A stretch of DNA of 64,000 nucleotides from Desulfobacter hydrogenophilus. Lineage in GTDB: Bacteria; Desulfobacterota; Desulfobacteria; Desulfobacterales; Desulfobacteraceae. The stretch covers positions 3,598,501 to 3,662,500 of the forward strand of contig NZ_CP036313.1 in NCBI RefSeq assembly GCF_004319545.1, given 5' to 3'. Under the pieces are notes generated by a model that ran no database searches, had not been told where the DNA came from, and saw nothing but the letters and a program-made list of their open reading frames with translations. Position 1 is the first letter of the stretch; the number at the start of each line of letters is the position of its first letter. The translations under genes and the position numbers were made by a program. This document shows positions 1-64,000 of the stretch, piece by piece.

Positions 1-277
1 AAAACGGGGCAAGCCTTTTTGAGGCGATATAGTTTGAAGCCGCCCAGGCAATTTTCAATGCTTCTTGAACGTCACTGTTATAAATTCTTGGCCGTGGCTT
101 TTTAATTCTTCTCACAACCGGTAACTCTTTTAAAGACAGTAACCGGATTGCATATTTACGCGAGTATCCAGTTGCTAAAATGAATTCGTTCAAAATAACT
201 GATTTGTGCTTCTTATTTTCTTCCCTATATCGGGGAGCAACATTTGCCAACAATTCTCTTTTTGCTTGAAAACTCAT
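1..277 (-). CDS. Transposase, rve/integrase type, N-terminal part (cut by window start)
   Basis: Reading the minus strand from an ATG at 275-277 gives about 92 codons without a stop up to the window edge, beginning MSFQAKRELLANVAPRYRE and continuing through GYSRKYAIRLL. This N-terminus, with a helix-turn-helix-like segment around residues 15-45, resembles a family of large rve-domain transposases common in anaerobic proteobacteria; the catalytic DDE core would lie outside the window. The family assignment rests on remembered sequence resemblance. The gene points out of the window, so whether the element is intact cannot be judged. Confidence 0.6.
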   Translation of the reverse strand, partial: MSFQAKRELLANVAPRYREENKKHKSVILNEFILATGYSRKYAIRLLSLKELPVVRRIKKPRPRIYNSDVQEALKIAWAASNYIASKRLAPF

Positions 278-1060
278 TAGTGACCTCACAATCTACCCTC
301 CACATATTTTTATAATCTGTTTTGGGTAACATTATTCGTGAGGCAATAGATACAGTGCGGTTACATTTTGTGCGATTCAATGCGAGGGGAAAAAATAATT
401 GTCGTTGATCAGTTTCAGTAGTTTTGGATGCAATTATCCGATTTTTTACTTTGGCCAATTTTGACCAGGTTATGAAGTATCAAACAAGTATTGGTGAGTG
501 TAGCATTTTTCCGGCACATCCAGAATCGATAAAATATCTTTTTGTGTCTCGGTCAGCTTGGAGACAAAATATTGCCGGCTTCCATCATGTGAAATGGGGT
601 CAACCCTAACGTTGCATTAAATAAGCACCATTAAATAGGAAGAAGGCTGCTATCATTATGGGAAACCATTTTTTCAGAATAATTCAGGACCTCACCAAAA
701 GTGAAGTCCTGGAAATTGCTCAAAAAACCTGGAAAAGCTTGATTGGGAAGGGTCATAGGCTTATTTACTAACTTTTTTATGCAACGTTAGGGTCAAGTCG
801 ACTTTTGACTTTTATTGATCAATTCGGTCAATTTATCCAGTTGACGAACAAGATCACGGTCTTTTCTCAATTGTATTCTCATGCAGAAAATCGGGGTCTG
901 TCCCCTATTTTCTTTAATGCCAAGAAATAGTCCCAGTATGTATCTTCCATCTCATTCTCCAACGGTTGAACTGAATTTGCCTGGGATTTGAGCCCTCCAA
1001 ACACAGTGTTTCTAAGTTTTTTAATGAGGCAGTAACCCCAGATCAGCTCCAGCGAATAGG
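278..1060. other. Gene-poor stretch with probable transposase debris
   Basis: No intact gene is supported here. Minus-strand open stretches without a usable start look like 3' ends of decayed transposases: one ends at a stop at 470-472 (containing RQYFVSKLTETQKDIL), another lies around 880-1020 (containing MEDTYWDYFLALKK and ending in GDRPRFSA). A 191-bp inverted-repeat element, listed separately, separates them. The assignment to transposase remnants is a guess from composition and context. Confidence 0.3.
603..793. repeat. 191-bp element bounded by 15-bp perfect inverted repeats (MITE-like)
   Basis: The 15 bases ACCCTAACGTTGCAT at 603-617 recur as the exact reverse complement at 779-793. 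Between them is an AT-rich segment with one small plus-strand frame (658-771, 37 codons, MGNHFFRIIQDLTKSEVL...). Perfect terminal inverted repeats around a short non-transposase interior are typical of miniature inverted-repeat elements or internally deleted insertion sequences. No clear target duplication was seen. Confidence 0.5.
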
Positions 1061-1615
1061 TTATATTTTTTTGTATTCAAGTTCCCGAGTACCTTCGGGT
1101 GTTGTGTTTGTTTTTACGAAACCAGCCCGTAATAAAATTTTACACATACTTTCAGAAGCAAAATAGCATCGTGCGTATAAAGTTGTTTGTTTTTGGCAAA
1201 GTGTTTTAAAAAAATTAATAAGGTTTGTTCCGTGCCCAAATCCTTGGCTTTCTTTTTTAATACTTGCCATTAACAATTCAATTTCATCGAACCCGCTGCC
1301 TTCATATTTTTCCATTATTAGGAAAAAACCGATATTTCCATCTTTGTTATTCCCATACATCCAGAGTTGTCCCCATTTTGTTTCGACCTCTTTTGCACTT
1401 AGGCTTGTTGCGGGATATCCATTAACTAATCCCAATAACATGTTACGATATTTGTTTTGTTCATCAGGAATTAAGATAGCTTCTATAAAATGCCTTTTTT
1501 TTGCTCCTTCAACAATTTGTTCAATAACAAAATCAATATCCTTTTCCTCTGCCTTGTGTATTCCACAACGCTTAATCCTTATTTTGTTTTTCCACTTATT
1601 TAGACAGTTGATCAT
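1061..1615 (-). CDS. GNAT-family N-acetyltransferase
   Basis: A 184-residue protein of typical length for a single GNAT domain. The middle (LWMYGNNKDGNIGFFLIMEK) looks like the central beta strands, KKESQGFGHGTNLINFFKTL like the acetyl-CoA binding loop and helix, and ARCYFASESMCKILLRAGFV like the C-terminal motif in which many GNAT proteins place an aromatic residue. The usual Q/R-x-x-G-x-G/A loop is degenerate (SQGFGHG). The substrate cannot be told. It stands alone between mobile-element debris and the group II intron, as small acetyltransferases often do in accessory DNA. Confidence 0.55.
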   Translation of the reverse strand: MINCLNKWKNKIRIKRCGIHKAEEKDIDFVIEQIVEGAKKRHFIEAILIPDEQNKYRNMLLGLVNGYPATSLSAKEVETKWGQLWMYGNNKDGNIGFFLIMEKYEGSGFDEIELLMASIKKESQGFGHGTNLINFFKTLCQKQTTLYARCYFASESMCKILLRAGFVKTNTTPEGTRELEYKKI

Positions 1616-1630
1616 AATTTTAAAATATAA

Positions 1631-1720
1631 TCGCGGTACTGGACGAAGTCAGCACCGCGATTCACGGCGGCGGAGCCGCCGTGAACACGAAAATCACCGG
1701 TTTATCCGGTGCATTTTTTT
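1631..1720 (+). terminator. Three tandem hairpins ending in a rho-independent terminator
   Basis: Three stem-loops follow one another: 1631-1637 with 1654-1660 (7 bp), 1661-1671 with 1675-1685 (perfect 11-bp stem, 3-nt loop) and CACCGG/CCGGTG at 1695-1700/1706-1711 (6 bp, 5-nt loop). The last is followed by a run of seven T at 1714-1720, the form of an intrinsic terminator on the plus strand. The group II intron begins at the base after the T run. Confidence 0.65.
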
Positions 1721-3689
1721 GTGTACGCCCGGCACGGGCGTGAACTTATGGGGTGCAAGTCCCCTATACGTGAATCCTGTTGATGCATACAGCATTAACA
1801 GAAGTATTAGCCGAAAACAAGGGCGGAACCGCGAGGGACCGTCTGAAGGAAGTTGGAGTGCAAAACTATGAGCCGACGAACAGAAACAGCATATAAGGCC
1901 TGGTCTCCGGGTAAGCCAGCACAACATGTCGAAGCCCAGGATTCAGGAGACAGGGTAAATGCTGCGGTTGTGTAGTGACAGTTCACGTTCTTATCCGGGG
2001 AGATCTGTCCTGCATGCGGTGGATCCCTTTGCAATAATCCCCGGCACGGACCTTACCGGGATACCAAGGTCCAGGCACCTCCGGCTGTTGTCGACGGAGG
2101 TGAGATACGAATAATAGGCAACACATGCAAAGAGGAATCTTTACTGCGCCTTGCCGGGTAACCGGTAGAGTGACGGGACAGAAGTCAGCAGACGTCATAG
2201 TAGCCAACGCCGGGAGTAATGTCCCGGACAGGGTGAAGGACCGAACATTAAGAGAAAAGGAGGTGTTCATGAGCTTTGTGCGTACAATGAATCCGAATGG
2301 AGGAGTAGTGTACAGGCGCGTCATGAAAGAACCATTTTCAAATGATCAACTACTGGAACGTATTCTTTCGACAGAAAATATCCATCAGGCCTGGAAACAG
2401 GTGCGTGCTAACAAAGGTGCTTGCGGAATCGACGGTGTAACTGTCGAACAATTCCCGGGAACCTTCCGTGAGTTATGGCCGCAGATACGTTTAGACTTAT
2501 TTGAAGGGACATATGTTCCTTCTCCTGTTCTCAGGGTGGAAATACCGAAACCGGACGGCAGTAAACGTCCTCTTGGTATTCCCATAGTGCTGGATCGAAT
2601 TATCCAGCAAGCGATAGCACAGGTCTTAGGGTTAATATTTGACCCGCTGTTTTCGGAGTCAAGTTGCGGCTTCAGGCCTGGACGGTCAGCCCATAATGGG
2701 GTCCGGCAGGTAAAACAATACATAGGACAGGGCTGTACTGTAGCCGTTGATACCGATTTGTCGAAATTTTTCGATAAAGTGAATCACGATGTCCTTATGG
2801 TTAGAGTATCCCGCCGGATAAAAGATAAGCGTGTTCTCAAGCTTATCGGTAAATATCTCAGGGCTGGCGTTATGGTCAAAGACCGTCTCCAGGCGACACC
2901 AACCGGTGTTCCCCAGGGCGGTCCACTTTCACCGTTGCTCGCTAATATCCTTCTTGATGATCTTGACAAGGAACTGGAAAGGCGCGGTCACCATTTTGTC
3001 CGGTATGCAGATGATTTCATCATTATGGTGAAGAGTCTGAGTGCCGGGAATAGGGTGATGGCAAGTATCCGAAGGTTTCTTGAACAGAAGCTTCGGCTCA
3101 AAGTCAATGAGAAGAAAAGCAAAGTAGCACCAGTGGAAGAGTGCGGCTTTCTTGGTTTTGTGTTTATAAACGGCAAAATCAGGTGGAGTGATAAATCCTT
3201 TCTGGAATTTAAGCGGCGGTTACGCCTGTTTACCGGAAGAAGTTGGTTTGTCTCCATGGAGTACCGATACAAGAAGTTAGCGGAATATATCCGGGGCTGG
3301 ATGAATTATTACGGGATATCGGAATACTACCGACCTATTCCGGGAATAGATGAATGGCTCCGCCGACGGATGCGGATGTGCTACTGGAAACAATGGCGGT
3401 ATACCCGTACCAAAATCCGAAATCTTCTCAAATTGGGTACTTACAAAAGAGAGGCCATTTCGACATCACTTAGCCGAAGAGGGCCATGGCATATGTCCAG
3501 AACCAGAGCAACACAAGCCGGTATGACCAATAAATGGCTGTCTGAACAAGGATTAATATCTGTCAAAGATCAGTGGGTGAAAATTCATTACCCGGCTACG
3601 GCCCGGTAAACTTGGTGAACCGCCCTATGCGGACCCGCTTGTGGGGTGGTGTGGGGGCTGGGGGGGAGAAAAACCCCCGGCTACCCGAT
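1721..3689 (+). mobile_element. Group II intron, class C-like, with intron-encoded protein
   Basis: The 5' end at 1721 starts GTGTACGCCCGG with a GGGGTGCAAGTCCCC stem shortly after, as in many bacterial group II introns. The open reading frame (2269-3609) is followed by a domain V-like hairpin at about 3615-3655 (GAACCGCC...GGTGGTGTGG) and a domain VI-like stem built on runs of G and C at about 3650-3680, so the 3' end lies near 3689 (ACCCGAT). Class C introns are known to insert just behind intrinsic terminators, and this one directly abuts the T run of a hairpin. Exact splice sites were not tested. Confidence 0.8.
2269..3609 (+). CDS. ltrA: Group II intron reverse transcriptase/maturase
   Basis: The 446-residue intron-encoded protein copies spliced intron RNA into DNA and assists splicing. 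The finger motif RPLGIP is near residues 100-105, GFRPGRSAH near 134-142, the QGGPLSP motif near 216-222, and the catalytic YADD at about 246-249. The C-terminal maturase part (IRGWMNYYG..., LRRRMRMCYWKQWRYTRTKIRNLLKLG) is typical of class C-type proteins. No HNH endonuclease domain follows, which agrees with class C. The ATG at 2269 was chosen because AAGGAGGT lies seven bases upstream; the frame is open further to 2125 but lacks such a site. The frame is intact. Confidence 0.92.
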   Translation: MSFVRTMNPNGGVVYRRVMKEPFSNDQLLERILSTENIHQAWKQVRANKGACGIDGVTVEQFPGTFRELWPQIRLDLFEGTYVPSPVLRVEIPKPDGSKRPLGIPIVLDRIIQQAIAQVLGLIFDPLFSESSCGFRPGRSAHNGVRQVKQYIGQGCTVAVDTDLSKFFDKVNHDVLMVRVSRRIKDKRVLKLIGKYLRAGVMVKDRLQATPTGVPQGGPLSPLLANILLDDLDKELERRGHHFVRYADDFIIMVKSLSAGNRVMASIRRFLEQKLRLKVNEKKSKVAPVEECGFLGFVFINGKIRWSDKSFLEFKRRLRLFTGRSWFVSMEYRYKKLAEYIRGWMNYYGISEYYRPIPGIDEWLRRRMRMCYWKQWRYTRTKIRNLLKLGTYKREAISTSLSRRGPWHMSRTRATQAGMTNKWLSEQGLISVKDQWVKIHYPATAR

Positions 3690-3787
3690 TGGGAATCGGC
3701 ATTGATCCAAGATACTGAAATTTCGTTATATACAGGCAGAATATTATAATTTTATGGTCGTCCCATTAATCACACTCGCCAATGAAA

Positions 3788-5086
3788 TTATGTGCTTTCA
3801 TCTGCCACTCGGAAAGCGCTTTTCATTACGCTTAATTCACGAGATGGTATACTTAGTCTTTTTGCCATGTTCGGCCAAGATCTTACAACAGTGGTTATTT
3901 CCTGAATGATCTCATTTGCACGATCCTTGCCTACACGGAAATAAGGGGCAATGCTTAACACAAGATCAAGGTCCTGGCTGTTATCTTCTTTTGAGATATT
4001 AAGAGCTAATCCGCCACCGGTTGCAACAGGGTTGATATCATAAGCAGGTGAGAGTGCCCATCCTCTATCCGTCAGCATAAAGCCATGATTTCGCAAATGA
4101 TCATCAGTATTGGATACGCATACATAAAAGACGATCCGCCGCCAAAGCTGTCCCAAATCCTCATTGGCTTGTGCACCATTGCGGACAAGAAAATCTGCAA
4201 GATCCAAATAGCTGACACCTGTATCCCCTCCATCACCATCTTTTTTGCCAAGAAGCGTCATGGCTGAGGCAAAGTGTAGGCGCTCACCTTTTTCTGTCCG
4301 ATCAAATCGCTTTGTGAGGAAGGTATCATATTCTCCTGAGAAATGTCGGATATCGGAATGTGCCATTACAATACCTGCTTTTTTCGCCAATTGACAAACA
4401 AGGTATTCCCATTTACCAACGTTGATTTCATCGCGGAGAGAAGGGAATTTGGCAATCCATGGATGACTATTCTCGTCTAATACACTCGCTTTGGGGCGTG
4501 CCCCACCAAGTGACCCTCCAGGGGCAATAAGCATTTTCAGCCACTTCATATAGTCCTTGTCGTTTTCAGCATCATCCTGCTCTAACTGCAAGCTGGCATA
4601 TTCCAAATCCCGTAATTTTGTCCATGGCGGTGCAGCCATATCTTCTTGATTGTCTAAAAAAGGCTCATCATCTCCCAGGCGAAAGCGTAGAGCCCCCATG
4701 CGATGACCATCATAGACGCCAAGTAAATAATCTGACTCAAGAAGTGGACGCACATTTCTTTCTTCTGCTCTCGCTTGTTGAGCCTCTCTGCGTTGCATTA
4801 AAACACGGCCCCAGCGATCTGGAGAAGAATCCAGAAACAAACCAAAATTATCATGCCCGTCGCGAGCATATTGCGGGCCTGAGAATAGCATTAAACCAGG
4901 GTCAAGAACTTGTGCATGCGAAGACTTGAGCCAAGCAGGATAGTATTCAAAAGAAAAAATCTCTTTTCCTCTTGAAGGGGCGGCATAAAGTGTTCCCATC
5001 AGAATAGGATTTTCCAACCCCTGCCAATGAGCGCAAACTTGAATGGATTTTCTTGCTGAGCCTTTTGTATGTCGTTTTACAGCCAT
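3788..5086 (-). CDS. hipA: HipA-family serine/threonine kinase toxin
   Basis: A 432-residue HipA-fold kinase, the toxin of a type II toxin-antitoxin pair; HipA proteins phosphorylate translation factors such as glutamyl-tRNA synthetase and cause growth arrest or persistence. Visible landmarks are the glycine-rich loop GSLGGARPKA (191-200), the catalytic-loop segment NTDDHLRNHG (326-335) and the metal-binding YDINP (349-353). The N-terminal 130 residues correspond to the HipA N-terminal domain. The start overlaps the antitoxin stop by one base (TAATG), so the pair is cotranscribed and translationally coupled. The actual target cannot be read from the sequence. Confidence 0.9.
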   Translation of the reverse strand: MAVKRHTKGSARKSIQVCAHWQGLENPILMGTLYAAPSRGKEIFSFEYYPAWLKSSHAQVLDPGLMLFSGPQYARDGHDNFGLFLDSSPDRWGRVLMQRREAQQARAEERNVRPLLESDYLLGVYDGHRMGALRFRLGDDEPFLDNQEDMAAPPWTKLRDLEYASLQLEQDDAENDKDYMKWLKMLIAPGGSLGGARPKASVLDENSHPWIAKFPSLRDEINVGKWEYLVCQLAKKAGIVMAHSDIRHFSGEYDTFLTKRFDRTEKGERLHFASAMTLLGKKDGDGGDTGVSYLDLADFLVRNGAQANEDLGQLWRRIVFYVCVSNTDDHLRNHGFMLTDRGWALSPAYDINPVATGGGLALNISKEDNSQDLDLVLSIAPYFRVGKDRANEIIQEITTVVRSWPNMAKRLSIPSRELSVMKSAFRVADEST

Positions 5087-5406
5087 TACTTCTTCCTCTT
5101 AGCGACACGCTCAGTTGTATGAGTCAATTCAGCATCTTGTAAGCGCCGCCCCAAAGGATCGTCTCCGGCAAGTCGTAATAAATCCTTTTCAAGGCCGAGA
5201 CAAAAAAGAACATTAGCATAAATAGCCATTGTGACACTGCTTTCACCATTCTCAACTTTTCTTAAGGTTACACGACTAATACCTGCACGCTCTGCCAGCA
5301 TGGTCGCAGTAATTTTGCGGCGTAAGCGCGCAAGTTTGATGTTTTCTCCGACCGTCGATAGAAGATCTTCCAGTGTAGGTGAGATTATCACTCTTTTTTT
5401 TGCCAT
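5086..5406 (-). CDS. hipB: HipB-like Xre-family antitoxin
   Basis: A short DNA-binding protein with a helix-turn-helix of the Cro/CI type (NIKLARLRRKITATMLAERAGISRVTLRKVENG), placed just before the HipA kinase as in hipBA operons. HipB neutralises HipA and represses its own promoter by binding palindromic operators. A perfect inverted repeat lies immediately upstream (5418-5476) and is the likely operator. The ATG at 5404-5406 is preferred; a TTG three codons upstream (5413-5415) is an alternative. The basic C-terminus (RVAKRKK) runs into the hipA start. Confidence 0.87.
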   Translation of the reverse strand: MAKKRVIISPTLEDLLSTVGENIKLARLRRKITATMLAERAGISRVTLRKVENGESSVTMAIYANVLFCLGLEKDLLRLAGDDPLGRRLQDAELTHTTERVAKRKK

Positions 5407-5417
5407 CTTTTCCAAAC

Positions 5418-5476
5418 CTCAATGGTTAATATAATATTCAAAAATTGATCTATTGTATATTATATTAACCATTGAG
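5418..5476. promoter_or_regulatory. hipBA operator: 20-bp perfect inverted repeat
   Basis: Positions 5418-5437 (starting CTCAATGGTTAATAT) are repeated as exact reverse complement at 5457-5476, separated by 19 bases. The AT-rich arms start 11 bases upstream of the hipB ATG and probably include the promoter (TATAAT-like ATAATAT segments in both arms). Such repeats are the usual binding sites of HipB-type antitoxins. Beyond it, 5477-5664 shows no gene. Confidence 0.7.
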
Positions 5477-5664
5477 ACAAGATGCATTCTTGCGCTCGGT
5501 ACTCGTTGTTTGGAGTAAAAGGGACGTTGTTGTCCTGTGGTTTGCCAATATAGGATCATACCACAATACCAGCGCATTGCAGGTTTTTCAAATTTTATTG
5601 TCAATCGCAAATGAACCTGATATTCAGTTATGTTTCTTGCTGAAGATTAAATAAGGAGCACATA

Positions 5665-6750
5665 ATGTATCGGGCGTTTATCCGGCTGTTGACTTTTCAG
5701 TTCACAATAATTCAGATCCTGTTCAAATCAAAAGATAACCTTATTTTGGAAACCATAGAACTGCGGCAGCAATTAATGATTTACCAAACAAAGAAAGAAG
5801 ACTCAAAAAATATCACAGATCTAACCCGTTCGTTGTTAGTCGCATTAAAAAGGACCTGGCCCAAATGGATGGATGCACTGATAATCGTTAAACCCGAAAC
5901 TGTTATTGACTGGCAAAGGCGGCGTTTCAGAAAATATTGGACCAAAAAGTCAGCTAAACATAAAAAACTTGGTAGGCCATCAATAAAACTGGAAATCCGT
6001 CAGCATATAAAAAAAATGGCAATTGAAAACTTTACCTGGGGTGCTCCCAGAATGTATTCTGAGTTTTTGAAACTTGGCTATACTAAAAATCAGATTTCTC
6101 AAAGAACCATATCTCGATATCTTAAAAAGATTAGACCCGATGACCTGGATAAGACCAAGGGGAAAAGACAACAATGGAAAGTGTTTTTAAAAAATCATCG
6201 CGAGCACATAATGGGTATGGATTTCTTTACCGTCCCAACCATTAGCTTCAAGACTCTTTATGTGTTTTTCATTATTGATCATGCGAGGAGAAAAATCGTT
6301 CATTTCAATGTTACTGAGCATCCTACAGCAGAGTGGGTAGTTCAGCAGTTGAAAAATGCATTTCCTTTTGACAGCGCTCCAAAGTATTTGATCTTTGACC
6401 GGGATTTAATCTTTTCTGTCCGGGTAAAACAGTTCATAAAGGATATGGGTATAAAACCAAAAGTCATAAGTTACAAATGTCCTTGGCAAAATGGTGTGTC
6501 TGAACGCTTTGTCCTTTCGGTTAGAAATGATATGTTAAATCAAATGATCATCTTTAACGAAGAACATTTGAGGGACTTTATGAACCAATATTTTGAATAT
6601 TACAACAATGAAAGATGCCATTTGGCAGTAGGGCGGGATTCTCCAAACGGACGAGAAATCCAAAACAAACCATTTAAATCTGCAAAAATAATTTCTTCTC
6701 CCAGAATCGGTGGATTACATCATATGTATAGATGGAATAAAGCTGCTTAA
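5665..6750 (+). CDS. Solitary rve-domain (DDE) transposase
   Basis: A 361-residue transposase of the retroviral-integrase superfamily. An N-terminal helical and helix-turn-helix part (residues 1-155, with KLGRPSIKLEIRQHIKKMA) precedes the catalytic core: first aspartate in GMDFFTV (D186), second in IFDRD (D245 or D247) and glutamate in QNGVSERFV (E280). The frame is intact, with ribosome binding site AAGGAGCAC upstream of the ATG. No second frame is present, unlike IS3 elements. Clear terminal inverted repeats were not found, though AATCTGATT just behind the gene recurs inverted near 6870. Members of this type are often annotated only as integrase core domain protein. Confidence 0.85.
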   Translation: MYRAFIRLLTFQFTIIQILFKSKDNLILETIELRQQLMIYQTKKEDSKNITDLTRSLLVALKRTWPKWMDALIIVKPETVIDWQRRRFRKYWTKKSAKHKKLGRPSIKLEIRQHIKKMAIENFTWGAPRMYSEFLKLGYTKNQISQRTISRYLKKIRPDDLDKTKGKRQQWKVFLKNHREHIMGMDFFTVPTISFKTLYVFFIIDHARRKIVHFNVTEHPTAEWVVQQLKNAFPFDSAPKYLIFDRDLIFSVRVKQFIKDMGIKPKVISYKCPWQNGVSERFVLSVRNDMLNQMIIFNEEHLRDFMNQYFEYYNNERCHLAVGRDSPNGREIQNKPFKSAKIISSPRIGGLHHMYRWNKAA

Positions 6751-7108
6751 TCTGATTTTCCGAGAACGAAAATTTGACAATTAAAATTTTTTGTATATTT
6801 GCGTCCTGTATTTTAAATTTTGTCGTATCGTCAAGGCTTAATTAAATCCTGTTATTAAAATTTAATCAGATTCAAAAAATTAGAGCTGGCTTAAACAGAA
6901 GCTTAAGATCAAATTACCATGCATTTTCTCCCTGATTCATTTTTGGCGAACCACATATTATCGGGTAATTTGCCAGCCCGCCCCCGTGTGTCCAATGTGA
7001 ACGACCTAAATCACCGGCGTGCCCGGTGGATTTGACTTGTTTGACACCCATTAAAAGGTAGCTTAACTTTTGATTACAGTTTTTTGGGGTCATTTGTTGT
7101 GCCAAACT
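6751..7108. other. AT-rich intergenic stretch, no gene seen
   Basis: No convincing gene. A pair of 9-bp inverted segments (AATCTGATT near 6750, AATCAGATT near 6870) may belong to the end of the preceding transposable element. The short minus-strand frame at 6914-7105 has no recognisable features and is probably chance. Confidence 0.4.
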
Positions 7109-8125
7109 TCATTGTATATATTTTTTTACCCAACGGTAACGTTCAGGGTCATTTTCGTAAAGGAATATGGCCAAATCTTTACGTTTAGATTTATCTAATC
7201 TCATAAAGATACTTCGGAGGTCATCATCTACTGATTTTTCAGTAGCACCCCGTTCGATAGCCTTTTTATACCATGACTGGCCTTCATCATAATTGCCTAT
7301 TTCAATATTAACAGCACCTAATAGAGTACACGGCCGAAAATCTTTTGGTGTAAGAAGATGAGCTTGACTACCAAGAGAAAGCGCCTCGTCTAAATTTCGT
7401 AAGTCTCTTTTTACTCCACCAAATGTAGTGTTGAATGCTGACTTTATTTTTTTTGATTTAAATTTATCAGTATTAATCTTGATTAAGATTAAGTTTGCTT
7501 TTTTTGATTGATTACATTTTCGAAAATGGCTACTTGCGTTTATTATATCCCAGGGATTTTTTGTTCTTATAAATTTTGATGAATAATATTCCGCTTCATT
7601 AGAATGATATTTTTCCCTTAATCTTTGTGTATAATAACCTGCATGAAATCCTTTGCGTGTTACCATAAGCCATGCAATTTCATCTTGATTTAGTCTTGAA
7701 CCATGATCTAATTTTTCGATCATATGCTTAAGTTTATTAATGTCACCATGATTAATGAAAGAAATAGAAAGGTCATACTTTTTTAAAATTTTGTTAATTA
7801 TTTTTCGTTTTTTATTTTTTTCAGCATTAATGGCTGCTTGTTTGATCTGTTTCTTCTTGATTTGGTCAGCTTCTAATTTACGTTTGCTCTGTTCCGCAAT
7901 AGCCGCTTCAGAAAACTCTTTAAGGGATATTTGCTTACAAGCGTATTTTAAAAGACTTCTCAGTTGTTTTTTTTCCAGGCAATCTTTGGTGACTTCAGGT
8001 ACAAAATCTGGAGCAACTTCCATGCGATTAATAAAATTTGCAAGAAAGGATCCTGGTATTGAAGATTCTGGTATATCGTCGATATAATATTTAACGGCTA
8101 ATTGTTTTAATTTATTTTGGTTCAT
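7109..8125 (-). CDS. Protein of unknown function with helical-repeat-like C-terminus
   Basis: 338 residues, lysine-rich and AT-rich in codon use. Residues 70-125 are strongly charged and predicted coiled coil (KRKLEADQIKKKQIKQAAINAEKNKKRK). The C-terminal part (DLRNLDEALSLGSQAHLLTPKDFRPCTLLGAVNIEIGNYDEGQSWYKKAIERGA) has the spacing of tetratricopeptide-like helices. No signal peptide or membrane segment. It lies directly downstream of an attC-like site with almost no leader and no clear ribosome binding site, as seen for genes in integron cassettes. I do not recognise the family; function unknown. Confidence 0.55.
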   Translation of the reverse strand: MNQNKLKQLAVKYYIDDIPESSIPGSFLANFINRMEVAPDFVPEVTKDCLEKKQLRSLLKYACKQISLKEFSEAAIAEQSKRKLEADQIKKKQIKQAAINAEKNKKRKIINKILKKYDLSISFINHGDINKLKHMIEKLDHGSRLNQDEIAWLMVTRKGFHAGYYTQRLREKYHSNEAEYYSSKFIRTKNPWDIINASSHFRKCNQSKKANLILIKINTDKFKSKKIKSAFNTTFGGVKRDLRNLDEALSLGSQAHLLTPKDFRPCTLLGAVNIEIGNYDEGQSWYKKAIERGATEKSVDDDLRSIFMRLDKSKRKDLAIFLYENDPERYRWVKKYIQ

Positions 8126-8133
8126 TTTTTTAT

Positions 8134-8181
8134 GTTTAACGCCGCATTCAGCGGCTTGTCCGCTGCAATGCTTTGTTAGCC
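8134..8181 (-). other. attC-like recombination site (48 bp)
   Basis: Read on the minus strand the segment starts GGCTAAC, contains a near-palindromic core (GCAGCGGACAAGCCGCTG) and ends GTTAAAC. The 3' part matches the attC core consensus GTTRRRY; the 5' part differs from RYYYAAC at one position. A GTTAGCC complementary to GGCTAAC lies on the same strand at 9081-9087, just upstream of the next gene, as expected for the two ends of one cassette. The stop codon of the 8148-9065 gene lies inside the site. Confidence 0.5.
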
Positions 8182-9065
8182 TTTTTGTGCTTTCGGTTTA
8201 TAAAGTAGAGCCGAATATTGCTCAATATAGTTAGTAATTTCCCAACAACAACATAAAAGAACCAGCTGTAATGTTTTGCTTCAACCACTTTTTCAAAGTC
8301 GTGCCCGTAATTTTTCTTTCTTAACTCATCTGCATCAACAACTTCCACATCAACACACTTAATATTTCCATTAATTGCTTGATCTGTTAAAAATTCTTCA
8401 AGTTTTTCACGCGAAGAAAGTGACTCTTCAGTAAGTCTAAACTTTTCGAACCGAGGATAGTTATAATCACTGGGGTATACGGGTACTGTTTTTTTATAAC
8501 CATCTTCGGTCAGCAGCCTCGCCAGATACTTAACCTCTGAACCATAATATCCTGTACTTTCCTTAGGGCGCATAGGTAAGACAGAAGCTGTCATGTGGTT
8601 ATCAAAAAAGTCAAAAATTGGGTCCCATCTTTTTATCCATTCTTTCACCACATATTTTCCGTGAGAAGTAGATAAAACTAGATGTTTTTTGACTTTGCTT
8701 GACCCAAGAAGCTCATTAAGTTTAATACGATTCATATTCACACAGTAGAAATCTACAGGGTCATAATGACTCGAATACGACTCATAAGGCTTTAAAATTT
8801 TAGGGTCGTGCTCAAAATCGTCAAGTTCAATATAATAGTTAGCACCGACCCTCAAAAACACCTTAAATATGATTACTGATCTGTCTTTGAAATTCTCTAG
8901 GGTGACGCTGTTAACATATTTATCTTCGGCGTAAGCGCTTGAGCTAATAGAAAACTGCCCCTTTATATGCGTTCCCGACTTTCGCCAGTAATTCCTAACC
9001 ACAAAATACAACGCAATTAGCGGAACAGCTAAGCCAATAAACGGAAGAAAATCTTTAAAATTCAA
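8148..9065 (-). CDS. Membrane-anchored protein of unknown function, integron-cassette-like
   Basis: 305 residues. An N-terminal hydrophobic segment (FLPFIGLAVPLIALYFVV, residues 6-23) should anchor it, and a second hydrophobic stretch (WFFYVVVGKLLTILSNI) lies near the C-terminus. The middle looks like a mixed soluble domain without a motif I recognise. The last residues ANKALQRTSR are encoded by the attC-like site, a tail seen in many cassette proteins. The start is a TTG, with GGGAGC about 7 bases upstream; a nearby ATG at 9068-9070 is out of frame. Unknown function; possible toxin, immunity or surface role cannot be decided. Confidence 0.55.
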   Translation of the reverse strand: MNFKDFLPFIGLAVPLIALYFVVRNYWRKSGTHIKGQFSISSSAYAEDKYVNSVTLENFKDRSVIIFKVFLRVGANYYIELDDFEHDPKILKPYESYSSHYDPVDFYCVNMNRIKLNELLGSSKVKKHLVLSTSHGKYVVKEWIKRWDPIFDFFDNHMTASVLPMRPKESTGYYGSEVKYLARLLTEDGYKKTVPVYPSDYNYPRFEKFRLTEESLSSREKLEEFLTDQAINGNIKCVDVEVVDADELRKKNYGHDFEKVVEAKHYSWFFYVVVGKLLTILSNIRLYFINRKHKKANKALQRTSR

Positions 9066-9087
9066 TCCATGCTCCCATGAGGCTAAC

Positions 9088-9811
9088 TAAAAGCGTTTTA
9101 TCATATAGTCCCGCCCACAGAAAAGGCACGACAATTAGATCCACCAAAATCTTTTGGTAATGCTGAACCGGTTGTTTCAACGAGCGGGATTATTGATAAA
9201 ACGTTGTTGAACAGAGCCGGTGGTCAGGGCCGGTAACGAGTGTTTTCACTATGGGGTTTATATCGATTGCTGGCAGACTGTGCAAGGATAATTTGGTGTG
9301 ATTTTGATGGTAAATGCTCAACGATTCGGTTTTGAACTGCTGCATATATTCTGCTCTACGGATATAGGCGGTACTTGTTTGTATTGTGCCGGGTTTTCGA
9401 CGCACCTCATGGGTATGGCCTGAAGCCATTGCCTTTGCCACAAGTTGTTTTAGATCAAAGATTAGGGTCAAGAAGTATCCCAGGCAGCCACCTTTTTATT
9501 TGGGACAATATAGCCAATATATACCGGCAGCAACTCGTAAAGTCTTGTCAGGCGGCCTTTTGAAGGGAGTTGAGATAACTAAGGGGTAAAAGTTGAGATA
9601 ACTGGGATTGCCCGGGAATATACGGGGTTAAATGGGATCGATTTTGACTTCATTTTCAAAGATTTTTTGAAAATGGTTTTTTACAAGATTTTGTGTGGTG
9701 GTATTAGAAATCACCACGACCTTTCACAGGATAATTTGACTCGTGAACACCACACCAAAATACTGTGGATTGACGTCGAAGTTTATAGCTCCCTTATAAT
9801 AAGGTAAAAGG
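9088..9811. other. 724-base stretch without a supported gene
   Basis: Several overlapping frames exist on both strands between 9190 and 9590 (for example a 93-codon minus-strand frame), but none shows a clear ribosome binding site or family resemblance. The words GTTGAGATAAC occur twice close together near 9570 and 9592. It may be remains of a decayed gene or element; I cannot tell which. Confidence 0.35.
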
Positions 9812-10639
9812 TCAATCAATTTCAAACCCGATCAGGTGGTATTTTGAGATAGTGGTTTCGCCCAGGGCATTCACTTCCACTTCCTTGTGGGTTCTGGCGG
9901 TTACGCGCTGAGATTTGAAATTTTCCAAACATTCATCAAGTATGTCTGGGGTGGCTACAAATGGTTTGGCGATAGATTCGTTATCATAGAAAACATCAAT
10001 TGAGCCCAGCAGAGATCTTTTATTAAACCTGGTGATATTGCATTCAATGGTTGTTATTTCTGTCTCGATTTCGACTTTTGACGGGAGTGGGTAGGTATTG
10101 CAATTGCCGTCATCAAACAAAATATGCTCTTTCGGACTCGATATAGTGATCATATTCGCATAGTTCTCTTTGATAAGCTGAGCCAATGAATAGAAGCCTT
10201 TGTGAATAACGGATGCTGCAGTCAGCACGTCGGATGTCGTGGTAACCTGGTCACCCTGAACAATATTTATTATTGCACCAGGGGAATTGTTTATTTCAAT
10301 GTTCATGGGCTTCTCCGTGCTCTTGAAGTGCTTTGAGGCTATCCCGATTAGATCATATCCAGATTTATAAAGCAACCAGGTGTAATTAAAAATCTGTGGT
10401 GCCAGGGGAGCGAAGGCTGTAGCTATTTCCGTAACAAGGCAAATATTTATAGAGCCTGGGGAGACTGCGGTCAACTTGACCCTTGGAGATAAAAGGGTTG
10501 TGGATAATTCATACTTTTGGGCTGATATTTTGAGGCATTGAGTGTATGTGGATTCATACTTAGCAAGCATGGTGATTAGGCTTTTGATATCAGATGATTT
10601 CTCAAAATGGTTGCCTTCTGCATGGATCTTAATTTCCAT
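9812..10639 (-). CDS. Conserved-looking protein of unknown function
   Basis: 275 residues, ATG preceded by GGGAG. The N-terminal half (PGSINICLVTEIATAFAPLAPQIFNYTWLLYKSGYDLI) includes an amphipathic or weakly hydrophobic segment near residues 85-120. It is followed by NSPGAIINIVQGDQVTT, a beta-rich pattern similar to linkers in phage- and defence-associated proteins. The C-terminal 100 residues look like a beta-rich domain (SKVEIETEITTIECNITRFNKRSLLGSIDVFYD). I do not recognise a named family with confidence. It stands alone on the minus strand between the cassette-like genes and small phage-type genes. Confidence 0.6.
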   Translation of the reverse strand: MEIKIHAEGNHFEKSSDIKSLITMLAKYESTYTQCLKISAQKYELSTTLLSPRVKLTAVSPGSINICLVTEIATAFAPLAPQIFNYTWLLYKSGYDLIGIASKHFKSTEKPMNIEINNSPGAIINIVQGDQVTTTSDVLTAASVIHKGFYSLAQLIKENYANMITISSPKEHILFDDGNCNTYPLPSKVEIETEITTIECNITRFNKRSLLGSIDVFYDNESIAKPFVATPDILDECLENFKSQRVTARTHKEVEVNALGETTISKYHLIGFEID

Positions 10640-10810
10640 TGATCTTAGCTCCCCTATTTTGCGTTAACGGGTTAGAAATATTTATGTTTCCCTGTGCCAT
10701 CTCGGTATAATTTTAAAGGCGCAGCCTGTTATGGGTTTTTATTGACTTATATGCTATTCTCATGTGGCAGTCATCGCTTGATGAGTTGAATTTTTAAATA
10801 GGAGATAAGC

Positions 10811-11056
10811 ATGGTATCGCATCAGCAAATTAATCTTAAAAAAATAAAAAGTTCATTGATCTCAATTGGCATGGCGCTGCATGCAAGCCACGGCCTTCTT
10901 GCCACGGACGACCCTTCTGCAAAAGAGGAGGATGCCCAGTGGGAGTCCTGGCGTATTGATCATTCCAAAGAAGTGTCAGCTTTGGAGTTTATAGAGTCTC
11001 TTTTCAGTGACACCGATACTTGTCCTTTATGTGGGAATCGTAAAAACGACCTTTAG
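10811..11056 (+). CDS. Small protein with C-terminal CPLCG motif, unknown function
   Basis: 81 residues, ATG with AGGAG upstream. The C-terminus carries CPLCGNRK, half of a zinc-binding site or a reactive Cys pair. The body is mixed and acidic (ATDDPSAKEEDAQWESWRIDHSKEV). It overlaps the 3' end of the convergent KTSC gene by about 50 bases. No family recognised. Confidence 0.5.
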   Translation: MVSHQQINLKKIKSSLISIGMALHASHGLLATDDPSAKEEDAQWESWRIDHSKEVSALEFIESLFSDTDTCPLCGNRKNDL

Positions 11057-11207
11057 ATAATGCTGAAAGAAAGCTTTCAAACACGTTTTGAGGCACACGG
11101 CAGTAATCATAGGTTGCTCCCTGGTTGAACCGTATTTTCATTTTTTGTGAAGAGGGATCATAGCCTATAGCTGATATGGCACTCGAATTTACCCGGGTCA
11201 TTTCCAT
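11004..11207 (-). CDS. KTSC domain protein
   Basis: 67 residues with the characteristic pattern of KTSC proteins: VNSSAISAIGYDPSSQKMKIRFNQG, then TYDYCRVPQNVFESFLSALSKGRFYDSHIKDKY. The family is named after a conserved lysine-threonine-serine-cysteine-like stretch and is frequent in prophages and plasmids; its role is not established. The ATG is preceded by AAGGAG. It converges with and slightly overlaps the neighbouring plus-strand gene. Confidence 0.8.
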   Translation of the reverse strand: MEMTRVNSSAISAIGYDPSSQKMKIRFNQGATYDYCRVPQNVFESFLSALSKGRFYDSHIKDKYRCH

Positions 11208-11263
11208 GGTGGAACTCCTTTTTTAATAATTTTAAAAAGATTGATTTTTAAAGGGCTGATAAT

Positions 11264-11968
11264 ATGATGGATATAGTTCCTTTTCGGTTTCAAGGCATCA
11301 CGCTCCAGGAGGCCTGCTGGATGGACGGCAAGCCGTTTTTTACCCGCCGGGCTGTCGGAGAGTGGCTGGAGTATTCACAGCCGGACTCAGCGATAAAGCA
11401 CATTGTAACCCGCAACCCTCATATCGAGGATGACCGGTGGTCAACACTTGTCAAATTGACAAGTGTTGAAGGCGATCGAGATGTGCTCAGGGAACTTCGC
11501 GTTTACGACCCCATAGGTTTTCAGCTCATCGTTTTTGAGTCCAGGCAGCCCAGGGCTATCAAGTACAAGATTGCTGTGGCCAATCTTGCCTGGGCTTTTA
11601 TGAACGGATCGATCAAACCGTCCGAATGGTCCAGTAAGGGAGATCTGATATCTTCCAGTCGTCAGATCCACTCCCTCAAGCCTTGTATAAAGCGTGGTGA
11701 GCTGGTGCGGGACCTGGCTCAGCGGGAAGGGATCAGCAAGCAAACGGCTTACCGTATGATTGGACGGGTTACCGGTAAGCGGATGCGGCAAAGTATCCGT
11801 TGTGACAGAGGTAAAACCAGATATCCAAAAGAGCAGGCACAGGTCTTTCATTACATCAAAAGGCATCCCAAAGCGGGCGGAACCGAGATCCGCAACGCTT
11901 TGGGCCTGACGGTTTCCGCCACCCTGATCAATGCCTGGCTACGGAATAAACATAAAATAAATCCTTAA
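11264..11968 (+). CDS. BRO-N domain phage antirepressor-like protein
   Basis: 234 residues. The N-terminal 110 residues follow the BRO/Bro-N pattern (FTRRAVGEWLEYSQPDSAIKHIVTRNP, then DPIGFQLIVFESRQPRAIKYK). The C-terminal part contains a helix-turn-helix-like segment (LVRDLAQREGISKQTAYRMIGRVTGKR) and a second DNA-binding-like stretch (AGGTEIRNALGLTVSATLINAWLRNK). BRO proteins typically act as antirepressors or DNA-binding regulators in phages. It lies outside the core of the prophage described below and may belong to an older phage remnant. Two consecutive ATG codons are possible starts. Confidence 0.75.
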   Translation: MMDIVPFRFQGITLQEACWMDGKPFFTRRAVGEWLEYSQPDSAIKHIVTRNPHIEDDRWSTLVKLTSVEGDRDVLRELRVYDPIGFQLIVFESRQPRAIKYKIAVANLAWAFMNGSIKPSEWSSKGDLISSSRQIHSLKPCIKRGELVRDLAQREGISKQTAYRMIGRVTGKRMRQSIRCDRGKTRYPKEQAQVFHYIKRHPKAGGTEIRNALGLTVSATLINAWLRNKHKINP

Positions 11969-12105
11969 TGCATGGCTTATTATCATTTTACGGCTGAAGT
12001 TGTGAAAACGGTTATGACAACCAAATGTGCCGATAACTTGTCAATATTACAAAATATGTGTTAATGAATATGAATAATTTTAACCAAACCTTCCTGGAGG
12101 AAAAA

Positions 12106-12459
12106 ATGGACAACTCAACGGCAGAAGAAATTATAGTTCGGCTCAAGGGACTAAGGGCAGATATGGACTACGTTGGGGAACAGCTGGTGTATACCCAAGC
12201 CATCCTTGGCTCATTCCATCCGGACCCAGTGCTCAGAGACCACTGTCAGAATTGTTTAAAGATTGCCGTTGAAGCGTGCTACTCAGAGGCAAGCATTAAA
12301 CGGATTCGAGATCAATACCCCGTGATTGATCGTACCGATTTTTTAAGGAATTTGCTTGCCGAGGCAATACAAAAACTTGATACAGTAGCTATAAAGGAAC
12401 AGGATCCGTCATTCAAGGAGTTGGTTGACGATTGCGGCGCCATCCCCAGTGAGGCCTAA
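12106..12459 (+). CDS. Hypothetical helical protein
   Basis: 117 residues from the ATG at 12106, chosen because CTGGAGG stands seven bases upstream; the frame opens further upstream at 12058 without such a site. It is largely helical (MDNSTAEEIIVRLKGLRADMDYVGEQLVYTQAIL) with HCQNC, a possible metal-binding or disulfide pair, near residue 47. No family recognised. Its end overlaps the convergent gene by 51 bases. Confidence 0.55.
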   Translation: MDNSTAEEIIVRLKGLRADMDYVGEQLVYTQAILGSFHPDPVLRDHCQNCLKIAVEACYSEASIKRIRDQYPVIDRTDFLRNLLAEAIQKLDTVAIKEQDPSFKELVDDCGAIPSEA

Positions 12460-12666
12460 AAAACCGCCGAGTCCTTTGTTGATATACCCAATTTTTATAA
12501 GGTACTCGGCGTTGTTTTTAACCTCATACCTGTCATAGCCGAGCGATTTTGCTATATGCTCGATCCGTGACAGGTGTTTTGTTTTTTCAGATTTTCTTTT
12601 TTCGGACACCTCAATTAATATTTCGTTGCACATATCTTCATCAAAAGGTCCATTCGGATCAAACAT
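12409..12666 (-). CDS. Small winged-helix-like protein
   Basis: 85 residues, ATG preceded by a strong AAGGAGGG. The second half (SRIEHIAKSLGYDRYEVKNNAEYLIKIGYINKGLGGFLGLTGDGAAIVNQ) has the layout of a winged helix: helix, recognition helix and a glycine-rich wing, ending with LTGDGAA as in many small phage and archaeal-type regulators. Probably a DNA-binding protein. The downstream end overlaps the convergent plus-strand gene. Confidence 0.6.
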   Translation of the reverse strand: MFDPNGPFDEDMCNEILIEVSEKRKSEKTKHLSRIEHIAKSLGYDRYEVKNNAEYLIKIGYINKGLGGFLGLTGDGAAIVNQLLE

Positions 12667-12838
12667 AAAACCCTCCTTAAGTAATTTACGCTCCCATCTC
12701 CAGATAAAAGAATAAAAATTAGCAATTAATCAATAAGTGTTTCGGTTTCATACTTCCTCCATTTTTGCATCTCATTATAAATAAGGTATCGGGTTTGTGT
12801 GGTTATGCTGCCTCACGGGCAGCGGTTGCGGGGCGGGC
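12667..12838. other. Possible left boundary zone of the Mu-like prophage
   Basis: AT-rich, no gene. The left end of the prophage should lie between here and 13160, since everything from the 208-residue gene rightward fits a transposable phage. I could not find a matching pair of terminal repeats with the right end near 55700, so the exact end is undetermined. Confidence 0.3.
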
Positions 12839-13120
12839 TCAGCCGTAGGGGCGGGGGTGAAAGATGTGCTGGGTGATTTCTACGGCTGCGCCCTGGGCTT
12901 TCCATTTGCGGGATGTTGTGGGGGCTATGTGCGCATGGCGGTGGTGGGTCTGGCCGTGGGAGGTGAACTGGTATGTCAGTTCCAGGGGGTGCCGGCAGGA
13001 AGCCACCGCCCGGATGTGATACAGCAGGCTCAGGGAGACCGGCCCGATGGCGTAGATACCGTGCCTGTGTTCCGGGTGGGTGGAGTTGATGACCTGCTTG
13101 AGCTTGCCGGCACTGTCCAC
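12839..13120 (-). pseudogene. Conserved-looking gene, probably truncated at its 5' end
   Basis: The minus-strand frame reads KGIFIWVDSAGKLKQVINSTHPEHRHGIY, then AIGPVSLSLLYHIRAVASCRHP and LTYQFTSHGQTHHRHAHIAPTTSRKW. It looks like a genuine protein, rich in His and with regular alternation of strands. The only usable start inside it is a GTG at 13118-13120. The frame stays open upstream to a stop that overlaps the end of the preceding gene at about 13166, and sense (NWNSITKQWEGKG) seems to continue before the GTG. Either it starts at a non-standard codon inside the upstream gene's end, or it is a 3' remnant. The plus-strand frame over the same region is a shadow. Confidence 0.45.
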
Positions 13121-13160
13121 CCAGATAAAGATACCCTTACCTTCCCATTGTTTTGTTATG

Positions 13161-13787
13161 CTATTCCAATTTCATAATGATGCTATGGAGTTTTTTTAAA
13201 TTTTGTTCTCCAAGCTGTGTAAGTGAAGAGACTCTTTTGTCTAAATTAGTATAAACGATATTGTAGACATCCCCTTTGGATAAATTTAAATTTTTTGACT
13301 TTGCCCAAATAGCACTATATAGCTCGTTCCTCCATTTCGGATTGTTGGTGCGACGGATTTTATGTCGTTTGATGGCTGATTGTTGCTTAATCCAAGAAAG
13401 AGCTTCATCTCCTAAGTGAACAGGAATCTCCCTGTAAGAAGCCACACTATATCTTTCTTTTAACTTAGACCACCACTTCTTACATGCTTTATTGCGAGGC
13501 ATTCCTCCCGCTTCTTCCTTTAATGCAAGATTGTCAATAACGTCTTTTAATTGTTTTGCTTGTTTGGCGGTAATGTGTTGGGGGCCAGGTGTAAATTGAG
13601 TGCGGTTTACTTTAGGGGGTGACTTAATATTAAGATCTCCAGCAATATTAATATCTCTACCAGAAACAATATTGTTTTTCCCTGCAACAGAAGCATTAAT
13701 AATGGGCCTCTCATTTTTGATGTTTGGCCCTGGCTTTTTAACGTTTTCAAAAATACGAAAAATCTTTCCTTTCACTTCATCATCCAT
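13161..13787 (-). CDS. Prophage regulatory protein with ORF6C/P22AR-like C-terminus
   Basis: 208 residues, start preceded by AGGAGGA. Residues 25-55 contain a beta-rich GKNNIVSGRDINIAGDLNI pattern, seen as a linker in phage regulators and defence proteins. The C-terminal 130 residues (ITAKQAKQLKDVIDNLA..., KKWWSKLKERYSVASYREIPVHLGDEALSWIKQQ) resemble the C-terminal domain shared by phage antirepressors, where a conserved W...LK.RF.V.SY..IP pattern is found. It is cotranscribed with the repressor gene 15 bases upstream and may modulate it. The domain call is from pattern memory. Confidence 0.55.
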   Translation of the reverse strand: MDDEVKGKIFRIFENVKKPGPNIKNERPIINASVAGKNNIVSGRDINIAGDLNIKSPPKVNRTQFTPGPQHITAKQAKQLKDVIDNLALKEEAGGMPRNKACKKWWSKLKERYSVASYREIPVHLGDEALSWIKQQSAIKRHKIRRTNNPKWRNELYSAIWAKSKNLNLSKGDVYNIVYTNLDKRVSSLTQLGEQNLKKLHSIIMKLE

Positions 13788-13802
13788 TTCTATCCTCCTA
13801 AA

Positions 13803-14225
13803 TTACACAGCCAATCTTAAAACCCGTTCCACAACGGATGGGTCAATATTCTTTTTTGTGTCGATAAAATATTGATATAGAATTGAAATTACTTCGCTTT
13901 TTGTTTTTGGGGGCACCGTCAAATCTATCTGCTCTAAATTTTCTTCAACCCCGGCTATTACTTCCTCTAGAAGTTTGAGATCAACGGCATTGGGCAGACT
14001 TAGCTCTGCTTCTATAGGCTCGGTTCCAATGCCAGAGATAAGCCAATCAAGGTTGATCCACGCTTTATTCGATTTTAAATTTTGATAGAAAGTAGTCCCA
14101 GGTGTTTGGCCCCCCTTTAAGTAATTAAAGAGCTGTGCCCTGCTGACTCCACTCATTTTGGCAAACTCCACCCTAGTTAAACCAGATTTTTTAATTATAG
14201 TTTTTAACCTGTCTGTGAATTCCAT
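13803..14225 (-). CDS. Prophage repressor, Cro/CI-type helix-turn-helix
   Basis: 140 residues, divergent from the early operon and therefore in the position of the Mu-like c repressor. The N-terminal 65 residues are a Cro/CI-type helix-turn-helix (RLKTIIKKSGLTRVEFAKMSGVSRAQLFNYLKGGQTPG) followed by WINLDWLISGIG, a signature of phage repressors of this kind. The C-terminal half is helical and probably mediates dimerisation. It should bind the repeated TTAGACTAA sites that begin about 20 bases upstream of its start and so repress both itself and the ner-side promoter. Confidence 0.82.
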   Translation of the reverse strand: MEFTDRLKTIIKKSGLTRVEFAKMSGVSRAQLFNYLKGGQTPGTTFYQNLKSNKAWINLDWLISGIGTEPIEAELSLPNAVDLKLLEEVIAGVEENLEQIDLTVPPKTKSEVISILYQYFIDTKKNIDPSVVERVLRLAV

Positions 14226-14246
14226 AATAAAATCAAAATGTTCTCC

Positions 14247-14324
14247 TTAGTCTAAGAAATTAGACTAAAAAAGCTATTTTTTTAGACTAATTTCTTGACG
14301 AGTCCAATATTTTAGACTATTGTA
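14247..14324. promoter_or_regulatory. Repressor/early divergent promoter region with TTAGACTAA operators
   Basis: The 9-mer TTAGTCTAA or its complement TTAGACTAA occurs at 14247-14255, 14260-14268 and 14282-14290, with a variant TTAGACTAT at 14312-14320. The first two form an inverted pair. A possible early promoter reads TTGACG at 14295-14300 with a TATTGT-like -10 near 14319, so the last operator would overlap its -10. This fits a repressor that shuts off the early operon. Confidence 0.7.
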
Positions 14325-14391
14325 TGTCTACGCCTAATAAAAGCGCATTAAAAAATTAGTTACAACAAACCTTTAAAAAAAAGGAGCCCTT

Positions 14392-14676
14392 ATGAGCAAC
14401 TCCAAAACCATGACCCCCGAAGAGATCAAGTTCGCCCTGGATAAAGCGGGTCTGTCCATGTCCGGTCTGGCCAGGGATCTGCGCGTCAGCCCAGGCGTGG
14501 TCTGCCAGGTAGTAAACAACAAATCCATCAGCCATAGAATCCGGTGCCACGTTGCCCGGGCCATAGGTCGTCCGGTGGATGAGATCTGGAATATCAAAAA
14601 AGATCCCACCCGCACCGGGCGGCCGCTTGGCAGAGGTCTGTATGATCACGAACAATGCCAGGCTGCGGTGGTGTGA
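14392..14676 (+). CDS. ner: Ner/Nlp-like DNA-binding protein
   Basis: 94 residues; first gene of the early operon with AAGGAG at 14381-14386. Residues 8-65 (TPEEIKFALDKAGLSMSGLARDLRVSPGVVCQVVNNK..., ARAIGRPVDEIWN) match the Ner/Nlp pattern, in which a lambda-repressor-like helix-turn-helix ends in an xIW motif. In Mu, Ner turns down early transcription after induction. The C-terminal tail is longer than in Mu Ner. Confidence 0.72.
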   Translation: MSNSKTMTPEEIKFALDKAGLSMSGLARDLRVSPGVVCQVVNNKSISHRIRCHVARAIGRPVDEIWNIKKDPTRTGRPLGRGLYDHEQCQAAVV

Positions 14677-14804
14677 CCATGCCCGTTATCCGCCTTCTGC
14701 CAGGAAAATTGTGTGGACAGGCGTGTTTTAAGCCATATCGGGCAAGGTTGCAAGGACCATTTAGCATCCTGGTTTTACCTTATATCTATCCGGAGGTGAA
14801 ATCA

Positions 14805-15341
14805 ATGTCTAAAAGAACATCTAAAAATGAGCAGCAAATGGAGTTTGACTGGGATTTTCCCAGCAAACTGGAAAAAGTTGTCCGGGAACGGAGACAAATC
14901 CAAAAAAATGTTGCGGCCGGTCCTGCCAAAAAAGTCCAGACCGAGAACGAGTTTGATTTGTGCATCCTGCTGTCTGCAGGGGTAAAAAAAGCCATCACCG
15001 AATCGGGCCTTAGCCGGGATCATGTGGTGGACGGGATCAACGTGTACTTTGGTCGAAATCATGACGATGCCGACAAAAATGAGGGCATCTGCCGAAAACC
15101 CATCACTATCCATATGCTCAACAATTATTTGAGCAAGCCTGCTGAGTATCCTGTCCCTGCGTATTACCTGTTTGCGCTGCATCATGTGACCCATAGCCTG
15201 GAACCGGCCCGGGTGCTGGTGGAGGCGGAAGGGGCCAAGATCGCCACCGGTGCTGATATCCGGCAGATGGCGCTGGGTAAGCTGGAGGAGCATATCGTGG
15301 AGATAAACCGGCTGAAAAAGGAGATCAAATGTCAGAGATAG
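14805..15341 (+). CDS. Early-region protein of unknown function
   Basis: 178 residues from the ATG at 14805, which has GGAGGTG at 14792-14798; the frame is open upstream but without a good site. The N-terminus is basic and glutamine-rich (SKRTSKNEQQMEFDWDFPSKLEKVVRERRQ). The middle (AITESGLSRDHVVDGINVYFGR..., KPITIHMLNNYLSKPAEYPVPAYYLFALHHVT) has the appearance of a helix-turn-helix-type fold, and the C-terminus is a short coiled coil. Its position between ner and the transposase suggests a replication or regulatory role; no named family recognised. Confidence 0.65.
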   Translation: MSKRTSKNEQQMEFDWDFPSKLEKVVRERRQIQKNVAAGPAKKVQTENEFDLCILLSAGVKKAITESGLSRDHVVDGINVYFGRNHDDADKNEGICRKPITIHMLNNYLSKPAEYPVPAYYLFALHHVTHSLEPARVLVEAEGAKIATGADIRQMALGKLEEHIVEINRLKKEIKCQR

Positions 15342-15382
15342 AGACACAAATCATGAAAACCCCATTGGATATCGGCAACAAA

Positions 15383-15877
15383 TCAGTATCCCCTGAATAT
15401 GGAGCTGGTTTGGGTCGGAGCTCCGACCACGACCGCCCCGCCGGAGTCCTTGTCGGCGTGATCGGTAAATTGGGTTCCGCACTCCGGACAGGCATAGCGT
15501 GTACCGCCACCATCCCGCCCGGTGCGATTGAGTATCGAGGCCTTATCCTTGCCAAAGCAGTGTTGACAAAGGTAATGCTGAGTGCCGGCGGCATCAGTAT
15601 CAGGCTTGGGTCTATACGCAATAAATCCAGGAGCAACTTCAGTTCGCGCGTATTGTTTTGCTATGATTTCCCACTTTTCCTTCTTCACAATCTTTGCTTC
15701 CAATTCATTTTTGACCTTAATCAAATGCGAATTTTCTTTTTGGAGAAGGAAAATCTTATCCTGAAGTCCAATAACAATGTTTCTGATCTCAATGAGCCCT
15801 GTCTTGACGGCCTCTTCGGTGGCTACATCAAGGGTGTTTTTGACAAGCGAAGATAATTTCTGCAGGGATGAAAACAT
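15383..15877 (-). CDS. Zinc-ribbon protein on the minus strand of the early region, paralogue 1
   Basis: 164 residues from the ATG at 15875-15877. An N-terminal helical, coiled-coil half (MFSSLQKLSSLVKNTLDVATEEAV through KNELEAKIVKKEKWE) is followed by a zinc ribbon with two Cys pairs, YLCQHCF and YACPECG. It is clearly related to the neighbouring 15980-16465 product: both have an APGxxxY segment before the ribbon, HYLCxxCF, GTRYxCPxC and an end of the form S-x-x-F-x-GY. It runs opposite to the phage early operon. The overlapping plus-strand frame is a shadow because it lacks any such pattern. Function unknown; an accessory (moron) gene is likely. Confidence 0.72.
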   Translation of the reverse strand: MFSSLQKLSSLVKNTLDVATEEAVKTGLIEIRNIVIGLQDKIFLLQKENSHLIKVKNELEAKIVKKEKWEIIAKQYARTEVAPGFIAYRPKPDTDAAGTQHYLCQHCFGKDKASILNRTGRDGGGTRYACPECGTQFTDHADKDSGGAVVVGAPTQTSSIFRGY

Positions 15878-15979
15878 GGTGTCCGCCTTATCGTTTTTGA
15901 CAAAACAGGTTAATGGCACGGGGTGACAGTGCATAAATTTAAAGGAGAAAAACACATGATGGCAACGATTACGGAGCGG

Positions 15980-16465
15980 TTAATACCCCTTAAACATCGA
16001 GTCGCTCGTATACGGACCGGCTACAGATACCGTAAATGGCTCTTTGTTCGCATGGTCCACAATGTCGGCTTTACATTTCGGGCAGTGGTAACGTGTGCCG
16101 GGCAGTTCCCGCCCGGCGCATTGGAGTATCGATTCGCGCTTGTCCTTGAAGCAGTTTGCGCAAAGGTAATGAAGCGGGTTGCTGCTCTCTTCTTTAGGCT
16201 TAAACGCGTACACGAAAACACCGGGAGCCAATTCGGCAAGCATGTAGTTTGGTTCTACCTTGTTTTCCCAGTCTTTGGTCTGCTGGTATTTTTCCTTGAT
16301 CTCTCGATACGAATCATAAAGCTCAAAGGCCAGCGTATACGCCTCGAAACTCGCCTTCTGGAGAGAGGTGATCTCAGTTACGAGTTCATCAAACGCTTTA
16401 GCCTTCGCGTATTTCTCGACTAACTCAACGGAGGTTTTTATGGATTTTAATGATTTAAAAAGCAT
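15980..16465 (-). CDS. Zinc-ribbon protein on the minus strand of the early region, paralogue 2
   Basis: 162 residues from the ATG at 16463-16465 with AAGGAG just upstream. Layout as in paralogue 1: helical N-terminus (MLFKSLKSIKTSVELVEKYAKAKAFDELVTEI), tyrosine-rich middle (ELYDSYREIKEKYQQ), then a zinc ribbon with YLCANCF and YHCPKCK and a C-terminal SDSMFKGY. The two copies have diverged well beyond recent duplication. Related zinc-ribbon proteins are common in proteobacterial prophages and islands without known function. Second of three minus-strand genes in a row. Confidence 0.72.
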   Translation of the reverse strand: MLFKSLKSIKTSVELVEKYAKAKAFDELVTEITSLQKASFEAYTLAFELYDSYREIKEKYQQTKDWENKVEPNYMLAELAPGVFVYAFKPKEESSNPLHYLCANCFKDKRESILQCAGRELPGTRYHCPKCKADIVDHANKEPFTVSVAGPYTSDSMFKGY

Positions 16466-16546
16466 GGAATCAACTCCTTGGTAGATAAATTTAAGGGAAA
16501 ACACATGGGATCTGAAATATTGAAGTCAATAAAATCAAATCGCAGT

Positions 16547-16957
16547 TCATTCAATAAACGCAATCATCGCCCAGAGGCTTTGGCCAGCAGTGATATAATT
16601 CTTATATCCGAATGTGGTAACACAGTCGTCGCTCTCCTGGTGAAGATTTTTCTTATCTATCTGGTCCTTGTACCCCTTATAAGCCTTATCGAATATGCTC
16701 CGCCTGCGCCGGGTGATGAGAAGATCTCTGTACCTGTCAATGACTTGAACCAGGTCCCGGATGGCATCGGCGTTGGTGACACCCACCGAGCGTTGCCCGC
16801 TGCCGATCGTCAGAATCTCAACATGCAGAAGCCCGACGAGGTCAGCTCCGACGTCCAGTCGCAACCTGAATTTGTCGCTCAGGATGTGGGAAAAGAAACC
16901 TGCGATAAAACCGATAACGCCGAAGCAGGTGCGGATGAGGATTTCATTTTCTGGCAT
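16547..16957 (-). CDS. Small predicted membrane protein, first of the minus-strand trio
   Basis: 136 residues from the ATG at 16955-16957, which has GGAGG five bases upstream; the longer frame to 17008 lacks such a site. A hydrophobic segment (CFGVIGFIAGFFSHIL, about residues 9-24) is followed by SVGVTNADAIRDLVQVIDRYRDLL and a basic stretch (ITRRRRSIFDKAYKGY). It may be an inner-membrane protein with a cytoplasmic domain. A plus-strand frame of similar length overlaps it and also has hydrophobic stretches, so the strand choice rests on the start signal and the two minus-strand neighbours. Confidence 0.5.
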   Translation of the reverse strand: MPENEILIRTCFGVIGFIAGFFSHILSDKFRLRLDVGADLVGLLHVEILTIGSGQRSVGVTNADAIRDLVQVIDRYRDLLITRRRRSIFDKAYKGYKDQIDKKNLHQESDDCVTTFGYKNYITAGQSLWAMIAFIE

Positions 16958-17125
16958 GAGGCCTCCATTTATTTTTTGATATTCGGTGTGTCCTTTCTTT
17001 TCGGGCATTCACGATGGCAATCCCGTAACGATGCAGATTGACGGTACATGAATTTAAGGGAAAAGACAATGACGTCGTCATGGATGAAAGCGGATTTACA
17101 ACCTGAACTTACACATGAGGTGACT

Positions 17126-17356
17126 ATGAAAAACTCAATTATGGACAGATTAATAGACGAGCTGGACATGTTTATAGACCCTGTGGATTACCCCATTGAA
17201 CTTGAATACGGCGGTCGCGGCAGGGATCTTCGGGTGCAGGAAAAGGCCCGGGAGCTGGTGGTGATACTGGAAGAGCTGTCCGCACCCGAAGCCCGGGCCG
17301 CGCTGGAACTGGCCGGGGATCTTCTGGACAACCCTATTTATACCGGGAGGTTTTGA
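17126..17356 (+). CDS. Small early-region protein, unknown function
   Basis: 76 residues from the ATG at 17126 (GAGGTG upstream). Acidic N-terminus (MDRLIDELDMFIDPVDYPIELEYGGRGRD) and a helical C-terminus with hydrophobic heptads (EKARELVVILEELSAPEARAALELAGDLLD). It lies directly before a winged-helix gene, to which it is joined by TGATTG. No family recognised. Confidence 0.6.
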   Translation: MKNSIMDRLIDELDMFIDPVDYPIELEYGGRGRDLRVQEKARELVVILEELSAPEARAALELAGDLLDNPIYTGRF

Positions 17357-17656
17357 TTGAAAGATCGGTCATCATATCGCCGCATTGAGGCGGCAAAGAA
17401 AACCATGGCGATTATCCGCTTTCTTTCTGAACAACGGCAGCCGGTGCCTGGCGTGGAAGTGGCCAGGGCGGTGAGTATTCCTTCTGGTACGGCCATGTGT
17501 CACCTGGTCACCCTGGAAGATGACCGCATGGTGCGGCGTGTGGGCGAGCACTGGGAGCTGGGGGATGGCATGGCAATTTTGTGGGCACGGCGTAAATCGC
17601 AGATAGAGAGCGGCATTGACCGCATGAAAACAAATTTATCAGATATAGGAGCGTAA
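17357..17656 (+). CDS. IclR-like winged-helix DNA-binding protein
   Basis: 99 residues. The pattern AAKKTMAIIRFLSEQRQPVPGVEVARAVSIPSGTAMCHLVTLEDDRMVRRVGEHWELGDG is that of the N-terminal winged helix of IclR-type regulators (AxxVLxxLxx...TxxEIAxxxGLPxxTxxxxLxTLxxxGxxxxxxxxYxLG). The ligand-binding part is missing, so it is only the DNA-binding domain, as in several Mu-like phages. The start appears to be a TTG immediately behind the previous stop, with GGGAGG upstream. Confidence 0.7.
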   Translation: MKDRSSYRRIEAAKKTMAIIRFLSEQRQPVPGVEVARAVSIPSGTAMCHLVTLEDDRMVRRVGEHWELGDGMAILWARRKSQIESGIDRMKTNLSDIGA

Positions 17657-17658
17657 AA

Positions 17659-18582
17659 ATGACAGACAAAAAAAGGAAACCCATGGATCCGGACACAGAA
17701 GCGGCCCTGGCCATTGTGGACATGGAGCAGAAACAGGATCGGTACAGGGAGACGGAACAGCAGACCAGGGAACGGTTGATTGCCAAGTGTCATGAGGTAA
17801 TTGGGCGGGTGCAGGGGCTTAACATGATCTCCGAATTCGCCAACGTTAGCAATTTTGTATGGCTGAAGCAGGTGAAGGACTCCAAGATATACAAAGATCT
17901 TCCTGAAATTGGGACATGGGATAAGTTTTGTAATTACATAGGTTTATCAAGGCAAAAGGTCGATTTAGACCTTCAAAATCTGACAACTTTTGGAGAGGCT
18001 TTTTTGCTAACGGTTGGCAATTTGAATGTCGGCTACCGAGACCTAAAGAAACTCCGCCAACTAACCCATGAGGGATCAGTGGCCGTGGATGCCAACTCCG
18101 TAACCATAGGCGAAGAAAAGATCCCCCTAACCCCGGAACGATCAGAAGATCTCCAGCTGGCCATAGAATCCCTTCTGGAAGCCAAAAACCGGGAGATAGA
18201 GGACAAAGAAGCCCAGGTAAAGGCCAAAGAACGCATCCTTAAAGACAAGAGCAAGACCATAGACAAGCAGGCCCATGAAATATCCCTCATGGAAGGCAAA
18301 GCCAAAAAGAACGGCTACACCCCGATAGAAGAGTCCCAGATGCGGGCCATGGACAATTCCCGCACCATCATTGACGGGTTGCTCATGGAATTTGACCCGG
18401 AGAGAAACCCCCTTCCCCCGGATGCAACCCCCCGGATGCGGGCCAAACTTATGCACACCCTGGATTATTTTCGCCGGGTGATCCTGGCCACCTACGACAC
18501 GGCGGCGGATGAATACGGCGAACCAGAGATTGATGACGACTGGATTCCCCCCCCACCTGCGAGAGCCTTTGCCCAGGTTTGA
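17659..18582 (+). CDS. Early-region protein with central coiled coil
   Basis: 307 residues. Residues 40-135 contain a helical region with a helix-turn-helix-like segment (GTWDKFCNYIGLSRQKVDLDLQNL, GYRDLKKLRQL). Residues 165-215 form a long charged coiled coil (AKNREIEDKEAQVKAKERILKDKSKTIDKQAHEIS). The C-terminus is proline-rich (DDWIPPPPARAFAQV). It precedes the transposase gene, where Mu-like phages of this group often carry a protein of this size. Possibly a DNA-binding partner in transposition; function not established. Confidence 0.65.
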   Translation: MTDKKRKPMDPDTEAALAIVDMEQKQDRYRETEQQTRERLIAKCHEVIGRVQGLNMISEFANVSNFVWLKQVKDSKIYKDLPEIGTWDKFCNYIGLSRQKVDLDLQNLTTFGEAFLLTVGNLNVGYRDLKKLRQLTHEGSVAVDANSVTIGEEKIPLTPERSEDLQLAIESLLEAKNREIEDKEAQVKAKERILKDKSKTIDKQAHEISLMEGKAKKNGYTPIEESQMRAMDNSRTIIDGLLMEFDPERNPLPPDATPRMRAKLMHTLDYFRRVILATYDTAADEYGEPEIDDDWIPPPPARAFAQV

Positions 18583-18652
18583 CAGTGAAGGAAACCCTAT
18601 CCTGGAATCCCGGGACAAGAACACGGACATCATCGACGTAGGAGATTAAACC

Positions 18653-20341
18653 ATGGGGTGGGTACAGGAAATGTCAGACAGACTTGCCATTGCGGTGAAC
18701 GGAGAAAGGGACCGGATTATATCCGAATACCAGTCCCTGACCGGGAAGAGCCGGACCACGCTGTACCGCATAGCCAAAAAGAACGGATTTGAAACCGGGC
18801 GCAGGCAACGGTGTGATGCCGGTACCACCTGCCTGTCCGATTACCAGCTGCAGTTTGTTAGCACACTGATGCAGTCAACGGCCAGGAAGGTCAAAGGAGT
18901 GATTATGCCAACGTCGGAAGCGCTGTCCATTGCAGAGGATAACCAAGTGATCCCGACGGGTCAGATATCCGTGGAGCGGGTATCAGCCCTGCTTCGGGAG
19001 CGGGAGATGAACAAGGCGGCTCTGGATGCACCCACGCCGTGCATCCGCATGCGCAGCCTTCACCCCAACCATGTGCACGTGTTCGACGCATCCATATGTA
19101 TACAGTATTACCTGAAATCCGGCAAAGGTCTGGGCTTCATGGACGAGCGGGATTTCCGGGAAAAAAAGCCCAAAAACTTTGCCAAGATTAAAGAGCGCAT
19201 CTTCCGCATGGTGCTGGCGGATCATTTCACCCATCATCTGTACGTGAAATATTACGTGACATCCGGTGAAAACGCCCTGATGACCTTTGATTTTCTTACC
19301 TCTGCCTGGCGGGGCGGGCACCATGAAAAAAACCCCTTCCGGGGGGTGCCTTTTTTCCTGCTGATGGATGCGGGCAGCGCCAACGTTGCCAAGGGTATCA
19401 TGGCCCTGCTGAAAAGCCTGGAGATCGAAATGCCCAAAAACATGCCCCATAACCCCCGTCGCCAGGGATCGGCCGAGAATGCCCAGAACCTGATTGAAAC
19501 CCATTTTGAATCCCGCCTGCACCTGGAACCTGCCACCACCGTGGACGAGCTAAACGCCTGGTGCACGGACTGGCTTGCCCATTTCAATGCCACCCGGCGG
19601 CATCGTCGCTACGGCATGAGCCGGACAGCCTGCTGGCTGAAATACATCCGCCAGGAACATATCCGGGATCTGCCAGATGATGAATACCTCCGGGACATGT
19701 TTGCAGAACCGGAAGTGACCCGCACGGTGGGGGCGGATAACACCATCTCCTTCCGGGGTGAACAATACCGGCTGAGCCACATTGACGGTATCCGGCCGGG
19801 ATTAAAGGTGGATGTGATCATGCGGCCCTATCATCGTCCCCAGGTGGGCGTGGTCTGCAACGGGGAAGAGTACCTGGTGCAGCCGGTCACCCTGCTGGAC
19901 GGCGGATTTTCTGAAGATGCGGTGGTCATCGGGGAAGGGTTTAAATCCCAGCCCGACACACCGGCCATGCGGACCCGGAAGGCCAACGATAACCTGGCCT
20001 TTGGGGAAGAACAGAAAAAGGGAGATCTGCCCTTTGGTGGCACCCTGCATGTACACGGGCACCATGGAGACAAGGTGCAGGCGGTACCCATGCCCCGGAG
20101 AGGCACGCCCATCACCGTGGACAGGGATGTGGAAGACCGGAAGATCCCCATCATGGAGCTGTTCCGGCGCCTCCGGGATGCCGGGGTTACGATGACACCG
20201 GCGCTGAACTCGGATTTAAGGGCTGGACTAGGGCTGTCCGTATCCGTGGCCCAGGCGGATGAGATTATAACGGCCCTTTGTGAAGACCGGCACTGGCAGA
20301 TGGGAGGGATGGATGAGCGTCTTGAAGCAGTTGCTAATTGA
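18653..20341 (+). CDS. Phage transposase, DDE/rve type (MuA role)
   Basis: 562 residues. It should cut and join phage ends during integration and replicative transposition. The rve core shows D145 in HVFDAS, D239 in LLMDAGSAN and E275 in GSAENAQN, the spacing expected of a DDE recombinase. An N-terminal helix-turn-helix region (about 1-60) should bind the phage ends. After the core comes a beta-barrel segment (NTISFRGEQYRLSHIDGIRPGLKVDVIM), as in MuA, and a C-terminal region (from about 450) in the place where MuA contacts its ATPase partner. AGGAG precedes the ATG. The next gene overlaps its end by 29 bases. Confidence 0.9.
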   Translation: MGWVQEMSDRLAIAVNGERDRIISEYQSLTGKSRTTLYRIAKKNGFETGRRQRCDAGTTCLSDYQLQFVSTLMQSTARKVKGVIMPTSEALSIAEDNQVIPTGQISVERVSALLREREMNKAALDAPTPCIRMRSLHPNHVHVFDASICIQYYLKSGKGLGFMDERDFREKKPKNFAKIKERIFRMVLADHFTHHLYVKYYVTSGENALMTFDFLTSAWRGGHHEKNPFRGVPFFLLMDAGSANVAKGIMALLKSLEIEMPKNMPHNPRRQGSAENAQNLIETHFESRLHLEPATTVDELNAWCTDWLAHFNATRRHRRYGMSRTACWLKYIRQEHIRDLPDDEYLRDMFAEPEVTRTVGADNTISFRGEQYRLSHIDGIRPGLKVDVIMRPYHRPQVGVVCNGEEYLVQPVTLLDGGFSEDAVVIGEGFKSQPDTPAMRTRKANDNLAFGEEQKKGDLPFGGTLHVHGHHGDKVQAVPMPRRGTPITVDRDVEDRKIPIMELFRRLRDAGVTMTPALNSDLRAGLGLSVSVAQADEIITALCEDRHWQMGGMDERLEAVAN

Positions 20342-21479
20342 GCTTGACATTCCCCAGCGGGAATTTGCGGTCATGATGGGCACCTCCAAAAATACACTGT
20401 CCCGGATTTTACAGGGCAGGATGCCGGTGTACCAGAAATCCCGGGAAAAAACCATAGGGCCCATCATGGCATGGGTGAGCAAAAACAAGACGGCCATGGC
20501 ATGGTTAAAGGCCCGCAACTACGGTGTTTCTGATATTTGGCTTCCCTTTGAAGGGCAGGGGAAAAAGAAAGTGGCGTGGTCTGCCCCGATTGGCCTGGGA
20601 GACCCCAACGAAATCGAACCCAGAGAGGATATTGAGATGATAACCAGGAATGCATTGAGATACTTCAAGATGTTTAATGACCCGTTTTTCAACGATGTGA
20701 ACTCCAGCAAGGATATTTTCATGAGCGGTGAGCACCGGTTCCTGCGCGAAATGATGCTGGATGCTGCCCAATACGGGGGGTTTGTGGCCATCGTGGGCGG
20801 GGTGGGCTCCGGGAAAAGCGTGATGCGCAAGGTGGCGGTGGAACAGCTGATGCAGGAGGGTGTCAAGATTGTGTTTCCCCTCATCATAGACAAGTCCCGG
20901 GTATCGCCTGCCTCTCTCATCGACGCCATTGTGATGGACATATCCGACGAGCCCCCCAAGCGCAGCCTGGAACAGAAGACCCGACAGGCCATGCGCCTGT
21001 TAAAAGCCCGGGCGGAAAGCGGCATGAAACAGGTGCTGATGATCGAAGAGTCCCAGATGATCGACAAGCGGGCCTTTAAGGCGCTGAAGCAGATACACGA
21101 ACTGGAGAACGGCTTTTCCAGGCTCATCGGCATCATCCTCATCGGTCAGCCGGAACTTTTAAAGAAGCTGGATGAGGTCAGCAACCCGGATATCCGGGAG
21201 GTGACCCGGCGGATCACCACGGCGGAGATCCAGGGCCTGGGGGAAGATGTGGCGGCCTACCTGAGGCATAAATTTACCCGGACCGGCAAGAACGTGGACG
21301 ATATCCTGGCCGAAGATGTTTATCCGGCCATCAACCAGAAGCTGTCCCGCACCCGGGGACGAAAAACCATTGATAAGAGTTATCCGCTGTCCGTGAACAA
21401 CCTGGTGGCCCGGGCCATCAACCTGGCGGCGGACATGGGGGAGGAAAAGGTCTCTGCTGACCTGGTGATGACTTGCTAA
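20313..21479 (+). CDS. AAA ATPase, transposition target-selection protein (MuB role)
   Basis: 388 residues. Residues 1-60 form a Cro/CI-like helix-turn-helix (QLLIELDIPQREFAVMMGTSKNTLSRILQG), as in MuB. The ATPase has Walker A GGVGSGKS at about 162-169 and Walker B VLMIEESQ near 240-247, followed by a sensor segment (IGIILIGQPELL). MuB-type proteins coat target DNA and stimulate the transposase. The ATG at 20313 with GGGAGG upstream was preferred over an upstream GTG at 20280. Translational coupling to the transposase is likely from the overlap. Confidence 0.9.
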   Translation: MSVLKQLLIELDIPQREFAVMMGTSKNTLSRILQGRMPVYQKSREKTIGPIMAWVSKNKTAMAWLKARNYGVSDIWLPFEGQGKKKVAWSAPIGLGDPNEIEPREDIEMITRNALRYFKMFNDPFFNDVNSSKDIFMSGEHRFLREMMLDAAQYGGFVAIVGGVGSGKSVMRKVAVEQLMQEGVKIVFPLIIDKSRVSPASLIDAIVMDISDEPPKRSLEQKTRQAMRLLKARAESGMKQVLMIEESQMIDKRAFKALKQIHELENGFSRLIGIILIGQPELLKKLDEVSNPDIREVTRRITTAEIQGLGEDVAAYLRHKFTRTGKNVDDILAEDVYPAINQKLSRTRGRKTIDKSYPLSVNNLVARAINLAADMGEEKVSADLVMTC

Positions 21480-21532
21480 GCGGTGACTTGCCAATAACAC
21501 TTGTTTGGACACTTTTTGAAGGAGCGTACGTC

Positions 21533-22027
21533 ATGGGTAATTGTGTGAATCTGACATTAAGTAAGCATTTCAAAGACCGATGGATGGAGCGGGTGGGTAA
21601 CTGGCCTACCCTGGATGCCGTGGCCCATTATATTAAAAATTCCGTGCCGGTGCAGACCGGTCAGGATCTGGTCCGTAAGAATGGGGAACCTTTCAGGATG
21701 CTGGCCATTTACTGGCATCCGGATCTGGATGTACTGATCAAGGTAGATATCCATAACCGGACGGCGGTGACGGTGCTGTCCCGGGAGAACTGGACGGCCA
21801 GGTTCCCGCAACATGCAAAACCGGTTGAAGCCCCTGTCAGCGAGCCTGCTGAAACGCCTGTAAACACTGTGGTCTGTGCTCCGGTTGAAGCGCCTGCAAC
21901 CAGGCATGTTGAACCCGTTGCCAGTTCCGAGAAGGCCAAGTCATCCTTTATGAAAAATCGCATCGCAAACATACGGGCCACCTTCGGCCGTAAACAGCTT
22001 GGGACAAAACTGCTGAAACAACTTTAA
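21533..22027 (+). CDS. Early-region protein with Pro/Glu/Val-rich linker, unknown function
   Basis: 164 residues from the ATG at 21533 (AAGGAG upstream). The N-terminal 85 residues look like a compact domain (LTLSKHFKDRWMERVGNWPTLDAVAHYIKNS..., LAIYWHPDLDVLIKVDIHNRTAVTVLS). Then comes a low-complexity linker rich in Pro, Val, Glu and Ala (residues 100-140) and a basic C-terminal tail (SSFMKNRIANIRATFGRKQLGTKLLKQL). Its place behind the ATPase gene suggests a phage DNA-metabolism accessory role. Not recognised. Confidence 0.6.
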   Translation: MGNCVNLTLSKHFKDRWMERVGNWPTLDAVAHYIKNSVPVQTGQDLVRKNGEPFRMLAIYWHPDLDVLIKVDIHNRTAVTVLSRENWTARFPQHAKPVEAPVSEPAETPVNTVVCAPVEAPATRHVEPVASSEKAKSSFMKNRIANIRATFGRKQLGTKLLKQL

Positions 22028-22045
22028 CGTCACCAGGGAGATAAA

Positions 22046-22255
22046 ATGAGAAACAATTTGATCCGCAACGCCCGTAAAATAAACACCAGAAATCACTGTC
22101 TGTCTCTTTCGAATGCCATGATCTGCATGGATTGTGAGCATATCTTTTCAGCCTATAACCCGGCCTGCACATGCCCCAAGTGTGCGTCAAACACGGTGGT
22201 GTTTTTGGCCAAATGGGTACCGACCACCATGGACAGGTGTAAGAGAGCCATATGA
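22046..22255 (+). CDS. Small zinc-ribbon protein
   Basis: 69 residues with two Cys pairs, ICMDCEH and CTCPKCAS, the layout of a rubredoxin-knuckle zinc ribbon. GGGAG precedes the ATG. It overlaps the next gene through ATGA. Small zinc ribbons of this kind are common in phage early operons; function unknown. Confidence 0.65.
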   Translation: MRNNLIRNARKINTRNHCLSLSNAMICMDCEHIFSAYNPACTCPKCASNTVVFLAKWVPTTMDRCKRAI

Positions 22256-22947
22256 ACGAATCACGAACTAAAAAACAGGGAGAAAACATCATGGAAAAAG
22301 AACAAACCATTGAAACGGAACAGATCACCTTTAACGGCAAGGCATACATGGAAGATGGCCAGGGCAGGCTGGTTCTGGTCGAAACCATAGATCCCGCTAC
22401 ACTCCTCAAGGATGACCTGGTCAAACGCCTGGTGGATCAGGCGCGGGGTCTCCAGGAGATCCTGAAAACCCATAAGGATGAAATGCTGTCCGAGGTGGCC
22501 AGTTTTGTGGCCTTGTCTGCTGAGGAATATGACGTAAAATATGGCGGGAAAAAGGGCAATGTGACCCTGACATCTTATAATGGGAAAATGAAAATCTATA
22601 AGCAGGTTGGGGATGTCATCGCCTTTGACGAGGGGCTGCTCATTGCGAAAGAACTCATCGACAAGTGCCTGAACGAATGGACAGAGGGCAGCAATGCCCA
22701 CATCAAAGCGGTTGTTGAAAACATCTTTAACCTGGACAAAATGGGGCCGGTGGACACCCAGCGGATTCTGGGCCTCAGAAAGCTGAAGATCCAGAACAAG
22801 GACTGGCAGAAAGCCATGGATATCATCCACAAAAGTGCCCGGGTTGTTGGAAGCACGGAATATATCAGGGCCTATTACAAGCCCGAGGTGGACGGTAAAA
22901 CCTCAAAAGACTGGGAGTGCATCACCTTGGATATGGCAGCTGTATGA
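22252..22947 (+). CDS. DUF3164 family phage protein
   Basis: 231 residues (or 218 from the ATG at 22291, which has AGGGAG upstream). The sequence DPATLLKDDLVKRLVDQARGLQEILKTHKDEMLSEV, then YGGKKGNVTLTSYNGKMKIYKQVGDVIAFDEGL and AKELIDKCLNEWTEGSN, is typical of DUF3164, a family found in Mu-like phages near GemA and the transposition genes. Role unknown, possibly recombination or DNA binding. It overlaps both neighbours by four bases. Confidence 0.82.
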   Translation: MNESRTKKQGENIMEKEQTIETEQITFNGKAYMEDGQGRLVLVETIDPATLLKDDLVKRLVDQARGLQEILKTHKDEMLSEVASFVALSAEEYDVKYGGKKGNVTLTSYNGKMKIYKQVGDVIAFDEGLLIAKELIDKCLNEWTEGSNAHIKAVVENIFNLDKMGPVDTQRILGLRKLKIQNKDWQKAMDIIHKSARVVGSTEYIRAYYKPEVDGKTSKDWECITLDMAAV

Positions 22948-23177
22948 GGGTGGTCTGCCCCAGCCGCCTGCCCTTGAAAAGCCACAACTACATGGCGGCC
23001 ATTGCCTGGGATCTTGCTGATACCGCCGACCGTCAGGGAGAACGTGCCCGGGACATTTCGCACCGGGCCATAAAACGTGAACCATCGGATCTGAGCCGAC
23101 CCGTTGCGCCCATGGATGTGGCGGAGATGCGCCGGATCAGGGATGAAAATATGAGGAAAAAACATGGAAAAGATTGA
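22944..23177 (+). CDS. Small hypothetical early-region protein
   Basis: 77 residues from the ATG at 22944, which overlaps the previous stop as ATGA. Basic and Arg-rich with a DTADRQGERARDISHRAIKREP stretch and a helical C-terminus (AEMRRIRDENMRKKHGKD). No family recognised. The next gene starts inside its last codons. Confidence 0.55.
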   Translation: MRVVCPSRLPLKSHNYMAAIAWDLADTADRQGERARDISHRAIKREPSDLSRPVAPMDVAEMRRIRDENMRKKHGKD

Positions 23178-23331
23178 ATCAATACTCGAAGCGGCAGACG
23201 AGCTGCTCGATAACGCCGCATGGTATTCTGAGGATGCGTATGCATCGAATGAGATGGTGGTGTCTACCCGGTGCATCACCGCCCTGAGGGAGGCCGTGGA
23301 GGCCTTTGACATGGAGGCCTATAATGAATAA
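23164..23331 (+). CDS. Small acidic hypothetical protein (55 residues)
   Basis: A short gene between its overlapping neighbours: ATG at 23164, stop at 23329-23331. Acidic and probably helical (MEKIESILEAADELLDNAAWYSEDAYASNEM, ALREAVEAFDMEAYNE). It overlaps the upstream gene by 14 bases and the gemA start by eight. Support is from the tight operon packing; no function can be given. Confidence 0.5.
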   Translation: MEKIESILEAADELLDNAAWYSEDAYASNEMVVSTRCITALREAVEAFDMEAYNE

Positions 23332-23893
23332 AACTGCTAAAAAGAACCAGCCCAGCAGCGTAAAGCAGCGTCAATTGCTGGCCATTGCCCGCCAGCAATT
23401 GAACATGGACAAGGACGATTATAAGGCCATCATGACAGCCCATTACGGCGTGGACAGTTCCACCCGGCTCACCTTCGGCCAGGCAGAGGAGTTCATTGAT
23501 TATTTTGCCTCCCGGGGGTTTGTCATCGTCTCAAAAAAACGCCGGTATCTCAAGCGCAAAAACCCGGCCAAAACCCGGGAATACCCCAAGGTCATTGACA
23601 TGGCATCTCCGGCGGAACTGGAAAAGATAGATGCCCTGGCAGGCCTTATCACCTGGCGGTGTGAGGACGGGATGACCCGGTGGATGCAAAAGTTTTTAAA
23701 GATCGACCGGGTAAAGACAGGCCGGGATGCCTTCCGGGCGATCGAGGGGCTTAAAAAGATGTTTGAAAACGGCATGGTGAAGCTGCACGGTGAAGACTGG
23801 TGGCTCAAGAGTTTTGATAGCCTGGAAATCAATGCCTATATCGCGGAACATATGCCAGCTAAGTACAAAGACCGTGTCTCCATGCCGTTTTAA
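23324..23893 (+). CDS. gemA: GemA-like regulatory protein (DUF1018)
   Basis: 189 residues from the ATG at 23324 with GGAGG upstream. The N-terminus (KQRQLLAIARQQLNMDKDDYKAIMTAHYGVDSSTRLTFGQAEEFIDYF) is the DUF1018 pattern of Mu gp16/GemA. The second half (ITWRCEDGMTRWMQKFLKIDRV..., AIEGLKKMFENG) is the matching C-terminal part. GemA proteins are thought to modulate host gene expression and DNA topology during Mu growth. Its place just before mor is as in Mu. Confidence 0.85.
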   Translation: MNKTAKKNQPSSVKQRQLLAIARQQLNMDKDDYKAIMTAHYGVDSSTRLTFGQAEEFIDYFASRGFVIVSKKRRYLKRKNPAKTREYPKVIDMASPAELEKIDALAGLITWRCEDGMTRWMQKFLKIDRVKTGRDAFRAIEGLKKMFENGMVKLHGEDWWLKSFDSLEINAYIAEHMPAKYKDRVSMPF

Positions 23894-24105
23894 CCCCATA
23901 CAAGGAGCCCCTGTTTGACGAATTCACGTGCAAAAATCAGCATGGAGGACCTGTCCGAGGATTTGCGGCAGGTGGCGGAGGTCATCGGGCTGGATCTGGT
24001 GGCCCGACTGGTGGCCCGGGTGGGGGGGGAGCGGGTGTATATTCCCTCCCCAGGGCGGCTGGGGGCAAAAGCCAGAAACAGGGCCATACGCAATGAATTC
24101 ACAGG

Positions 24106-25699
24106 GGAAAATCATAAAGCTAAAGTTTCCTGTAAATTTATCGAGTTTTTTGCTATGCAACCATGCGTAGCAGGATTTTGACGAAAGATTTTTGTGGGGT
24201 TTGCGCTGGCACAGGGCAAACACTATAAAAATCAGAACTCAATGCCGCCTCCGCAATTATCCGCCGCACATCAGAAAATGCAAATCCGGCTCGTCCCCGA
24301 ATTTTATATCTTCGATCGGGTGCATTTTCCAACCGGTCAGCATAGATCCATGTCAGCGTTGTGGACATCATGCAGAAGTTAAGGTGATTCAGTACGGCTT
24401 CCGAATTCCGAACTTGTGATTTTGAACTGCCAATCTCCTGCTTAATTTCTTTAAATCCTGATTCAATTTTCCAGCGCGCGCCATAATATTCTATAATTTG
24501 CTCAACCGAAAGCCTCATATCTGTGGTCATGAGGGCAACGTACCGTGTTTTTCGATAAACCCAGACAACCCGCACCCTACACTTCATCGTCTTCAGCATA
24601 ACGGTTTGTGAATACGCCAGCACTTCCCTTTTTTTGCCGTAGAGAAAAACCCTATAACTCTGGGAGTTCTCCTTCAACCTCCCTGCACAATCATCCACAG
24701 AACCCAAACGTAGGCCATACTTTCGTGGACGGCCAGCCTTAGGTGTTCCTGTAGCGACAGGTGCAAAATCATACAGAATAATATTTGTTCGCATACGAGA
24801 AAGCAGGTGGAAAGAGCCTTCATTTCTACGATCCAACCTGGACCAGAGGCCATTGTTGCCAAACCAGCTATCTGTCACAATCAACACCGGTTGCTTATAG
24901 TAATTTCGAATATCCGTTATCATTGTGGCCGCCTGTGCCATTTTGTCTTCAAAATGAAGAACCTCTCCTTTCCGTGTGGCAGTCGCAGATTCTGCCTCAA
25001 TGTCCTTTTTCATCATATAAAATCGAAAATCAAGAGGCAGGCAGGCCCATCTGGATTTTATTTTTTTCAATAATCCTACTGCCAGAATACACTGTGACCA
25101 TGGATACGAACTTTGGTTAGACTTTGAGGCATGGTTGTGAAAATATGCGCAACCAAAAATTTTTTTTCCACTCTTTGGGTTTATGGAATCATCCAGTACT
25201 AGCAGAATTCGTTCTTTTACAGCTGGTGACGGAATCATTCCCCACATCGTATGCCATAGTCCTTTCCATGGTAATGTTGGGCTTGCCATGAAGGCATAAA
25301 AGCGCTGACTTTTCAGCTTTAAACCAAATAGAGTTTGCAGGGCACGTAACAGGTTAGAGGTGATTGATGATGTAAATGGAACCAACACAGCCAATAGCGT
25401 GTATACAAACCAGACCTTCCGTTTCTGTCCCTGAACAGTATTAGAAAATACAGCTTGCAGAGGTAATAGCAAATCACGTAATATAAACATGGTAGGTCGC
25501 TCCTTTTTTGGTATAATTTCAATTAATTAGCCAATTAAAATATACCATAGGAGCGCCTACCTTCCAAGATCTATTTATCGCTTATTTTAAATAAATTCAG
25601 TATGTTATTTCAACAAACCGTTTAAGTTTGGCATGAAAAATGAAACTCAATTTCCATGCCAACTGCATCTTGAGGCTTTCTCAAACCGATTCTAATTTT
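24106..25699 (-). mobile_element. IS4-type insertion sequence, about 1594 bp, inserted in mor
   Basis: Boundaries were set from the restored mor frame: CAGG stands at 24102-24105 and again at 25700-25703, a probable 4-bp target duplication. The outer bases are GGAAAAT on the left and ATTTT on the right, only weakly inverted. It contains one transposase gene on the minus strand and about 200 bases of AT-rich non-coding DNA on its right side. Its lower GC compared with the phage genes marks it as foreign to the prophage. Confidence 0.82.
24153..25490 (-). CDS. IS4-family DDE transposase
   Basis: 445 residues, intact. Catalytic features: first aspartate in LVLDDSINPKSGKKI, second in LIVTDSWFGNN, and the glutamate in YGARWKIESGFKEIKQEIG, which also carries the Y-(2)-R-(3)-E-(6)-K signature (YGARWKIESGFKEIK) of IS4-type transposases. 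The N-terminus (FILRDLLLPLQAVFSNTVQGQKRKVWFVYTLLAVLVPF) is typical of the subgroup with a hydrophobic helical head. It would move the element by cut and paste. Transcribed against the phage late genes. Confidence 0.88.
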   Translation of the reverse strand: MFILRDLLLPLQAVFSNTVQGQKRKVWFVYTLLAVLVPFTSSITSNLLRALQTLFGLKLKSQRFYAFMASPTLPWKGLWHTMWGMIPSPAVKERILLVLDDSINPKSGKKIFGCAYFHNHASKSNQSSYPWSQCILAVGLLKKIKSRWACLPLDFRFYMMKKDIEAESATATRKGEVLHFEDKMAQAATMITDIRNYYKQPVLIVTDSWFGNNGLWSRLDRRNEGSFHLLSRMRTNIILYDFAPVATGTPKAGRPRKYGLRLGSVDDCAGRLKENSQSYRVFLYGKKREVLAYSQTVMLKTMKCRVRVVWVYRKTRYVALMTTDMRLSVEQIIEYYGARWKIESGFKEIKQEIGSSKSQVRNSEAVLNHLNFCMMSTTLTWIYADRLENAPDRRYKIRGRAGFAFSDVRRIIAEAALSSDFYSVCPVPAQTPQKSFVKILLRMVA

Positions 25700-25803
25700 C
25701 AGGAAACTTCAGTCATAAAGAACTGGCCGTCAAATATGGATTGACGGTGCAATGGATTCGGAAAATCGTGTCCGGGTCTGAATCTAAATAAAAGGAGCGC
25801 AAC

Positions 25804-25995
25804 ATGAAAGACGAAATTAAAAAACAGGCCCAGGATATATGCGGGTCATCCGTGGCTGATGGGGTGGTGTCCATGTATCACGTAAAAGATATCCCCCTGG
25901 CAAAGGCCTGCTGGGAGTATGAAAGACACCACATGAACCGGACAAGTATGCTCAAGGTGATCAAACGGCGCATCAAACAGCTGGGAGGTAATTGA
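25804..25995 (+). CDS. Small hypothetical phage protein after mor
   Basis: 63 residues with AAGGAGCGC upstream of the ATG. Helical and basic at the C-terminus (RTSMLKVIKRRIKQLGGN). Its stop overlaps the ATG of the next gene. No family recognised. Confidence 0.55.
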   Translation: MKDEIKKQAQDICGSSVADGVVSMYHVKDIPLAKACWEYERHHMNRTSMLKVIKRRIKQLGGN

Positions 25996-26168
25996 TGGGT
26001 AAAGAATACCAGCGTCACGAATTCTGCCGGGTCGTCGGATGCCCCGGTTTGTCTGATGATAAATGCACTGCCCCGGGGGCTTTTTGCCTGTTCACTGCCC
26101 GGCAGTTTCATGAATGGCTGCAGGATAATGGGTACAGAATCATCAAACCATCTAAAACAAAAAAGTGA
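25995..26168 (+). CDS. Small cysteine-containing hypothetical protein (57 residues)
   Basis: Starts at 25995 on the last base of the previous stop (TGATG). The sequence has four Cys in its first half (EFCRVVGCPGLSDDKCTAPGAFCLFTARQFHEWLQ), a possible small metal-binding knuckle, and a lysine-rich end. It is too compact and well placed to be chance, but I do not know its role. Confidence 0.55.
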   Translation: MGKEYQRHEFCRVVGCPGLSDDKCTAPGAFCLFTARQFHEWLQDNGYRIIKPSKTKK

Positions 26169-26452
26169 AAAAATGAGTTGACAGCCCGAATCAGGGGTGG
26201 CAAGGTGAGGATGTCATGGCAAAATCCATGACCCGGGTTGAGAGCCGGTCTTCCCAAAGGCGCATGAGCGGCGCCAATAGATTGCCGCTTTTTTTGCGTA
26301 AGCACATCCCACATACTCTGGGCCTGTGCGCGGAACCCTTCGGGGTTGTCGTTTCCTTTGGGGCGATCTCTCAACCGCGTACCGGCCCTTTTTTGTTTTT
26401 GAGAGAGTAAAATCGGGCTTTCATTTATTTTTTTACCCAAAGGAGATTTAAA
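26169..26452. promoter_or_regulatory. Intergenic region likely holding a terminator and the middle/late promoter
   Basis: A hairpin AGCGGC/GCCGCT at about 26268-26290 is followed by a run of T, as in an intrinsic terminator ending the early transcript. A second small hairpin AACCC-TTC-GGGGTT lies near 26335. Downstream, AAAGGAGATTT precedes the next ATG. In Mu the Mor-dependent promoter lies behind mor, so this is the natural place for it, but no clear promoter boxes were identified. The small frame at 26216-26410 is not supported. Confidence 0.45.
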
Positions 26453-27220
26453 ATGAAAGACGCAAAACACAACACCACGGCAATCCATTCCCATTCCATC
26501 AACACCGAATCCGACGAATTCCAGAACCCCATGGGCGGCACCATCCAGATTTTTGTAAACGAGGAGGGGGAACGTTCCGTTGATGCCCGGGAGCTTTATC
26601 AATTTCTTGAGGTCGGGAAGGACTTCTCTACATGGATCAAGGGCCGTATCGACAAGTACGGATTTGCCCTGAATGCGGACTATATTATCACCTATGACAG
26701 CCCGAAACCCGCATCAAATGGAGTTTACCCCCGTTTTGGGGAAAACCCCCAAGGCTCCGAGGTTGAACCCGATCTGGGTGGACGTCCCAGCGTCAATTAC
26801 CACCTCACCCTGGACATGGCCAAGGAACTGGCTATGGTGGAAAGAAACGACAAGGGTCGGGAAGCCCGTCAATATTTCATTGAATGCGAAAAGATAGCCC
26901 GTCAAACAACCCGCCCATTCGATGTCACCGAATATGTGAATCGGGTCTACCAGCTCGGATTAGAGACAGGTAAAGACCAGGTTAAAAAAGAGATCACCAC
27001 AAGCCTGAAAGGCCTGTCAGACCAGCGGTTCCTCCTCCTCCGGAGGGCCAGCGGCTACAAGGCCATGGGACTGACCAACCGCGAGGTCGGCAAGCTCATG
27101 GATACCCATAAAGACACCATCCGAAAAGCCGTCAAACAGAGCCGGGACATCGGCGTGTTCGGTGCCCCCGAGTCCGACGGCCAGATGACCCTGTTCTCCG
27201 GCGAGGTATCCCATGGATAG
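26453..27220 (+). CDS. AntA/AntB-type phage antirepressor
   Basis: 255 residues. The N-terminal part (VDARELYQFLEVGKDFSTWIKGRIDKYGFALNADYI) is the classic AntA/AntB domain, and GGRPSVNYHLTLDMAKELAMVERNDKGREARQYFIECE follows as in phage antirepressors. The C-terminal part (GLTNREVGKLMDTHKDTIRKAVKQSRDIGVF) carries a helix-turn-helix. Such proteins bind and inactivate repressors. Here the gene lies at the start of the late half, where it may affect the lysogeny decision or superinfection. Confidence 0.85.
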   Translation: MKDAKHNTTAIHSHSINTESDEFQNPMGGTIQIFVNEEGERSVDARELYQFLEVGKDFSTWIKGRIDKYGFALNADYIITYDSPKPASNGVYPRFGENPQGSEVEPDLGGRPSVNYHLTLDMAKELAMVERNDKGREARQYFIECEKIARQTTRPFDVTEYVNRVYQLGLETGKDQVKKEITTSLKGLSDQRFLLLRRASGYKAMGLTNREVGKLMDTHKDTIRKAVKQSRDIGVFGAPESDGQMTLFSGEVSHG

Positions 27221-27410
27221 CATGGATATGGTGGATCGGGTGGAGGATGTCGCCGTGCGCATCGACTGCCTGGCAGACCTGATCTGCGCCGCCAGGGCCA
27301 GCGACTTCTCCATGTCCGATTCCGGGCTCACCGGATTTCTGCTGATCCTCAACCAGCTCAGTGACGACCTGAGAAAGGTGACAGGCACGCCGTCAAGGTG
27401 TCATGATTGA
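27213..27410 (+). CDS. Small hypothetical protein overlapping the antirepressor end
   Basis: 65 residues; the ATG at 27213 lies inside the last codons of the antirepressor gene. Mostly helical (MDMVDRVEDVAVRIDCLADLICAARAS, GLTGFLLILNQLSDDLRKV). It resembles many small phage proteins of unknown function that follow regulators. It is followed by a strong terminator. Confidence 0.5.
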   Translation: MDSMDMVDRVEDVAVRIDCLADLICAARASDFSMSDSGLTGFLLILNQLSDDLRKVTGTPSRCHD

Positions 27411-27442
27411 GCCGGTAGCCTTTAGCCTTTAACCTTTATCCA

Positions 27443-27476
27443 CCCCGATCAGGCCATGCCTGACCGGGGTTTTTTA
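27443..27476 (+). terminator. Rho-independent terminator
   Basis: CCCCGATCAGGC-CAT-GCCTGACCGGGG forms a long stem (about 12 pairs with one mismatch), followed by six T. It closes the antirepressor unit; the lysis and head genes therefore need their own promoter further on. Confidence 0.85.
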
Positions 27477-27655
27477 TGTCCCTTCCCCCGACCCTTTTGC
27501 TGACATCGGCAAAAGGGTCTCTTTTTTGGGATTTTTTGCCATTAAGGCCAAAATAGGAAACTACTTTGGTGGATTGTTTCCTGCCTTGCGTTGTATGTAA
27601 GCATATCGGGCCTGATAACGGGCCGGATACACTTTACAGGCACCAGGGAGGCGCC

Positions 27656-28126
27656 ATGCCATTTTATTATCCCCAATTCAAAGACCTGATTTCACAGACA
27701 TTAAAATCCATGGAACTCTATTCCGAGTCAGCGGTGAACCTGCTTTTGGGAACCGCTGCCCAGGAATCCGGGTTCGGCACCTATATCCGACAGATAAGAG
27801 GGCCTGCCCGGGGGGTTTTTCAATGCGAACCGGCCACGGAACTGGATATCTGGGACAATTATCTGCGCTATAAGCTGGAACTTGCCGACCGGATTTTGCG
27901 TGTCACCGGGGTGAAACACCCGTCCGCCACCCATCTGGAGACCCATCTGGACTATCAGATCGCCCTTTGCCGGGTGCATTATCTCCGGGTGAAAGCATCC
28001 CTGCCCGCCGCCGACGATATCCCCGGCCTGGCAGCTTACTGGAAGCGGCATTACAACACGGCCCTGGGGGCAGGCACGGTGGATCAATTCATCGACAATT
28101 ACCGGAAATACTGCACCACCCCATAA
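27656..28126 (+). CDS. Probable phage endolysin (lysozyme-like)
   Basis: 156 residues from the ATG at 27656 with GGGAGG upstream. SESAVNLLLGTAAQESGFGTYIRQIRGPARGVFQCEP looks like the catalytic region of a transglycosylase/lysozyme fold, with a glutamate in AAQESG and a GxxQ-type substrate groove. YNTALGAGTVDQFIDNYRKY closes the domain. It opens the lysis and head gene block and is followed by a membrane protein, as in lysis cassettes. Assignment by pattern and position. Confidence 0.65.
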   Translation: MPFYYPQFKDLISQTLKSMELYSESAVNLLLGTAAQESGFGTYIRQIRGPARGVFQCEPATELDIWDNYLRYKLELADRILRVTGVKHPSATHLETHLDYQIALCRVHYLRVKASLPAADDIPGLAAYWKRHYNTALGAGTVDQFIDNYRKYCTTP

Positions 28127-28152
28127 CAAACATTCTTTACAGGAGGCACCCC

Positions 28153-28764
28153 ATGGACACTAAAACCGCTATCAAAAGCAAGACCATTAATTTTAACGCC
28201 ATCATACTCGGCATTATTTCGCTGCTGGTCGCATTCGGGATCACCGTGCCGGACGAGATTTATCCGGCATTGCTGGCGGCTATACCGGTGATTAATATCG
28301 TGCTGCGGTTTATGACCAAGGGGGCTGTCACATTGACCGGCGGTGCCGGTGAGATCGATAACGAGAGTGGCAGGGCCAGGATTTTGCCGGTGATCGCGTG
28401 CCTGACCCTGGCTGTCATCATCGCCGGCACAATGTGGACGGGATGTGCCGCAAACAAGACCGTCACCGGACAGATCATCGCCCAGACAGATGATCCGGGG
28501 ATCATCGCCCTGGCCACCTATGCCGATGCCCAGGATGCCTATATCCATGCGGGGGAGATGTATGTGGCCTACCAGGACACCGTTATTGAGATCGACCCTG
28601 CGCTGCACGATAAAATTATCGGTTATTTCAAGGAAGCAGATAAGATCCTGGATACCTGGAAGCTCCTGGGGGATGTGCCGGAAGCGGACAAAACGTCCCT
28701 GCGGGAATACCTGCGCAGACTGTCCATGGAACTGGCACAAATGCTGGCAGACAGCCAGAAATAG
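28153..28764 (+). CDS. Membrane protein of the lysis region (holin-like)
   Basis: 203 residues from the ATG at 28153, AGGAGG upstream. Three hydrophobic segments: AIILGIISLLVAFGITV (about 16-32), ALLAAIPVINIVLRFM (about 38-53) and ILPVIACLTLAVIIAGTMW (about 77-95), the last followed by a cysteine (GCAANK) as in a lipobox. The remainder is a soluble helical domain (TYADAQDAYIHAGEMYVAYQ..., IGYFKEADKILDTWKLLGDVPEADKTSLREYLRRL). A holin fused to, or combined with, an outer soluble domain is possible. The downstream part may also be a separate secreted domain. Confidence 0.55.
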   Translation: MDTKTAIKSKTINFNAIILGIISLLVAFGITVPDEIYPALLAAIPVINIVLRFMTKGAVTLTGGAGEIDNESGRARILPVIACLTLAVIIAGTMWTGCAANKTVTGQIIAQTDDPGIIALATYADAQDAYIHAGEMYVAYQDTVIEIDPALHDKIIGYFKEADKILDTWKLLGDVPEADKTSLREYLRRLSMELAQMLADSQK

Positions 28765-28810
28765 ACGCATAACCGCGCCGAATTTACGGGCAATGGAGGA
28801 GAATAACACC

Positions 28811-29005
28811 ATGGCGGACAATAGCAATAACTACATCATGGCTGCAGCCATCGGGCTGAACCTGATCATCGACACCATCGACCGGGTCAAAACCGATACC
28901 GGCATAGAGATCACCCCTGAAACCATAGCTGTTTATGTGTCCATGCGCAATGACCGGCGGCATGCGCTTAACCAGCAGCTCGGCATTTCTGAGGAAGGTG
29001 CATAA
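28811..29005 (+). CDS. Small hypothetical protein of the lysis region
   Basis: 64 residues with GGAGGAG upstream. Helical and weakly hydrophobic in the first half (NYIMAAAIGLNLIIDTIDRV), then TGIEITPETIAVYVSMRNDRRHALNQQ. It may be a minor lysis or head protein. No family recognised. Confidence 0.5.
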   Translation: MADNSNNYIMAAAIGLNLIIDTIDRVKTDTGIEITPETIAVYVSMRNDRRHALNQQLGISEEGA

Positions 29006-29036
29006 TGGCTGTCACCGGCGACCGGGTTGGCAGCAT

Positions 29037-29357
29037 ATGAATCAGGCCCCCACAACAGATTATTCGGCCATGCAGTTCTGGTTTAACATCGGGCAGTATG
29101 CGATCACGGTGATCATCGGCGTGTATGTCTGGATCAGCAACCGCGCCAATGCCAGATCCAAGGATGTCGAAAAGCTGGCCTGTCGCGTGGTGCGCCTGGA
29201 GTCATCCAGCATTTCCCATGCCGATCTGGGGAAGGTTTACGAGCGGATCAATTTTGTCTCGGAGCAGATGTGCAAAGTGTCCGGAACGGTCACCGGGATA
29301 AAGGGCTCTGTGGATATGATTCAAGAGTGCCTGTTGAACAAAGGGGACACTAAATGA
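29037..29357 (+). CDS. DUF2730 family phage membrane protein
   Basis: 106 residues from the ATG at 29037. One transmembrane segment near the N-terminus (FWFNIGQYAITVIIGVYVWI, residues 13-32) is followed by a coiled-coil part (DVEKLACRVVRLESSSISHADLGKVYERINFVSEQMCKVSGTV). This is the layout of DUF2730 proteins encoded beside the lysis genes of Mu-like phages. Perhaps a spanin-like or holin-accessory role. It overlaps the next gene by ATGA. Confidence 0.7.
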   Translation: MNQAPTTDYSAMQFWFNIGQYAITVIIGVYVWISNRANARSKDVEKLACRVVRLESSSISHADLGKVYERINFVSEQMCKVSGTVTGIKGSVDMIQECLLNKGDTK

Positions 29358-29740
29358 ACTTTGAAGACCTTGAGAAAATCCAGCGGGATGTAAACTGGGA
29401 TATCACCTATCAAAGCGATCTTGAGCATTACAAAAAATCCGACCACTGGGCCATCCCCGCCGATGGGCTGGGGGATTGTGAAGATTATGCGCTCCTGAAA
29501 CGGCATTTGCTGCTGGAAGCTGGCTGGCCAAAGGAAAAATTGCGTCTGGCCACCTGCTATACCGAAACCGGCGGGTACCATGCCGTATTGATCGCCATAC
29601 TTGGCGCAACATGGACAGACGAGACATGGTGGGTGCTGGACAACCGGGAAAAACTGCCTAAATCCTGGCGCATGATGGATCACTACAAGTGGGACAGAAT
29701 GCAGGATGAAAAAGGCGTCTGGAGGGCGGTGGTATCATGA
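29354..29740 (+). CDS. Transglutaminase-like cysteine peptidase (BTLCP type)
   Basis: 128 residues with a full catalytic set for the transglutaminase/papain-like fold: Cys in GDCEDYALLK, His in GGYHAVLI and Asp in WWVLDNR. In Mu-like phages such a small protease or amidase is found in the lysis region and may cleave cell wall peptides. No signal peptide, so export would depend on the holin. Confidence 0.78.
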   Translation: MNFEDLEKIQRDVNWDITYQSDLEHYKKSDHWAIPADGLGDCEDYALLKRHLLLEAGWPKEKLRLATCYTETGGYHAVLIAILGATWTDETWWVLDNREKLPKSWRMMDHYKWDRMQDEKGVWRAVVS

Positions 29741-29895
29741 AAAAAACACTATTGCTGATCACGGTATTATTTACGTTGGCCATGGCCGGATGCCAGGGAT
29801 CACAACGGCCTGAAGGGCCGGATCACGGCACCCTGGGGCAGGAAGTACCGGCGCCGCACGGGTGGACGGATTATATCCAGCGGGGAGGAGAATAA
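29737..29895 (+). CDS. Small lipoprotein (Rz1-like)
   Basis: 52 residues, not long enough for most gene finders. A signal peptide (MKKTLLLITVLFTLAMAGC) ends in a lipobox LAMAGC, and the mature part is proline-rich (PEGPDHGTLGQEVPAPHGW). Position at the end of the lysis genes suggests an outer-membrane spanin subunit, with the DUF2730 or an overlapping gene as partner. It overlaps both neighbours through ATGA/TAATG. Confidence 0.65.
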   Translation: MKKTLLLITVLFTLAMAGCQGSQRPEGPDHGTLGQEVPAPHGWTDYIQRGGE

Positions 29896-30194
29896 TGGCC
29901 AGTTTAGAACAGACGATTCAGCGACACCTGAGGATTACCATCCTGAGACTGCTGGCTGAAGACCCGAATTACACCTTGAATGACTCGATCCTGGCAGATC
30001 TGGTGGGCAATTACGGATTCACCCCCAGCCGTGACCGGGTGCGCACGGAGTTGAGCTGGCTCCGGGAACAGGGCCTGGTGCGTTTTGACGACGATGACGG
30101 GATCATTATTGCCGTGTTGACCCAGCGGGGGAATGACGTGGCCCACGGTCGTACCCGGGTGCCCGGGGTAAAACGTCCCGGTCCGGGGTCGTGA
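29895..30194 (+). CDS. VpaChn25_0724-type phage protein, winged-helix-like
   Basis: 99 residues from the ATG at 29895. It has the pattern LEQTIQRHLRITILRLLAEDPNYTLNDSILADLVGNYGFTPSRDRVRTELSWLREQGLVRF, a winged helix of the kind annotated as VpaChn25_0724 family in Mu-like phages, always just before the small terminase gene. Probable DNA-binding role in packaging or late regulation. Confidence 0.75.
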   Translation: MASLEQTIQRHLRITILRLLAEDPNYTLNDSILADLVGNYGFTPSRDRVRTELSWLREQGLVRFDDDDGIIIAVLTQRGNDVAHGRTRVPGVKRPGPGS

Positions 30195-30195
30195 C

Positions 30196-30753
30196 ATGGC
30201 CAAAAAACCACGTAAAGGCAGGGGTAGACCGTCCAGTATAGACCAGCTGCCCGAAGACGTTAAAATCAAAATTAACTCGGCGTTGAGGAATCGTGCCCTT
30301 ACCCAGAAACGGATATTGGATGCCATCAACCCGGTGCTGGACATGCGGGGGGAAAAGCCCATCTCCAAGAGCGCCCTGGGTCGGTACGCCATGGCCGTGG
30401 AGGAAAAAGGCGCCATGATGCGGGAGGCCCGGGAGGCTGCCAATGCCCTGGTGGGCGGTCTGGGGGAGCAGAGCGGCACGGATCTTGGCCGGGCCGTTAC
30501 CGAGATGGTCAAGACCCTGGCGTTTAACCTGGTGGCCAATGAGGGGGAGGTGGATGTGGATACCTTGAACAAGGTGGCGCTTATCTCCCAGCGCATTGAG
30601 CGGGCAAGTAAGGTCAGTCTGGAACGGGAAGAGCAGTTGAAAAGCAAAATACTTCAAAAGGCAGCTGACGAGGTGGAAGAAACGGCAAAGCAGCAAGGTA
30701 TGGACAACAGTCAGGCGCAGTTCTGGCGTGAAAAGGTTCTGGGGGTGCGGTGA
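30196..30753 (+). CDS. DUF3486 family protein (Mu gp27, small terminase role)
   Basis: 185 residues. GRGRPSSIDQLPEDVKIKINSALRNRALTQKRILDAINPVL is the DUF3486 N-terminal DNA-binding part, and KSALGRYAMAVEEKGAMMREAREAANALVGG continues as in Mu gp27. The helical C-terminus probably contacts the large terminase. The stop overlaps the next start (TGATG). Confidence 0.85.
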   Translation: MAKKPRKGRGRPSSIDQLPEDVKIKINSALRNRALTQKRILDAINPVLDMRGEKPISKSALGRYAMAVEEKGAMMREAREAANALVGGLGEQSGTDLGRAVTEMVKTLAFNLVANEGEVDVDTLNKVALISQRIERASKVSLEREEQLKSKILQKAADEVEETAKQQGMDNSQAQFWREKVLGVR

Positions 30754-32360
30754 TGGCCAAGCTTTTTGGAGACACCATCCGCATACTGGAGTGGGAGGAA
30801 TTGCCGGACTCCGTTCGGGAGATTCCGAAGGACTGCAACCCGCTCGACCAAGGCCTTTTTATGGCGCACCAGGCCGAGTGGTGCAGTCTCATACATGCCC
30901 ATCCGCTTTGCATTGCCGAAAAGGGCAGGCGTACCGGCATCACATATGCCACCGGTTTGGACGATACCATCACCGCTTCCACCACCCGCACGGACGGCGG
31001 AAGTGATATTTATTATATCGGGGATACAAAAGAAAAGGGGCTGGAATTCATCGGCTATTGCGCACATATGGCCAAGGTGATGGCCACGGCCATGGCCAAA
31101 GGGTGGGCTGGCATCGAGGTCTTCTTGTTCGAAGATCAGCAGCCGGATGGCGGTACCCGCATGATCAATGCATATCGAATTCGTTTTGCATCGGGGTTTA
31201 AAATCGTGGCCCTGTCTTCCAATCCGGCCAACATCCGCGGGCTTCAGGGTATTGTTAATATCGACGAGGCCGCATTTCATAAAAACGTGCAGGCAGTAAT
31301 AGACGCTTGTAACGCCCTGTTGATATGGGAGGGGCGCATCCGCATTATTTCCACGCACAACGGGCAGAAGAACCCGTTCAACCAGTTGATACAGGATGCC
31401 AGGGCCAAGCTCAATCCCTATGAGGTGTTTCATGTCACCTTTGATGATGCGGTGGCCAATGGTCTGTATGAGCGGGTCTGTTTTGTGAAAGGGAAAGCGC
31501 CCACGCCTGAAGGGAAAAAGCAATGGTATGAACGGGTCCGAAAAAGCTACGGCACCAATACCGAGGCCATGAAAGAAGAGCTGGATGCCATCCCCAGAGA
31601 AGGCAGTGGCGTGGCCATTCCGGGTGTTCTGATTGAGCGCTGCATGTCCGAAGCCCGGCCCATTGTCAGACTGTCTCTGGATGACGGGTTCAAGCTCCGT
31701 GATCTGGAATACCGTGATTCATGGACCAATGCGTGGATGGATGAAAATATCAAGCCGCTGATCAAGCTGTTGAATCCGAAAAATGAGCATGTTTTTGGGT
31801 CTGATTACTCCCGATATTGCGACATGGCAGGATTTGCGCCGGTGGAAATCATGCAGGATTTGACCAGAAAGGTTCCCTGGGCCCTGGAGATGCACAACGT
31901 CCCCACCCGGCACCAGGAGCAGATTTTAAAATACATCATAGACCGGATTCCAAGATGGAAGTGCGGGGCCATGGATGCCACCGGCAACGGCTTGATCCTG
32001 GCGGAGTATCTGGCAGACAAATATGGATATGATCGAATCTTTTTGGTTATGCTCAACGATGCCTGGTACCGGGAAAACATGGAGCATTTTGTCCAGCTGT
32101 TCACCGACGGCATGATCGACTTGATGCGGGATGCGGATGTTAAAAATGATTTGCGGGCACTGGTGCGCATCGACGGTATTGTGAAGTTGCCGAAACTCAG
32201 GACGGCTGACACAAAAGACAATGAAATCAAGCGTCATGGGGATATGGCCATTGCTTTGGCTTTGGGTGATTTTGCCGCGTCGAAAGATCTGCCGGGCCGT
32301 AGGATGGAAGTCTCCATGGCCAATCCATGGCAAACAACCCGAATGTTTGAGGGGTATTGA
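30753..32360 (+). CDS. Phage terminase large subunit (Mu gp28-like)
   Basis: 535 residues from the ATG at 30753. The ATPase part has a Walker A-like AEKGRRTGITYA and a Walker B GIVNIDEAAF. The nuclease part includes FGSDYSRYCDMAGFAP with its aspartates and AMDATGNGLILAEYLADKYG. It pumps phage DNA into preformed heads; in Mu-like phages packaging starts in flanking host DNA. The gene lies in the standard order between gp27- and gp29-like genes. Confidence 0.88.
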   Translation: MAKLFGDTIRILEWEELPDSVREIPKDCNPLDQGLFMAHQAEWCSLIHAHPLCIAEKGRRTGITYATGLDDTITASTTRTDGGSDIYYIGDTKEKGLEFIGYCAHMAKVMATAMAKGWAGIEVFLFEDQQPDGGTRMINAYRIRFASGFKIVALSSNPANIRGLQGIVNIDEAAFHKNVQAVIDACNALLIWEGRIRIISTHNGQKNPFNQLIQDARAKLNPYEVFHVTFDDAVANGLYERVCFVKGKAPTPEGKKQWYERVRKSYGTNTEAMKEELDAIPREGSGVAIPGVLIERCMSEARPIVRLSLDDGFKLRDLEYRDSWTNAWMDENIKPLIKLLNPKNEHVFGSDYSRYCDMAGFAPVEIMQDLTRKVPWALEMHNVPTRHQEQILKYIIDRIPRWKCGAMDATGNGLILAEYLADKYGYDRIFLVMLNDAWYRENMEHFVQLFTDGMIDLMRDADVKNDLRALVRIDGIVKLPKLRTADTKDNEIKRHGDMAIALALGDFAASKDLPGRRMEVSMANPWQTTRMFEGY

Positions 32361-33931
32361 TGGAAAAGCGCGGGATATGGGTATCGCCCACGGAATATAT
32401 AGACCTGTCGGAACTGAAATGGCCGGTAAGCAAGACGTCTGGGCTGCTGGGTGAAATATACGCAGGGGGCTCTGTGGGCGGGTTTGATCCGGTGGGGTGG
32501 CTGGGATTGCTGCCGGATCCGGATCCGGTGCTGCAGAAAACAGGAGATCTGTCGGCCGTGCTCCGGAGTCTGACCGCCGATGACAAGGTCATCTCCTCCA
32601 TGCAGAACCGTAAGCTTGGCACCCTGAAGAAAAAAGATTACGGGCTTGACCCCGGCAAGGATGGGGACGAGGAGCCGGACAAGGCGGCTGTGGATCTGTG
32701 TGACGACCTGAAACAGGATCTTGAAGACATTGATCTGTACAATATTTTTTCCCAGATCCTTGATGCGCCGTTTTATGGGGCCACACCCGTGGAAATCATC
32801 TGGTACAAGGATGGCGGCAAGCTGCGCATCAAGGATTTGAGACCCCGACCCATGGAGTGGTTTGGATACGACGGGGATCACCGGCCGGTTTTCATGGGAC
32901 CCCATGAGGGGATTCCGGAAGCGGCGGTGTATGAAAAGCTGGTGATGGTGCGGTATTTCCCCGATGCGGTGAACCCCTACGGCCTGCGCCTGCTGAGCCG
33001 GTGCCTGTGGCCGGTGGCCATCAAAAAGGGCGGGATACGCTTCTGGGCCACCCTGTGCGAGCGGTTTGGCATGCCCTGGGTGATCGGGCATGTGAACGGG
33101 GACGAAACAGAGAGAAACAAGGCGTTGTCCCAGCTCACCGCCATGGTTCAGAATGCCGTGGCAGTGGTGTCCGGGGATACCACCGTGGATATTGAATCCG
33201 CTTCCGGGTCCACCGGGGATCTGCACCCGAATCTGATAAAATATTGCGATACCTCCATTGCCCGGGCGCTCCAGGGTCAGAGCCTGACCAACGAGGGCAC
33301 CAGCACCGGGTCCTATGCCGAATCCAAGACCAGCATGGAGTCGCTCACCGATTATCAGGAGGCGGATGAGCAGCTCATTGTCACCTTCATGAACCGCCTG
33401 GCCAAGCGGTACCGCAATGTAAACAACCCCATGGCAAAGGTGCCGGTATTCCGGTACCGGGAACCCGAGGATTATCAGGCCCTGGCAGATCTGGACACCA
33501 AGCTTTCAAGTCTGGGCGTGCAGTTTAAAAAAGAGCGGTTCACCCGGCGGTACCGGATGTCCGAGGATGAATTTGATATGCGACCAGGAAGCGAAGCAGC
33601 GGCCTCTGCGGTACCGACCGAAGGGCTGGGATTTGCAGGGGGCACGAATTTAGCACAGGGGACAGATTTAAAATCCATCCCGCCGGGCCAGGCCGAAATA
33701 GACGCTTTTTGCGACAAATTGACCAAAGCCGGGGCTAAGGGTGCCGGAAAAGCCAGAAAAGCAATTTTAGAGGCCATATCCGCAACCACAGACTATGAAG
33801 AGGCCGCCGTCCGTCTGCTGGAATTATATCCGGATCTGCACCAGGACGATTTTGAATCCCTGATGGAACGGGCCGAGCTCAATGCCTGTCTGTATGGCAT
33901 GTACGCCGAAAAGGAGGAGAGCAATGGGTAA
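32360..33931 (+). CDS. Portal protein, DUF935 family (Mu gp29-like)
   Basis: 523 residues; ATG overlaps the terminase stop (TGATG). Characteristic stretches: FDAPFYGATPVEIIW-like (ILDAPFYGATPVEIIWYKDGGK), KLVMVRYFPDAVNPYGLRLLSRCLWP, RFWATLCERFGMPWVIGH and GSYAESKTSMESLTDYQEADEQL. The portal forms the DNA entry ring and connects head and tail. A copy of the dispersed GGGGACAGATTTAAAA repeat lies in frame at 33657-33685, encoding GTDLKSIPPG in the C-terminal linker. The next gene starts inside its last codons. Confidence 0.88.
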   Translation: MEKRGIWVSPTEYIDLSELKWPVSKTSGLLGEIYAGGSVGGFDPVGWLGLLPDPDPVLQKTGDLSAVLRSLTADDKVISSMQNRKLGTLKKKDYGLDPGKDGDEEPDKAAVDLCDDLKQDLEDIDLYNIFSQILDAPFYGATPVEIIWYKDGGKLRIKDLRPRPMEWFGYDGDHRPVFMGPHEGIPEAAVYEKLVMVRYFPDAVNPYGLRLLSRCLWPVAIKKGGIRFWATLCERFGMPWVIGHVNGDETERNKALSQLTAMVQNAVAVVSGDTTVDIESASGSTGDLHPNLIKYCDTSIARALQGQSLTNEGTSTGSYAESKTSMESLTDYQEADEQLIVTFMNRLAKRYRNVNNPMAKVPVFRYREPEDYQALADLDTKLSSLGVQFKKERFTRRYRMSEDEFDMRPGSEAAASAVPTEGLGFAGGTNLAQGTDLKSIPPGQAEIDAFCDKLTKAGAKGAGKARKAILEAISATTDYEEAAVRLLELYPDLHQDDFESLMERAELNACLYGMYAEKEESNG

Positions 33932-35195
33932 GGTTAAACCCCAGGCTCTGCCGTTCAAAGACGCACATGATTTCTGGAAGGAGAAGCTCCAGCTGTCCCC
34001 AAAGGAATATTATGCGCTGTCCGATGAGGCTAAAATGAAAGCCTTTGCCGTTTCCGGCATGGCCAGGGGGGATGAGCTTGCCATGGTGTATGAGGCCTTG
34101 ACCCGGGCCATTGAGGGTAAGATCGGGTTTGAAGATTTTAAGAAGGGTCTGTCTGATGTGTGGGAGAAACGGGGCTGGACCGGGGTCAGTGCCTGGCGGG
34201 TGGATAATATTTTCCGCACCAATGTCCAGGCGGCCTACATGGCAGGCCGATGGAAACAGGCCATCCGGGCCGCCGGAACCAGACCCTACGGACAATACTC
34301 TGCGGTGCTGGACGTCCGTACCCGGCCCACCCACACGGCGGTGCACGGCATGGTTTATCCCCTGGATCATGCCTTCTGGGATACCTGGTGGCCTTTAAAT
34401 GGATTCCGGTGCAGATGCACGGTGAAAACCCTGTCCGAACGTCAGGTGAAAAACCAGGGGTTGACCGTGCAGACCGAGGACATGACCGGCAAGCTGGTGG
34501 AACCGGTGGACCCGAAAACCGGCAACAAGGTGCCTGCCCGGCTGCTGATGCCGGATCCGGGGTTTACCTATCATCCGGGCAAGAGCGCCTTTGGGGGCAT
34601 CACCCCGGCGGAGGGACCAGGTGGGCTTACGGACATTGGGATACGCACCTTTGAGAATTACAAGCGGCGGAAGATGGATAACCTGCCAGTTGCAGCCCAT
34701 CACCGGTTTACAGATAAAGATCTGCTGGAGAATAAAGCCGATTATATGCAGCGCACCGGGCATGACAGCAAGGCTGCCGAAGCCCATTTTGTCAAAGCAT
34801 TTTTGACAGAATTCGGTTTGAAGGCCGGGGAGGTCATGGTCTACAAAGACGTGCTGGGGGAGGCTGTGGTCATCGGCGAGGATCTGTTCAAGACCGCCGG
34901 TGGTAAGCTAAAGATCACGAAAAAAGGTCGGGAAAAGTACTTGAAGCTGCTGGCTCGAACCATCAAGGAACCGTATGAGGTGTGGCTGGTTCCCCAGAAA
35001 AATATACAAACGGGCCGGGTGATTCTTCGACGGCGGTATATCGCGGCATTTTCCGACGGTCCGGACAATAAGATCACCGGGTTTGCCACCTTTGATTATG
35101 ACCGGCATGGCTGGGAGGGGGTGACGGCTTTTCCTCCGGACAAGATGGCATACACGGACGCACTGAGGAACGGGGCCTTGATTTATAAAAAATAG
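33924..35195 (+). CDS. Mu gpF-like head morphogenesis protein with probable C-terminal nuclease domain
   Basis: 423 residues from the ATG at 33924 (AAGGAGGAG upstream). Residues 1-170 are the gpF head-morphogenesis domain (RVDNIFRTNVQAAYMAGRW, DVRTRPTHTAVHGMVYPLDHAFWDTWWPLNGFRCRCTVK). The C-terminal part from about 290 (EPYEVWLVP..., RVILRRRYIAAFSDG, GFATFDYDRHGWEGVTAFPPDKMAYTDALRNGALIYKK) resembles the phage-type barnase/EndoU/colicin-like nuclease domains often fused to gpF in Mu-like phages. Such fusions are thought to act on infection or against rivals. The nuclease call is by pattern memory. Confidence 0.78.
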   Translation: MGKVKPQALPFKDAHDFWKEKLQLSPKEYYALSDEAKMKAFAVSGMARGDELAMVYEALTRAIEGKIGFEDFKKGLSDVWEKRGWTGVSAWRVDNIFRTNVQAAYMAGRWKQAIRAAGTRPYGQYSAVLDVRTRPTHTAVHGMVYPLDHAFWDTWWPLNGFRCRCTVKTLSERQVKNQGLTVQTEDMTGKLVEPVDPKTGNKVPARLLMPDPGFTYHPGKSAFGGITPAEGPGGLTDIGIRTFENYKRRKMDNLPVAAHHRFTDKDLLENKADYMQRTGHDSKAAEAHFVKAFLTEFGLKAGEVMVYKDVLGEAVVIGEDLFKTAGGKLKITKKGREKYLKLLARTIKEPYEVWLVPQKNIQTGRVILRRRYIAAFSDGPDNKITGFATFDYDRHGWEGVTAFPPDKMAYTDALRNGALIYKK

Positions 35196-35308
35196 GGGAG
35201 TGCCGGGTCACTCCGCAACCCGGTACACCGCATGCGGTACGATGGGGCGGGTCCCCCGCATGCCGCGCCCCCATAAGGCCATACTATTGAGATTTTAAAG
35301 GAGAGTCA

Positions 35309-36139
35309 ATGGGTAACTGGATTGAGATATGCAAGGCCGGGACATGGACGGCCAAAAACGGCGAACAGGTGACGTTGTCCACCGGGGATCTGGACGGTAT
35401 TGCCAGCGCCTATAATCCCACCGAGCGTGAGGCTCCCCTGGTATTTGGGCACCCCGAGGATAATCACCCGGCGTTTGGATGGGTGGATCAGTTGAAACGC
35501 ACCGGGGATATCCTTCTGGCCCGGTTCAAGCAGGTGCCGGAAACAGTTAAAGACCTGGTGAAAGCCGGGCATTATAAAAAAGTGTCCATCTCCCTGATGG
35601 CAGACAAGAAGACCTTGCGGCATGTGGGGCTTCTGGGTGCTGTACCCCCGGCGGTGCCGGGGCTTGCGGATGTGATGTTTCAAGGGGAAGATGGTGTAAC
35701 CATAGAATTTTCTAACCCGGATGCAACCCGGAAAGAGGAGAAGACACACATGGAGCTGGAAAAACTAAAGAAAGAACTGGAAGCGGAAAAAGAGGCCAGG
35801 AAAACCGCAGAAACCAAGGCGGCTACTGCAGAAACAGAGCTGTCCCAATCCCGGCAAAAGACCCTGGAGGCAGAGATTGGAACCCGCATAGACAAATTGG
35901 TGGGCAAACAGATCCTGGCCGGTGACAAACCCCTGGTGAAAGAAATTGCCCTGGCTCTGGGCAAAGAAGGCACAGAGATTGAACTGTCTGCAGGTAAAGG
36001 CAAAAAGAGCCTGTCCTCCCATCTGTTTGACTTTTTGCAGGGATTGCCGGACCGGGGGCTTTTGACCGAGTTTTCCGCACCGAATGCCGGGAGAGAAACG
36101 GATGCACCAGACATGCCCGCCTTGATGAGCCGGGTGTGA
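35309..36139 (+). CDS. Head maturation protease with nested scaffold (Mu gpI/gpZ type)
   Basis: 276 residues. The N-terminal 140 residues form the protease (LVFGHPEDNHPAFGWVDQL, HYKKVSISLMADKK, LLGAVPPAVPGL), with the catalytic Ser in the VSISL segment. The C-terminal half is a coiled-coil scaffold (ELEKLKKELEAEKEARKTAETKAATAETELSQS). An internal in-frame ATG at 35750 with GAGGAG at 35735-35740 should give a separate 129-residue scaffold, as in Mu where gpZ comes from within I. Both direct and then clear the inside of the prohead. Confidence 0.85.
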   Translation: MGNWIEICKAGTWTAKNGEQVTLSTGDLDGIASAYNPTEREAPLVFGHPEDNHPAFGWVDQLKRTGDILLARFKQVPETVKDLVKAGHYKKVSISLMADKKTLRHVGLLGAVPPAVPGLADVMFQGEDGVTIEFSNPDATRKEEKTHMELEKLKKELEAEKEARKTAETKAATAETELSQSRQKTLEAEIGTRIDKLVGKQILAGDKPLVKEIALALGKEGTEIELSAGKGKKSLSSHLFDFLQGLPDRGLLTEFSAPNAGRETDAPDMPALMSRV

Positions 36140-36194
36140 TTCGCTGGTAACACAATTTATAGCTGGCCACCTTGTGGCCGTTTAAGGAGAATGT

Positions 36195-36782
36195 ATGCAC
36201 AACGCGAAAATCAGCACATTGACTGTGCAGGTAAAGACCGTCCGGGCACCTGGCCATGACCAGATGCTTTTCGCCATGAAGCTGGCAGCCAGCCAGGGAA
36301 CCCTGCGTGCAGGGGCCTTGCTGTCTAAAAACAGTTCCGGGCTTGGCGTCCCCTACGTAGATCTGACCCAGGTGCTTGGTACCGGAGACGGATCCACCAA
36401 AGCGTACACCGGCACGGTGACCGGAGCCCCGTTGGAACCGGGCAGTGTGGTGGTCACCGACGGGGTGGAAGCTTTTGCCGATGACGGTATGGGGCGGCTC
36501 ACCGGGGATGCCGGGGGATCCGGCACCATAAACTGCAAGACCGGAGCCATCAGCGTGTCCTTTAATGTCAATGTGGTGAACGAGACGGATATCACCGTCA
36601 CCTCAAGCCGGAAAATTGCCGGCGTACTGGATATGGATGTGGATACCACCAAAGCCATTGACGGCACCCTGGTGGTACATGGAACGGTAAAAGAGGCCAT
36701 GCTGACCAAGGGCACCACTCCGGTGGCCTGTGTGGCTGCAGACTTTGAACGGCTCAGGGATCGCGGGATTTACCCGGTTTAA
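36195..36782 (+). CDS. Head decoration protein (lambda gpD-like)
   Basis: 195 residues. Position directly before the major capsid gene and the beta-rich composition (AAGALLSKNSSG-like LRAGALLSKNSSGLG, GDGSTKAYTGTVTGAPLEPGSVVVTDG, GAISVSFNVNVVNETDITV) fit the decoration proteins that stabilise the capsid lattice. ATHGTVKEAMLTKG-like end (VVHGTVKEAMLTKGTTPV) is typical of such proteins in tailed phages with gpE-type capsids. AAGGAG upstream of the ATG. Confidence 0.68.
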   Translation: MHNAKISTLTVQVKTVRAPGHDQMLFAMKLAASQGTLRAGALLSKNSSGLGVPYVDLTQVLGTGDGSTKAYTGTVTGAPLEPGSVVVTDGVEAFADDGMGRLTGDAGGSGTINCKTGAISVSFNVNVVNETDITVTSSRKIAGVLDMDVDTTKAIDGTLVVHGTVKEAMLTKGTTPVACVAADFERLRDRGIYPV

Positions 36783-36833
36783 CAAGACGGGGAGGAGGTT
36801 TAAATCCGTCCCCAGCCATAAGGAGAATTTAAC

Positions 36834-37826
36834 ATGTTGCATTCCGAAGTCCTGGCCCTGTTTGGCAAACAGACCCAGGTTAAAACATTCGCAGCCCTGC
36901 CACCGTTGGAAAGTACCGTCATGGATACGGTGTTTAAAAACAGGCTTCAGCATCCCATGGCCATGATCGGCATCAAGGATATCATTGAGATCACCCAGAC
37001 CACCCCTGTGATCAGCCGGTCCGCCCCGGCGGTGCCGGTGTCCGATGGCAGTTCCAGTTACAGCTTTATTGAGCCGCTGGCATTGAACCCCAGTGATTTT
37101 ATCTCTGCCAGGGAACTCAATGATTTGAAAACATGGGGCATTGCCACCCGGGAGGTATGGCTGCAATCCAAACAGGAAAAACTGCGACGTATTGTGCGCA
37201 GATCCAGTGAGGGCATTGCGACAACGGCGCTGTCCGGTACCGTGTCCTGGCCGTTAAAACTGGAATCCGGGGGGTGGGATACTTATCAGGTGTCCTATGG
37301 CTCTGTGCTTTCCTATACCCCGGACAAAAAATGGGATGCCGACGGTGTGCTGATTGCCGACGTGTACGATACCCTGATGAAAATGCGCAGGGAAATCCGA
37401 AAAAAAGGATATGGCGGCACCATTGAGATCTGGGCCGGAGATGATGTTTATATGGCCCTGATGAAGATTGTGGACAGTGTAAAGTCAACCATCAAGCAGA
37501 ACATCCGCCTGGAAAAGGTGGAAGCAGGTATTGACGTGGGCGGGTATCTGGTCAAACCCATGGATGAGACATATCAGAATCCCCAGACCGGCGCGGCGGT
37601 GGACAAGGTGGCGGCACACAAGCTGTGCATGATCGCCCTGGATGCCGGGCATGCCCTTTATTACTGCGCACTGGATGATCTGGATGCAAACCTGCAGCCC
37701 CTGCCGTTCTTTATGAAGCCCATTGTAAAACAGAATCCATCGGGGATTGATGTGCTGGGCATGAGTAAGCCCTTGCCGGTGATCAACCCCAACGGTATTT
37801 GCTGGGCTGAGCTGGCGGCGGAATAA
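36834..37826 (+). CDS. Major capsid protein, gpE family
   Basis: 330 residues, the usual size. It follows the lambda gpE pattern: RSAPAVPVSDGSSSYSFIEPLALNPSDFISARELN, then IATREVWLQSKQEKLRRIVRRSSEGIATTALSGTVSWPL, and a C-terminal ITNPNG-like PVINPNGICWAELAAE. It builds the icosahedral shell. Mu itself uses the gpT family, so this phage has exchanged its head shell module with a lambda-type one. AAGGAG upstream. Confidence 0.85.
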   Translation: MLHSEVLALFGKQTQVKTFAALPPLESTVMDTVFKNRLQHPMAMIGIKDIIEITQTTPVISRSAPAVPVSDGSSSYSFIEPLALNPSDFISARELNDLKTWGIATREVWLQSKQEKLRRIVRRSSEGIATTALSGTVSWPLKLESGGWDTYQVSYGSVLSYTPDKKWDADGVLIADVYDTLMKMRREIRKKGYGGTIEIWAGDDVYMALMKIVDSVKSTIKQNIRLEKVEAGIDVGGYLVKPMDETYQNPQTGAAVDKVAAHKLCMIALDAGHALYYCALDDLDANLQPLPFFMKPIVKQNPSGIDVLGMSKPLPVINPNGICWAELAAE

Positions 37827-37999
37827 CGGTATTGACAGGAGGCAACCTCATTTTTAAGTGGGTTTATATCCCGGATTGAAAATCTGAACGCGACGAAAAT
37901 CCATTGGAACGGGGACGGATTTTAAATCCGTCCCCATGACACAAAATCAACGGGACGGATTTAAAATCTGTCCCCAGGACAGGCAAGGGCAGGCAGAAT
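37827..37999. repeat. Intergenic region with two copies of the dispersed palindromic repeat
   Basis: Two near-palindromic units built on GGGGACGGATTTTAAATC and its complement lie at 37911-37935 and 37951-37975. Related copies are at 33657-33685 (inside the portal gene), 36789-36813, 42383-42407, 42464-42487 and 43064-43088. Each can fold into a stem with the centre TTTAAA. They sit almost only between late genes. They may be small mobile repeats or mRNA processing sites. Confidence 0.75.
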
Positions 38000-38434
38000 A
38001 TGACGGTTTTATACTGCACGGAAACGGATTTAAAGGAGTATCTGCTCCAGGCATATCTGGACAAGATAGAGCAGATTAACCCCGGCACCGTGGGTCGAAC
38101 CCTTTCGAATGTATCCCTGGAAATCCGGGAGGCCATTCTCCAGGGGGAGCACACCATCCCGGAGACAGAGTCATCTGCGGTTTTAAAGCGCATTTGTGCG
38201 GTGATAACCGCCTGGCGGTGTGTGGGGGATATCACCAGCCTCATGAATACGGAAGCGGGTTCAAACAACGAATGGATACCCTTGCAGCGGCTGTTTGACC
38301 AGTCCCGGAAGGATCTGGACAGTATCCGTTCCGGGAAATTGATGCCCTACCCTGAAACAGATGCAGGTGACCCGGGTATCAGTGTGTCTGCACCTGCGGT
38401 GTTGTTCGGGCCTGACACCTGGGGGCTTTTTTAA
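38000..38434 (+). CDS. DUF1320 family protein (Mu gp36-like)
   Basis: 144 residues. YCTETDLKEYLLQAYLDKIEQINPGTVGRTLSNVSLEIREAIL and CAVITAWRCVGDITSLM are typical of the DUF1320 connector-type proteins that follow the capsid gene in Mu-like phages and probably form the head completion ring. The stop overlaps the next ATG (TAATG). Confidence 0.8.
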   Translation: MTVLYCTETDLKEYLLQAYLDKIEQINPGTVGRTLSNVSLEIREAILQGEHTIPETESSAVLKRICAVITAWRCVGDITSLMNTEAGSNNEWIPLQRLFDQSRKDLDSIRSGKLMPYPETDAGDPGISVSAPAVLFGPDTWGLF

Positions 38435-38928
38435 TGGCCGGGGCAAGCTTCAGCATGGATTTTCACCGGATCAACAGGGTGCTTGGCAGCGCTGTGACTG
38501 TTTTAAACGACCGTCAGGAACTGGCCGAAACCCTGGGAGAGCAGTTTGTATCCGCCACCCTGGGACGGTTTGAAACCGGGACTGGACCCGACGGGGAGGA
38601 GTGGGCGAAATCAGCCAGGGCTGAAAACGAAAGCGGACGAACCCTGGTGGACAAAGGGGGGCTGAAGGGCTCCATTAACTATGAAGCATCGTCCACGGCG
38701 GTGGCTGTGGGGACATCGGATCAGGTTAAGGGGGCCATCCACCAGTTCGGAGGCACCATCAAACCAAAAAGCGCAGGAGCCTTGAAATTCAAGACTCCCA
38801 ACGGGTTTGTGATCACAAAGAAAGTGGAGATACCTGCCCGGCCCTACATCGGGCTGAACCAGGAAGATGTGGATGAGGCAGCGGAAACCATCCGGCTATT
38901 TATGCAGCGGGGGCTTGGGGGAAGATGA
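38434..38928 (+). CDS. Virion morphogenesis protein (Mu gpG-like)
   Basis: 164 residues with the pattern of phage virion morphogenesis proteins: FHRINRVLGSAVTVLNDRQELAETLGEQFVSATLGRFETGTGPDGEEWAKSA, then TLVDKGGLKGSINYEASSTAVAVGTS and a C-terminal IPARPYIGLNQEDVDEA. It acts in tail completion and head-tail joining. Confidence 0.85.
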   Translation: MAGASFSMDFHRINRVLGSAVTVLNDRQELAETLGEQFVSATLGRFETGTGPDGEEWAKSARAENESGRTLVDKGGLKGSINYEASSTAVAVGTSDQVKGAIHQFGGTIKPKSAGALKFKTPNGFVITKKVEIPARPYIGLNQEDVDEAAETIRLFMQRGLGGR

Positions 38929-39425
38929 GAACATTCGCAAAGACAGTCATCACAGAAGCGGCGGTAAGAGCCGGATTGCCGGAAACGGCGGTGATGGACC
39001 AGCCGGACAGGGAAACCTTGTTGTTGCCGGAAAAGCGGCTGCAGCTGGGTTATCTGACTCAGCTCTTTGCAAGAAAACCCCGGCGCATTGCCCGCATGGC
39101 ATCCACAGAGAATCCGGGCACCTATCGAACCCTGCGCGAAGCGGTGTATGAAACCACCCTGACCATTCGGGCAGACGTCAGATCCGATGACGAGGCATGG
39201 CTGGAATCCTTTGTGGGCAGCTTGCTAATGGAGTTGCCCTACAAAATAGCCAATGCGGATAATAACCTGGTGCGGGTACAGGCAGTTCGTGCCGTTCGGG
39301 GCGGGTTTGCCTCCAAAACGGTGGAAGTCTTTACCAAGCGGGCCAATGCCCTGCACATCACCTTCACCGGGCTGGTTTGCCGGGATAGTGAGGTGCCGTT
39401 GATCAAGGAGGTTAATTTCTTTTGA
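38925..39425 (+). CDS. Probable tail terminator-like protein
   Basis: 166 residues in the position of the Mu gp37-type protein. LQLGYLTQLFARKPRRIARMASTENPGTYRTLREAVYETTLTIRADVRSDDEAWLESFVGSLL suggests an alpha/beta fold of tail-terminator type, with RADV and the C-terminal HITFTGLVCRDSEVPLIKEV as edge strands. No named family recognised with certainty. It overlaps both neighbours by four bases. Confidence 0.6.
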   Translation: MRTFAKTVITEAAVRAGLPETAVMDQPDRETLLLPEKRLQLGYLTQLFARKPRRIARMASTENPGTYRTLREAVYETTLTIRADVRSDDEAWLESFVGSLLMELPYKIANADNNLVRVQAVRAVRGGFASKTVEVFTKRANALHITFTGLVCRDSEVPLIKEVNFF

Positions 39426-39889
39426 AGGGTAAGATCCTCTACAGCTATTTTCCCGGTGGGCCATGGTATGACCCCACGGGAACCACCTCCGGACGCGACT
39501 GGTCTCTGGTGATTGAATGCCAGAATCCCATGGATGCTGAATCTCTGGTGAGGATTAGCAAAGATATTCTGCAGATATATCCCTGGGCCACGGCACGACT
39601 GGACGGCAGGTGGCCGGTTGTTTTGGACAGTCCGGTGATTCTGGCGCAACTGGATGTCTTTTTTAGCGGGGGCATAACCAAGGTTTCTGAGGCGTTCTCA
39701 AGTCAGATAACCGCCGGGATTGGAGAGGCATGTTTACGGCTGGACGGCGGATGGGTTTTGGGAATTAACGGTGGCATGATCATGGCCGACGGGCTGATCT
39801 ATAAAGACCTGTCCTTGAACGGCAAGTGGTCAGTGGTCACCGACAGCAATATTTTATTGTCTGCCACGGGCTGGCGGATACGCATTTGA
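39422..39889 (+). CDS. Phage protein with LDGxWVLG domain, unknown function
   Basis: 155 residues from a TTG start that overlaps the preceding stop (TTTTGA). The C-terminal 45 residues (CLRLDGGWVLGINGGMIMADGLIYKDLSLNGKWSV) match the C-terminus of the gene at 49848-50798 (LLRLDNGWVLGKNPMMIMAQGTSYKDFKVDGTWMV). The N-terminal part (DWSLVIECQNPMDAESLVRISKDILQIYP) looks like a separate small fold. The shared beta repeat occurs at two distant tail loci, so it may be an assembly or surface module. Confidence 0.6.
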   Translation: MKGKILYSYFPGGPWYDPTGTTSGRDWSLVIECQNPMDAESLVRISKDILQIYPWATARLDGRWPVVLDSPVILAQLDVFFSGGITKVSEAFSSQITAGIGEACLRLDGGWVLGINGGMIMADGLIYKDLSLNGKWSVVTDSNILLSATGWRIRI

Positions 39890-39902
39890 TAAAGGAGACA
39901 AC

Positions 39903-40160
39903 ATGAGCAAGACAACGAAAAAGCAGGAAGCCCCCACGAAAGCAGCGGGCGCAAAGAAACCCGCACCGGCGGCAAAACCGGCACCGGGGACCATGGAAGA
40001 CATTGACGACCTGGCAGCACAGATGGGTATCCCTGACTGGGAAAGGCAAGGGCTCTTCCGGGCCGCTGGATGGGCACCCGGGAAGCAGGTGACGGACGCC
40101 CTGTTCACCACTGCCCTGGTGCAGTTCCGGGCCAGACGTATGGGCGCAGGCAAAATCTAA
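39903..40160 (+). CDS. Small Ala/Lys/Pro-rich phage protein
   Basis: 85 residues. The first 30 are low-complexity (KKQEAPTKAAGAKKPAPAAKPAPG). The rest forms a small helical unit (DIDDLAAQMGIPDWERQGLFRAAGWAPGKQVTDALFTTALVQF). Just before the sheath gene, where Mu-like phages often have a short gene. Unknown function. AAGGAG upstream. Confidence 0.6.
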   Translation: MSKTTKKQEAPTKAAGAKKPAPAAKPAPGTMEDIDDLAAQMGIPDWERQGLFRAAGWAPGKQVTDALFTTALVQFRARRMGAGKI

Positions 40161-40173
40161 AAGGAGATGAATC

Positions 40174-41859
40174 ATGGGTGACGTACTTGAATATATCGTT
40201 GACGGGACCAGTGGACTGGCACCCGGCGGCGTGGAAGGGTCCTGTATTGTTGCAGGTGTCTGCAGCACCGGGACCGTTGGCAAGGGGTATCTGCTGGGGA
40301 AATCCAGTGATCTGGACGGGCTTTTGGGCACCGGTCCTCTGGTGGATCGGCTCCGGGATCTGTTTGCCACCGGCGGGCAGGCTCCCATTGCCATTGCCGT
40401 GCCGGTGACGGGATCGGCCGGCGGGCAAATTGCAGAAGTGGAGCACACCGGGGATGGCCCGGAAGGCGCGGCCACCGGGGTTGCCGTGGGCAATGCCGAT
40501 GCCGTTGTGGAAATTGTGGAAGGCGGCGCACTGGGTACGGCCACCGCCAAGGTGTCCGAGGATGGCGGCACCACCTGGGGAGACACCGAAGCTGTGGCGG
40601 TGAACGGACAGATTTCCATAGGCACCACCGGTGCCACGCTGACCCTGGCTGCAGGCACCCATGAGGTGGGGGATACCTATGAATTTTCCGTACGGGCACC
40701 CATTGGCCCTGTCACCAAGACAGGCAGCGGCGGCCCGGATGTCACCCTCACCGGCACGGTGAAGGCGGCGGCGGATCTGGTGTTGAAAATCATGAGCGCC
40801 GGGGCGCTGAACGTGGCCACCTATCAGCTCAGCCTGGACGGGGATTCTTTCGGCCCCACCAAAACCGTGCCGCTTAACGGACAGATCGTGGCTGGAGATA
40901 CCGGGGTAACCATCACCGTGGCATCGGGTGTTGATCTGGTGGCAGGCGTGATCTATGAATGCCGTCTCCTGCCCCCGGTGCCGTCCATAACTTCTGTGAT
41001 GACAGCCCTGGAACAACCCTTGAGCCTGTTTGATGTGGAGTTTGTTTATGTGGTTGGGCCGTCGGATTCTGTGGATTGGGCCGCCATGGGTGCCAAGGCG
41101 GATACATTATGGAACGCCCATCGTCCCACCTTCTTTCTGGCAGAGGCCAGACTGCCCTATGCCAGTGAAGATCTGAACGAATGGACCGCAGCCATGGTGG
41201 TGGAAAAACAGGGGTATGCCCACCGATTTGTATCCGTGTGTTGCGCCTTTGGCGAGGTGACAGACACCCTGGGCTATACCCAGTTCCGGAACTGGGCCGG
41301 ATTGATGGCGGGCAAGATTTTGTCAATTCCGGTGATGCGGGCCACGGGGCGTGTCAGGGATTCCGGGATCTCCCAGGGCAGTCTGCCCGATGATTTCACC
41401 GAGGGCATGCAAAAGACCCTGGAGACTGCAGGCTACGCCACGGCCAAGTATTATGCGGGCCTGAGTTCGGCGTACTGGGGGGATGCCAAGACCCTGGCCG
41501 ATGTCACCAGCGATTATCAATACATTGAAGTGTTGAGGACGGTGTTCAAGGCTGTCAGAAAAGCCCGGATTGCAGCGCTCAAGAGCATGTATGACGAAGC
41601 GGGCGATCCCCTGGCCGAGGGCGGCGCATCTGGCCTGAACTATCTCAAGGCCAATATCGAAATGGCGTTAAACACCATGAAGGCGGCCATTCCCCATGAA
41701 CTGGCGGACTATGTGATCACCATCCCCGACGGTCAGGACATCGTCAATAACGGTGTGGCCGTGGAGATGCAGCTCATTGGCATCCCCATTATCCGACAGA
41801 TCAAGCTGTACGCCAGCTACATTTATGCGGGCAGCGGCTTTGACCCCAGACTGCAATAG
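40174..41859 (+). CDS. Contractile tail sheath protein (DUF2586 type)
   Basis: 561 residues. The N-terminal stretch (TGPLVDRLRDLFATGGQAPIAIAVPV) and the C-terminal half (ALEQPLSLFDVEFVYVVGPSDSVDW, HRFVSVCCAFGEVTDTLGYTQFRNWAGLMAGKILSIPVMRATGRVRD, YQYIEVLRTVFKAVRKARIAALKSMYDEAG) match the DUF2586 sheath family. An inserted beta-rich part (residues 85-260, with repeated GATLTLAAG and GVTITVASG segments) is probably a surface decoration. It shows that the phage is a myovirus. Confidence 0.83.
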   Translation: MGDVLEYIVDGTSGLAPGGVEGSCIVAGVCSTGTVGKGYLLGKSSDLDGLLGTGPLVDRLRDLFATGGQAPIAIAVPVTGSAGGQIAEVEHTGDGPEGAATGVAVGNADAVVEIVEGGALGTATAKVSEDGGTTWGDTEAVAVNGQISIGTTGATLTLAAGTHEVGDTYEFSVRAPIGPVTKTGSGGPDVTLTGTVKAAADLVLKIMSAGALNVATYQLSLDGDSFGPTKTVPLNGQIVAGDTGVTITVASGVDLVAGVIYECRLLPPVPSITSVMTALEQPLSLFDVEFVYVVGPSDSVDWAAMGAKADTLWNAHRPTFFLAEARLPYASEDLNEWTAAMVVEKQGYAHRFVSVCCAFGEVTDTLGYTQFRNWAGLMAGKILSIPVMRATGRVRDSGISQGSLPDDFTEGMQKTLETAGYATAKYYAGLSSAYWGDAKTLADVTSDYQYIEVLRTVFKAVRKARIAALKSMYDEAGDPLAEGGASGLNYLKANIEMALNTMKAAIPHELADYVITIPDGQDIVNNGVAVEMQLIGIPIIRQIKLYASYIYAGSGFDPRLQ

Positions 41860-41871
41860 GAGACCTGAATA

Positions 41872-42312
41872 ATGGCAATTAATGGAAATTACTACGACTG
41901 GGAGAGCGTGGAGATTCAACTCCAGCCCTCCGGCGTGGCCATAGGCATCGCGGAAATCAGCTACAACGACGAACGACCCGTGGAAGCCAGATACGGCAAG
42001 GGAGCCATCCCCCGGGGATTTGGCCGAAAGAATTATAAGGCATCCGGGAGCATGACCCTGGACAAGGACGAAGCCGAGCTTTTAAAGCTGGGTCTGGGGG
42101 GCTCGTTCTACAGCAACAACCCCTTCCCTGTCATCGTGTCCTATTCCAACCCGGACCGCCCGGTTATTGTGGATATCCTCCCGGACTGCATGATTACCAA
42201 GGCAGATACATCGGGCAAGCAGGATGACGACAACGTGGGGGTGATCAAACTGGATTTTATCATTTTGAGCCCCATCAAGTGGAATGGCATAGCGGCGTAT
42301 CCCACGACCTAA
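41872..42312 (+). CDS. Tail tube protein
   Basis: 146 residues directly after the sheath gene. INGNYYDWESVEIQLQPSGVAIGIAEISYNDERPVEARYGKGAIPRGFGRKNYKASGSMTLDKDEAELL and KLDFIILSPIKWNG fit a beta-barrel tube protein of the Mu gpM type. The tube forms the inner channel of the contractile tail. Confidence 0.75.
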   Translation: MAINGNYYDWESVEIQLQPSGVAIGIAEISYNDERPVEARYGKGAIPRGFGRKNYKASGSMTLDKDEAELLKLGLGGSFYSNNPFPVIVSYSNPDRPVIVDILPDCMITKADTSGKQDDDNVGVIKLDFIILSPIKWNGIAAYPTT

Positions 42313-42511
42313 GCGGGTTTGAGTGATGTTCCCGAAACAGATTTCGGGAACATCATCTGCATCCCTGGGACACATCCCGCCGGGGGACAGATTTAAAATC
42401 TGTCCTCATCCATCGGCCCGGATCTTCCCGGTGGCTTTAAACCCGGCATGACTTTTTATCATCGGGGACAGATTTAAAACCTGCCCCCACCATCAAACGG
42501 AGAATATCATT
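42313..42511. repeat. Intergenic region with two dispersed palindromic repeats and a terminator-like hairpin
   Basis: Two repeat copies lie at 42383-42407 and 42464-42487. In addition GATGTTCCCGAAA-CAG-ATTTCGGGAACATC at 42325-42353 forms a long perfect stem (13 pairs), without a T run. Such hairpins between tube and chaperone genes may tune the level of the tube transcript. Confidence 0.6.
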
Positions 42512-42844
42512 ATGGCCCAGACGTCCCCCATCGAAAACACTGAAGAACAGGCAGCCACAGGCCCGAAATACAAAGCATTCACCCACGATTTTTTTGACTC
42601 ATTTTCAGAACAGGACGTGTCTGTGAGCCTGCGGTTTGCCCAGCCAGGGGCCAAATCCACGGAGCGGGCACAAAAGCAGATGATGAAATCGCCCACCCTG
42701 GCACTAAAGAACCTGTGCGCCGGGTCTGTGCACCCCGACGACAAGGCCTTGATGACAGAGAAATTTGAGGCCTTCCCTGGTCTTGCCTCCACGTTTGGGG
42801 GCGCTTTGCTCAAAGCGTGCGGGTTTGGTGATCTGGGAAACTGA
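42512..42844 (+). CDS. Tail assembly chaperone (upstream, G-type product)
   Basis: 110 residues. Small acidic protein (FDSFSEQDVSVSLRFAQPGAKSTERAQKQM, LKNLCAGSVHPDDKALMTEKFEAFPGLASTFGGALLKACGFGDLGN) just ahead of the tape measure gene, the position of tail assembly chaperones in most long-tailed phages. It ends in GGGAAAC followed directly by TGA, a classical slippery site; the -1 product is listed next. Confidence 0.82.
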   Translation: MAQTSPIENTEEQAATGPKYKAFTHDFFDSFSEQDVSVSLRFAQPGAKSTERAQKQMMKSPTLALKNLCAGSVHPDDKALMTEKFEAFPGLASTFGGALLKACGFGDLGN

Positions 42845-43017
42845 TCCGGGAAGCACGGGCGGATCTGACACGGAGCAACGTCGCGCAGTATGCGGTATTG
42901 ATCAGATATTGGCTCCGGGAATCACCGGATGCAGACCCGGAAATATTTGCGGAGCAGGCCGCCGGAGCTTTGTGGATGGAAGAGCGGTATTTTAAGAGTA
43001 TGAATCACCGGAGTTGA
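42512..43017 (+). CDS. Tail assembly chaperone, -1 frameshift product (GT type)
   Basis: The slippery heptamer GGGAAAC lies at 42835-42841 in the right phase (zero-frame codons GGA, AAC, then TGA). After a -1 slip, reading continues as KLIREARADLTRSNVAQYAVLIRYWLRE, then SPDADPEIFAEQAAGALWMEERYFKSMNHRS, to a stop ending at 43017, adding about 60 residues. No separate start codon with ribosome binding site exists for this downstream frame. This is the same logic as lambda gpG/gpGT and Mu gp41/gp42. Both products escort the tape measure during tail assembly. Confidence 0.85.
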
Positions 43018-43106
43018 TCGCCGGAGTCGATCGCCAGGGTTGATTTGTCGGGGGCAAAATGTCGGGGACGGATTTAAAATCTGTCCCCACGACACGAGGA
43101 GGAAGG

Positions 43107-46100
43107 ATGGACACAGTTTTTTCAGTGCAGGCGGTCATGAGCCTGATAGACAATATCACCGCTCCCTTGCGGGCGGTGAGAAACAGCATGGGGGACACCG
43201 AGCGGGCCGCTGGCGGTATGGCTGCCCGCATGGGTGTCGTTACCAAGGCCATGCTGCCCCTGGCTGTGGCTGCTGGTATTTTTCTGGGGGGGATCACCGG
43301 GGCAGCGGCGGCGACTGTCGAGACGCAATCTGCCTTGGGGGAACTGGCATCTGTCGGCATAACTGATTTAAACCGTCTTTCAAAGGCTGGAGAGCAGTTT
43401 TCCTGGCAATGGGCCGGAACCACAAAGGCAGAATTTATCTCTGCAGCATATGATATCAAATCCGGGATTTCGACGCTGACCGACGCAGGCGTGGCAGAGT
43501 TTACCAAGCTGGCAGCTTTAACCGGCAAGGCCACAAAGTCTACAACGGCGGAAATGACAAGCCTGTTCGCGACTGGATACGGGATCTATAAGGAGATGTA
43601 CTCCGACCTTTCGGATATTGATTTCGGGAAGGTGTTTTCGGCTGGCATATCATCAAGCGTCAAGAATTTTAAAACAACGGGGTCCGGCATGGCCCAGGCT
43701 ATATCACAATTGGGCGCTACAGCCACGACAGCAGGCGTTTCCATTGCTGAACAATTCACGATGCTCGGGATGCTCCAGGCAACAATGACTGGCAGCGAAG
43801 CGGGGACAAAGTATAAAGCTATCATGCAATCCGCAGCAGGTGCAGGTGAAAAATTAGGGCTGCAGTTCATGGATTCAAACCGCCAACTGCTATCCATGCC
43901 AAAGATACTTACCGCGTTGAAGGGCAAATATGGAGCCACTTTGGATGCCATGGAAAAAATGGATATCCAAAAAGCTTTCGGCACCCATGAAGCCATGGCG
44001 GTAATAGACCTTTTGTATGGAAAAATAGAGGGTTTGGAAGGGAATATAACAGGCATGGGTGAGGCTATGAAAAACGGAAGCAACGTAACTTCATCCATGG
44101 CGGACACAATGAATCGAGACCTGGGGGCTTTATATCAACTCAACCGCCAGAGATTCCACAATTTGAAAGAAATTATCGGGAATATATTCACTCCTGTGAT
44201 GCTGTTTTTGTCTACATGTCTTGGGAATGTACTGAGTTTGCTCTCATTTATTGCCGCGACCAAAGTGGGGAAGGCCTTTATTTCCATTGCTGCGGTTGTG
44301 TCAGTGGCTATTGTCGCCTTCACCGCATTCACCGCGGTGTGCGCGCTTTCCGGAATCGTCATTCCTTTTATCACCACGGCCCTGGCCGGGCTTGCCATGG
44401 CCATTGCTGCGGTGTCCTGGCCGGTGTGGGCAGTGGCGGCGGCGGTGGCTGCGCTGTATCTGTCCTGGAAGAAAAACTTTGGGGGTATTGCAGATATCGT
44501 AACAGGCTGGTGGAACAAGATCAGTCTGGTATTCCGGGGGGTGCGGGCGGTGTTTGCGTCGCTTAACGGCACCCATGGGATGATTGAGGGCGAGCTTGCT
44601 AAAGAAATCAAGGCCGCCGGGCTGGTGGGGCTTATCACCACGGTTTCCCGGGTGGTTTTCCGGATTCAATCGTTCTTTTCCGGGCTGTGGGATGCCATAA
44701 AGTTCTCCGTGGCCGGGGTTGCGGATATTCTGCGCCCGGTTTTTGAGAGCTTCATGGGGGCGGTGTCTCCGCTTTTGGATATTTTTAAGGCGGTGGGGTC
44801 TGCCATCGGCCAGGTGGTGAGTGCATTGTTCGGCTTTACTGCTTCCACTGACGTTTCCGGGTGGCGTACATTTGGCGAGGTCATCGGTATTGTGGTGGGC
44901 GCTGCTTTTCAATTGCTGGCATGGGCGGTGCGCATTGCACTGGTGCCATTGCAGCTGGTGTTTGATGTGGTGGGCGTACTGCTGAAAGCGTTTGTAATGC
45001 TGGGTGAAGGTATCGGCACGGCCTGTGGCTGGATAGTTGAGAAATTTACAAGCCTGTGGGCCACGGCCAAAGAAAAGGTGGGCGGCATCGGCGGTATATT
45101 TGATGCCATGGTGGCGGCTGTAAAGTGGGCCTTCATGAACCTGACACCGGTGGGCTGGTTGATCCAGGCCTTCACCGGGGTATCTGAATTCTTTGACAGT
45201 GTTGATTTCTCCGAATCCGGGGCCAAGATGATGCACACCCTGGCTGACGGCATCAAATCTGCTTTGATGGTTCCCGTGGATCTGGTGAAATCGGGTCTGA
45301 GTAAGATCAGAGACCTGCTGCCGTTTTCCGATGCAAAGGAGGGTCCATTGTCTGCCCTGACCGCATCTGGCCGGGCCATGATGGACACCCTGGGTGCCGG
45401 GGTTCGGGGGGCAGCTCCCGGGTTGGCTGCCAGCGTTAAGGGGGCCGTGGCCGGGGTGACCGCTGCCATGGTGATTGCTGCTCCCGGCATGGCGGATATT
45501 AAGTCTCCGGTTGTGAACCAAATTAAGCCTCCTGTCATGGCAGATATCCAAACACCTGCCCTGGCGGATGTCCAGGCACCGACCATGCCCGAACTTGAGG
45601 CACTGACCCTGCCAGGCATAGCAGCACCGACGGTGGATGAGATCAAACCTCCTGTCATGACAGACATCCAAACGCCTGCCCTGGCGGATGTCCAGGCACC
45701 GACCATGCCCGAACTTGAGGCACTGACCCTGCCAGGCATAGCAGCACCGACGGTGGATGAGATCAAACCTCCTGTCATGACAGATATCCAAACACCTGCC
45801 CTGGCAGATGTCCAGGCACCGGTCATGCCGGAACTTGAAGCATTGACCCTGCCAGGCATAGCAGCACCCACGGTGGATGAGATTAAACCCCCTGCCATGG
45901 CAGATATCCAAACGCCTGCCCTGGCAGATGTCCAGGCACCGGTCATGCCGGAACTTGAGGCATTGACCCTGCCAGATATGCCAGAGCCCGGGAATTTGCC
46001 GGGGCCGGATACAGGCACGACCTCAGACACAGCCGGGAAGCAACAGGAAGGCTCCCGGGCATCGTCCGAACAATCCGGAGAGGGCAAAACAATCATCCAG

Positions 46101-46187
46101 AACCTTACCGTGAATTTGTCCGGGGTGCAGAACGCAGAAAGCTTTATGGCGCAGCTGAAACAAATGGTGGAGGCCCACGATGTCTGA
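43107..46187 (+). CDS. Tail tape measure protein
   Basis: 1026 residues from the ATG at 43107, which has GAGGAGGAAGG upstream; the frame before it crosses a copy of the dispersed repeat. Residues 80-330 resemble the tape-measure core of the TP901 type (LASVGITDLNRLSKAGEQFSWQWAGTTKAEFISAAYDIKSG, AFGTHEAMAVIDLLYG). A membrane-spanning part follows (LLSFIAATKVGKAFISIAAVVSVAIVAFTAFTAVCALSGIVIPFITTALAGLAMAIAAV). The C-terminal third holds four 40-residue repeats (45528-45980). Length of the helical part sets tail length. The stop overlaps the next gene. Confidence 0.88.
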   Translation: MDTVFSVQAVMSLIDNITAPLRAVRNSMGDTERAAGGMAARMGVVTKAMLPLAVAAGIFLGGITGAAAATVETQSALGELASVGITDLNRLSKAGEQFSWQWAGTTKAEFISAAYDIKSGISTLTDAGVAEFTKLAALTGKATKSTTAEMTSLFATGYGIYKEMYSDLSDIDFGKVFSAGISSSVKNFKTTGSGMAQAISQLGATATTAGVSIAEQFTMLGMLQATMTGSEAGTKYKAIMQSAAGAGEKLGLQFMDSNRQLLSMPKILTALKGKYGATLDAMEKMDIQKAFGTHEAMAVIDLLYGKIEGLEGNITGMGEAMKNGSNVTSSMADTMNRDLGALYQLNRQRFHNLKEIIGNIFTPVMLFLSTCLGNVLSLLSFIAATKVGKAFISIAAVVSVAIVAFTAFTAVCALSGIVIPFITTALAGLAMAIAAVSWPVWAVAAAVAALYLSWKKNFGGIADIVTGWWNKISLVFRGVRAVFASLNGTHGMIEGELAKEIKAAGLVGLITTVSRVVFRIQSFFSGLWDAIKFSVAGVADILRPVFESFMGAVSPLLDIFKAVGSAIGQVVSALFGFTASTDVSGWRTFGEVIGIVVGAAFQLLAWAVRIALVPLQLVFDVVGVLLKAFVMLGEGIGTACGWIVEKFTSLWATAKEKVGGIGGIFDAMVAAVKWAFMNLTPVGWLIQAFTGVSEFFDSVDFSESGAKMMHTLADGIKSALMVPVDLVKSGLSKIRDLLPFSDAKEGPLSALTASGRAMMDTLGAGVRGAAPGLAASVKGAVAGVTAAMVIAAPGMADIKSPVVNQIKPPVMADIQTPALADVQAPTMPELEALTLPGIAAPTVDEIKPPVMTDIQTPALADVQAPTMPELEALTLPGIAAPTVDEIKPPVMTDIQTPALADVQAPVMPELEALTLPGIAAPTVDEIKPPAMADIQTPALADVQAPVMPELEALTLPDMPEPGNLPGPDTGTTSDTAGKQQEGSRASSEQSGEGKTIIQNLTVNLSGVQNAESFMAQLKQMVEAHDV
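45528..45980 (+). repeat. Four tandem 120-bp repeats inside the tape measure gene
   Basis: Units begin at 45528, 45648, 45768 and 45888, the last incomplete. Each encodes 40 residues: PPVMTDIQTPALADVQAP, then TMPELEALTLPGIAAPTVDEIK. Units one and two are almost identical at DNA level and three and four more diverged, so the array is probably expanding by recombination or slippage. The encoded chain is proline-rich and extended. Confidence 0.92.
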
Positions 46188-46731
46188 TGGGTTACTTGAA
46201 TTCGGCCACGGCGCGGTATTGCTGGACGGGACCGAGTTGCCGGGGATCTTTAAAAGCCAGGCCATAGCCGGGTCTGTGCGGTTTGACACCGCCAAGCCCG
46301 ACGGCCTGTCAGGCACTGCCAAGACTCCGCTCGGCTGGGAAGACGCAGATATCACCCTGGTGATTGATCTGATTTCAGACTCCCAGACCAGACCCTATAT
46401 CGCCGGGAGCAACTGTTATGACAAACTGAACCAGATCAACGCCATTTTCAAGGGGTATGACAACGGGTCTAACCCCAAGGTATATGAGGTGGATAATGCC
46501 CATGTCCTGGCCAGGGGTATCAGTCACGTGGTTTTTTCAGGGCTCTATTCCCGGGAGAGCGCCCGGGACGATATCATCCAGGTGACTTTGAATTTCGTAG
46601 AACATACACCGCCGGTTCAGGTGGCTGAAAAACGGGTGGTTGGCTCAGACGCAGCTACAGAAGCTGCCCCGGCAGCCACCACCACCAGCGCAGCGGCGCC
46701 GGATGAAACCATAATGGTGGACGTATCATGA
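46180..46731 (+). CDS. Tail/baseplate protein of unknown family
   Basis: 183 residues between tape measure and hub genes, where Mu has gpN. The body is beta-rich (LLEFGHGAVLLDGTELPGIFKSQAIAGSVRFDTAKPDGLSGTAKTPLGWEDADITLVIDLI, SHVVFSGLYSRESARDDIIQVTLNFVEH). An alanine/threonine-rich tail ends the protein. It may link tape measure and hub. Not recognised as a named family. Confidence 0.6.
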   Translation: MSDGLLEFGHGAVLLDGTELPGIFKSQAIAGSVRFDTAKPDGLSGTAKTPLGWEDADITLVIDLISDSQTRPYIAGSNCYDKLNQINAIFKGYDNGSNPKVYEVDNAHVLARGISHVVFSGLYSRESARDDIIQVTLNFVEHTPPVQVAEKRVVGSDAATEAAPAATTTSAAAPDETIMVDVS

Positions 46732-47537
46732 ACATCACCGGCATCAGAACCCGGCTGATCATTGGCGGGCAGGAGTACCTGAGAATCCCTGAAATGTCCC
46801 TGGATTATCGGCGGCATGCCCCCTTATCTGTAGCTCAAGTGACCTTGGCCGATCCTGGCGGGGATATATTCAAAAGCCTTTCCCCGGGTACGGCCATGGA
46901 GATCCATCTGGGATACAGAGACCAGGAGGCCGATGTGTGGACGGGCACGGTGCAACGGGTAACTCCGGATCGAAAGCCAGACCAAGTCCGCATGACCGGC
47001 GTGGGCGGTGAATTACCGCTGTCCGAAACCCTGATCACCAAAAGCTGGGAGAATGAAACTCCGGAAGCCATCGTCACGTATTGTGTGGGCCAGACGGGCC
47101 TTCCCCCGGGTAATATAGATGCCACCGGGATTATATTCCCCCGGTTCGTGGCAGCGACCATACCGGTGTGGCAGGTGGCCAGGCAGTGTGAGCATAGCTG
47201 CCACCGGGGGTTCGGGCGGGACATGGACACCTGGGATTTATGGATGGACAAGGCCGGGTCTGTTCACTGGGGGGATTCTGACGAGGACGGAGATATCCCT
47301 GTCATTGCCACCGCTGGGGGAGTAATTTCCCACGCACCGGCAACGGCCCCTTTGACCGAGCTGTCCATGGTGGAAACCTTCCTGCTTCCCGGGTTTCGCA
47401 GATGCGGAAAATTCCAGCTGACGGATACCCGGCGTGGCATTGATGACGTCTTCCGGGCGCGGGTGGTGCGCCATGTGGTTCAGCCCAACAAAATCAGAAC
47501 CTATATATGGTATGGGGCGGAATATGGAAAATATTGA
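46728..47537 (+). CDS. Baseplate hub protein (Mu gpP / gpD late-control type)
   Basis: 269 residues. SVAQVTLADPGGDIFKSLSPGTAMEIHLGYRDQEADVWTGTVQRVTPDRKPDQVRMTGVG is the typical start of hub proteins, and PEAIVTYCVGQTGLPPGNID, then a LysM-like central part, follow. It forms the trimeric centre of the baseplate that carries the spike. Overlaps the previous gene by four and the next by 14 bases. Confidence 0.75.
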   Translation: MNITGIRTRLIIGGQEYLRIPEMSLDYRRHAPLSVAQVTLADPGGDIFKSLSPGTAMEIHLGYRDQEADVWTGTVQRVTPDRKPDQVRMTGVGGELPLSETLITKSWENETPEAIVTYCVGQTGLPPGNIDATGIIFPRFVAATIPVWQVARQCEHSCHRGFGRDMDTWDLWMDKAGSVHWGDSDEDGDIPVIATAGGVISHAPATAPLTELSMVETFLLPGFRRCGKFQLTDTRRGIDDVFRARVVRHVVQPNKIRTYIWYGAEYGKY

Positions 47538-48000
47538 TCTTAAAGCCCTAATGAAACGGGCGGTGGAGCTGGTAATGCCGGATTTGCGCAGCTATTACCG
47601 GGTGGTGAGAAAAGCCCGGGTGGTAAAAACATATGCATCCGACGGCACCTACTGGGCCGATGTCCAGCCCTTGAGAAACGATGAGTCCGACGACCCGATG
47701 GAGCCTGTGGTCCCCAAGGTGGAGATCCCGATAATATGGGCAGGTCCCCAGCGGGGGGTGGTGTGCCCGCCCATGGTGGGGACACGGTGTGATCTGGCCT
47801 ATTATGACGGGGACCCTGATTATCCCCGGTTGTCGAATTTTCGCTGGGAGGGGATGAAAGCCCCGGTCATTGAGGTGGGCGGGTTTATTATCCAGCAGGA
47901 GGCAGGTGTGCATATAAAAATCGACGCTGGAAAGAACATAGAGATCAAAACCCCTGGCAATATCACACTTGTGGGTGCCAGGATTGATCTGAACCCATAA
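47524..48000 (+). CDS. Baseplate spike protein (Mu gp45 / gpV type)
   Basis: 158 residues from the ATG at 47524. An OB-fold N-terminal part (VKTYASDGTYWADVQPLRND...PMEPVVPKVEIPIIWAGPQRGVVCPPMVGTRCDLAYYDGDPDYP) is followed by the regular beta-helix-like stretch EVGGFIIQQEAGVHIKIDAGKNIEIKTPGNITLVGARIDLNP, typical of membrane-piercing spikes. It should carry the PAAR tip encoded by the next gene. Confidence 0.82.
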   Translation: MENIDLKALMKRAVELVMPDLRSYYRVVRKARVVKTYASDGTYWADVQPLRNDESDDPMEPVVPKVEIPIIWAGPQRGVVCPPMVGTRCDLAYYDGDPDYPRLSNFRWEGMKAPVIEVGGFIIQQEAGVHIKIDAGKNIEIKTPGNITLVGARIDLNP

Positions 48001-48016
48001 CGTAAAGGAAGATTAT

Positions 48017-48301
48017 ATGCCGGCAGCACACAGACATCAGGACACATGCACCGGGCACGGGTGCTATCCGCCCCGGGCAAACGTGGCCGCCAGCCCGGAT
48101 GTGTTTGTAAACAGTCTTGGCTGGCATCGGGTGGGGGACGCCTGGGGCGTACACTGCTGAGGCCCCCCCTGACACGGGGGATCTGCTGCCGGGGGCAGCG
48201 CAACGGTATTCGTAAACGGCAAGGCTGCCTGCAGGATCGGTGATCCGGTGAATTGTGGCAGCAGCATGGCGACAGGGAGCGGCAATGTCTTTGCAGGATG
48301 A
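48017..48301 (+). CDS. PAAR-type spike tip with two in-frame TGA codons, possible selenoprotein
   Basis: One frame of 95 codons from ATG 48017 (AAGGAAG upstream) to TGA 48299-48301, broken only by TGA at codons 48 and 52. Both halves have PAAR-type repeats: DVFVNSLGWHRVGDAWGVHC, then after the TGA codons GGSATVFVNGKAACRIGDPVNCGS and a GNVFAG end. The junction reads HC-(TGA)-GPP-(TGA)-HGG, where related proteins would be expected to carry Cys. A hairpin GCTGCC-GGG-GGCAGC starts 13 bases after the second TGA, with its loop at about +19 to +21, similar to bacterial SECIS elements. Alternative: a pseudogene with two nonsense changes. Confidence 0.6.
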
Positions 48302-48722
48302 TAAATTTGGGCAGGATATACGGCTGGACGAAAACATGCAGGCCATGGTGGCCGCCAATGGAGAGCTGTATCTCACCGACGGGGTTGATACAGGGTGTCA
48401 GGATATTAAATTGCGCCTGTTCACCCCCCTGGGGAGTCTGTTCTATGACAATGCCTTCGGTTCCAAGGTGTATCTGTGGGTGAAGGATGAAAATCATCTG
48501 GCTGGACGGTTGGCATTTTGCGGCGAGGTGGTCCGGCGGATGCGCATGGATCCCCGGGTGGTGCCTGGTTCAGAGGCCTGCAGTATCCTGTCATGGGATC
48601 ATACGGGGATAACGGCGGCGGTGTCGTGGCGGTTCATAGACGTGACACACGCCCAGAACTTGGTGATAGAAGTGGGCACCGACAACATGGAAATGGTGAT
48701 TAAAGATGTCAGTACCGATTGA
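48285..48722 (+). CDS. Baseplate protein, gp46 (gpW/gp25-like) family
   Basis: 145 residues from the ATG at 48285, overlapping the end of the PAAR gene. FGQDIRLDENMQAMVAANGELYLTDGVDTGCQDIKLRLFTPLGSLFYDNAFGSKVYLWV is the usual gp46/gp25 pattern of the baseplate wedge, followed by RMRMDPRVVPGSEACSILSWDHTGITAAVSWRFIDV. The start of the next gene overlaps its end. Confidence 0.8.
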   Translation: MSLQDDKFGQDIRLDENMQAMVAANGELYLTDGVDTGCQDIKLRLFTPLGSLFYDNAFGSKVYLWVKDENHLAGRLAFCGEVVRRMRMDPRVVPGSEACSILSWDHTGITAAVSWRFIDVTHAQNLVIEVGTDNMEMVIKDVSTD

Positions 48723-49848
48723 TAAGACCCTGGATGAGGTTCGGACAGATTTGTTTTCAAGGATATCCGATGCCCAGAGCAACGGGTACCTGCCCCAGCT
48801 GCTGAATTTGAATAAGGGAGTGGTGCGGGGACTGATAGAGATCTGGGCCTGGGGTCTGTGGCAGATGTATCAGTTTATGGTGGTGGTTTTTAAACAGCTG
48901 TTCCCCACGCTGGCCACCGGTACATGGCTGGATCTGCATTGCAGTCAGGTGGGGGTCACCAGGCAGGTAGCCACCCGGGCTGTTGGGATGGTTTCTTTCT
49001 CCCGGCTGGAAGCTGCAGGCAATGTCAATATTCCCATGGGTACTGTGGTCAGGACAAAACCCGATGGTGCCGGGACCATGCAGCGCTTTTTGACGGTGAC
49101 TGCGGTGATCCTGCCAGAGGGCGCACTATCGGTTTTATCGGAAGTTAAGGCCCAGGATTACGGCCGGGAGGCCAACGTCACGGCGGGCATGATATCCGAA
49201 ATCATCACGCCTGTTGCGGGCATTGACAGTGTTACCAACGCGGTGGACTGGCTGGCGACGGAGGCGGTGGATAATGAAACAGACGACGCATTACGCCAGC
49301 GGTACATCCTGGCCTGGAAGAATATCAACGGGTCCACCAAATACGCTTATGAATCATGGGCCAGAAGCGTGACCGGGGTAGTGTCTGCCCGGATAATGGA
49401 CAGGCATCCCCGGGGAATGGGCACGGTGGATGTCATTATTCGGGGATCTGCCGGGGTGCCAAGCGCTGACCTGATCGCCCAGGTAGACGCGGTGGTGCAG
49501 GCCAGTCGGCCCATTAATGATGATGTACTGGTCAGGGGGCCTGTCCCCGTCCCGGTGGATGTTATTGCCGAGCTGGTGCTGGCATCCGGCACCCCATCAT
49601 TGATCCTGGCAGAAGCAGAAAGCCGGGTGCGGGCTATGTTCGCCAACCCGCCGGTTCTGGATGATGTCACCCCGGTGTATGTCGGGGATGACTTGACGCT
49701 GGACAGGTTTGTGCTGGTCATGATGGCGGTGTCCGGAGTGAAGGAGATTATTTTCGCTGATCCGGTGGAGACCGTGGTTGTCCCGGCGGATGGCCTGGCG
49801 GTGCTTGCCGGAGTCACGCTGTCCTATTCCTTTGCAAGTGAGGCGTAA
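48706..49848 (+). CDS. Baseplate wedge protein J (Mu gp47-like)
   Basis: 380 residues. Signature stretches of baseplate J proteins are visible: FPTLATGTWLDLHCSQVGVTRQVATRAVGMVSFSR, REANVTAGMISEIITPVAGIDSVTNAVDWLATEAVDNETDDALRQRYILAWKNINGSTKYAYESWARSVTGVVSARIMDRHPRGMGTVDVII, and a beta-rich C-terminus. It forms the wedge ring around the hub. Start overlaps the gp46 gene by 17 bases. Confidence 0.88.
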   Translation: MSVPIDKTLDEVRTDLFSRISDAQSNGYLPQLLNLNKGVVRGLIEIWAWGLWQMYQFMVVVFKQLFPTLATGTWLDLHCSQVGVTRQVATRAVGMVSFSRLEAAGNVNIPMGTVVRTKPDGAGTMQRFLTVTAVILPEGALSVLSEVKAQDYGREANVTAGMISEIITPVAGIDSVTNAVDWLATEAVDNETDDALRQRYILAWKNINGSTKYAYESWARSVTGVVSARIMDRHPRGMGTVDVIIRGSAGVPSADLIAQVDAVVQASRPINDDVLVRGPVPVPVDVIAELVLASGTPSLILAEAESRVRAMFANPPVLDDVTPVYVGDDLTLDRFVLVMMAVSGVKEIIFADPVETVVVPADGLAVLAGVTLSYSFASEA

Positions 49849-50798
49849 TGGGCGTTTTCTGGGGATATTTCAAGGATACATTGCGGTTCCCGCTGATCTG
49901 GGCGGATGGGCCATTGGCGGCGCTGGTCCGCGGGGCTGCCGGGGCGCTGGATGCGTGCCGGGAGGATGTGGCAGCTATGCGCACAAGCAGCCTGCCGGAT
50001 AGGTGCGAGGATGTGTATCTTCGCAGGATCTCAGATGGCAGGGGGTTGTCAAGGTGGGAGAGCGAGGATGATGCACTGTGGCGCTTCCGCACGGAGACGG
50101 CTTTCCATCTGCACATGACGTCCGGGAGACGGTCGAGCATCGAGGAGATGTTTTTGCTGGTAGGCATAAACGCCCGCATTGTTGAGCCAGGAGACGCAGC
50201 CAGGGACTGGGCGGCAGCGGGCGGTATGGTTCTGGATGGGACGTGGGTCGTGGGTGTGCATGCCCTGGATGGCCTGCATGATCTGGATGGTACCTGGCTG
50301 GTGGGGGGTGCAGACGCAGTGATCCAGCCCATGGGGGCAGTGGTGGGCATGCTGGCGCTGGACTGGGCAGAGTTCGGGGTGGTGATGGATCTGGGCGATG
50401 CTTCTAAATGGGATACATTGGCCCGGCGCATCGTGTATGAGTTCAAACCGGCACGCAGTATGCCCGTGTGGGGATATGCGCTGGGCATGGAATTCGGGAC
50501 GGACGTGGCGGTTGGTCTATCAATGGCCATGACAAAGGAGTTCGACGTCTCCCAGTCGTTCAGTGCCACTATGGACTTGGCCATGAGCCAGGTGGGAGAA
50601 GCGCCCGAAGACTATCTCTATGCCAGGGTGGGTGAATCATTGCTGCGCCTGGACAACGGCTGGGTGCTGGGCAAAAACCCGATGATGATTATGGCGCAGG
50701 GCACATCATACAAAGACTTCAAGGTTGACGGCACATGGATGGTGTCAGATGGCAACGGGCTTGCTCTGGCTGACAAGGTCATCACTGTAATTGCCTGA
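49848..50798 (+). CDS. Tail protein I-like baseplate protein (Mu gp48 role) with LDGxW repeats
   Basis: 316 residues. The N-terminal 130 residues (LRFPLIWADGPLAALVRGAAGALDACREDVAAMRTSSLPDRCEDVYLRRISDGRGLSRWESEDDALWRFRTETAFHLHMTSGRRSSIEEMFLLVGI) follow the gp48/tail protein I pattern. After it come repeated units of the form LDGTWVVG (about residues 124-155) and a C-terminal LRLDNGWVLGKN segment shared with the gene at 39422. TAATG links it to the J gene. It joins fibres to the baseplate. Confidence 0.75.
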   Translation: MGVFWGYFKDTLRFPLIWADGPLAALVRGAAGALDACREDVAAMRTSSLPDRCEDVYLRRISDGRGLSRWESEDDALWRFRTETAFHLHMTSGRRSSIEEMFLLVGINARIVEPGDAARDWAAAGGMVLDGTWVVGVHALDGLHDLDGTWLVGGADAVIQPMGAVVGMLALDWAEFGVVMDLGDASKWDTLARRIVYEFKPARSMPVWGYALGMEFGTDVAVGLSMAMTKEFDVSQSFSATMDLAMSQVGEAPEDYLYARVGESLLRLDNGWVLGKNPMMIMAQGTSYKDFKVDGTWMVSDGNGLALADKVITVIA

Positions 50799-50914
50799 TA
50801 ACAGTTGAATATAACCGGCGGCGTGGATTTGATCCCGGCTTTGTCTACAACGAAGGATAAAAGCAATATAGGCAGGCATGTGCTTTTATATCAAACATGT
50901 AATAAGGAGCGATC

Positions 50915-51292
50915 ATGGCAGAACCAATCACAACAAACGGGCACAGACAGCGCCTGGCGGCATTCTTTAAAAACGGCACCGGGTTGTCGGTGATATCAAA
51001 AATGGCCTTCGGAGACGGGGGGTATGCAGGGGAGAGTGTGATCGAGCCGGATCCGGCACAGACCGCCCTGAATTCGGAATTGATGCGCAAGAACCTGTCC
51101 CTGGTGCTCCAGGATGACGCATACTCCGTCACCGGCACCGGGGTTATTCTTAAAGCAGAGCTCAACGGGCAGAGTATATCCGAGGCGGGTTTGCTGGACG
51201 CGGACGGGAACCTGGTGGGCTTTAAAAACTTTGCGCCGAAGATAAAAGAAAGCGACGAAGAGTATGAAATTAAAATCAAGCTCAAATTTTAA
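50915..51292 (+). CDS. Tail fibre-region protein, unknown function
   Basis: 125 residues with AAGGAGCG upstream. ITTNGHRQRLAAFFKNGTGLSVISKMAFGDGGYAGESVIEPDPAQTALNSELMRKNLSLV and the C-terminal FKNFAPKIKESDEEYEIKIKLKF are similar to the N-terminal attachment domain of some phage tail fibres. It could be the adaptor connecting the fibre to the baseplate. Confidence 0.6.
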   Translation: MAEPITTNGHRQRLAAFFKNGTGLSVISKMAFGDGGYAGESVIEPDPAQTALNSELMRKNLSLVLQDDAYSVTGTGVILKAELNGQSISEAGLLDADGNLVGFKNFAPKIKESDEEYEIKIKLKF

Positions 51293-51316
51293 CAGACAGA
51301 ACGGGAGGATGGAAAG

Positions 51317-52186
51317 ATGACGTTACCTCACACAAACATAACCCCCATACCGGAAACAGAGCCCCCGGCAGTGCCGAGCTTGTGGAATACCCGGTATACG
51401 GAAATCGACGAGAACTTCACGGATCTTGAAGAGCGGGTGGCCCAGAACGAATCAGATCTCGACGGGGTGGATGTGGACATGCAGAACGCTGTGAATGCAG
51501 GGTTAAGCGTGGCCATGGACGCGGCGGGGCTGGCAAATCGGGAGCTGGAAAGATTTAAAACCGTGCGCATGCAGGAAGGGGATGTCACTATCCTGAACCG
51601 GGGAGTTATCTCCGGGTGTGCCGTGACGCGGGTACCGGATGAGGCAAGCGGCGGTACCCGGAACTTGGATTTTGCAGGTGGCAAAGCGTTTGGCTTCGGC
51701 ACTGTTTTCGGCAAGTCGGCACAGGAAGACGCAACGGTGGTGCCATCCAATGATGGTGCGGCATCGGCTGTGTGCTACGTGTATCTGGTGATCGACAACT
51801 CGGGTGTGGTGCAATGCGACTGCACCGCCCTGGGGGAGTCGGTACCCGATAACGGCATCGAACTGTACCGGGTGACCGTTCCGGCGGGCAACAACGAGAC
51901 CACAGATCCGTACCTGGCAGCTGTCACGCTCACCGATACACGGCGTTTGGAGCCCCAGTGGCCGCTGATCGCATCAAACCCGGCCTGGGCATATATTGCC
52001 TTGCAGAATATTCTGCCGGACGGGGAGTATGCCGTTTACACCGAGATCACTTCCTTTGTGGGCGGAGAACAGCAATGTGGGCGGGCACGCGTTGAAGACC
52101 GGCTTAAAAACGGATTTAAGTTGTACATCACAGGCGCCGCGGACACGGTGCGGGTGCGCTACACCGCCACCCGGATCAGAACATAA
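51317..52186 (+). CDS. Tail fibre protein
   Basis: 289 residues. The N-terminal part contains a coiled-coil stretch (RYTEIDENFTDLEERVAQNESDLDGVDVDMQNAVNAGLSVAMDAAGLANRELERFK) and then beta-rich segments (VTILNRGVISGCAVTRVPDEASGGTRNLDFAGGKAFGFGTVFG, AVCYVYLVIDNSGVVQCDC). This organisation fits a trimeric fibre shaft. GGGAGG upstream of the ATG. Confidence 0.65.
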   Translation: MTLPHTNITPIPETEPPAVPSLWNTRYTEIDENFTDLEERVAQNESDLDGVDVDMQNAVNAGLSVAMDAAGLANRELERFKTVRMQEGDVTILNRGVISGCAVTRVPDEASGGTRNLDFAGGKAFGFGTVFGKSAQEDATVVPSNDGAASAVCYVYLVIDNSGVVQCDCTALGESVPDNGIELYRVTVPAGNNETTDPYLAAVTLTDTRRLEPQWPLIASNPAWAYIALQNILPDGEYAVYTEITSFVGGEQQCGRARVEDRLKNGFKLYITGAADTVRVRYTATRIRT

Positions 52187-52199
52187 AAAGGAGATAAAT

Positions 52200-52583
52200 A
52201 TGGAACTCAATCGTTTTGGATCTGGGCCGTATCTGGCCTTTACTGAAGAGGGGACGGTGTTATCCCATGGGGACAGCATCGTTGATTGTGCCGCCTGGCA
52301 GGCGGATGACCAGGTGACCGTGGACGTCTGTATGGATGCCGATGGAAAATTGAAATTCGGTGTGGAGGATGCCAGAGTGTATGTGGCGAACATCGTTATA
52401 CCCGGGAAACAATATGTTGATCAGACCCTGGTGGATGCCGAAGGTGTGCCTATGCTGGATGAAAACGGCATGGAACAGCTGGAGCGCGTGGCGCTGCCCC
52501 TGGACATGGGTCAGGTGATCGGCAACCTATGGACATTGCCAGCTGAGGATATGACGTCAGCGACTGACGTCTTGGCGGGTTAG
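52200..52583 (+). CDS. Small tail-fibre-region protein
   Basis: 127 residues from the ATG at 52200, AAGGAG upstream. MELNRFGSGPYLAFTEEGTVLSHGDSIVDCAAWQADDQVTVDVCMDADGKLKFGVEDARVYVANIVIPGKQYV looks like a small beta-rich domain. It sits between fibre and DGR target, where other DGR phages keep a fibre accessory. Behind it, 52584-52687 holds a CCCGGG-based hairpin and no gene. Confidence 0.6.
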   Translation: MELNRFGSGPYLAFTEEGTVLSHGDSIVDCAAWQADDQVTVDVCMDADGKLKFGVEDARVYVANIVIPGKQYVDQTLVDAEGVPMLDENGMEQLERVALPLDMGQVIGNLWTLPAEDMTSATDVLAG

Positions 52584-52687
52584 CCCCGGGTGAAACCCCG
52601 GGCGGGGCAACAACAAAAGAGCCGGCAAAAATCAGAACCAAAATAAGACACGCATGAAAATGTGACACACATAAATAGGAAATCAAA

Positions 52688-53707
52688 ATGATAATTTTCG
52701 CAAAAGATAGTCTCCGGGCATCCGTGGAAGCCGCAACCGGCGGAAAAACAACCGTATTATACGACGACAAAGGCTACCCGTCATACATGACGGTGATTCC
52801 CAAGTTCAACGTGGAAGACATCGACGCTGGCCTGGGCACCGGCGTACACCCGGCATTCGTTGTCGGTGGGGTAGAAAAATCGGAATTCTTTTTCGGACAG
52901 TATCCGGCCATCGTGAAAGACGGGCGTGCGCTGTCATTGCCCGGGGTGGACCCCGCGACGTCGATTGATTTCGACAATGCCCGGGCGGCATGCGTGAATA
53001 AAGGTGCAGGCTGGCACATGCTATCGAATTGGGAGTGGGCGGCCGTGGCGTTATGGTGCATCAAAAACGGGTTCGAGCCCCGGGGGAACACGTATTACGG
53101 CAGGCACCATGATCAGGTGCATGAGCGGGGCCGTAGGCAGGATGGCATTGCGCCGGGGACTGCATCCGGTACGGCACGCACATTAACCGGCTCAGGCCCG
53201 GCATCATGGCGGCATGATAATACCCTGGCTGGTGTGTCTGACATGGTGGGAGATAATTGGAAGTGGGTTGACGGAATGAAGTTTGTAAACGGCGCTATTT
53301 ACATGCCCAATGATAACAATTTTAATGCAGACGAGGCCGACTGGGTCGCGCAGGGTGTGCAGGCCTCGGAAGATGGTGCCGGTGTGTACAAGCTGGGAGC
53401 ATTGGCAGATACGCTGCCGGCTGTCGGAAGCAAAAGTGTTGCCCTGTGGAAAAGCATTTTGACCACGACCGCATATGATGCACTGTCGTCTGCTACAAAA
53501 TTGCGCATGCAGCAGGCTTTAATCGACCCGTTTTTTGCAGATGACCCGCTGGGGGCATTTTATTTTGATGTCGATGGAGAACGGGTCCCGCTCCGTGGCG
53601 GCCATTGGAACGCCACGTCCGATGCCGGGTTGGGCTCGCTGTACTTGCACAACGGCCGGTCCAGCGTGAGCCCGTACGTCGGGTTTTTCCCCGCTTTTAT
53701 CGCCTGA
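52688..53707 (+). CDS. DGR variable protein: phage receptor-binding protein with C-type-lectin-like fold
   Basis: 339 residues. The last third ends in the variable region (RVPLRGGHWNATSDAGLG, then SLYLHNGRSSVSPYVGFFPAFIA), a C-terminus typical of DGR targets in which the residues at diversified positions lie on a C-type-lectin or formylglycine-enzyme-like fold. Upstream, GWHMLSNWEWAAVALWCIKNGFEPRGNTYYG and GVSDMVGDNWKWVDGMKFVNGAIYMPNDNNF carry the usual WEWAA and WxWVDG elements of this fold. As last structural gene of the late operon it is the likely host-recognition protein, like Mtd in Bordetella phage BPP-1. Confidence 0.88.
   Translation: MIIFAKDSLRASVEAATGGKTTVLYDDKGYPSYMTVIPKFNVEDIDAGLGTGVHPAFVVGGVEKSEFFFGQYPAIVKDGRALSLPGVDPATSIDFDNARAACVNKGAGWHMLSNWEWAAVALWCIKNGFEPRGNTYYGRHHDQVHERGRRQDGIAPGTASGTARTLTGSGPASWRHDNTLAGVSDMVGDNWKWVDGMKFVNGAIYMPNDNNFNADEADWVAQGVQASEDGAGVYKLGALADTLPAVGSKSVALWKSILTTTAYDALSSATKLRMQQALIDPFFADDPLGAFYFDVDGERVPLRGGHWNATSDAGLGSLYLHNGRSSVSPYVGFFPAFIA
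53584..53695 (+). repeat. DGR variable repeat (VR)
   Basis: 112 bp at the 3' end of the target gene, matching the template repeat with a constant offset of 650 bases and no gaps. It differs at 13 positions, ten of them opposite adenines in the template: 54253, 54262, 54263, 54271, 54286, 54287, 54292, 54298, 54314 and 54322. The invariant 3' segment GGGTTTTTCCCCGCT just before the target stop is the probable initiation site of mutagenic homing. Confidence 0.93.
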
Positions 53708-53754
53708 TTATCTGAAATCTGAAACCCTGAATATCTGAAAAGGATTTTTAAGAC

Positions 53755-54102
53755 ATGTCCAGTACATACGGAAGCCTCAAAATACAGCAAAAGTGGGAAG
53801 ACATGACCGTGTACGCCTATGTGGCGTTGCGCCAGATGCCCAAGAGCGAGCGGTTTACGTTGGGTGCGGAGATCCGGTCTAAGCTGTGGTCGGGGTTTCA
53901 GTTGATCATTAAGGCCAACGCAAGCAGAAACAAAATGCCATTTCTGTTTGAGATAGACGTGGAGATAAAAACCCTGCTGGCACTTACCAGGGTGGCGTAT
54001 GGCATGAAGATCATTCCGTTCAAACAGTATGAGCATCTGTCCGTATTGCTGGTTGAACTGGGCAAAATGCTCGGAGGCTGGATGAAGTATGGCAGATCTT
54101 AG
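53755..54102 (+). CDS. avd: DGR accessory variability determinant (Avd)
   Basis: 115 residues between VR and TR. Helical and basic, matching the four-helix-bundle Avd family: KIQQKWEDMTVYAYVALRQMPKSERFTLGAEIRSKLWSGFQLIIKAN, then ALTRVAYGMKIIPFKQYEHLSVLLVELGKMLGGWMKY. Avd proteins form a pentamer that binds the reverse transcriptase and template RNA and is needed for mutagenic homing. AAGGATTT precedes the ATG only loosely. Confidence 0.88.
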   Translation: MSSTYGSLKIQQKWEDMTVYAYVALRQMPKSERFTLGAEIRSKLWSGFQLIIKANASRNKMPFLFEIDVEIKTLLALTRVAYGMKIIPFKQYEHLSVLLVELGKMLGGWMKYGRS

Positions 54103-54233
54103 CACGGCGGGCCTTAAAGATGTCAGGATAAAGTAAGCGAAACGCGCTGACATTCAAAGATTTTTTAACGAATGCCCCCGAGGTATTCATGGGTAGATGC
54201 AGCACACAGTAACACACAGGGATGAGGCCCTAT

Positions 54234-54345
54234 GGTCCCGCTCCGTGGCGGCAATTGGAACAACACGTCCAATGCCGGGTTGGGCAATCTGAACTTGAAC
54301 AACGTCCGGTCCAACGTGAGCACGTACCTCGGGTTTTTCCCCGCT
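54234..54345 (+). repeat. DGR template repeat (TR)
   Basis: 112 bp, same sequence as VR apart from 13 substitutions. AAC and AAT codons dominate at variable positions (for example GGCAATTGGAACAAC), the hallmark of templates whose adenines are mutated during cDNA synthesis. It lies between avd and the reverse transcriptase gene. A frame of 78 codons crosses it, but this follows from the shared coding potential with VR. Confidence 0.93.
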
Positions 54346-54441
54346 CTCCTCTACGTCAGATGCTGTCTGGCCATGGCCGGGCAGTCAGCACAGAGGGAAA
54401 AGGAGGCCTCAGTCCTTCCCGAAAGGGAAAATATATATCTG

Positions 54442-54496
54442 GCCCGGCGGCGAGTAAGCGCGTATTGACGCGCCCAAAGTGGCCGGGCTTCTTTTT
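54442..54496 (+). terminator. Structured hairpin with T-rich tail downstream of TR
   Basis: GCCCGGC (54442-54448) pairs with GCCGGGC (54482-54488), enclosing an inner stem GCGCGT/ACGCGC at 54458-54463/54468-54473, and TTCTTTTT follows. It could end the template RNA or form the structured 3' part that DGR template RNAs need for priming by the reverse transcriptase complex. Confidence 0.6.
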
Positions 54497-54617
54497 GCGG
54501 TTATGGTCTTCTTTTTGTCATGGGGCGATGACCGTAGCTTTTATGGGATAGGAAGACCAGAGCTGAACGTTTCCGGCATAGTTGATCATGAATTGAGACC
54601 CGAAAAGAAAGGTAAAA

Positions 54618-55667
54618 ATGCCAAAGACATATAACAATCTATGGGAAAAAGTCGTTGAATATGAAAATCTGCACAAAGCTTTCCTGGCTGCCAGGAAGGG
54701 CAAGAGATATCAGCTGGATGTTTTAAATTTTTCGGAAAGACTTGAAGAGAACCTGATCGACATTCAAAATCATCTCATGTGGAAGTCCTGGAGCCCGGGC
54801 AAATACAAAAGCTTTATCACTCATGAGCCAAAGAAGCGCTTTATCCAGGCGCCACCTTTTAAAGACAGGGTGGTACATCATGCGCTGGTGCAAATCATAG
54901 AGCCCTTGTTTGAAAAAAAGTTCATTTACCATTCTTACGCCTGCAGGCGGGGGAAGGGCACCCATGGTGCGGTGGCTAAAACCCAGGCGTATTTAAAGAT
55001 TGCAGCGGCTAAATGGGGAAATGAATCCGCATACGTCTTAAAAGCGGATATCAGCAAATACTTTCCCTCCGTCAATCACAGAATTCTGATGAAAATCCTA
55101 AAGAAAACAATCCGGGACAAGGATGTATTGTGGCTGTGCGGGCTGATCATCTACAAAGGTGGTGTTGGCGGGTTTAGCATCCCGGTCGGGGCTTTGACAT
55201 CTCAGTTGTTCGCCAATATCTACCTGGACCAGCTGGATCATTTCATGAAAGATCAATTGGGTCTGCCCTATTATATAAGGTATATGGACGATTTTATTGT
55301 TTTTGGGCCGGACAAGCACTGGTTGCGCAAGGCCATGATTCTGGCAGTTGGTTTTATTACCGACGAGCTTCAGCTCAGGATGAATCCAAAGACACAGATA
55401 TTCCCGATCCGTCAGGGGGTTGACTTTTGCGGGTACAGGATGTGGCCCACACATGCCTTGCCACGCAAGCGGAATGTTAAACGGGCTAAGTTGCGATTTT
55501 TGAAGCTGACGAGGCAATATTCGGATGGTGTGGTGGGTTTAAGGGGTGTGTTTGCTTCGGTGTCTTCTTTTGTCGGATATATGAAGCATTGCAGTTCTTA
55601 TACTACGACAAAAAATATTCTTACTTCAATCCGGTTGATGAAAAACAAAAGTGAAGAAGGCAATTAA
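54618..55667 (+). CDS. DGR reverse transcriptase
   Basis: 349 residues. Motifs of a DGR-type reverse transcriptase are visible: catalytic YMDD at about 222-225, motif LKADISKYFPSVNH at 141-154, and GALTSQLFANIYL at 191-203, in which the SQ replaces the QGxxxSP found in group II intron enzymes; this is diagnostic for DGRs. The N-terminal 90 residues (FKDRVVHHALVQIIEPLFE) and the C-terminal thumb agree. It copies TR RNA with frequent errors at adenines. It is the last gene of the prophage. Confidence 0.92.
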   Translation: MPKTYNNLWEKVVEYENLHKAFLAARKGKRYQLDVLNFSERLEENLIDIQNHLMWKSWSPGKYKSFITHEPKKRFIQAPPFKDRVVHHALVQIIEPLFEKKFIYHSYACRRGKGTHGAVAKTQAYLKIAAAKWGNESAYVLKADISKYFPSVNHRILMKILKKTIRDKDVLWLCGLIIYKGGVGGFSIPVGALTSQLFANIYLDQLDHFMKDQLGLPYYIRYMDDFIVFGPDKHWLRKAMILAVGFITDELQLRMNPKTQIFPIRQGVDFCGYRMWPTHALPRKRNVKRAKLRFLKLTRQYSDGVVGLRGVFASVSSFVGYMKHCSSYTTTKNILTSIRLMKNKSEEGN

Positions 55668-55753
55668 ATCATATGCAAACAAAAAAATTCAAAGTATATT
55701 TGACCATATCAACATATTTTTTGCGGCCATTTATCTCAATTTTTAAGGTGCCG
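55668..55753. other. Probable right end of the prophage
   Basis: 86 AT-rich bases between the reverse transcriptase stop and the IS91-type transposase gene. The right prophage end and the IS91 terminus must both lie here or nearby. No inverted terminal repeat matching the left side was found, so the end cannot be placed more exactly. Confidence 0.35.
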
Positions 55754-56923
55754 TTATAGCACGCGGCTACAGCCTTTGCCACATTTGGGGCATGCTTTAA
55801 TGTCAATGCCGGTCAGTCTGTGCATCATTTCTTCTACTGACTCATTTTCAGGATGTGCTGGCTCTTTGAACTTATCACCCGTCAATTTTCGGATCAGTTT
55901 TATGTTCACTGCTTTGTACCGGGGGGATAGAAAACCAAAGTGCCTGATTTTTTTAAACCCTCTGGGTAGCACATGAAGCAGGAACCGTCTGATGAACTCC
56001 ACAGCATCAAGAGTCATCTCTTTTATGGCATCATTTTGAGCCCGGTCCTTCCAGGTGAACACAACTTTGCCGTCTTCAAAGGATTTGATACGGTAATTTG
56101 AAATGGCGACTCTATGGGTATACCTTCCTAAATATTCCAGGACTTTTTCAGGGCCGGAACAAGGGGCCTTGGCGTAACCGGACCATTTCTTTTTCCGGAT
56201 AATTTTGATCAGGCGGTTGAAACCAGAACGGGTGCCGTACTTGGCCGTATTACCCGGGAACTTGAGATCCCCGTCCTGGTATAGTTGCTTGAGTCCTTTG
56301 ATGTAGATGCCCTTGAACGCCTTTACTATGGAGGCTGTCTTGAATAGAAAATTCGTTTTGGATGGGGTCCATTGGGTTTTGTCTTCTGACAGCACACCGC
56401 CGGGAACAAGGCAGTGCAGATGAAAATGGTCCAGGATGGTCTGGTTCCATGTATGCAATACGGCAATAAAGCCAGCCTGCCCCTGGAGTCTCCATTGGGG
56501 ATCGGTAGCAAATTGTTTAATGGTCTGATTTACCGAGGAGAACAGCAGGTCCAGCAACGGCTTCATATTACAGAGGATGATAGGATTCAGGTTGTGGGGC
56601 AGTGTGAACACCAAATGATAATAGGTGGCAGGCAATAGTTCTGACACCCGTTTATCTAACCATTTTTCCTTGGTCATGGTCTGGCATTTGGGGCAGTGCC
56701 GGTTCCTGCAGGAGTTGTAGGAGTTCTTTTGGAAATCGCAGTCAGGGCAAGCGTCTATATGGCCTCCTAAAGCAGCTGTTCGGCAGGTAATGATTTTATT
56801 CATGACCTTTATCTGTTCGTGTGAAGCTCCGAAAGTTTCCAAAAAGCGTTGCCCAGCGTGTCTGAAGATATCGGCAATGTCATGTTCGGGTCTGCTGCTT
56901 TTATTGCAGCATTCTCCGATCAT
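55754..56923 (-). CDS. IS91-family transposase (Y1 HUH type)
   Basis: 389 residues. The N-terminal zinc-binding part has CPDCDFQKNSYNSCRNRHCPKCQ, the HUH-like motif LHCLVPGG with its two histidines (DHFHLHCLVPGG), and later LEYLGRYTHRVAISNYRI with the candidate tyrosine, as in IS91/IS801 elements that move by rolling-circle replication. The C-terminus carries another Cys pair (ACPKCGKG). Its start overlaps the stop of the recombinase gene. The pair forms a two-gene IS91 subgroup. Confidence 0.88.
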   Translation of the reverse strand: MIGECCNKSSRPEHDIADIFRHAGQRFLETFGASHEQIKVMNKIITCRTAALGGHIDACPDCDFQKNSYNSCRNRHCPKCQTMTKEKWLDKRVSELLPATYYHLVFTLPHNLNPIILCNMKPLLDLLFSSVNQTIKQFATDPQWRLQGQAGFIAVLHTWNQTILDHFHLHCLVPGGVLSEDKTQWTPSKTNFLFKTASIVKAFKGIYIKGLKQLYQDGDLKFPGNTAKYGTRSGFNRLIKIIRKKKWSGYAKAPCSGPEKVLEYLGRYTHRVAISNYRIKSFEDGKVVFTWKDRAQNDAIKEMTLDAVEFIRRFLLHVLPRGFKKIRHFGFLSPRYKAVNIKLIRKLTGDKFKEPAHPENESVEEMMHRLTGIDIKACPKCGKGCSRVL

Positions 56924-57753
56924 TAAAGCACCACGTCAGCCGGGCTGACAACTTGGGATATGGCCTCATTGCTGATGTGAAGATACTTTGCCGTGGTTCT
57001 GATGGATTTATGACCGAGCATCTGCTGAAGTACATGTGTCCGGGTTCCCTGTTCGAGAAGGTGAGTCGCAAAGCAGTGACGAAGGGTATGTATGCCTTTG
57101 CCACGTTTTACACCGGCTTCTAACTTGGCCGTGTAATAAATTTTCTGAGCTGTCTCAACTGGCATCGGTTTTGATCTGGTTTTGCCGAAAAAGATCCATT
57201 CGTTCGGTTTAAAAAGCCGCCAGTAGTCTTCCAGAGTCTTTAGTAAGGTATCTGACAAGACTGTATACCGGTCTTTTCTGCCTTTACCTTGCTCTATCCG
57301 TATCATTTTGCGGGATCTTTCAATGTGTATCGGTTGGAGCTTTACAACTTCACTGACCCGCAATCCTGCGCTGTATGTGGCCAGAAGAAGGGCATAATGC
57401 TTGGGGTTGGTGCAGGCATTCAGTATTTGCGCCACTTCTTCCCGGCTCAGTGCCATGAAGATTTTCCTTTCCTGAGGCCGGGGCGGTATGGAAATCTTGG
57501 GCTCCCGTTTTAATACATGCCTGTAAAATCTCTTTATCCCTGAGAACTGTACATTGCAGCTACTCCAGGCCAGTTGTCGGTCTGCAATAATATAGTCGAG
57601 ATAATCTTGGATCTGGGAATCGGTCAGTTGATCCGGTGCTTGCTTGTAGTGCGCGGCAAGCAATTTTACCGCATTCATATACGCCGCATTTGTTTTTGGC
57701 GAAAGCCGGTGAAGAGTCATGTGTCGATCAAATTGTTGGCGAAGTTGTGTCAT
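56923..57753 (-). CDS. Tyrosine recombinase of the IS91-type element
   Basis: 276 residues. SAM-like core-binding domain at residues 1-95 and catalytic domain with Arg in YSAGLRVSEVV, HxxR in HTLRHCFATHLLEQG, the GH in LGHKSIRTT and the nucleophilic Tyr in AKYLHIS. Such integrases regularly precede IS91-type transposases in many proteobacteria. It overlaps the transposase start and is not the prophage integrase, since Mu-like phages integrate by their DDE transposase. Confidence 0.88.
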   Translation of the reverse strand: MTQLRQQFDRHMTLHRLSPKTNAAYMNAVKLLAAHYKQAPDQLTDSQIQDYLDYIIADRQLAWSSCNVQFSGIKRFYRHVLKREPKISIPPRPQERKIFMALSREEVAQILNACTNPKHYALLLATYSAGLRVSEVVKLQPIHIERSRKMIRIEQGKGRKDRYTVLSDTLLKTLEDYWRLFKPNEWIFFGKTRSKPMPVETAQKIYYTAKLEAGVKRGKGIHTLRHCFATHLLEQGTRTHVLQQMLGHKSIRTTAKYLHISNEAISQVVSPADVVL

Positions 57754-58028
57754 CTTTTCCTCCTGAATTATGGGTGGATACTCAGGAGAATGATGGAATA
57801 AGACAGGGTAAATATAAAGGGATATTGTATAGTCGCGGCTGACTGGCCCATCAATGGGTAAGATGCCAGGTTGGCGTTTCTTTCCGCGGAGCGGTTTTGT
57901 TCAACAAGTAATTGTGTAGTTTTTTTCTGGATAACTCCAAACCATTTCATTCCTATTTTCAGTATCAGAAAAAAACCGAATTGACAAATAAATTATAAAG
58001 ATGCTATAGGATTTTCTAACGGGATAAC
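57754..58028. other. Intergenic region upstream of the integron-integrase-like gene
   Basis: No gene supported. If the downstream recombinase is a true integron integrase, its attI site would lie here, left of its start. No site matching GTTRRRY with flanking repeats was convincing. The region starts with the end of the IS91-type element. Confidence 0.35.
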
Positions 58029-59486
58029 ATGCGGATTTTGGAGTTATGCAGCAAAATGCCACTCATTCAGATCAACCAGAATTTATTAACCAGTTACAAC
58101 CAGGAATTGGTTTACAAAAATGTTCCGGCAAAAGAACAGCAGTACTATGTGAAATGGTTGAGGTACTATCTGGATTTTTGCAATAAATACAAATTCAATT
58201 CTGCAGACGATGGTAGTATTCCCCATTTCATTGAAAAATTACATTCAAAAAGGCAATCGACGTTTCAAAAGCAACAGGCACAAAAAGCAATAAAAATATA
58301 TTTCGGGTTGATTGCCCGGGAACAACAGAGAAAGCAGACTTATCAAAACCCTAATGCAGACAAAATAACCTGCAATGAAATTGGTGAGGCTCCACAACCC
58401 TATCAGGGTAAAGTTCAAAATAATCGTGCTGTTTATTCACCACAGCCTGAAAGACGGTCTGCGGCCACACCATCAAAACCTGATGTAACGCCCGATGCAG
58501 TCAGTGATGTGGAAACAGGCCAATCATGGGAAACCGAATTTAAAAAACTGTCTGATGAAATTAATGTCCGCCACTATTCACCTAAAACACTAAAGTCGTA
58601 TCGCCTATGGGCCCAAAAGTTACAAACCTTTACCCGGTCAAAATCCCCATCACTTTTGGATGTCAATGATGTAAAAGCGTTTTTAACCCATCTTGCAGTG
58701 GAAAAGAAAGTCTCTGCATCATCACAAAATCAGGCATTTAATGCATTGCTTTTCTTTTTCCGGCATGTGCTGGGGAAGGAATTTGGGAAAATTGATGGTG
58801 TGGTTCGCGCGAAAAGACGGCCGTATATACCAGTTGTTTTATCTAAACAAGAAGTGAATGATGTGATTTCCGTGATGCGTCCTCCTTGTGATTTGGTAGT
58901 AAAAATGCTTTATGGCTGCGGATTACGACTGTCGGAATGCCTGAATTTGCGAATTAACAATTTCAATTTTGATGCCGGGATATTAACCGTCCATGACGGT
59001 AAAGGAAAAAAAGATAGAACGGTTCCCATTCCAAAAGTCCTGGTTGATGAATTGAAGGTCCAGGTGGACAAAGTGTATCAATTACATAAAACCGACCTTT
59101 CTAATGGGTATCATGGTGCTTTTATGTTTGACCGGATCGAAAAGAAATATAAAAATGCAGCTAAAGAATTTATCTGGCAATGGTTTTTCCCAGCTAAAAC
59201 TCTGACTGAAGTCGCCGACACCAAGGAAATCAGACGATACCATTTCCATGAATCCCACGTTCAGAAAGCGATCAAAAAAGCAGTGAACAAAGCCAAATTA
59301 ACAAAACGGGCAACCGCACACACATTCAGGCACAGCTTTGCAAGCCATCTGCTCCAGGCCAATTATGATATTCGTACTATACAGACCCTGCTGGGCCATA
59401 GCGATGTGCGAACCACCATGATATATACTCAGACCGTGCCGTCCATGACCGTAAAAGAGGCCAGGAGCCCTTTGGATATGACCTAA
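58029..59486 (+). CDS. Tyrosine recombinase related to integron integrases, with N-terminal extension
   Basis: 485 residues, about 150 more than IntI. Residues 1-150 are an additional helical part, perhaps a second SAM-like domain. The catalytic part has Arg in GCGLRLSECLNL, then the extra IntI-type segment AKEFIWQWFFPAK followed by RRYHFHESHVQKAIKKAVNKAKLTKRATAHTFRHSFASHLLQANYDIRTIQTLLGHSDVRTTMIYT, with HxxR and the Tyr of MIYT. That extra segment distinguishes integron integrases from phage enzymes. Genes left of it with an attC-like site point the way expected for its cassettes, but 49 kb away. Confidence 0.75.
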   Translation: MRILELCSKMPLIQINQNLLTSYNQELVYKNVPAKEQQYYVKWLRYYLDFCNKYKFNSADDGSIPHFIEKLHSKRQSTFQKQQAQKAIKIYFGLIAREQQRKQTYQNPNADKITCNEIGEAPQPYQGKVQNNRAVYSPQPERRSAATPSKPDVTPDAVSDVETGQSWETEFKKLSDEINVRHYSPKTLKSYRLWAQKLQTFTRSKSPSLLDVNDVKAFLTHLAVEKKVSASSQNQAFNALLFFFRHVLGKEFGKIDGVVRAKRRPYIPVVLSKQEVNDVISVMRPPCDLVVKMLYGCGLRLSECLNLRINNFNFDAGILTVHDGKGKKDRTVPIPKVLVDELKVQVDKVYQLHKTDLSNGYHGAFMFDRIEKKYKNAAKEFIWQWFFPAKTLTEVADTKEIRRYHFHESHVQKAIKKAVNKAKLTKRATAHTFRHSFASHLLQANYDIRTIQTLLGHSDVRTTMIYTQTVPSMTVKEARSPLDMT

Positions 59487-60059
59487 AAATTCAAGCGTCC
59501 TTTGACCTGATATGCAAATCTCCGGTCATGAAATTTTATATCTGCTGAACCCAATACCCATATTTCTAAAGTAGCATAGTGGTTTTCATTGATTAAAATT
59601 TTCAAATCGCATCCATCTAAGAATAAGTAATATCAGGGTGAGCAATCATGGTATAATTGAATTCTTTTTCTGAAATTATCCGACTACCATATATAGTGCC
59701 TGCATTGAAACGCTAAGAATCAATTTTATTAGAGATTAACCTTATCCTTCCCAAATTTAGGACTGTGAGTGAAATTAAGGGGTTAGGCCCATGGTCAGAA
59801 TCAAATCCGCCACAGATGCGGCGGATTTTAAGTCGCCGTCAAGGCAGGCCAATGGAACATATTTGAGATATATGTCCATTGGCATAAGGTTCATGGAAAT
59901 TTTAAAATCCATCAATAGGGAGAAGGCCGATTTGTATGATTTGATTGCCCGTCTTCAAGGCGCATCAATGAAATTATATTGTTCCTGATGCCCATTAGTG
60001 CAACGAAGAAGACGGGTAAAAAGACAAGTCCTATGGTGGATTTTATTGTCTCTATGGCC
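59487..60059. other. Intergenic region with two strong hairpins
   Basis: No convincing gene; the frame at 59791-59988 crosses both hairpins. One stem is AAATCCGCC/GGCGGATTT at about 59804-59829, the other CCAATGGA.../...TCCATTGG at about 59850-59884. They may end the integrase transcript or belong to a small structured element. The 3' end of the gcv operon borders the region on the right; a clear terminator for it was not found. Confidence 0.45.
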
Positions 60060-61514
60060 CTAACCTTTAAGACAGGGTTTGCGTGCTGCACCCACCTCAT
60101 CCAGCCGTGTTACCTTAGGAAGATTCGGCGCTGAGTGCAATTTATCCGGGTTTGACGCTGCCTCTTTAACAATGGCCTTTACGGCGCCAATAAATTGGTC
60201 AATGTCATCTTTGGATTCGGTTTCCGTGGGCTCCACCATAAAGGCTGCATCCACCACCAGGGGAAAATATACCGTGGGTGGATGAAATCCGTAATCCAAA
60301 AGCCGCTTGGCCATATCCATGGTACTGACATGATACTCCTGAACACTTTTGTCAGTAAAGACACATTCGTGCATGCAGGGCCGGTCATAAGGCAGGTCCA
60401 GAGTCGTTTTAAGGCTTTCCTTGATGTAATTGGCATTGAGCACGGCAAGCTGGGAAGCACGCTTTAGGCCGTCTGCCCCCATGGTCAGAATATAGGCATA
60501 GGCCCTGACCATGACGCCAAAATGGCCATAAAAGGTGTGCATCCGACCGATGGTGTCGGGGCAATCTGTAATAAAAGAATAGGTACCGTTCTCTTTTTGA
60601 ATCCTCGGCACAGGAAGAAAGGGGATCAGTTCTTCAACAACGGCCACCGGACCTGAACCGGGTCCGCCACCGCCGTGGGGGGTGGAAAAGGTCTTGTGAA
60701 GATTTAAATGAAGCACATCAATGCCAAGTTTGCCGGGTTGGATAATCCCCATGACGGCATTCATGTTGGCGCCGTCGCCGTAAACAAGACCGCCCTTGGC
60801 ATGGACAATGTCACAGACCTCCTGGATATTTTCTTCAAACAACCCCAGTGTGTTGGGGTTGGTGATCATGATGCCGGCGGTCTCTTCGTCCATGGCCTCG
60901 GCCACCACCTGGGGATCCAGTATGCCTTTGGGGCCTGATTTTATATTCACGGCTTTATATCCGCAAAGGGTTGCGGAAGCAGGATTGGTACCATGGGCCG
61001 TGTCCGGGATCAGGATTTTTGAGCGCTGTTTCCCCTGTTTGGCGTGCCAGGCATGAATTATGAGCATGCCGGTGAGCTCCCCATGGGCACCGGCCGCCGG
61101 TTGCAAAGTGACGGCGGGAAATCCTGTGATTTCCCCAAGCAGTTGCTCCAGCTCATACATCAATTTTAAGGCCCCTTGGGAAAATTCATCCCCGGCCAAA
61201 GGATGGGCTGCGGCAAATCCTTTACGGGCTGCCTGGACCTCATTGGTTTTGGGATTGTACTTCATGGTGCAGGACCCCAAGGGATACATGCCTGAATCCA
61301 CACCAAAATTCCATTGGGAAAGGCGGGTAAAATGACGGACGACATCCAGTTCAGACAATTGCGGAAGTTCCGGTGCATCGTCGGTGAGTGCCGGATCAAG
61401 ATCCGCCCTTGGCACATCACTTCTGGGCATGGAGATGCCGCATCTGCCTTCCCGGCTTTTCTCCCATAATTCAGGTTCGTTAAATATAAGGCCGGTTGTG
61501 CCTGGGTTTGTCAT
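60060..61514 (-). CDS. gcvPB: Glycine dehydrogenase (decarboxylating) subunit 2
   Basis: 484 residues. P-protein subunit 2 of the glycine cleavage system, which with subunit 1 decarboxylates glycine and passes the aminomethyl group to the lipoyl arm of H-protein. The PLP lysine is K274 in NLHKTFSTPHGGGGPG, with DTAHGTNPAS and GDGANMNAVMG nearby as in the family. The split form (about 480 plus 440 residues) is usual in anaerobes and Gram-positives. The ATG overlaps the gcvPA stop (TAATG). GGAGG upstream. Confidence 0.96.
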   Translation of the reverse strand: MTNPGTTGLIFNEPELWEKSREGRCGISMPRSDVPRADLDPALTDDAPELPQLSELDVVRHFTRLSQWNFGVDSGMYPLGSCTMKYNPKTNEVQAARKGFAAAHPLAGDEFSQGALKLMYELEQLLGEITGFPAVTLQPAAGAHGELTGMLIIHAWHAKQGKQRSKILIPDTAHGTNPASATLCGYKAVNIKSGPKGILDPQVVAEAMDEETAGIMITNPNTLGLFEENIQEVCDIVHAKGGLVYGDGANMNAVMGIIQPGKLGIDVLHLNLHKTFSTPHGGGGPGSGPVAVVEELIPFLPVPRIQKENGTYSFITDCPDTIGRMHTFYGHFGVMVRAYAYILTMGADGLKRASQLAVLNANYIKESLKTTLDLPYDRPCMHECVFTDKSVQEYHVSTMDMAKRLLDYGFHPPTVYFPLVVDAAFMVEPTETESKDDIDQFIGAVKAIVKEAASNPDKLHSAPNLPKVTRLDEVGAARKPCLKG

Positions 61515-62848
61515 TATTGTACCTCCTTTGCCAAAAGGTCCATGGCTTGTCTGGTCACGGTTTCCGTGGCACAGAAAAGATAATGGTCCGGCATGTCCGG
61601 GTAATATGATTCAAGGGGAACACCTGCATACAGATTGTGTTTTTTTGCAAGTTCTCTTCGCTTGGCTGCAAATCCGGCCGGGGCTTTCAGAACAAATTCA
61701 TTGAAAAAGGCGCCGTTGTAAATAGAACTGAACCCGGCATCCACAAGCACATTTTTCAGGTAAACGGCCTTGTCGTGATTGAGCTGGGCGATTTCCCTGA
61801 TTCCTTTTTTCCCCGCGGCAGCCATGTATACGGCGGCGGTCATGGCGTTGAGGCCGTTATTGGAACAGATATTGGAAGAGGCTTTTTCCCTGCGGATATG
61901 CTGCTCTCTGGTGGCAAGGGTCAGCACATACCCCCTTTGTCCGTTTGAATCGGTGGTTTTTCCCACAAACCGTCCGGGAAGGGTTCTCATCAGTTTCTTA
62001 GTTCCCGCTAAAAGACCGAGTCCAGGTCCACCAAAGCTTTTGGTCATGCCAAGGCTTTGGCCTTCGCCTGCCACAAGATCGGCCCCAAAGCATCCTGGAC
62101 TTTTCAGCAGGCCATGGGCCAGCGCCTCGGTGAATGAGGCAATCAACAGGCATTCTTTTTCATCGGCCACAGCTTTAAAACTGCCGAGATCTTCAATGTT
62201 TCCCAAAAAGTTAGGGGATTGAACCGCCACCCCTGCAATACCATCCATGGCTTTCAAGGCAGCCACATCCGTCAAGCCGTTTTTATCTGCCGGTATTTCA
62301 ACCATTTCAAATTCGGATGGATTCAGATAGGTTTTCGTGATTTGGCGATGGGCAGGATGAATAAGGCTTGATACGGCAATTTTATTTGCCTTTTTTGACT
62401 TGTTCAGGGCAATCAGCGCACATTCCGCCAGGGCGGTGCCCCCATCGTAATGGGATGCCGTGGCAATGTCCATACCCAAAAGCGCTGTAATCATGGTTTG
62501 AAATTCATAGATACCCTGCAACGTACCCTGACTGACCTCGGGCTGGTACGGGGTGTAGGCCGTCATAAATTCGGATCTGGAAATCAGGTAGGGCACAATG
62601 GCAGGAATATGGTGGTCGTAAGAACCGGCGCCCATCAGGCATGTATATGATCCACATGCCGCATTTTGTGAGGCCAGTGCTTCCATTTCGACATTTAAAT
62701 CCCATTCGCTTAACGCGTCCGGCAGGTTCAATCCGGTCTTGGTCTTGGCAGAATCGGGAATGGTTTCAAATAGCTGATTCAGATCGGCGTGGCCGGTGAC
62801 AGCCAGCATCTGTTCGATGTCCTGTCTGGTATGCGGCAAATAGCGCAT
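61514..62848 (-). CDS. gcvPA: Glycine dehydrogenase (decarboxylating) subunit 1
   Basis: 444 residues, complete. Family landmarks: GSYDHHIPAIVPYLISRSEFMTAYTPYQPEVSQGTLQGIYEFQTMI at residues 75-120, then HYDGGTALAECAL and SFGGPGLGLLAGTKKLMRTLPGRFVGKTTD. It forms the heterotetramer with subunit 2. In many sulfate reducers the system runs in either direction, for glycine use or synthesis. The gene follows gcvH at a distance of five bases in the order gcvT-gcvH-gcvPA-gcvPB. Confidence 0.96.
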   Translation of the reverse strand: MRYLPHTRQDIEQMLAVTGHADLNQLFETIPDSAKTKTGLNLPDALSEWDLNVEMEALASQNAACGSYTCLMGAGSYDHHIPAIVPYLISRSEFMTAYTPYQPEVSQGTLQGIYEFQTMITALLGMDIATASHYDGGTALAECALIALNKSKKANKIAVSSLIHPAHRQITKTYLNPSEFEMVEIPADKNGLTDVAALKAMDGIAGVAVQSPNFLGNIEDLGSFKAVADEKECLLIASFTEALAHGLLKSPGCFGADLVAGEGQSLGMTKSFGGPGLGLLAGTKKLMRTLPGRFVGKTTDSNGQRGYVLTLATREQHIRREKASSNICSNNGLNAMTAAVYMAAAGKKGIREIAQLNHDKAVYLKNVLVDAGFSSIYNGAFFNEFVLKAPAGFAAKRRELAKKHNLYAGVPLESYYPDMPDHYLFCATETVTRQAMDLLAKEVQ

Positions 62849-62853
62849 GGCAT

Positions 62854-63252
62854 TTATCCTTTCAGCATTTCAAGGTATGCAGCCTGATCTTTAAGGCTGT
62901 CCATTTCGGACAGGTCGTCAGGTTTAATTTTGACAAGCCAGCCTTTGTCATAGCAGCTGGTGTTGACAAGTTCCGGCGCGTCTTCGAGTTCTGAATTAAC
63001 CTCAACAATTTCACCTGCAATGGGAAGAAAAATTTCAGATACCGCCTTAACGGACTCCACACTGCCAAATTCGTCTCCCTGACCAAAGGTGTCACCAATT
63101 TCCGGCATTTCCACAAAAACAATTTCGCCAAGCTGGTCCTGGGCGTAGTCAGAAATACCCACGCTGACCAGATCACCTTCAACCTTTGCCCATTCATGGT
63201 CATCGGTATATTTGACATCTGATGGAAAATTAAGCTCTTCAATGGTTTTCAT
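62854..63252 (-). CDS. gcvH: Glycine cleavage system H-protein
   Basis: 132 residues from the ATG at 63250-63252, which has AAGGAG upstream; the frame is open further up but those codons overlap the preceding gene's leader. The lipoyl-bearing lysine is K69 in GSVESVKAVSE. GDLVSVGISDYAQDQLGEIVFVEMPEIGD and the C-terminal YDKGWLVKIKP are standard. The lipoyl arm shuttles aminomethyl between P-, T- and L-proteins. Confidence 0.96.
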   Translation of the reverse strand: MKTIEELNFPSDVKYTDDHEWAKVEGDLVSVGISDYAQDQLGEIVFVEMPEIGDTFGQGDEFGSVESVKAVSEIFLPIAGEIVEVNSELEDAPELVNTSCYDKGWLVKIKPDDLSEMDSLKDQAAYLEMLKG

Positions 63253-63265
63253 ATCGTCTCCTTTT

Positions 63266-64000
63266 TTATTTAAAGTGTTTGATTGCAAGCCTTGCTGTCC
63301 TGTCCGGCCTTATATCGGAAATAAGCCGCACCCCGATTTTGCGCTTCCCTTCAACAAGGGACAACCGGGTCTCCATGTCAAGGGGCTGGTTGACCATGAC
63401 AAATCCACAGGCAAGTCCCTTTATTTTGACATCCGGGGCCAGGTTTGGCGTATTGATGCTCACGATTTGGCCTTCATGCCAAAAAATTCCCATGTCTGTT
63501 GCACAGGTCAAGACCATGCCGATATCTTCGCCCTGCTCGGTGAGCACCCGGGCGGCACCACCTGACGACACCTTTCTTAAAGAGTCACCCACAAAGGCGT
63601 AGGTAAAAGATGGCTGATCCAGGTTCATCAGACTCGTATCCCCTAAAAATGTTTTGGTAAACTGCCGGGTACCTGCCTTAAAGGGCAGGGCAAACTCCCA
63701 GGGGTGGTTGATAAAGGGGAAATGTCCAATGTCCTGGTGGGACAGGGGCAGGCAGGCTCCGGCCCTTAAAGAGTCCCTGGCACCAAGGCCGCAGGGTATC
63801 AGGCCATAGGGGGAACCGGCATCCAAAAGATTGCTCCACAGTTTTTCAACCTTATCGGGCGCAATGAAAATTTCAAAACCGAATTCACCGGTATACCCCG
63901 TCCTTGATATAATGACAGGGGTACCATCCACAAGACTGACCGCATCAGGGGTGTCAGGGTTCAGATCGCCTTTGAAGGAAAAGTACGGCATTTTGTTAAA
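63266..64000 (-). CDS. gcvT: Glycine cleavage system T-protein (aminomethyltransferase), C-terminal part
   Basis: At least 245 residues, continuing past the window. Motifs: ISRTGYTGEFGFEIFI, then LIPCGLGARDSLRAGACLPLSHQDI, which includes the conserved RDSLR, and the C-terminal barrel. It transfers the methylene group to tetrahydrofolate and releases ammonia. It is the first gene of the operon in view; the promoter and N-terminal half lie to the right of the window. The frame is open through base 64000. Confidence 0.95.
   Translation of the reverse strand, partial: FNKMPYFSFKGDLNPDTPDAVSLVDGTPVIISRTGYTGEFGFEIFIAPDKVEKLWSNLLDAGSPYGLIPCGLGARDSLRAGACLPLSHQDIGHFPFINHPWEFALPFKAGTRQFTKTFLGDTSLMNLDQPSFTYAFVGDSLRKVSSGGAARVLTEQGEDIGMVLTCATDMGIFWHEGQIVSINTPNLAPDVKIKGLACGFVMVNQPLDMETRLSLVEGKRKIGVRLISDIRPDRTARLAIKHFK

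Follow-up and report, generated by a model that had tools for sequence, protein, structure and literature searches.

The closest known kin of the gene described here are the PAAR-repeat spike tips, for example T4 gp5.4, VCA0105 and c1882 (PF05488, phrog_281). For the metal of such tips, the available part of PMC10715212 gives a ligand set of three His and one Cys. Bacterial selenoproteins form the second group of interest, and Table 1 of PMC13188914, a review of 2026, comprises 119 families or subfamilies. No PAAR or phage protein was seen in the table, and the words phage, viral, virus, PAAR and tail are absent from the main text of the paper. Similarly, the available portions of PMC12013277, PMC2398784 and PMC5029168 do not mention PAAR, and phage occurs in them only within a species name. 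Huge phages carry tRNA-Sec genes and may encode selenocysteine (Sec) proteins, as stated in the available sections of PMC10747093, a text in which the word 'selenoprotein' does not occur, and among the other trace-element protein families examined in PMC9402790 few or no viral sequences are reported in the part at hand. A description of a phage or PAAR selenoprotein was not found in the open-licence papers searched. An animal poxvirus has a selenoprotein, so the novelty of the present case would be limited to its occurrence in a phage and to its structural use.

The window, i.e. the whole stretch of 64,000 nucleotides of Desulfobacter hydrogenophilus DNA that was analysed, harbors a prophage whose tail is contractile, because a tail sheath gene is present. 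A small gene within its baseplate region very probably encodes, as judged from sequence comparison, the PAAR tip of the tail spike with both internal UGA codons read as Sec. The features to which the text refers are the following, all on the + strand:

40174..41859, +, tail sheath gene (phrog_907, E 2e-66)
47524..48000, +, baseplate/spike protein gene, directly 5' of the PAAR gene (phrog_4011, E 3.7e-46)
48017..48301, +, PAAR spike-tip gene of the contractile-tailed prophage, 94 residues with predicted Sec U48 and U52
48062..48064, +, Cys16 codon, predicted partner of U48
48155..48157, +, Cys47 codon, predicted partner of U52
48158..48160, +, in-frame TGA codon 48, predicted Sec, covariation partner Cys16
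48170..48172, +, in-frame TGA codon 52, predicted Sec, covariation partner Cys47
48184..48200, +, putative bSECIS hairpin UGCUGCC(GGG)GGCAGCG, 7-bp stem and loop GGG
48285..48722, +, baseplate protein gene, overlapping the end of the PAAR gene (phrog_975, E 3.7e-10)
48299..48304, +, tandem stop TGA TAA at the end of the PAAR frame, TAA here in the related phage contig L188
48706..49848, +, baseplate wedge (J-like) gene (phrog_6, E 7.1e-62)

The PAAR gene starts with ATG, preceded by a Shine-Dalgarno-like AAAGGA. A preliminary description made from the letters of the sequence had held that the frame is open apart from two TGA codons, and reading of 48017-48301 agrees: TGA48 and TGA52 are the sole interruptions. 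The proposed identity as a PAAR spike tip was likewise upheld by matches to Pfam PF05488 (39.2 and 38.5 bits, cut-off 27) and to phrog_281 (E 3.6e-35), and the predicted model of the protein displays the PAAR cone fold. The type VI secretion PAAR equivalog NCBIfam NF033420 was rejected as its identity, the score of 69.7 bits being below the curated cut-off of 124.

Several other features of the window were recorded. A reverse transcriptase (RVT_1) is encoded at 54618-55667, and a pair of 112-nt direct repeats of 88% identity is found at 53584-53695 and 54234-54345, the first copy being located at the end of a frame (52688-53707) without Pfam match. The region 52688-55667 thus shows signs of a diversity-generating retroelement of the prophage. 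Directly behind the reverse transcriptase, at 55754-59486, lie genes for an IS91-type transposase and two tyrosine recombinases of the phage integrase family. The beginning of the long frame at 33795-35195 (+) contains a TGA (codon 23), which is most likely an artefact of an upstream start, and peptides of the GTDFKSVP type, present in several frames (e.g. 43040-43530 and 37864-38268), are perhaps due to a dispersed DNA repeat of the host.

The preliminary description expected Cys at codons 48 and 52, and the alignment of homologues confirmed this. All of the 41 aligned sequences, out of the best 120 of 234 found, have Cys at position 48, and 34 have it at position 52 too. P0001, which is the best intact relative at 82% identity, carries the motif HCCGPPCHGG. 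In the 173 hits from the window and the loci first collected, codon 48 encodes Cys 152 times and is TGA three times, namely in the window, the copy from its own genome (L015) and L188. The latter is a diverged phage contig whose baseplate region is homologous to that of the window, with 67% DNA identity along 1.35 kb, and which has both TGAs; it was the only PAAR gene among nine stretches of IMG/VR matched by a scan for the double-TGA motif, the other eight being chance matches. Behind both TGAs (codons 53-94), window and L188 differ at 56% of synonymous but 9% of non-synonymous sites (pS 0.56, pN 0.09; dN/dS 0.099), so the region appears to have been selected as protein: purifying selection acts downstream of the TGAs in this pair, as read from the substitution pattern. 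This argues against a pseudogene that arose through two nonsense mutations in a tip gene whose prophage was decaying, as does the condition of the flanking baseplate genes, which are open frames matching phage families. Decay would agree with the absence of a match at E <= 1e-6 from the 17 listed genomes of the same genus, which indicates that the genus does not carry this prophage throughout.

The distribution of TGA among related genes bears on the same question. An alignment of distinct PAAR sequences (292 rows) contains 18 rows with a total of 23 in-frame TGAs, and 22 of these are at columns 16, 48 and 52, i.e. at three of about 94 columns, all of them conserved Cys; internal TAA or TAG codons are absent from the alignment. 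The earlier argument that random decay would hardly produce such TGAs is borne out by this concentration. Besides the window, the TGA-bearing rows are L188 with both TGAs, 15 more, and L265, a probable stray copy that also holds the remaining TGA, at column 73 (an Arg position). In the larger set of 219 PAAR hits, which includes duplicate loci and was obtained with TGA-bearing members among the queries, 27 internal stops on 22 loci are all TGA. The TGA is at codon 16 in L195, L197, L200, L202, L204, L205, L143, L235, L247 and L260 (the protein of L235 equals that of L197, and that of L260 equals that of L205), at codon 48 in L208, L210, L211, L262 and L266, at codon 52 or its equivalent in L145, at 16 and 52 in L196, and at 48 and 52, with the third at Arg73, in L265. 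The fewest changes that explain the pattern on the tree are six at codon 16, seven at codon 48 and four at codon 52.

Pattern scans of the collection used for the double-TGA motif gave PAAR genes in 7 of 12 stretches for TGA16, 3 of 5 for TGA48 and 1 of 12 for TGA52, the other 5, 2 and 11 stretches being chance matches, whereas control patterns of similar stringency with TGA at Cys 11, 47 or 80 gave none in 29 stretches. Tail genes adjoin 9 of the 12 TGA loci checked (L195, L202, L143, L262, L266, L210, L211, L204 and L145) and were not found beside the other three (L196, L208 and L265). L265 (G647:C23:5271-5543) is located next to genes for a single-strand-binding protein and a universal stress protein and is perhaps a stray or decaying PAAR copy. 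At least one TGA copy may therefore be a decayed gene, given its third TGA at an Arg and the lack of adjoining tail genes, and a pseudogene in the window would have a precedent there. In full-length copies, however, the internal stops are TGA only and nearly all are on conserved Cys columns, with changes to TGA at several places of the tree. Together with the selection seen in the L188 comparison, this makes decay of the window gene very improbable.

Genome surveys showed that the phenomenon extends over several phyla. In Synergistota, the phylum of the Synergistaceae genome with L145, 39 of 185 genomes matched and 5 of the 51 listed matches have one TGA. The only other stop in this survey is a TAA in a partial match of 31 residues (L268 in G225), which was left out of the SECIS, tree and 292-row counts and kept in the 286-row comparison of positions 47 and 52 given below. 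According to the available part of PMC5029168, Synergistetes are a selenoprotein-rich phylum, which fits this result. In the phylum of the Bacillota MAG G146, 6 of 398 genomes matched, one with TGA, which is G146 itself. Around the window, where the order, class and phylum surveys share genomes, 5 of 395 genomes of the phylum matched at six places (three with TGA), 19 of 389 of the class matched with TGA at 2 of 21 listed places (the window's genome G000 and the distant G1200), and a first single-sequence search of the order matched 9 of 146 genomes with TGA in the window alone. The preliminary description had treated the case as unusual; this view needs amending, as TGA recurs in PAAR genes of phages and genomes from several phyla. 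G1200, which belongs to the same family as the window's genome, encodes a weak PAAR-like relative at L333:1501-1794 (- strand), with one TGA in frame. The TGA position is Cys in both full-length homologues found (P0122 and P0123), and this type may represent a second PAAR-like group with Sec. The public record of an L333-type gene, P0121 from Desulfobacterium sp., contains, as a hypothetical protein, no more than a part downstream of the TGA; such genes are easily missed.

An alternative genetic code, in which the phages would read TGA as Trp or Gly, is the least probable of the explanations considered and close to negligible. Among the 15 sequences checked, frames read with the standard code and at least 150 residues long account for 46-86% of the length, and TGG codons (5 to 237) occur in 14; TGA serves as the stop of 18 of the 45 long frames in the window. 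The exception with respect to TGG is L262, which lacks this codon in its two long frames, and TGA stops are missing from the few long frames of L210 (5), L211 (4), L196 (3) and L145 (1), as an altered code would predict. With these frame, TGG and stop counts, a phage carrying TGA inside many genes was dismissed as a candidate. Homologues moreover have Cys rather than Trp or Gly at the TGA positions, except for Trp48 in the database PAAR protein P0118 (HCWGIPCHGG). The corresponding codon of the similar L208 is TGA, and we suspect that a gene caller using code 4 turned a TGA of P0118 into this Trp.

The prediction of Sec is matched by the gene content of the host. The preliminary description asked whether selA, selB, selC and selD occur in the host; all four components are present in the window's genome, with tRNA-Sec at 76.1 bits, SelB at 351.7 bits, SelA at 590.5 bits, and a SelD that itself has an in-frame TGA in the context AAG-TGA-AAK. 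Since SelD carries this TGA, Sec decoding is probably in use in the host. A formate-dehydrogenase-like gene with one TGA was also found, with a score below the family cut-off. Genes for tRNA were found neither in the window nor in the 10 phage loci scanned. Among genomes with TGA-PAAR, tRNA-Sec occurs in 9 of 9 (eight plus G000) as compared to 15 of 30 with Cys-only PAAR (Fisher p 0.006), a comparison confounded by phylum, since the Synergistota survey supplied all 30 controls. Within that survey alone the numbers are 5 of 5 versus 15 of 30 (p 0.048). The controls are 30 of the 34 Cys-only Synergistota genomes, the weakest or partial ones (G186, G225, G291 and G298) being omitted, and the comparison excludes G1200 and the Cys-only genomes of other surveys. 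The absences of tRNA-Sec are soft because many genomes are incomplete, and related genomes are not independent. As half of the Cys-only genomes (15 of 30) also carry tRNA-Sec, Sec is optional in PAAR.

These data also concern a reading of UGA without selenium, with Cys supplied by a tRNA-Cys of anticodon UCA or Trp inserted through leaky near-cognate decoding. Cys is indeed the residue of the homologues, and the Trp48 of P0118 would suit the second variant. The association of TGA-PAAR with tRNA-Sec, weaker within one phylum, speaks against both variants, as does the enrichment of SECIS-like hairpins behind TGA52 and TGA16 described below. Suppression with Cys would in addition permit TGA at Cys 11, 47 and 80, for which the control scans gave no PAAR gene. 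We consider decoding without selenium to be very unlikely, on a par with the pseudogene.

The bSECIS model given in the available part of PMC13188914 has a loop of 3-9 nt with a G in its first two positions, a stem of 4-16 bp, a distance of 16-37 nt behind the UGA and an energy at or below -7.5. The hairpin at 48184-48200 (-9.8 kcal/mol) fits this model for both TGAs: TGA52 is separated by 11 nt from the stem (12 nt when the stem is taken without its outer U-G pair) and by 18 nt from the loop, which is 30 nt away from TGA48. The stem-loop with G-rich loop that the preliminary description placed behind the second TGA thus exists, with GGG as loop and at a distance within the model. Folding of the region as a SECIS gave a divided result, since the published model is matched whereas the energy is within the range of shuffled sequences. 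Compared to dinucleotide shuffles, z-scores were -0.44 to -0.84 for three short stretches and -0.11 for a stretch of 101 nt, so that energy alone was dropped as SECIS evidence; a folding energy that is ordinary for the composition is also what a pseudogene would show. No score near a gathering threshold was obtained in an Rfam scan of 47500-49000. A second stem (CCCCC/GGGGG, 48165-48169 with 48176-48180) does exist in the window as had been proposed, but it is not conserved, as one pair is lost and the pairing weakened in L188, and it was rejected as a second SECIS.

Support for the putative bSECIS comes from the comparison of homologues, not from energy alone. The stem of the window is kept in L188, where the outer U-G pair is replaced by C-G and the lone base change in codons 57-63 falls in the loop. 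Upon synonymous randomisation, the fraction of sequences as stable as the window hairpin is 0.060 for TGA52 and 0.128 for TGA48, which is weak, and 0.008 and 0.000 of 500 for L188, which is strong. Hairpins of -7.5 kcal/mol or lower follow U52 in 4 of 5 genes versus C52 in 5 of 125 (p 5.4e-5) and U16 in 5 of 9 versus C16 in 4 of 143 (p 2.3e-5; 4 of 7, p 1.1e-4, once near-identical rows were merged), whereas for codon 48 the excess is not significant (U48 3 of 8, C48 20 of 148, p 0.096); these p-values are optimistic because the rows are related. The hairpins behind codon 16 (8 of 9) have the loops GGTT, GGTC, GGC, AGTG or AGTTCA at 17-18 nt. Neither TGA48 of L210 nor TGA16 of L196 is followed by a hairpin that fits the model, and the hairpin of L208 is very weak (-1.2 kcal/mol only). 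In the window, one hairpin, 48184-48200, probably acts as SECIS for both UGAs. The suggestion that the gene is a candidate phage selenoprotein is hence supported by the Cys of homologues, the TGAs of L188, the Sec machinery and the model-like hairpin, and insertion of Sec at the predicted U48 and U52 is, on these sequence-based grounds, highly likely.

The Cys and Sec positions vary in pairs. Of the 292 rows, 11 have a gap at position 16, 47, 48 or 52 and were not counted. In the others, Cys or Sec occupies 16 and 48 jointly in 260 rows and neither of them in 20, and a single row, P0118 with its Trp48, is mixed. Position 47 is never Cys/Sec without 52 (0 of 286 comparable rows), and 52 without 47 occurs in 30 rows which, among those inspected, are largely HGC-type variants. 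Pair 16/48 is found without 47 and 52 in 42 rows, pair 47/52 without 16/48 in 20 rows, and 29 rows combine 16/48 with 52 while lacking 47. No row has TGA in both members of one pair, among the rows with both readable; this pattern of one Sec per pair represents few independent events, and codon 16 of L188 is not in the count. In the predicted structure, strands 42-47 and 52-57 place residue 47 at the end of one strand and 52 at the beginning of the other. The metal ligands, from alignment to 4jiw, 4jiv and 9f4b, are H14 (291 of 292 rows), H46 (292 of 292), H53 (285 of 292) and C80 (291 of 292), and the TGA positions are distinct from these. We infer that 16-48 and 47-52 would be bridged as selenenyl-sulfides beside the tip metal site.

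A different role of the same residues has to be weighed: with Sec inserted, positions 16, 47, 48 and 52 might bind a second metal instead of forming two bridges. Residues 47 and 52 adjoin the metal ligands H46 and H53, metals are common in spike tips, and the PAAR-like IglG uses four cysteines to hold iron or zinc, as the available text of PMC10715212 describes. Variation as two separate pairs, with 42, 20 and 29 rows in the three partial combinations, argues against a single four-residue site, and we regard the second metal as unlikely, though considerably less so than the other alternatives.

With bridges as the preferred arrangement, the following sequence of events can be proposed. Host SelB and tRNA-Sec would decode UGA48 and UGA52 as Sec, the hairpin at 48184-48200 serving as SECIS for both codons. 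U48 and U52 would each replace one member of the Cys pairs 16-48 and 47-52, and each Sec would pair with a Cys beside the metal site in a selenenyl-sulfide bridge. Because selenenyl-sulfides resist reduction better than disulfides do, the bridges might form on assembly and could staple the tip in the reducing cytoplasm of anaerobes. The hosts are presumed to be anaerobes from the groups to which they belong. The chances of a staple role of the Cys/Sec pairs are in our view about even. The broader proposal, that phages and prophages of Sec-decoding anaerobes repeatedly swapped Cys for Sec, one per pair in the tip, with staples closing where disulfides would not, is tentative and falls slightly short of an even chance.

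If these assignments are correct, a virus-carried family would join the prokaryotic selenoproteome, and the 21st amino acid would have a structural, non-enzymatic use in a virion. The phage would depend on host SelB and tRNA-Sec, and thereby on the selenium supply. The two co-varying Cys/Sec pairs provide a testable model of tip locking.

Compared to the PAAR-repeat spike tips, the window protein differs in having the Cys pairs 16-48 and 47-52, which are absent from the aligned structures 9vyi, 4jiv, 4jiw and 9f4b, and in carrying TGA in one member of each pair. The huge phages are linked to selenocysteine like the phage of the window, but by way of tRNA genes, none of which were found in the window. 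The host SelD is encoded in the same genome and has an in-frame TGA like the PAAR gene, but it is a cellular enzyme and not a phage protein. Similar to bacterial selenoproteins, the window gene has TGA at a Cys position, TGA-bearing relatives in Sec-decoding hosts, a hairpin agreeing with the SECIS model and a host with complete machinery; whereas many of the bacterial families listed in the available part of PMC13188914 are redox enzymes or uncharacterised, the protein predicted here is part of a virion.
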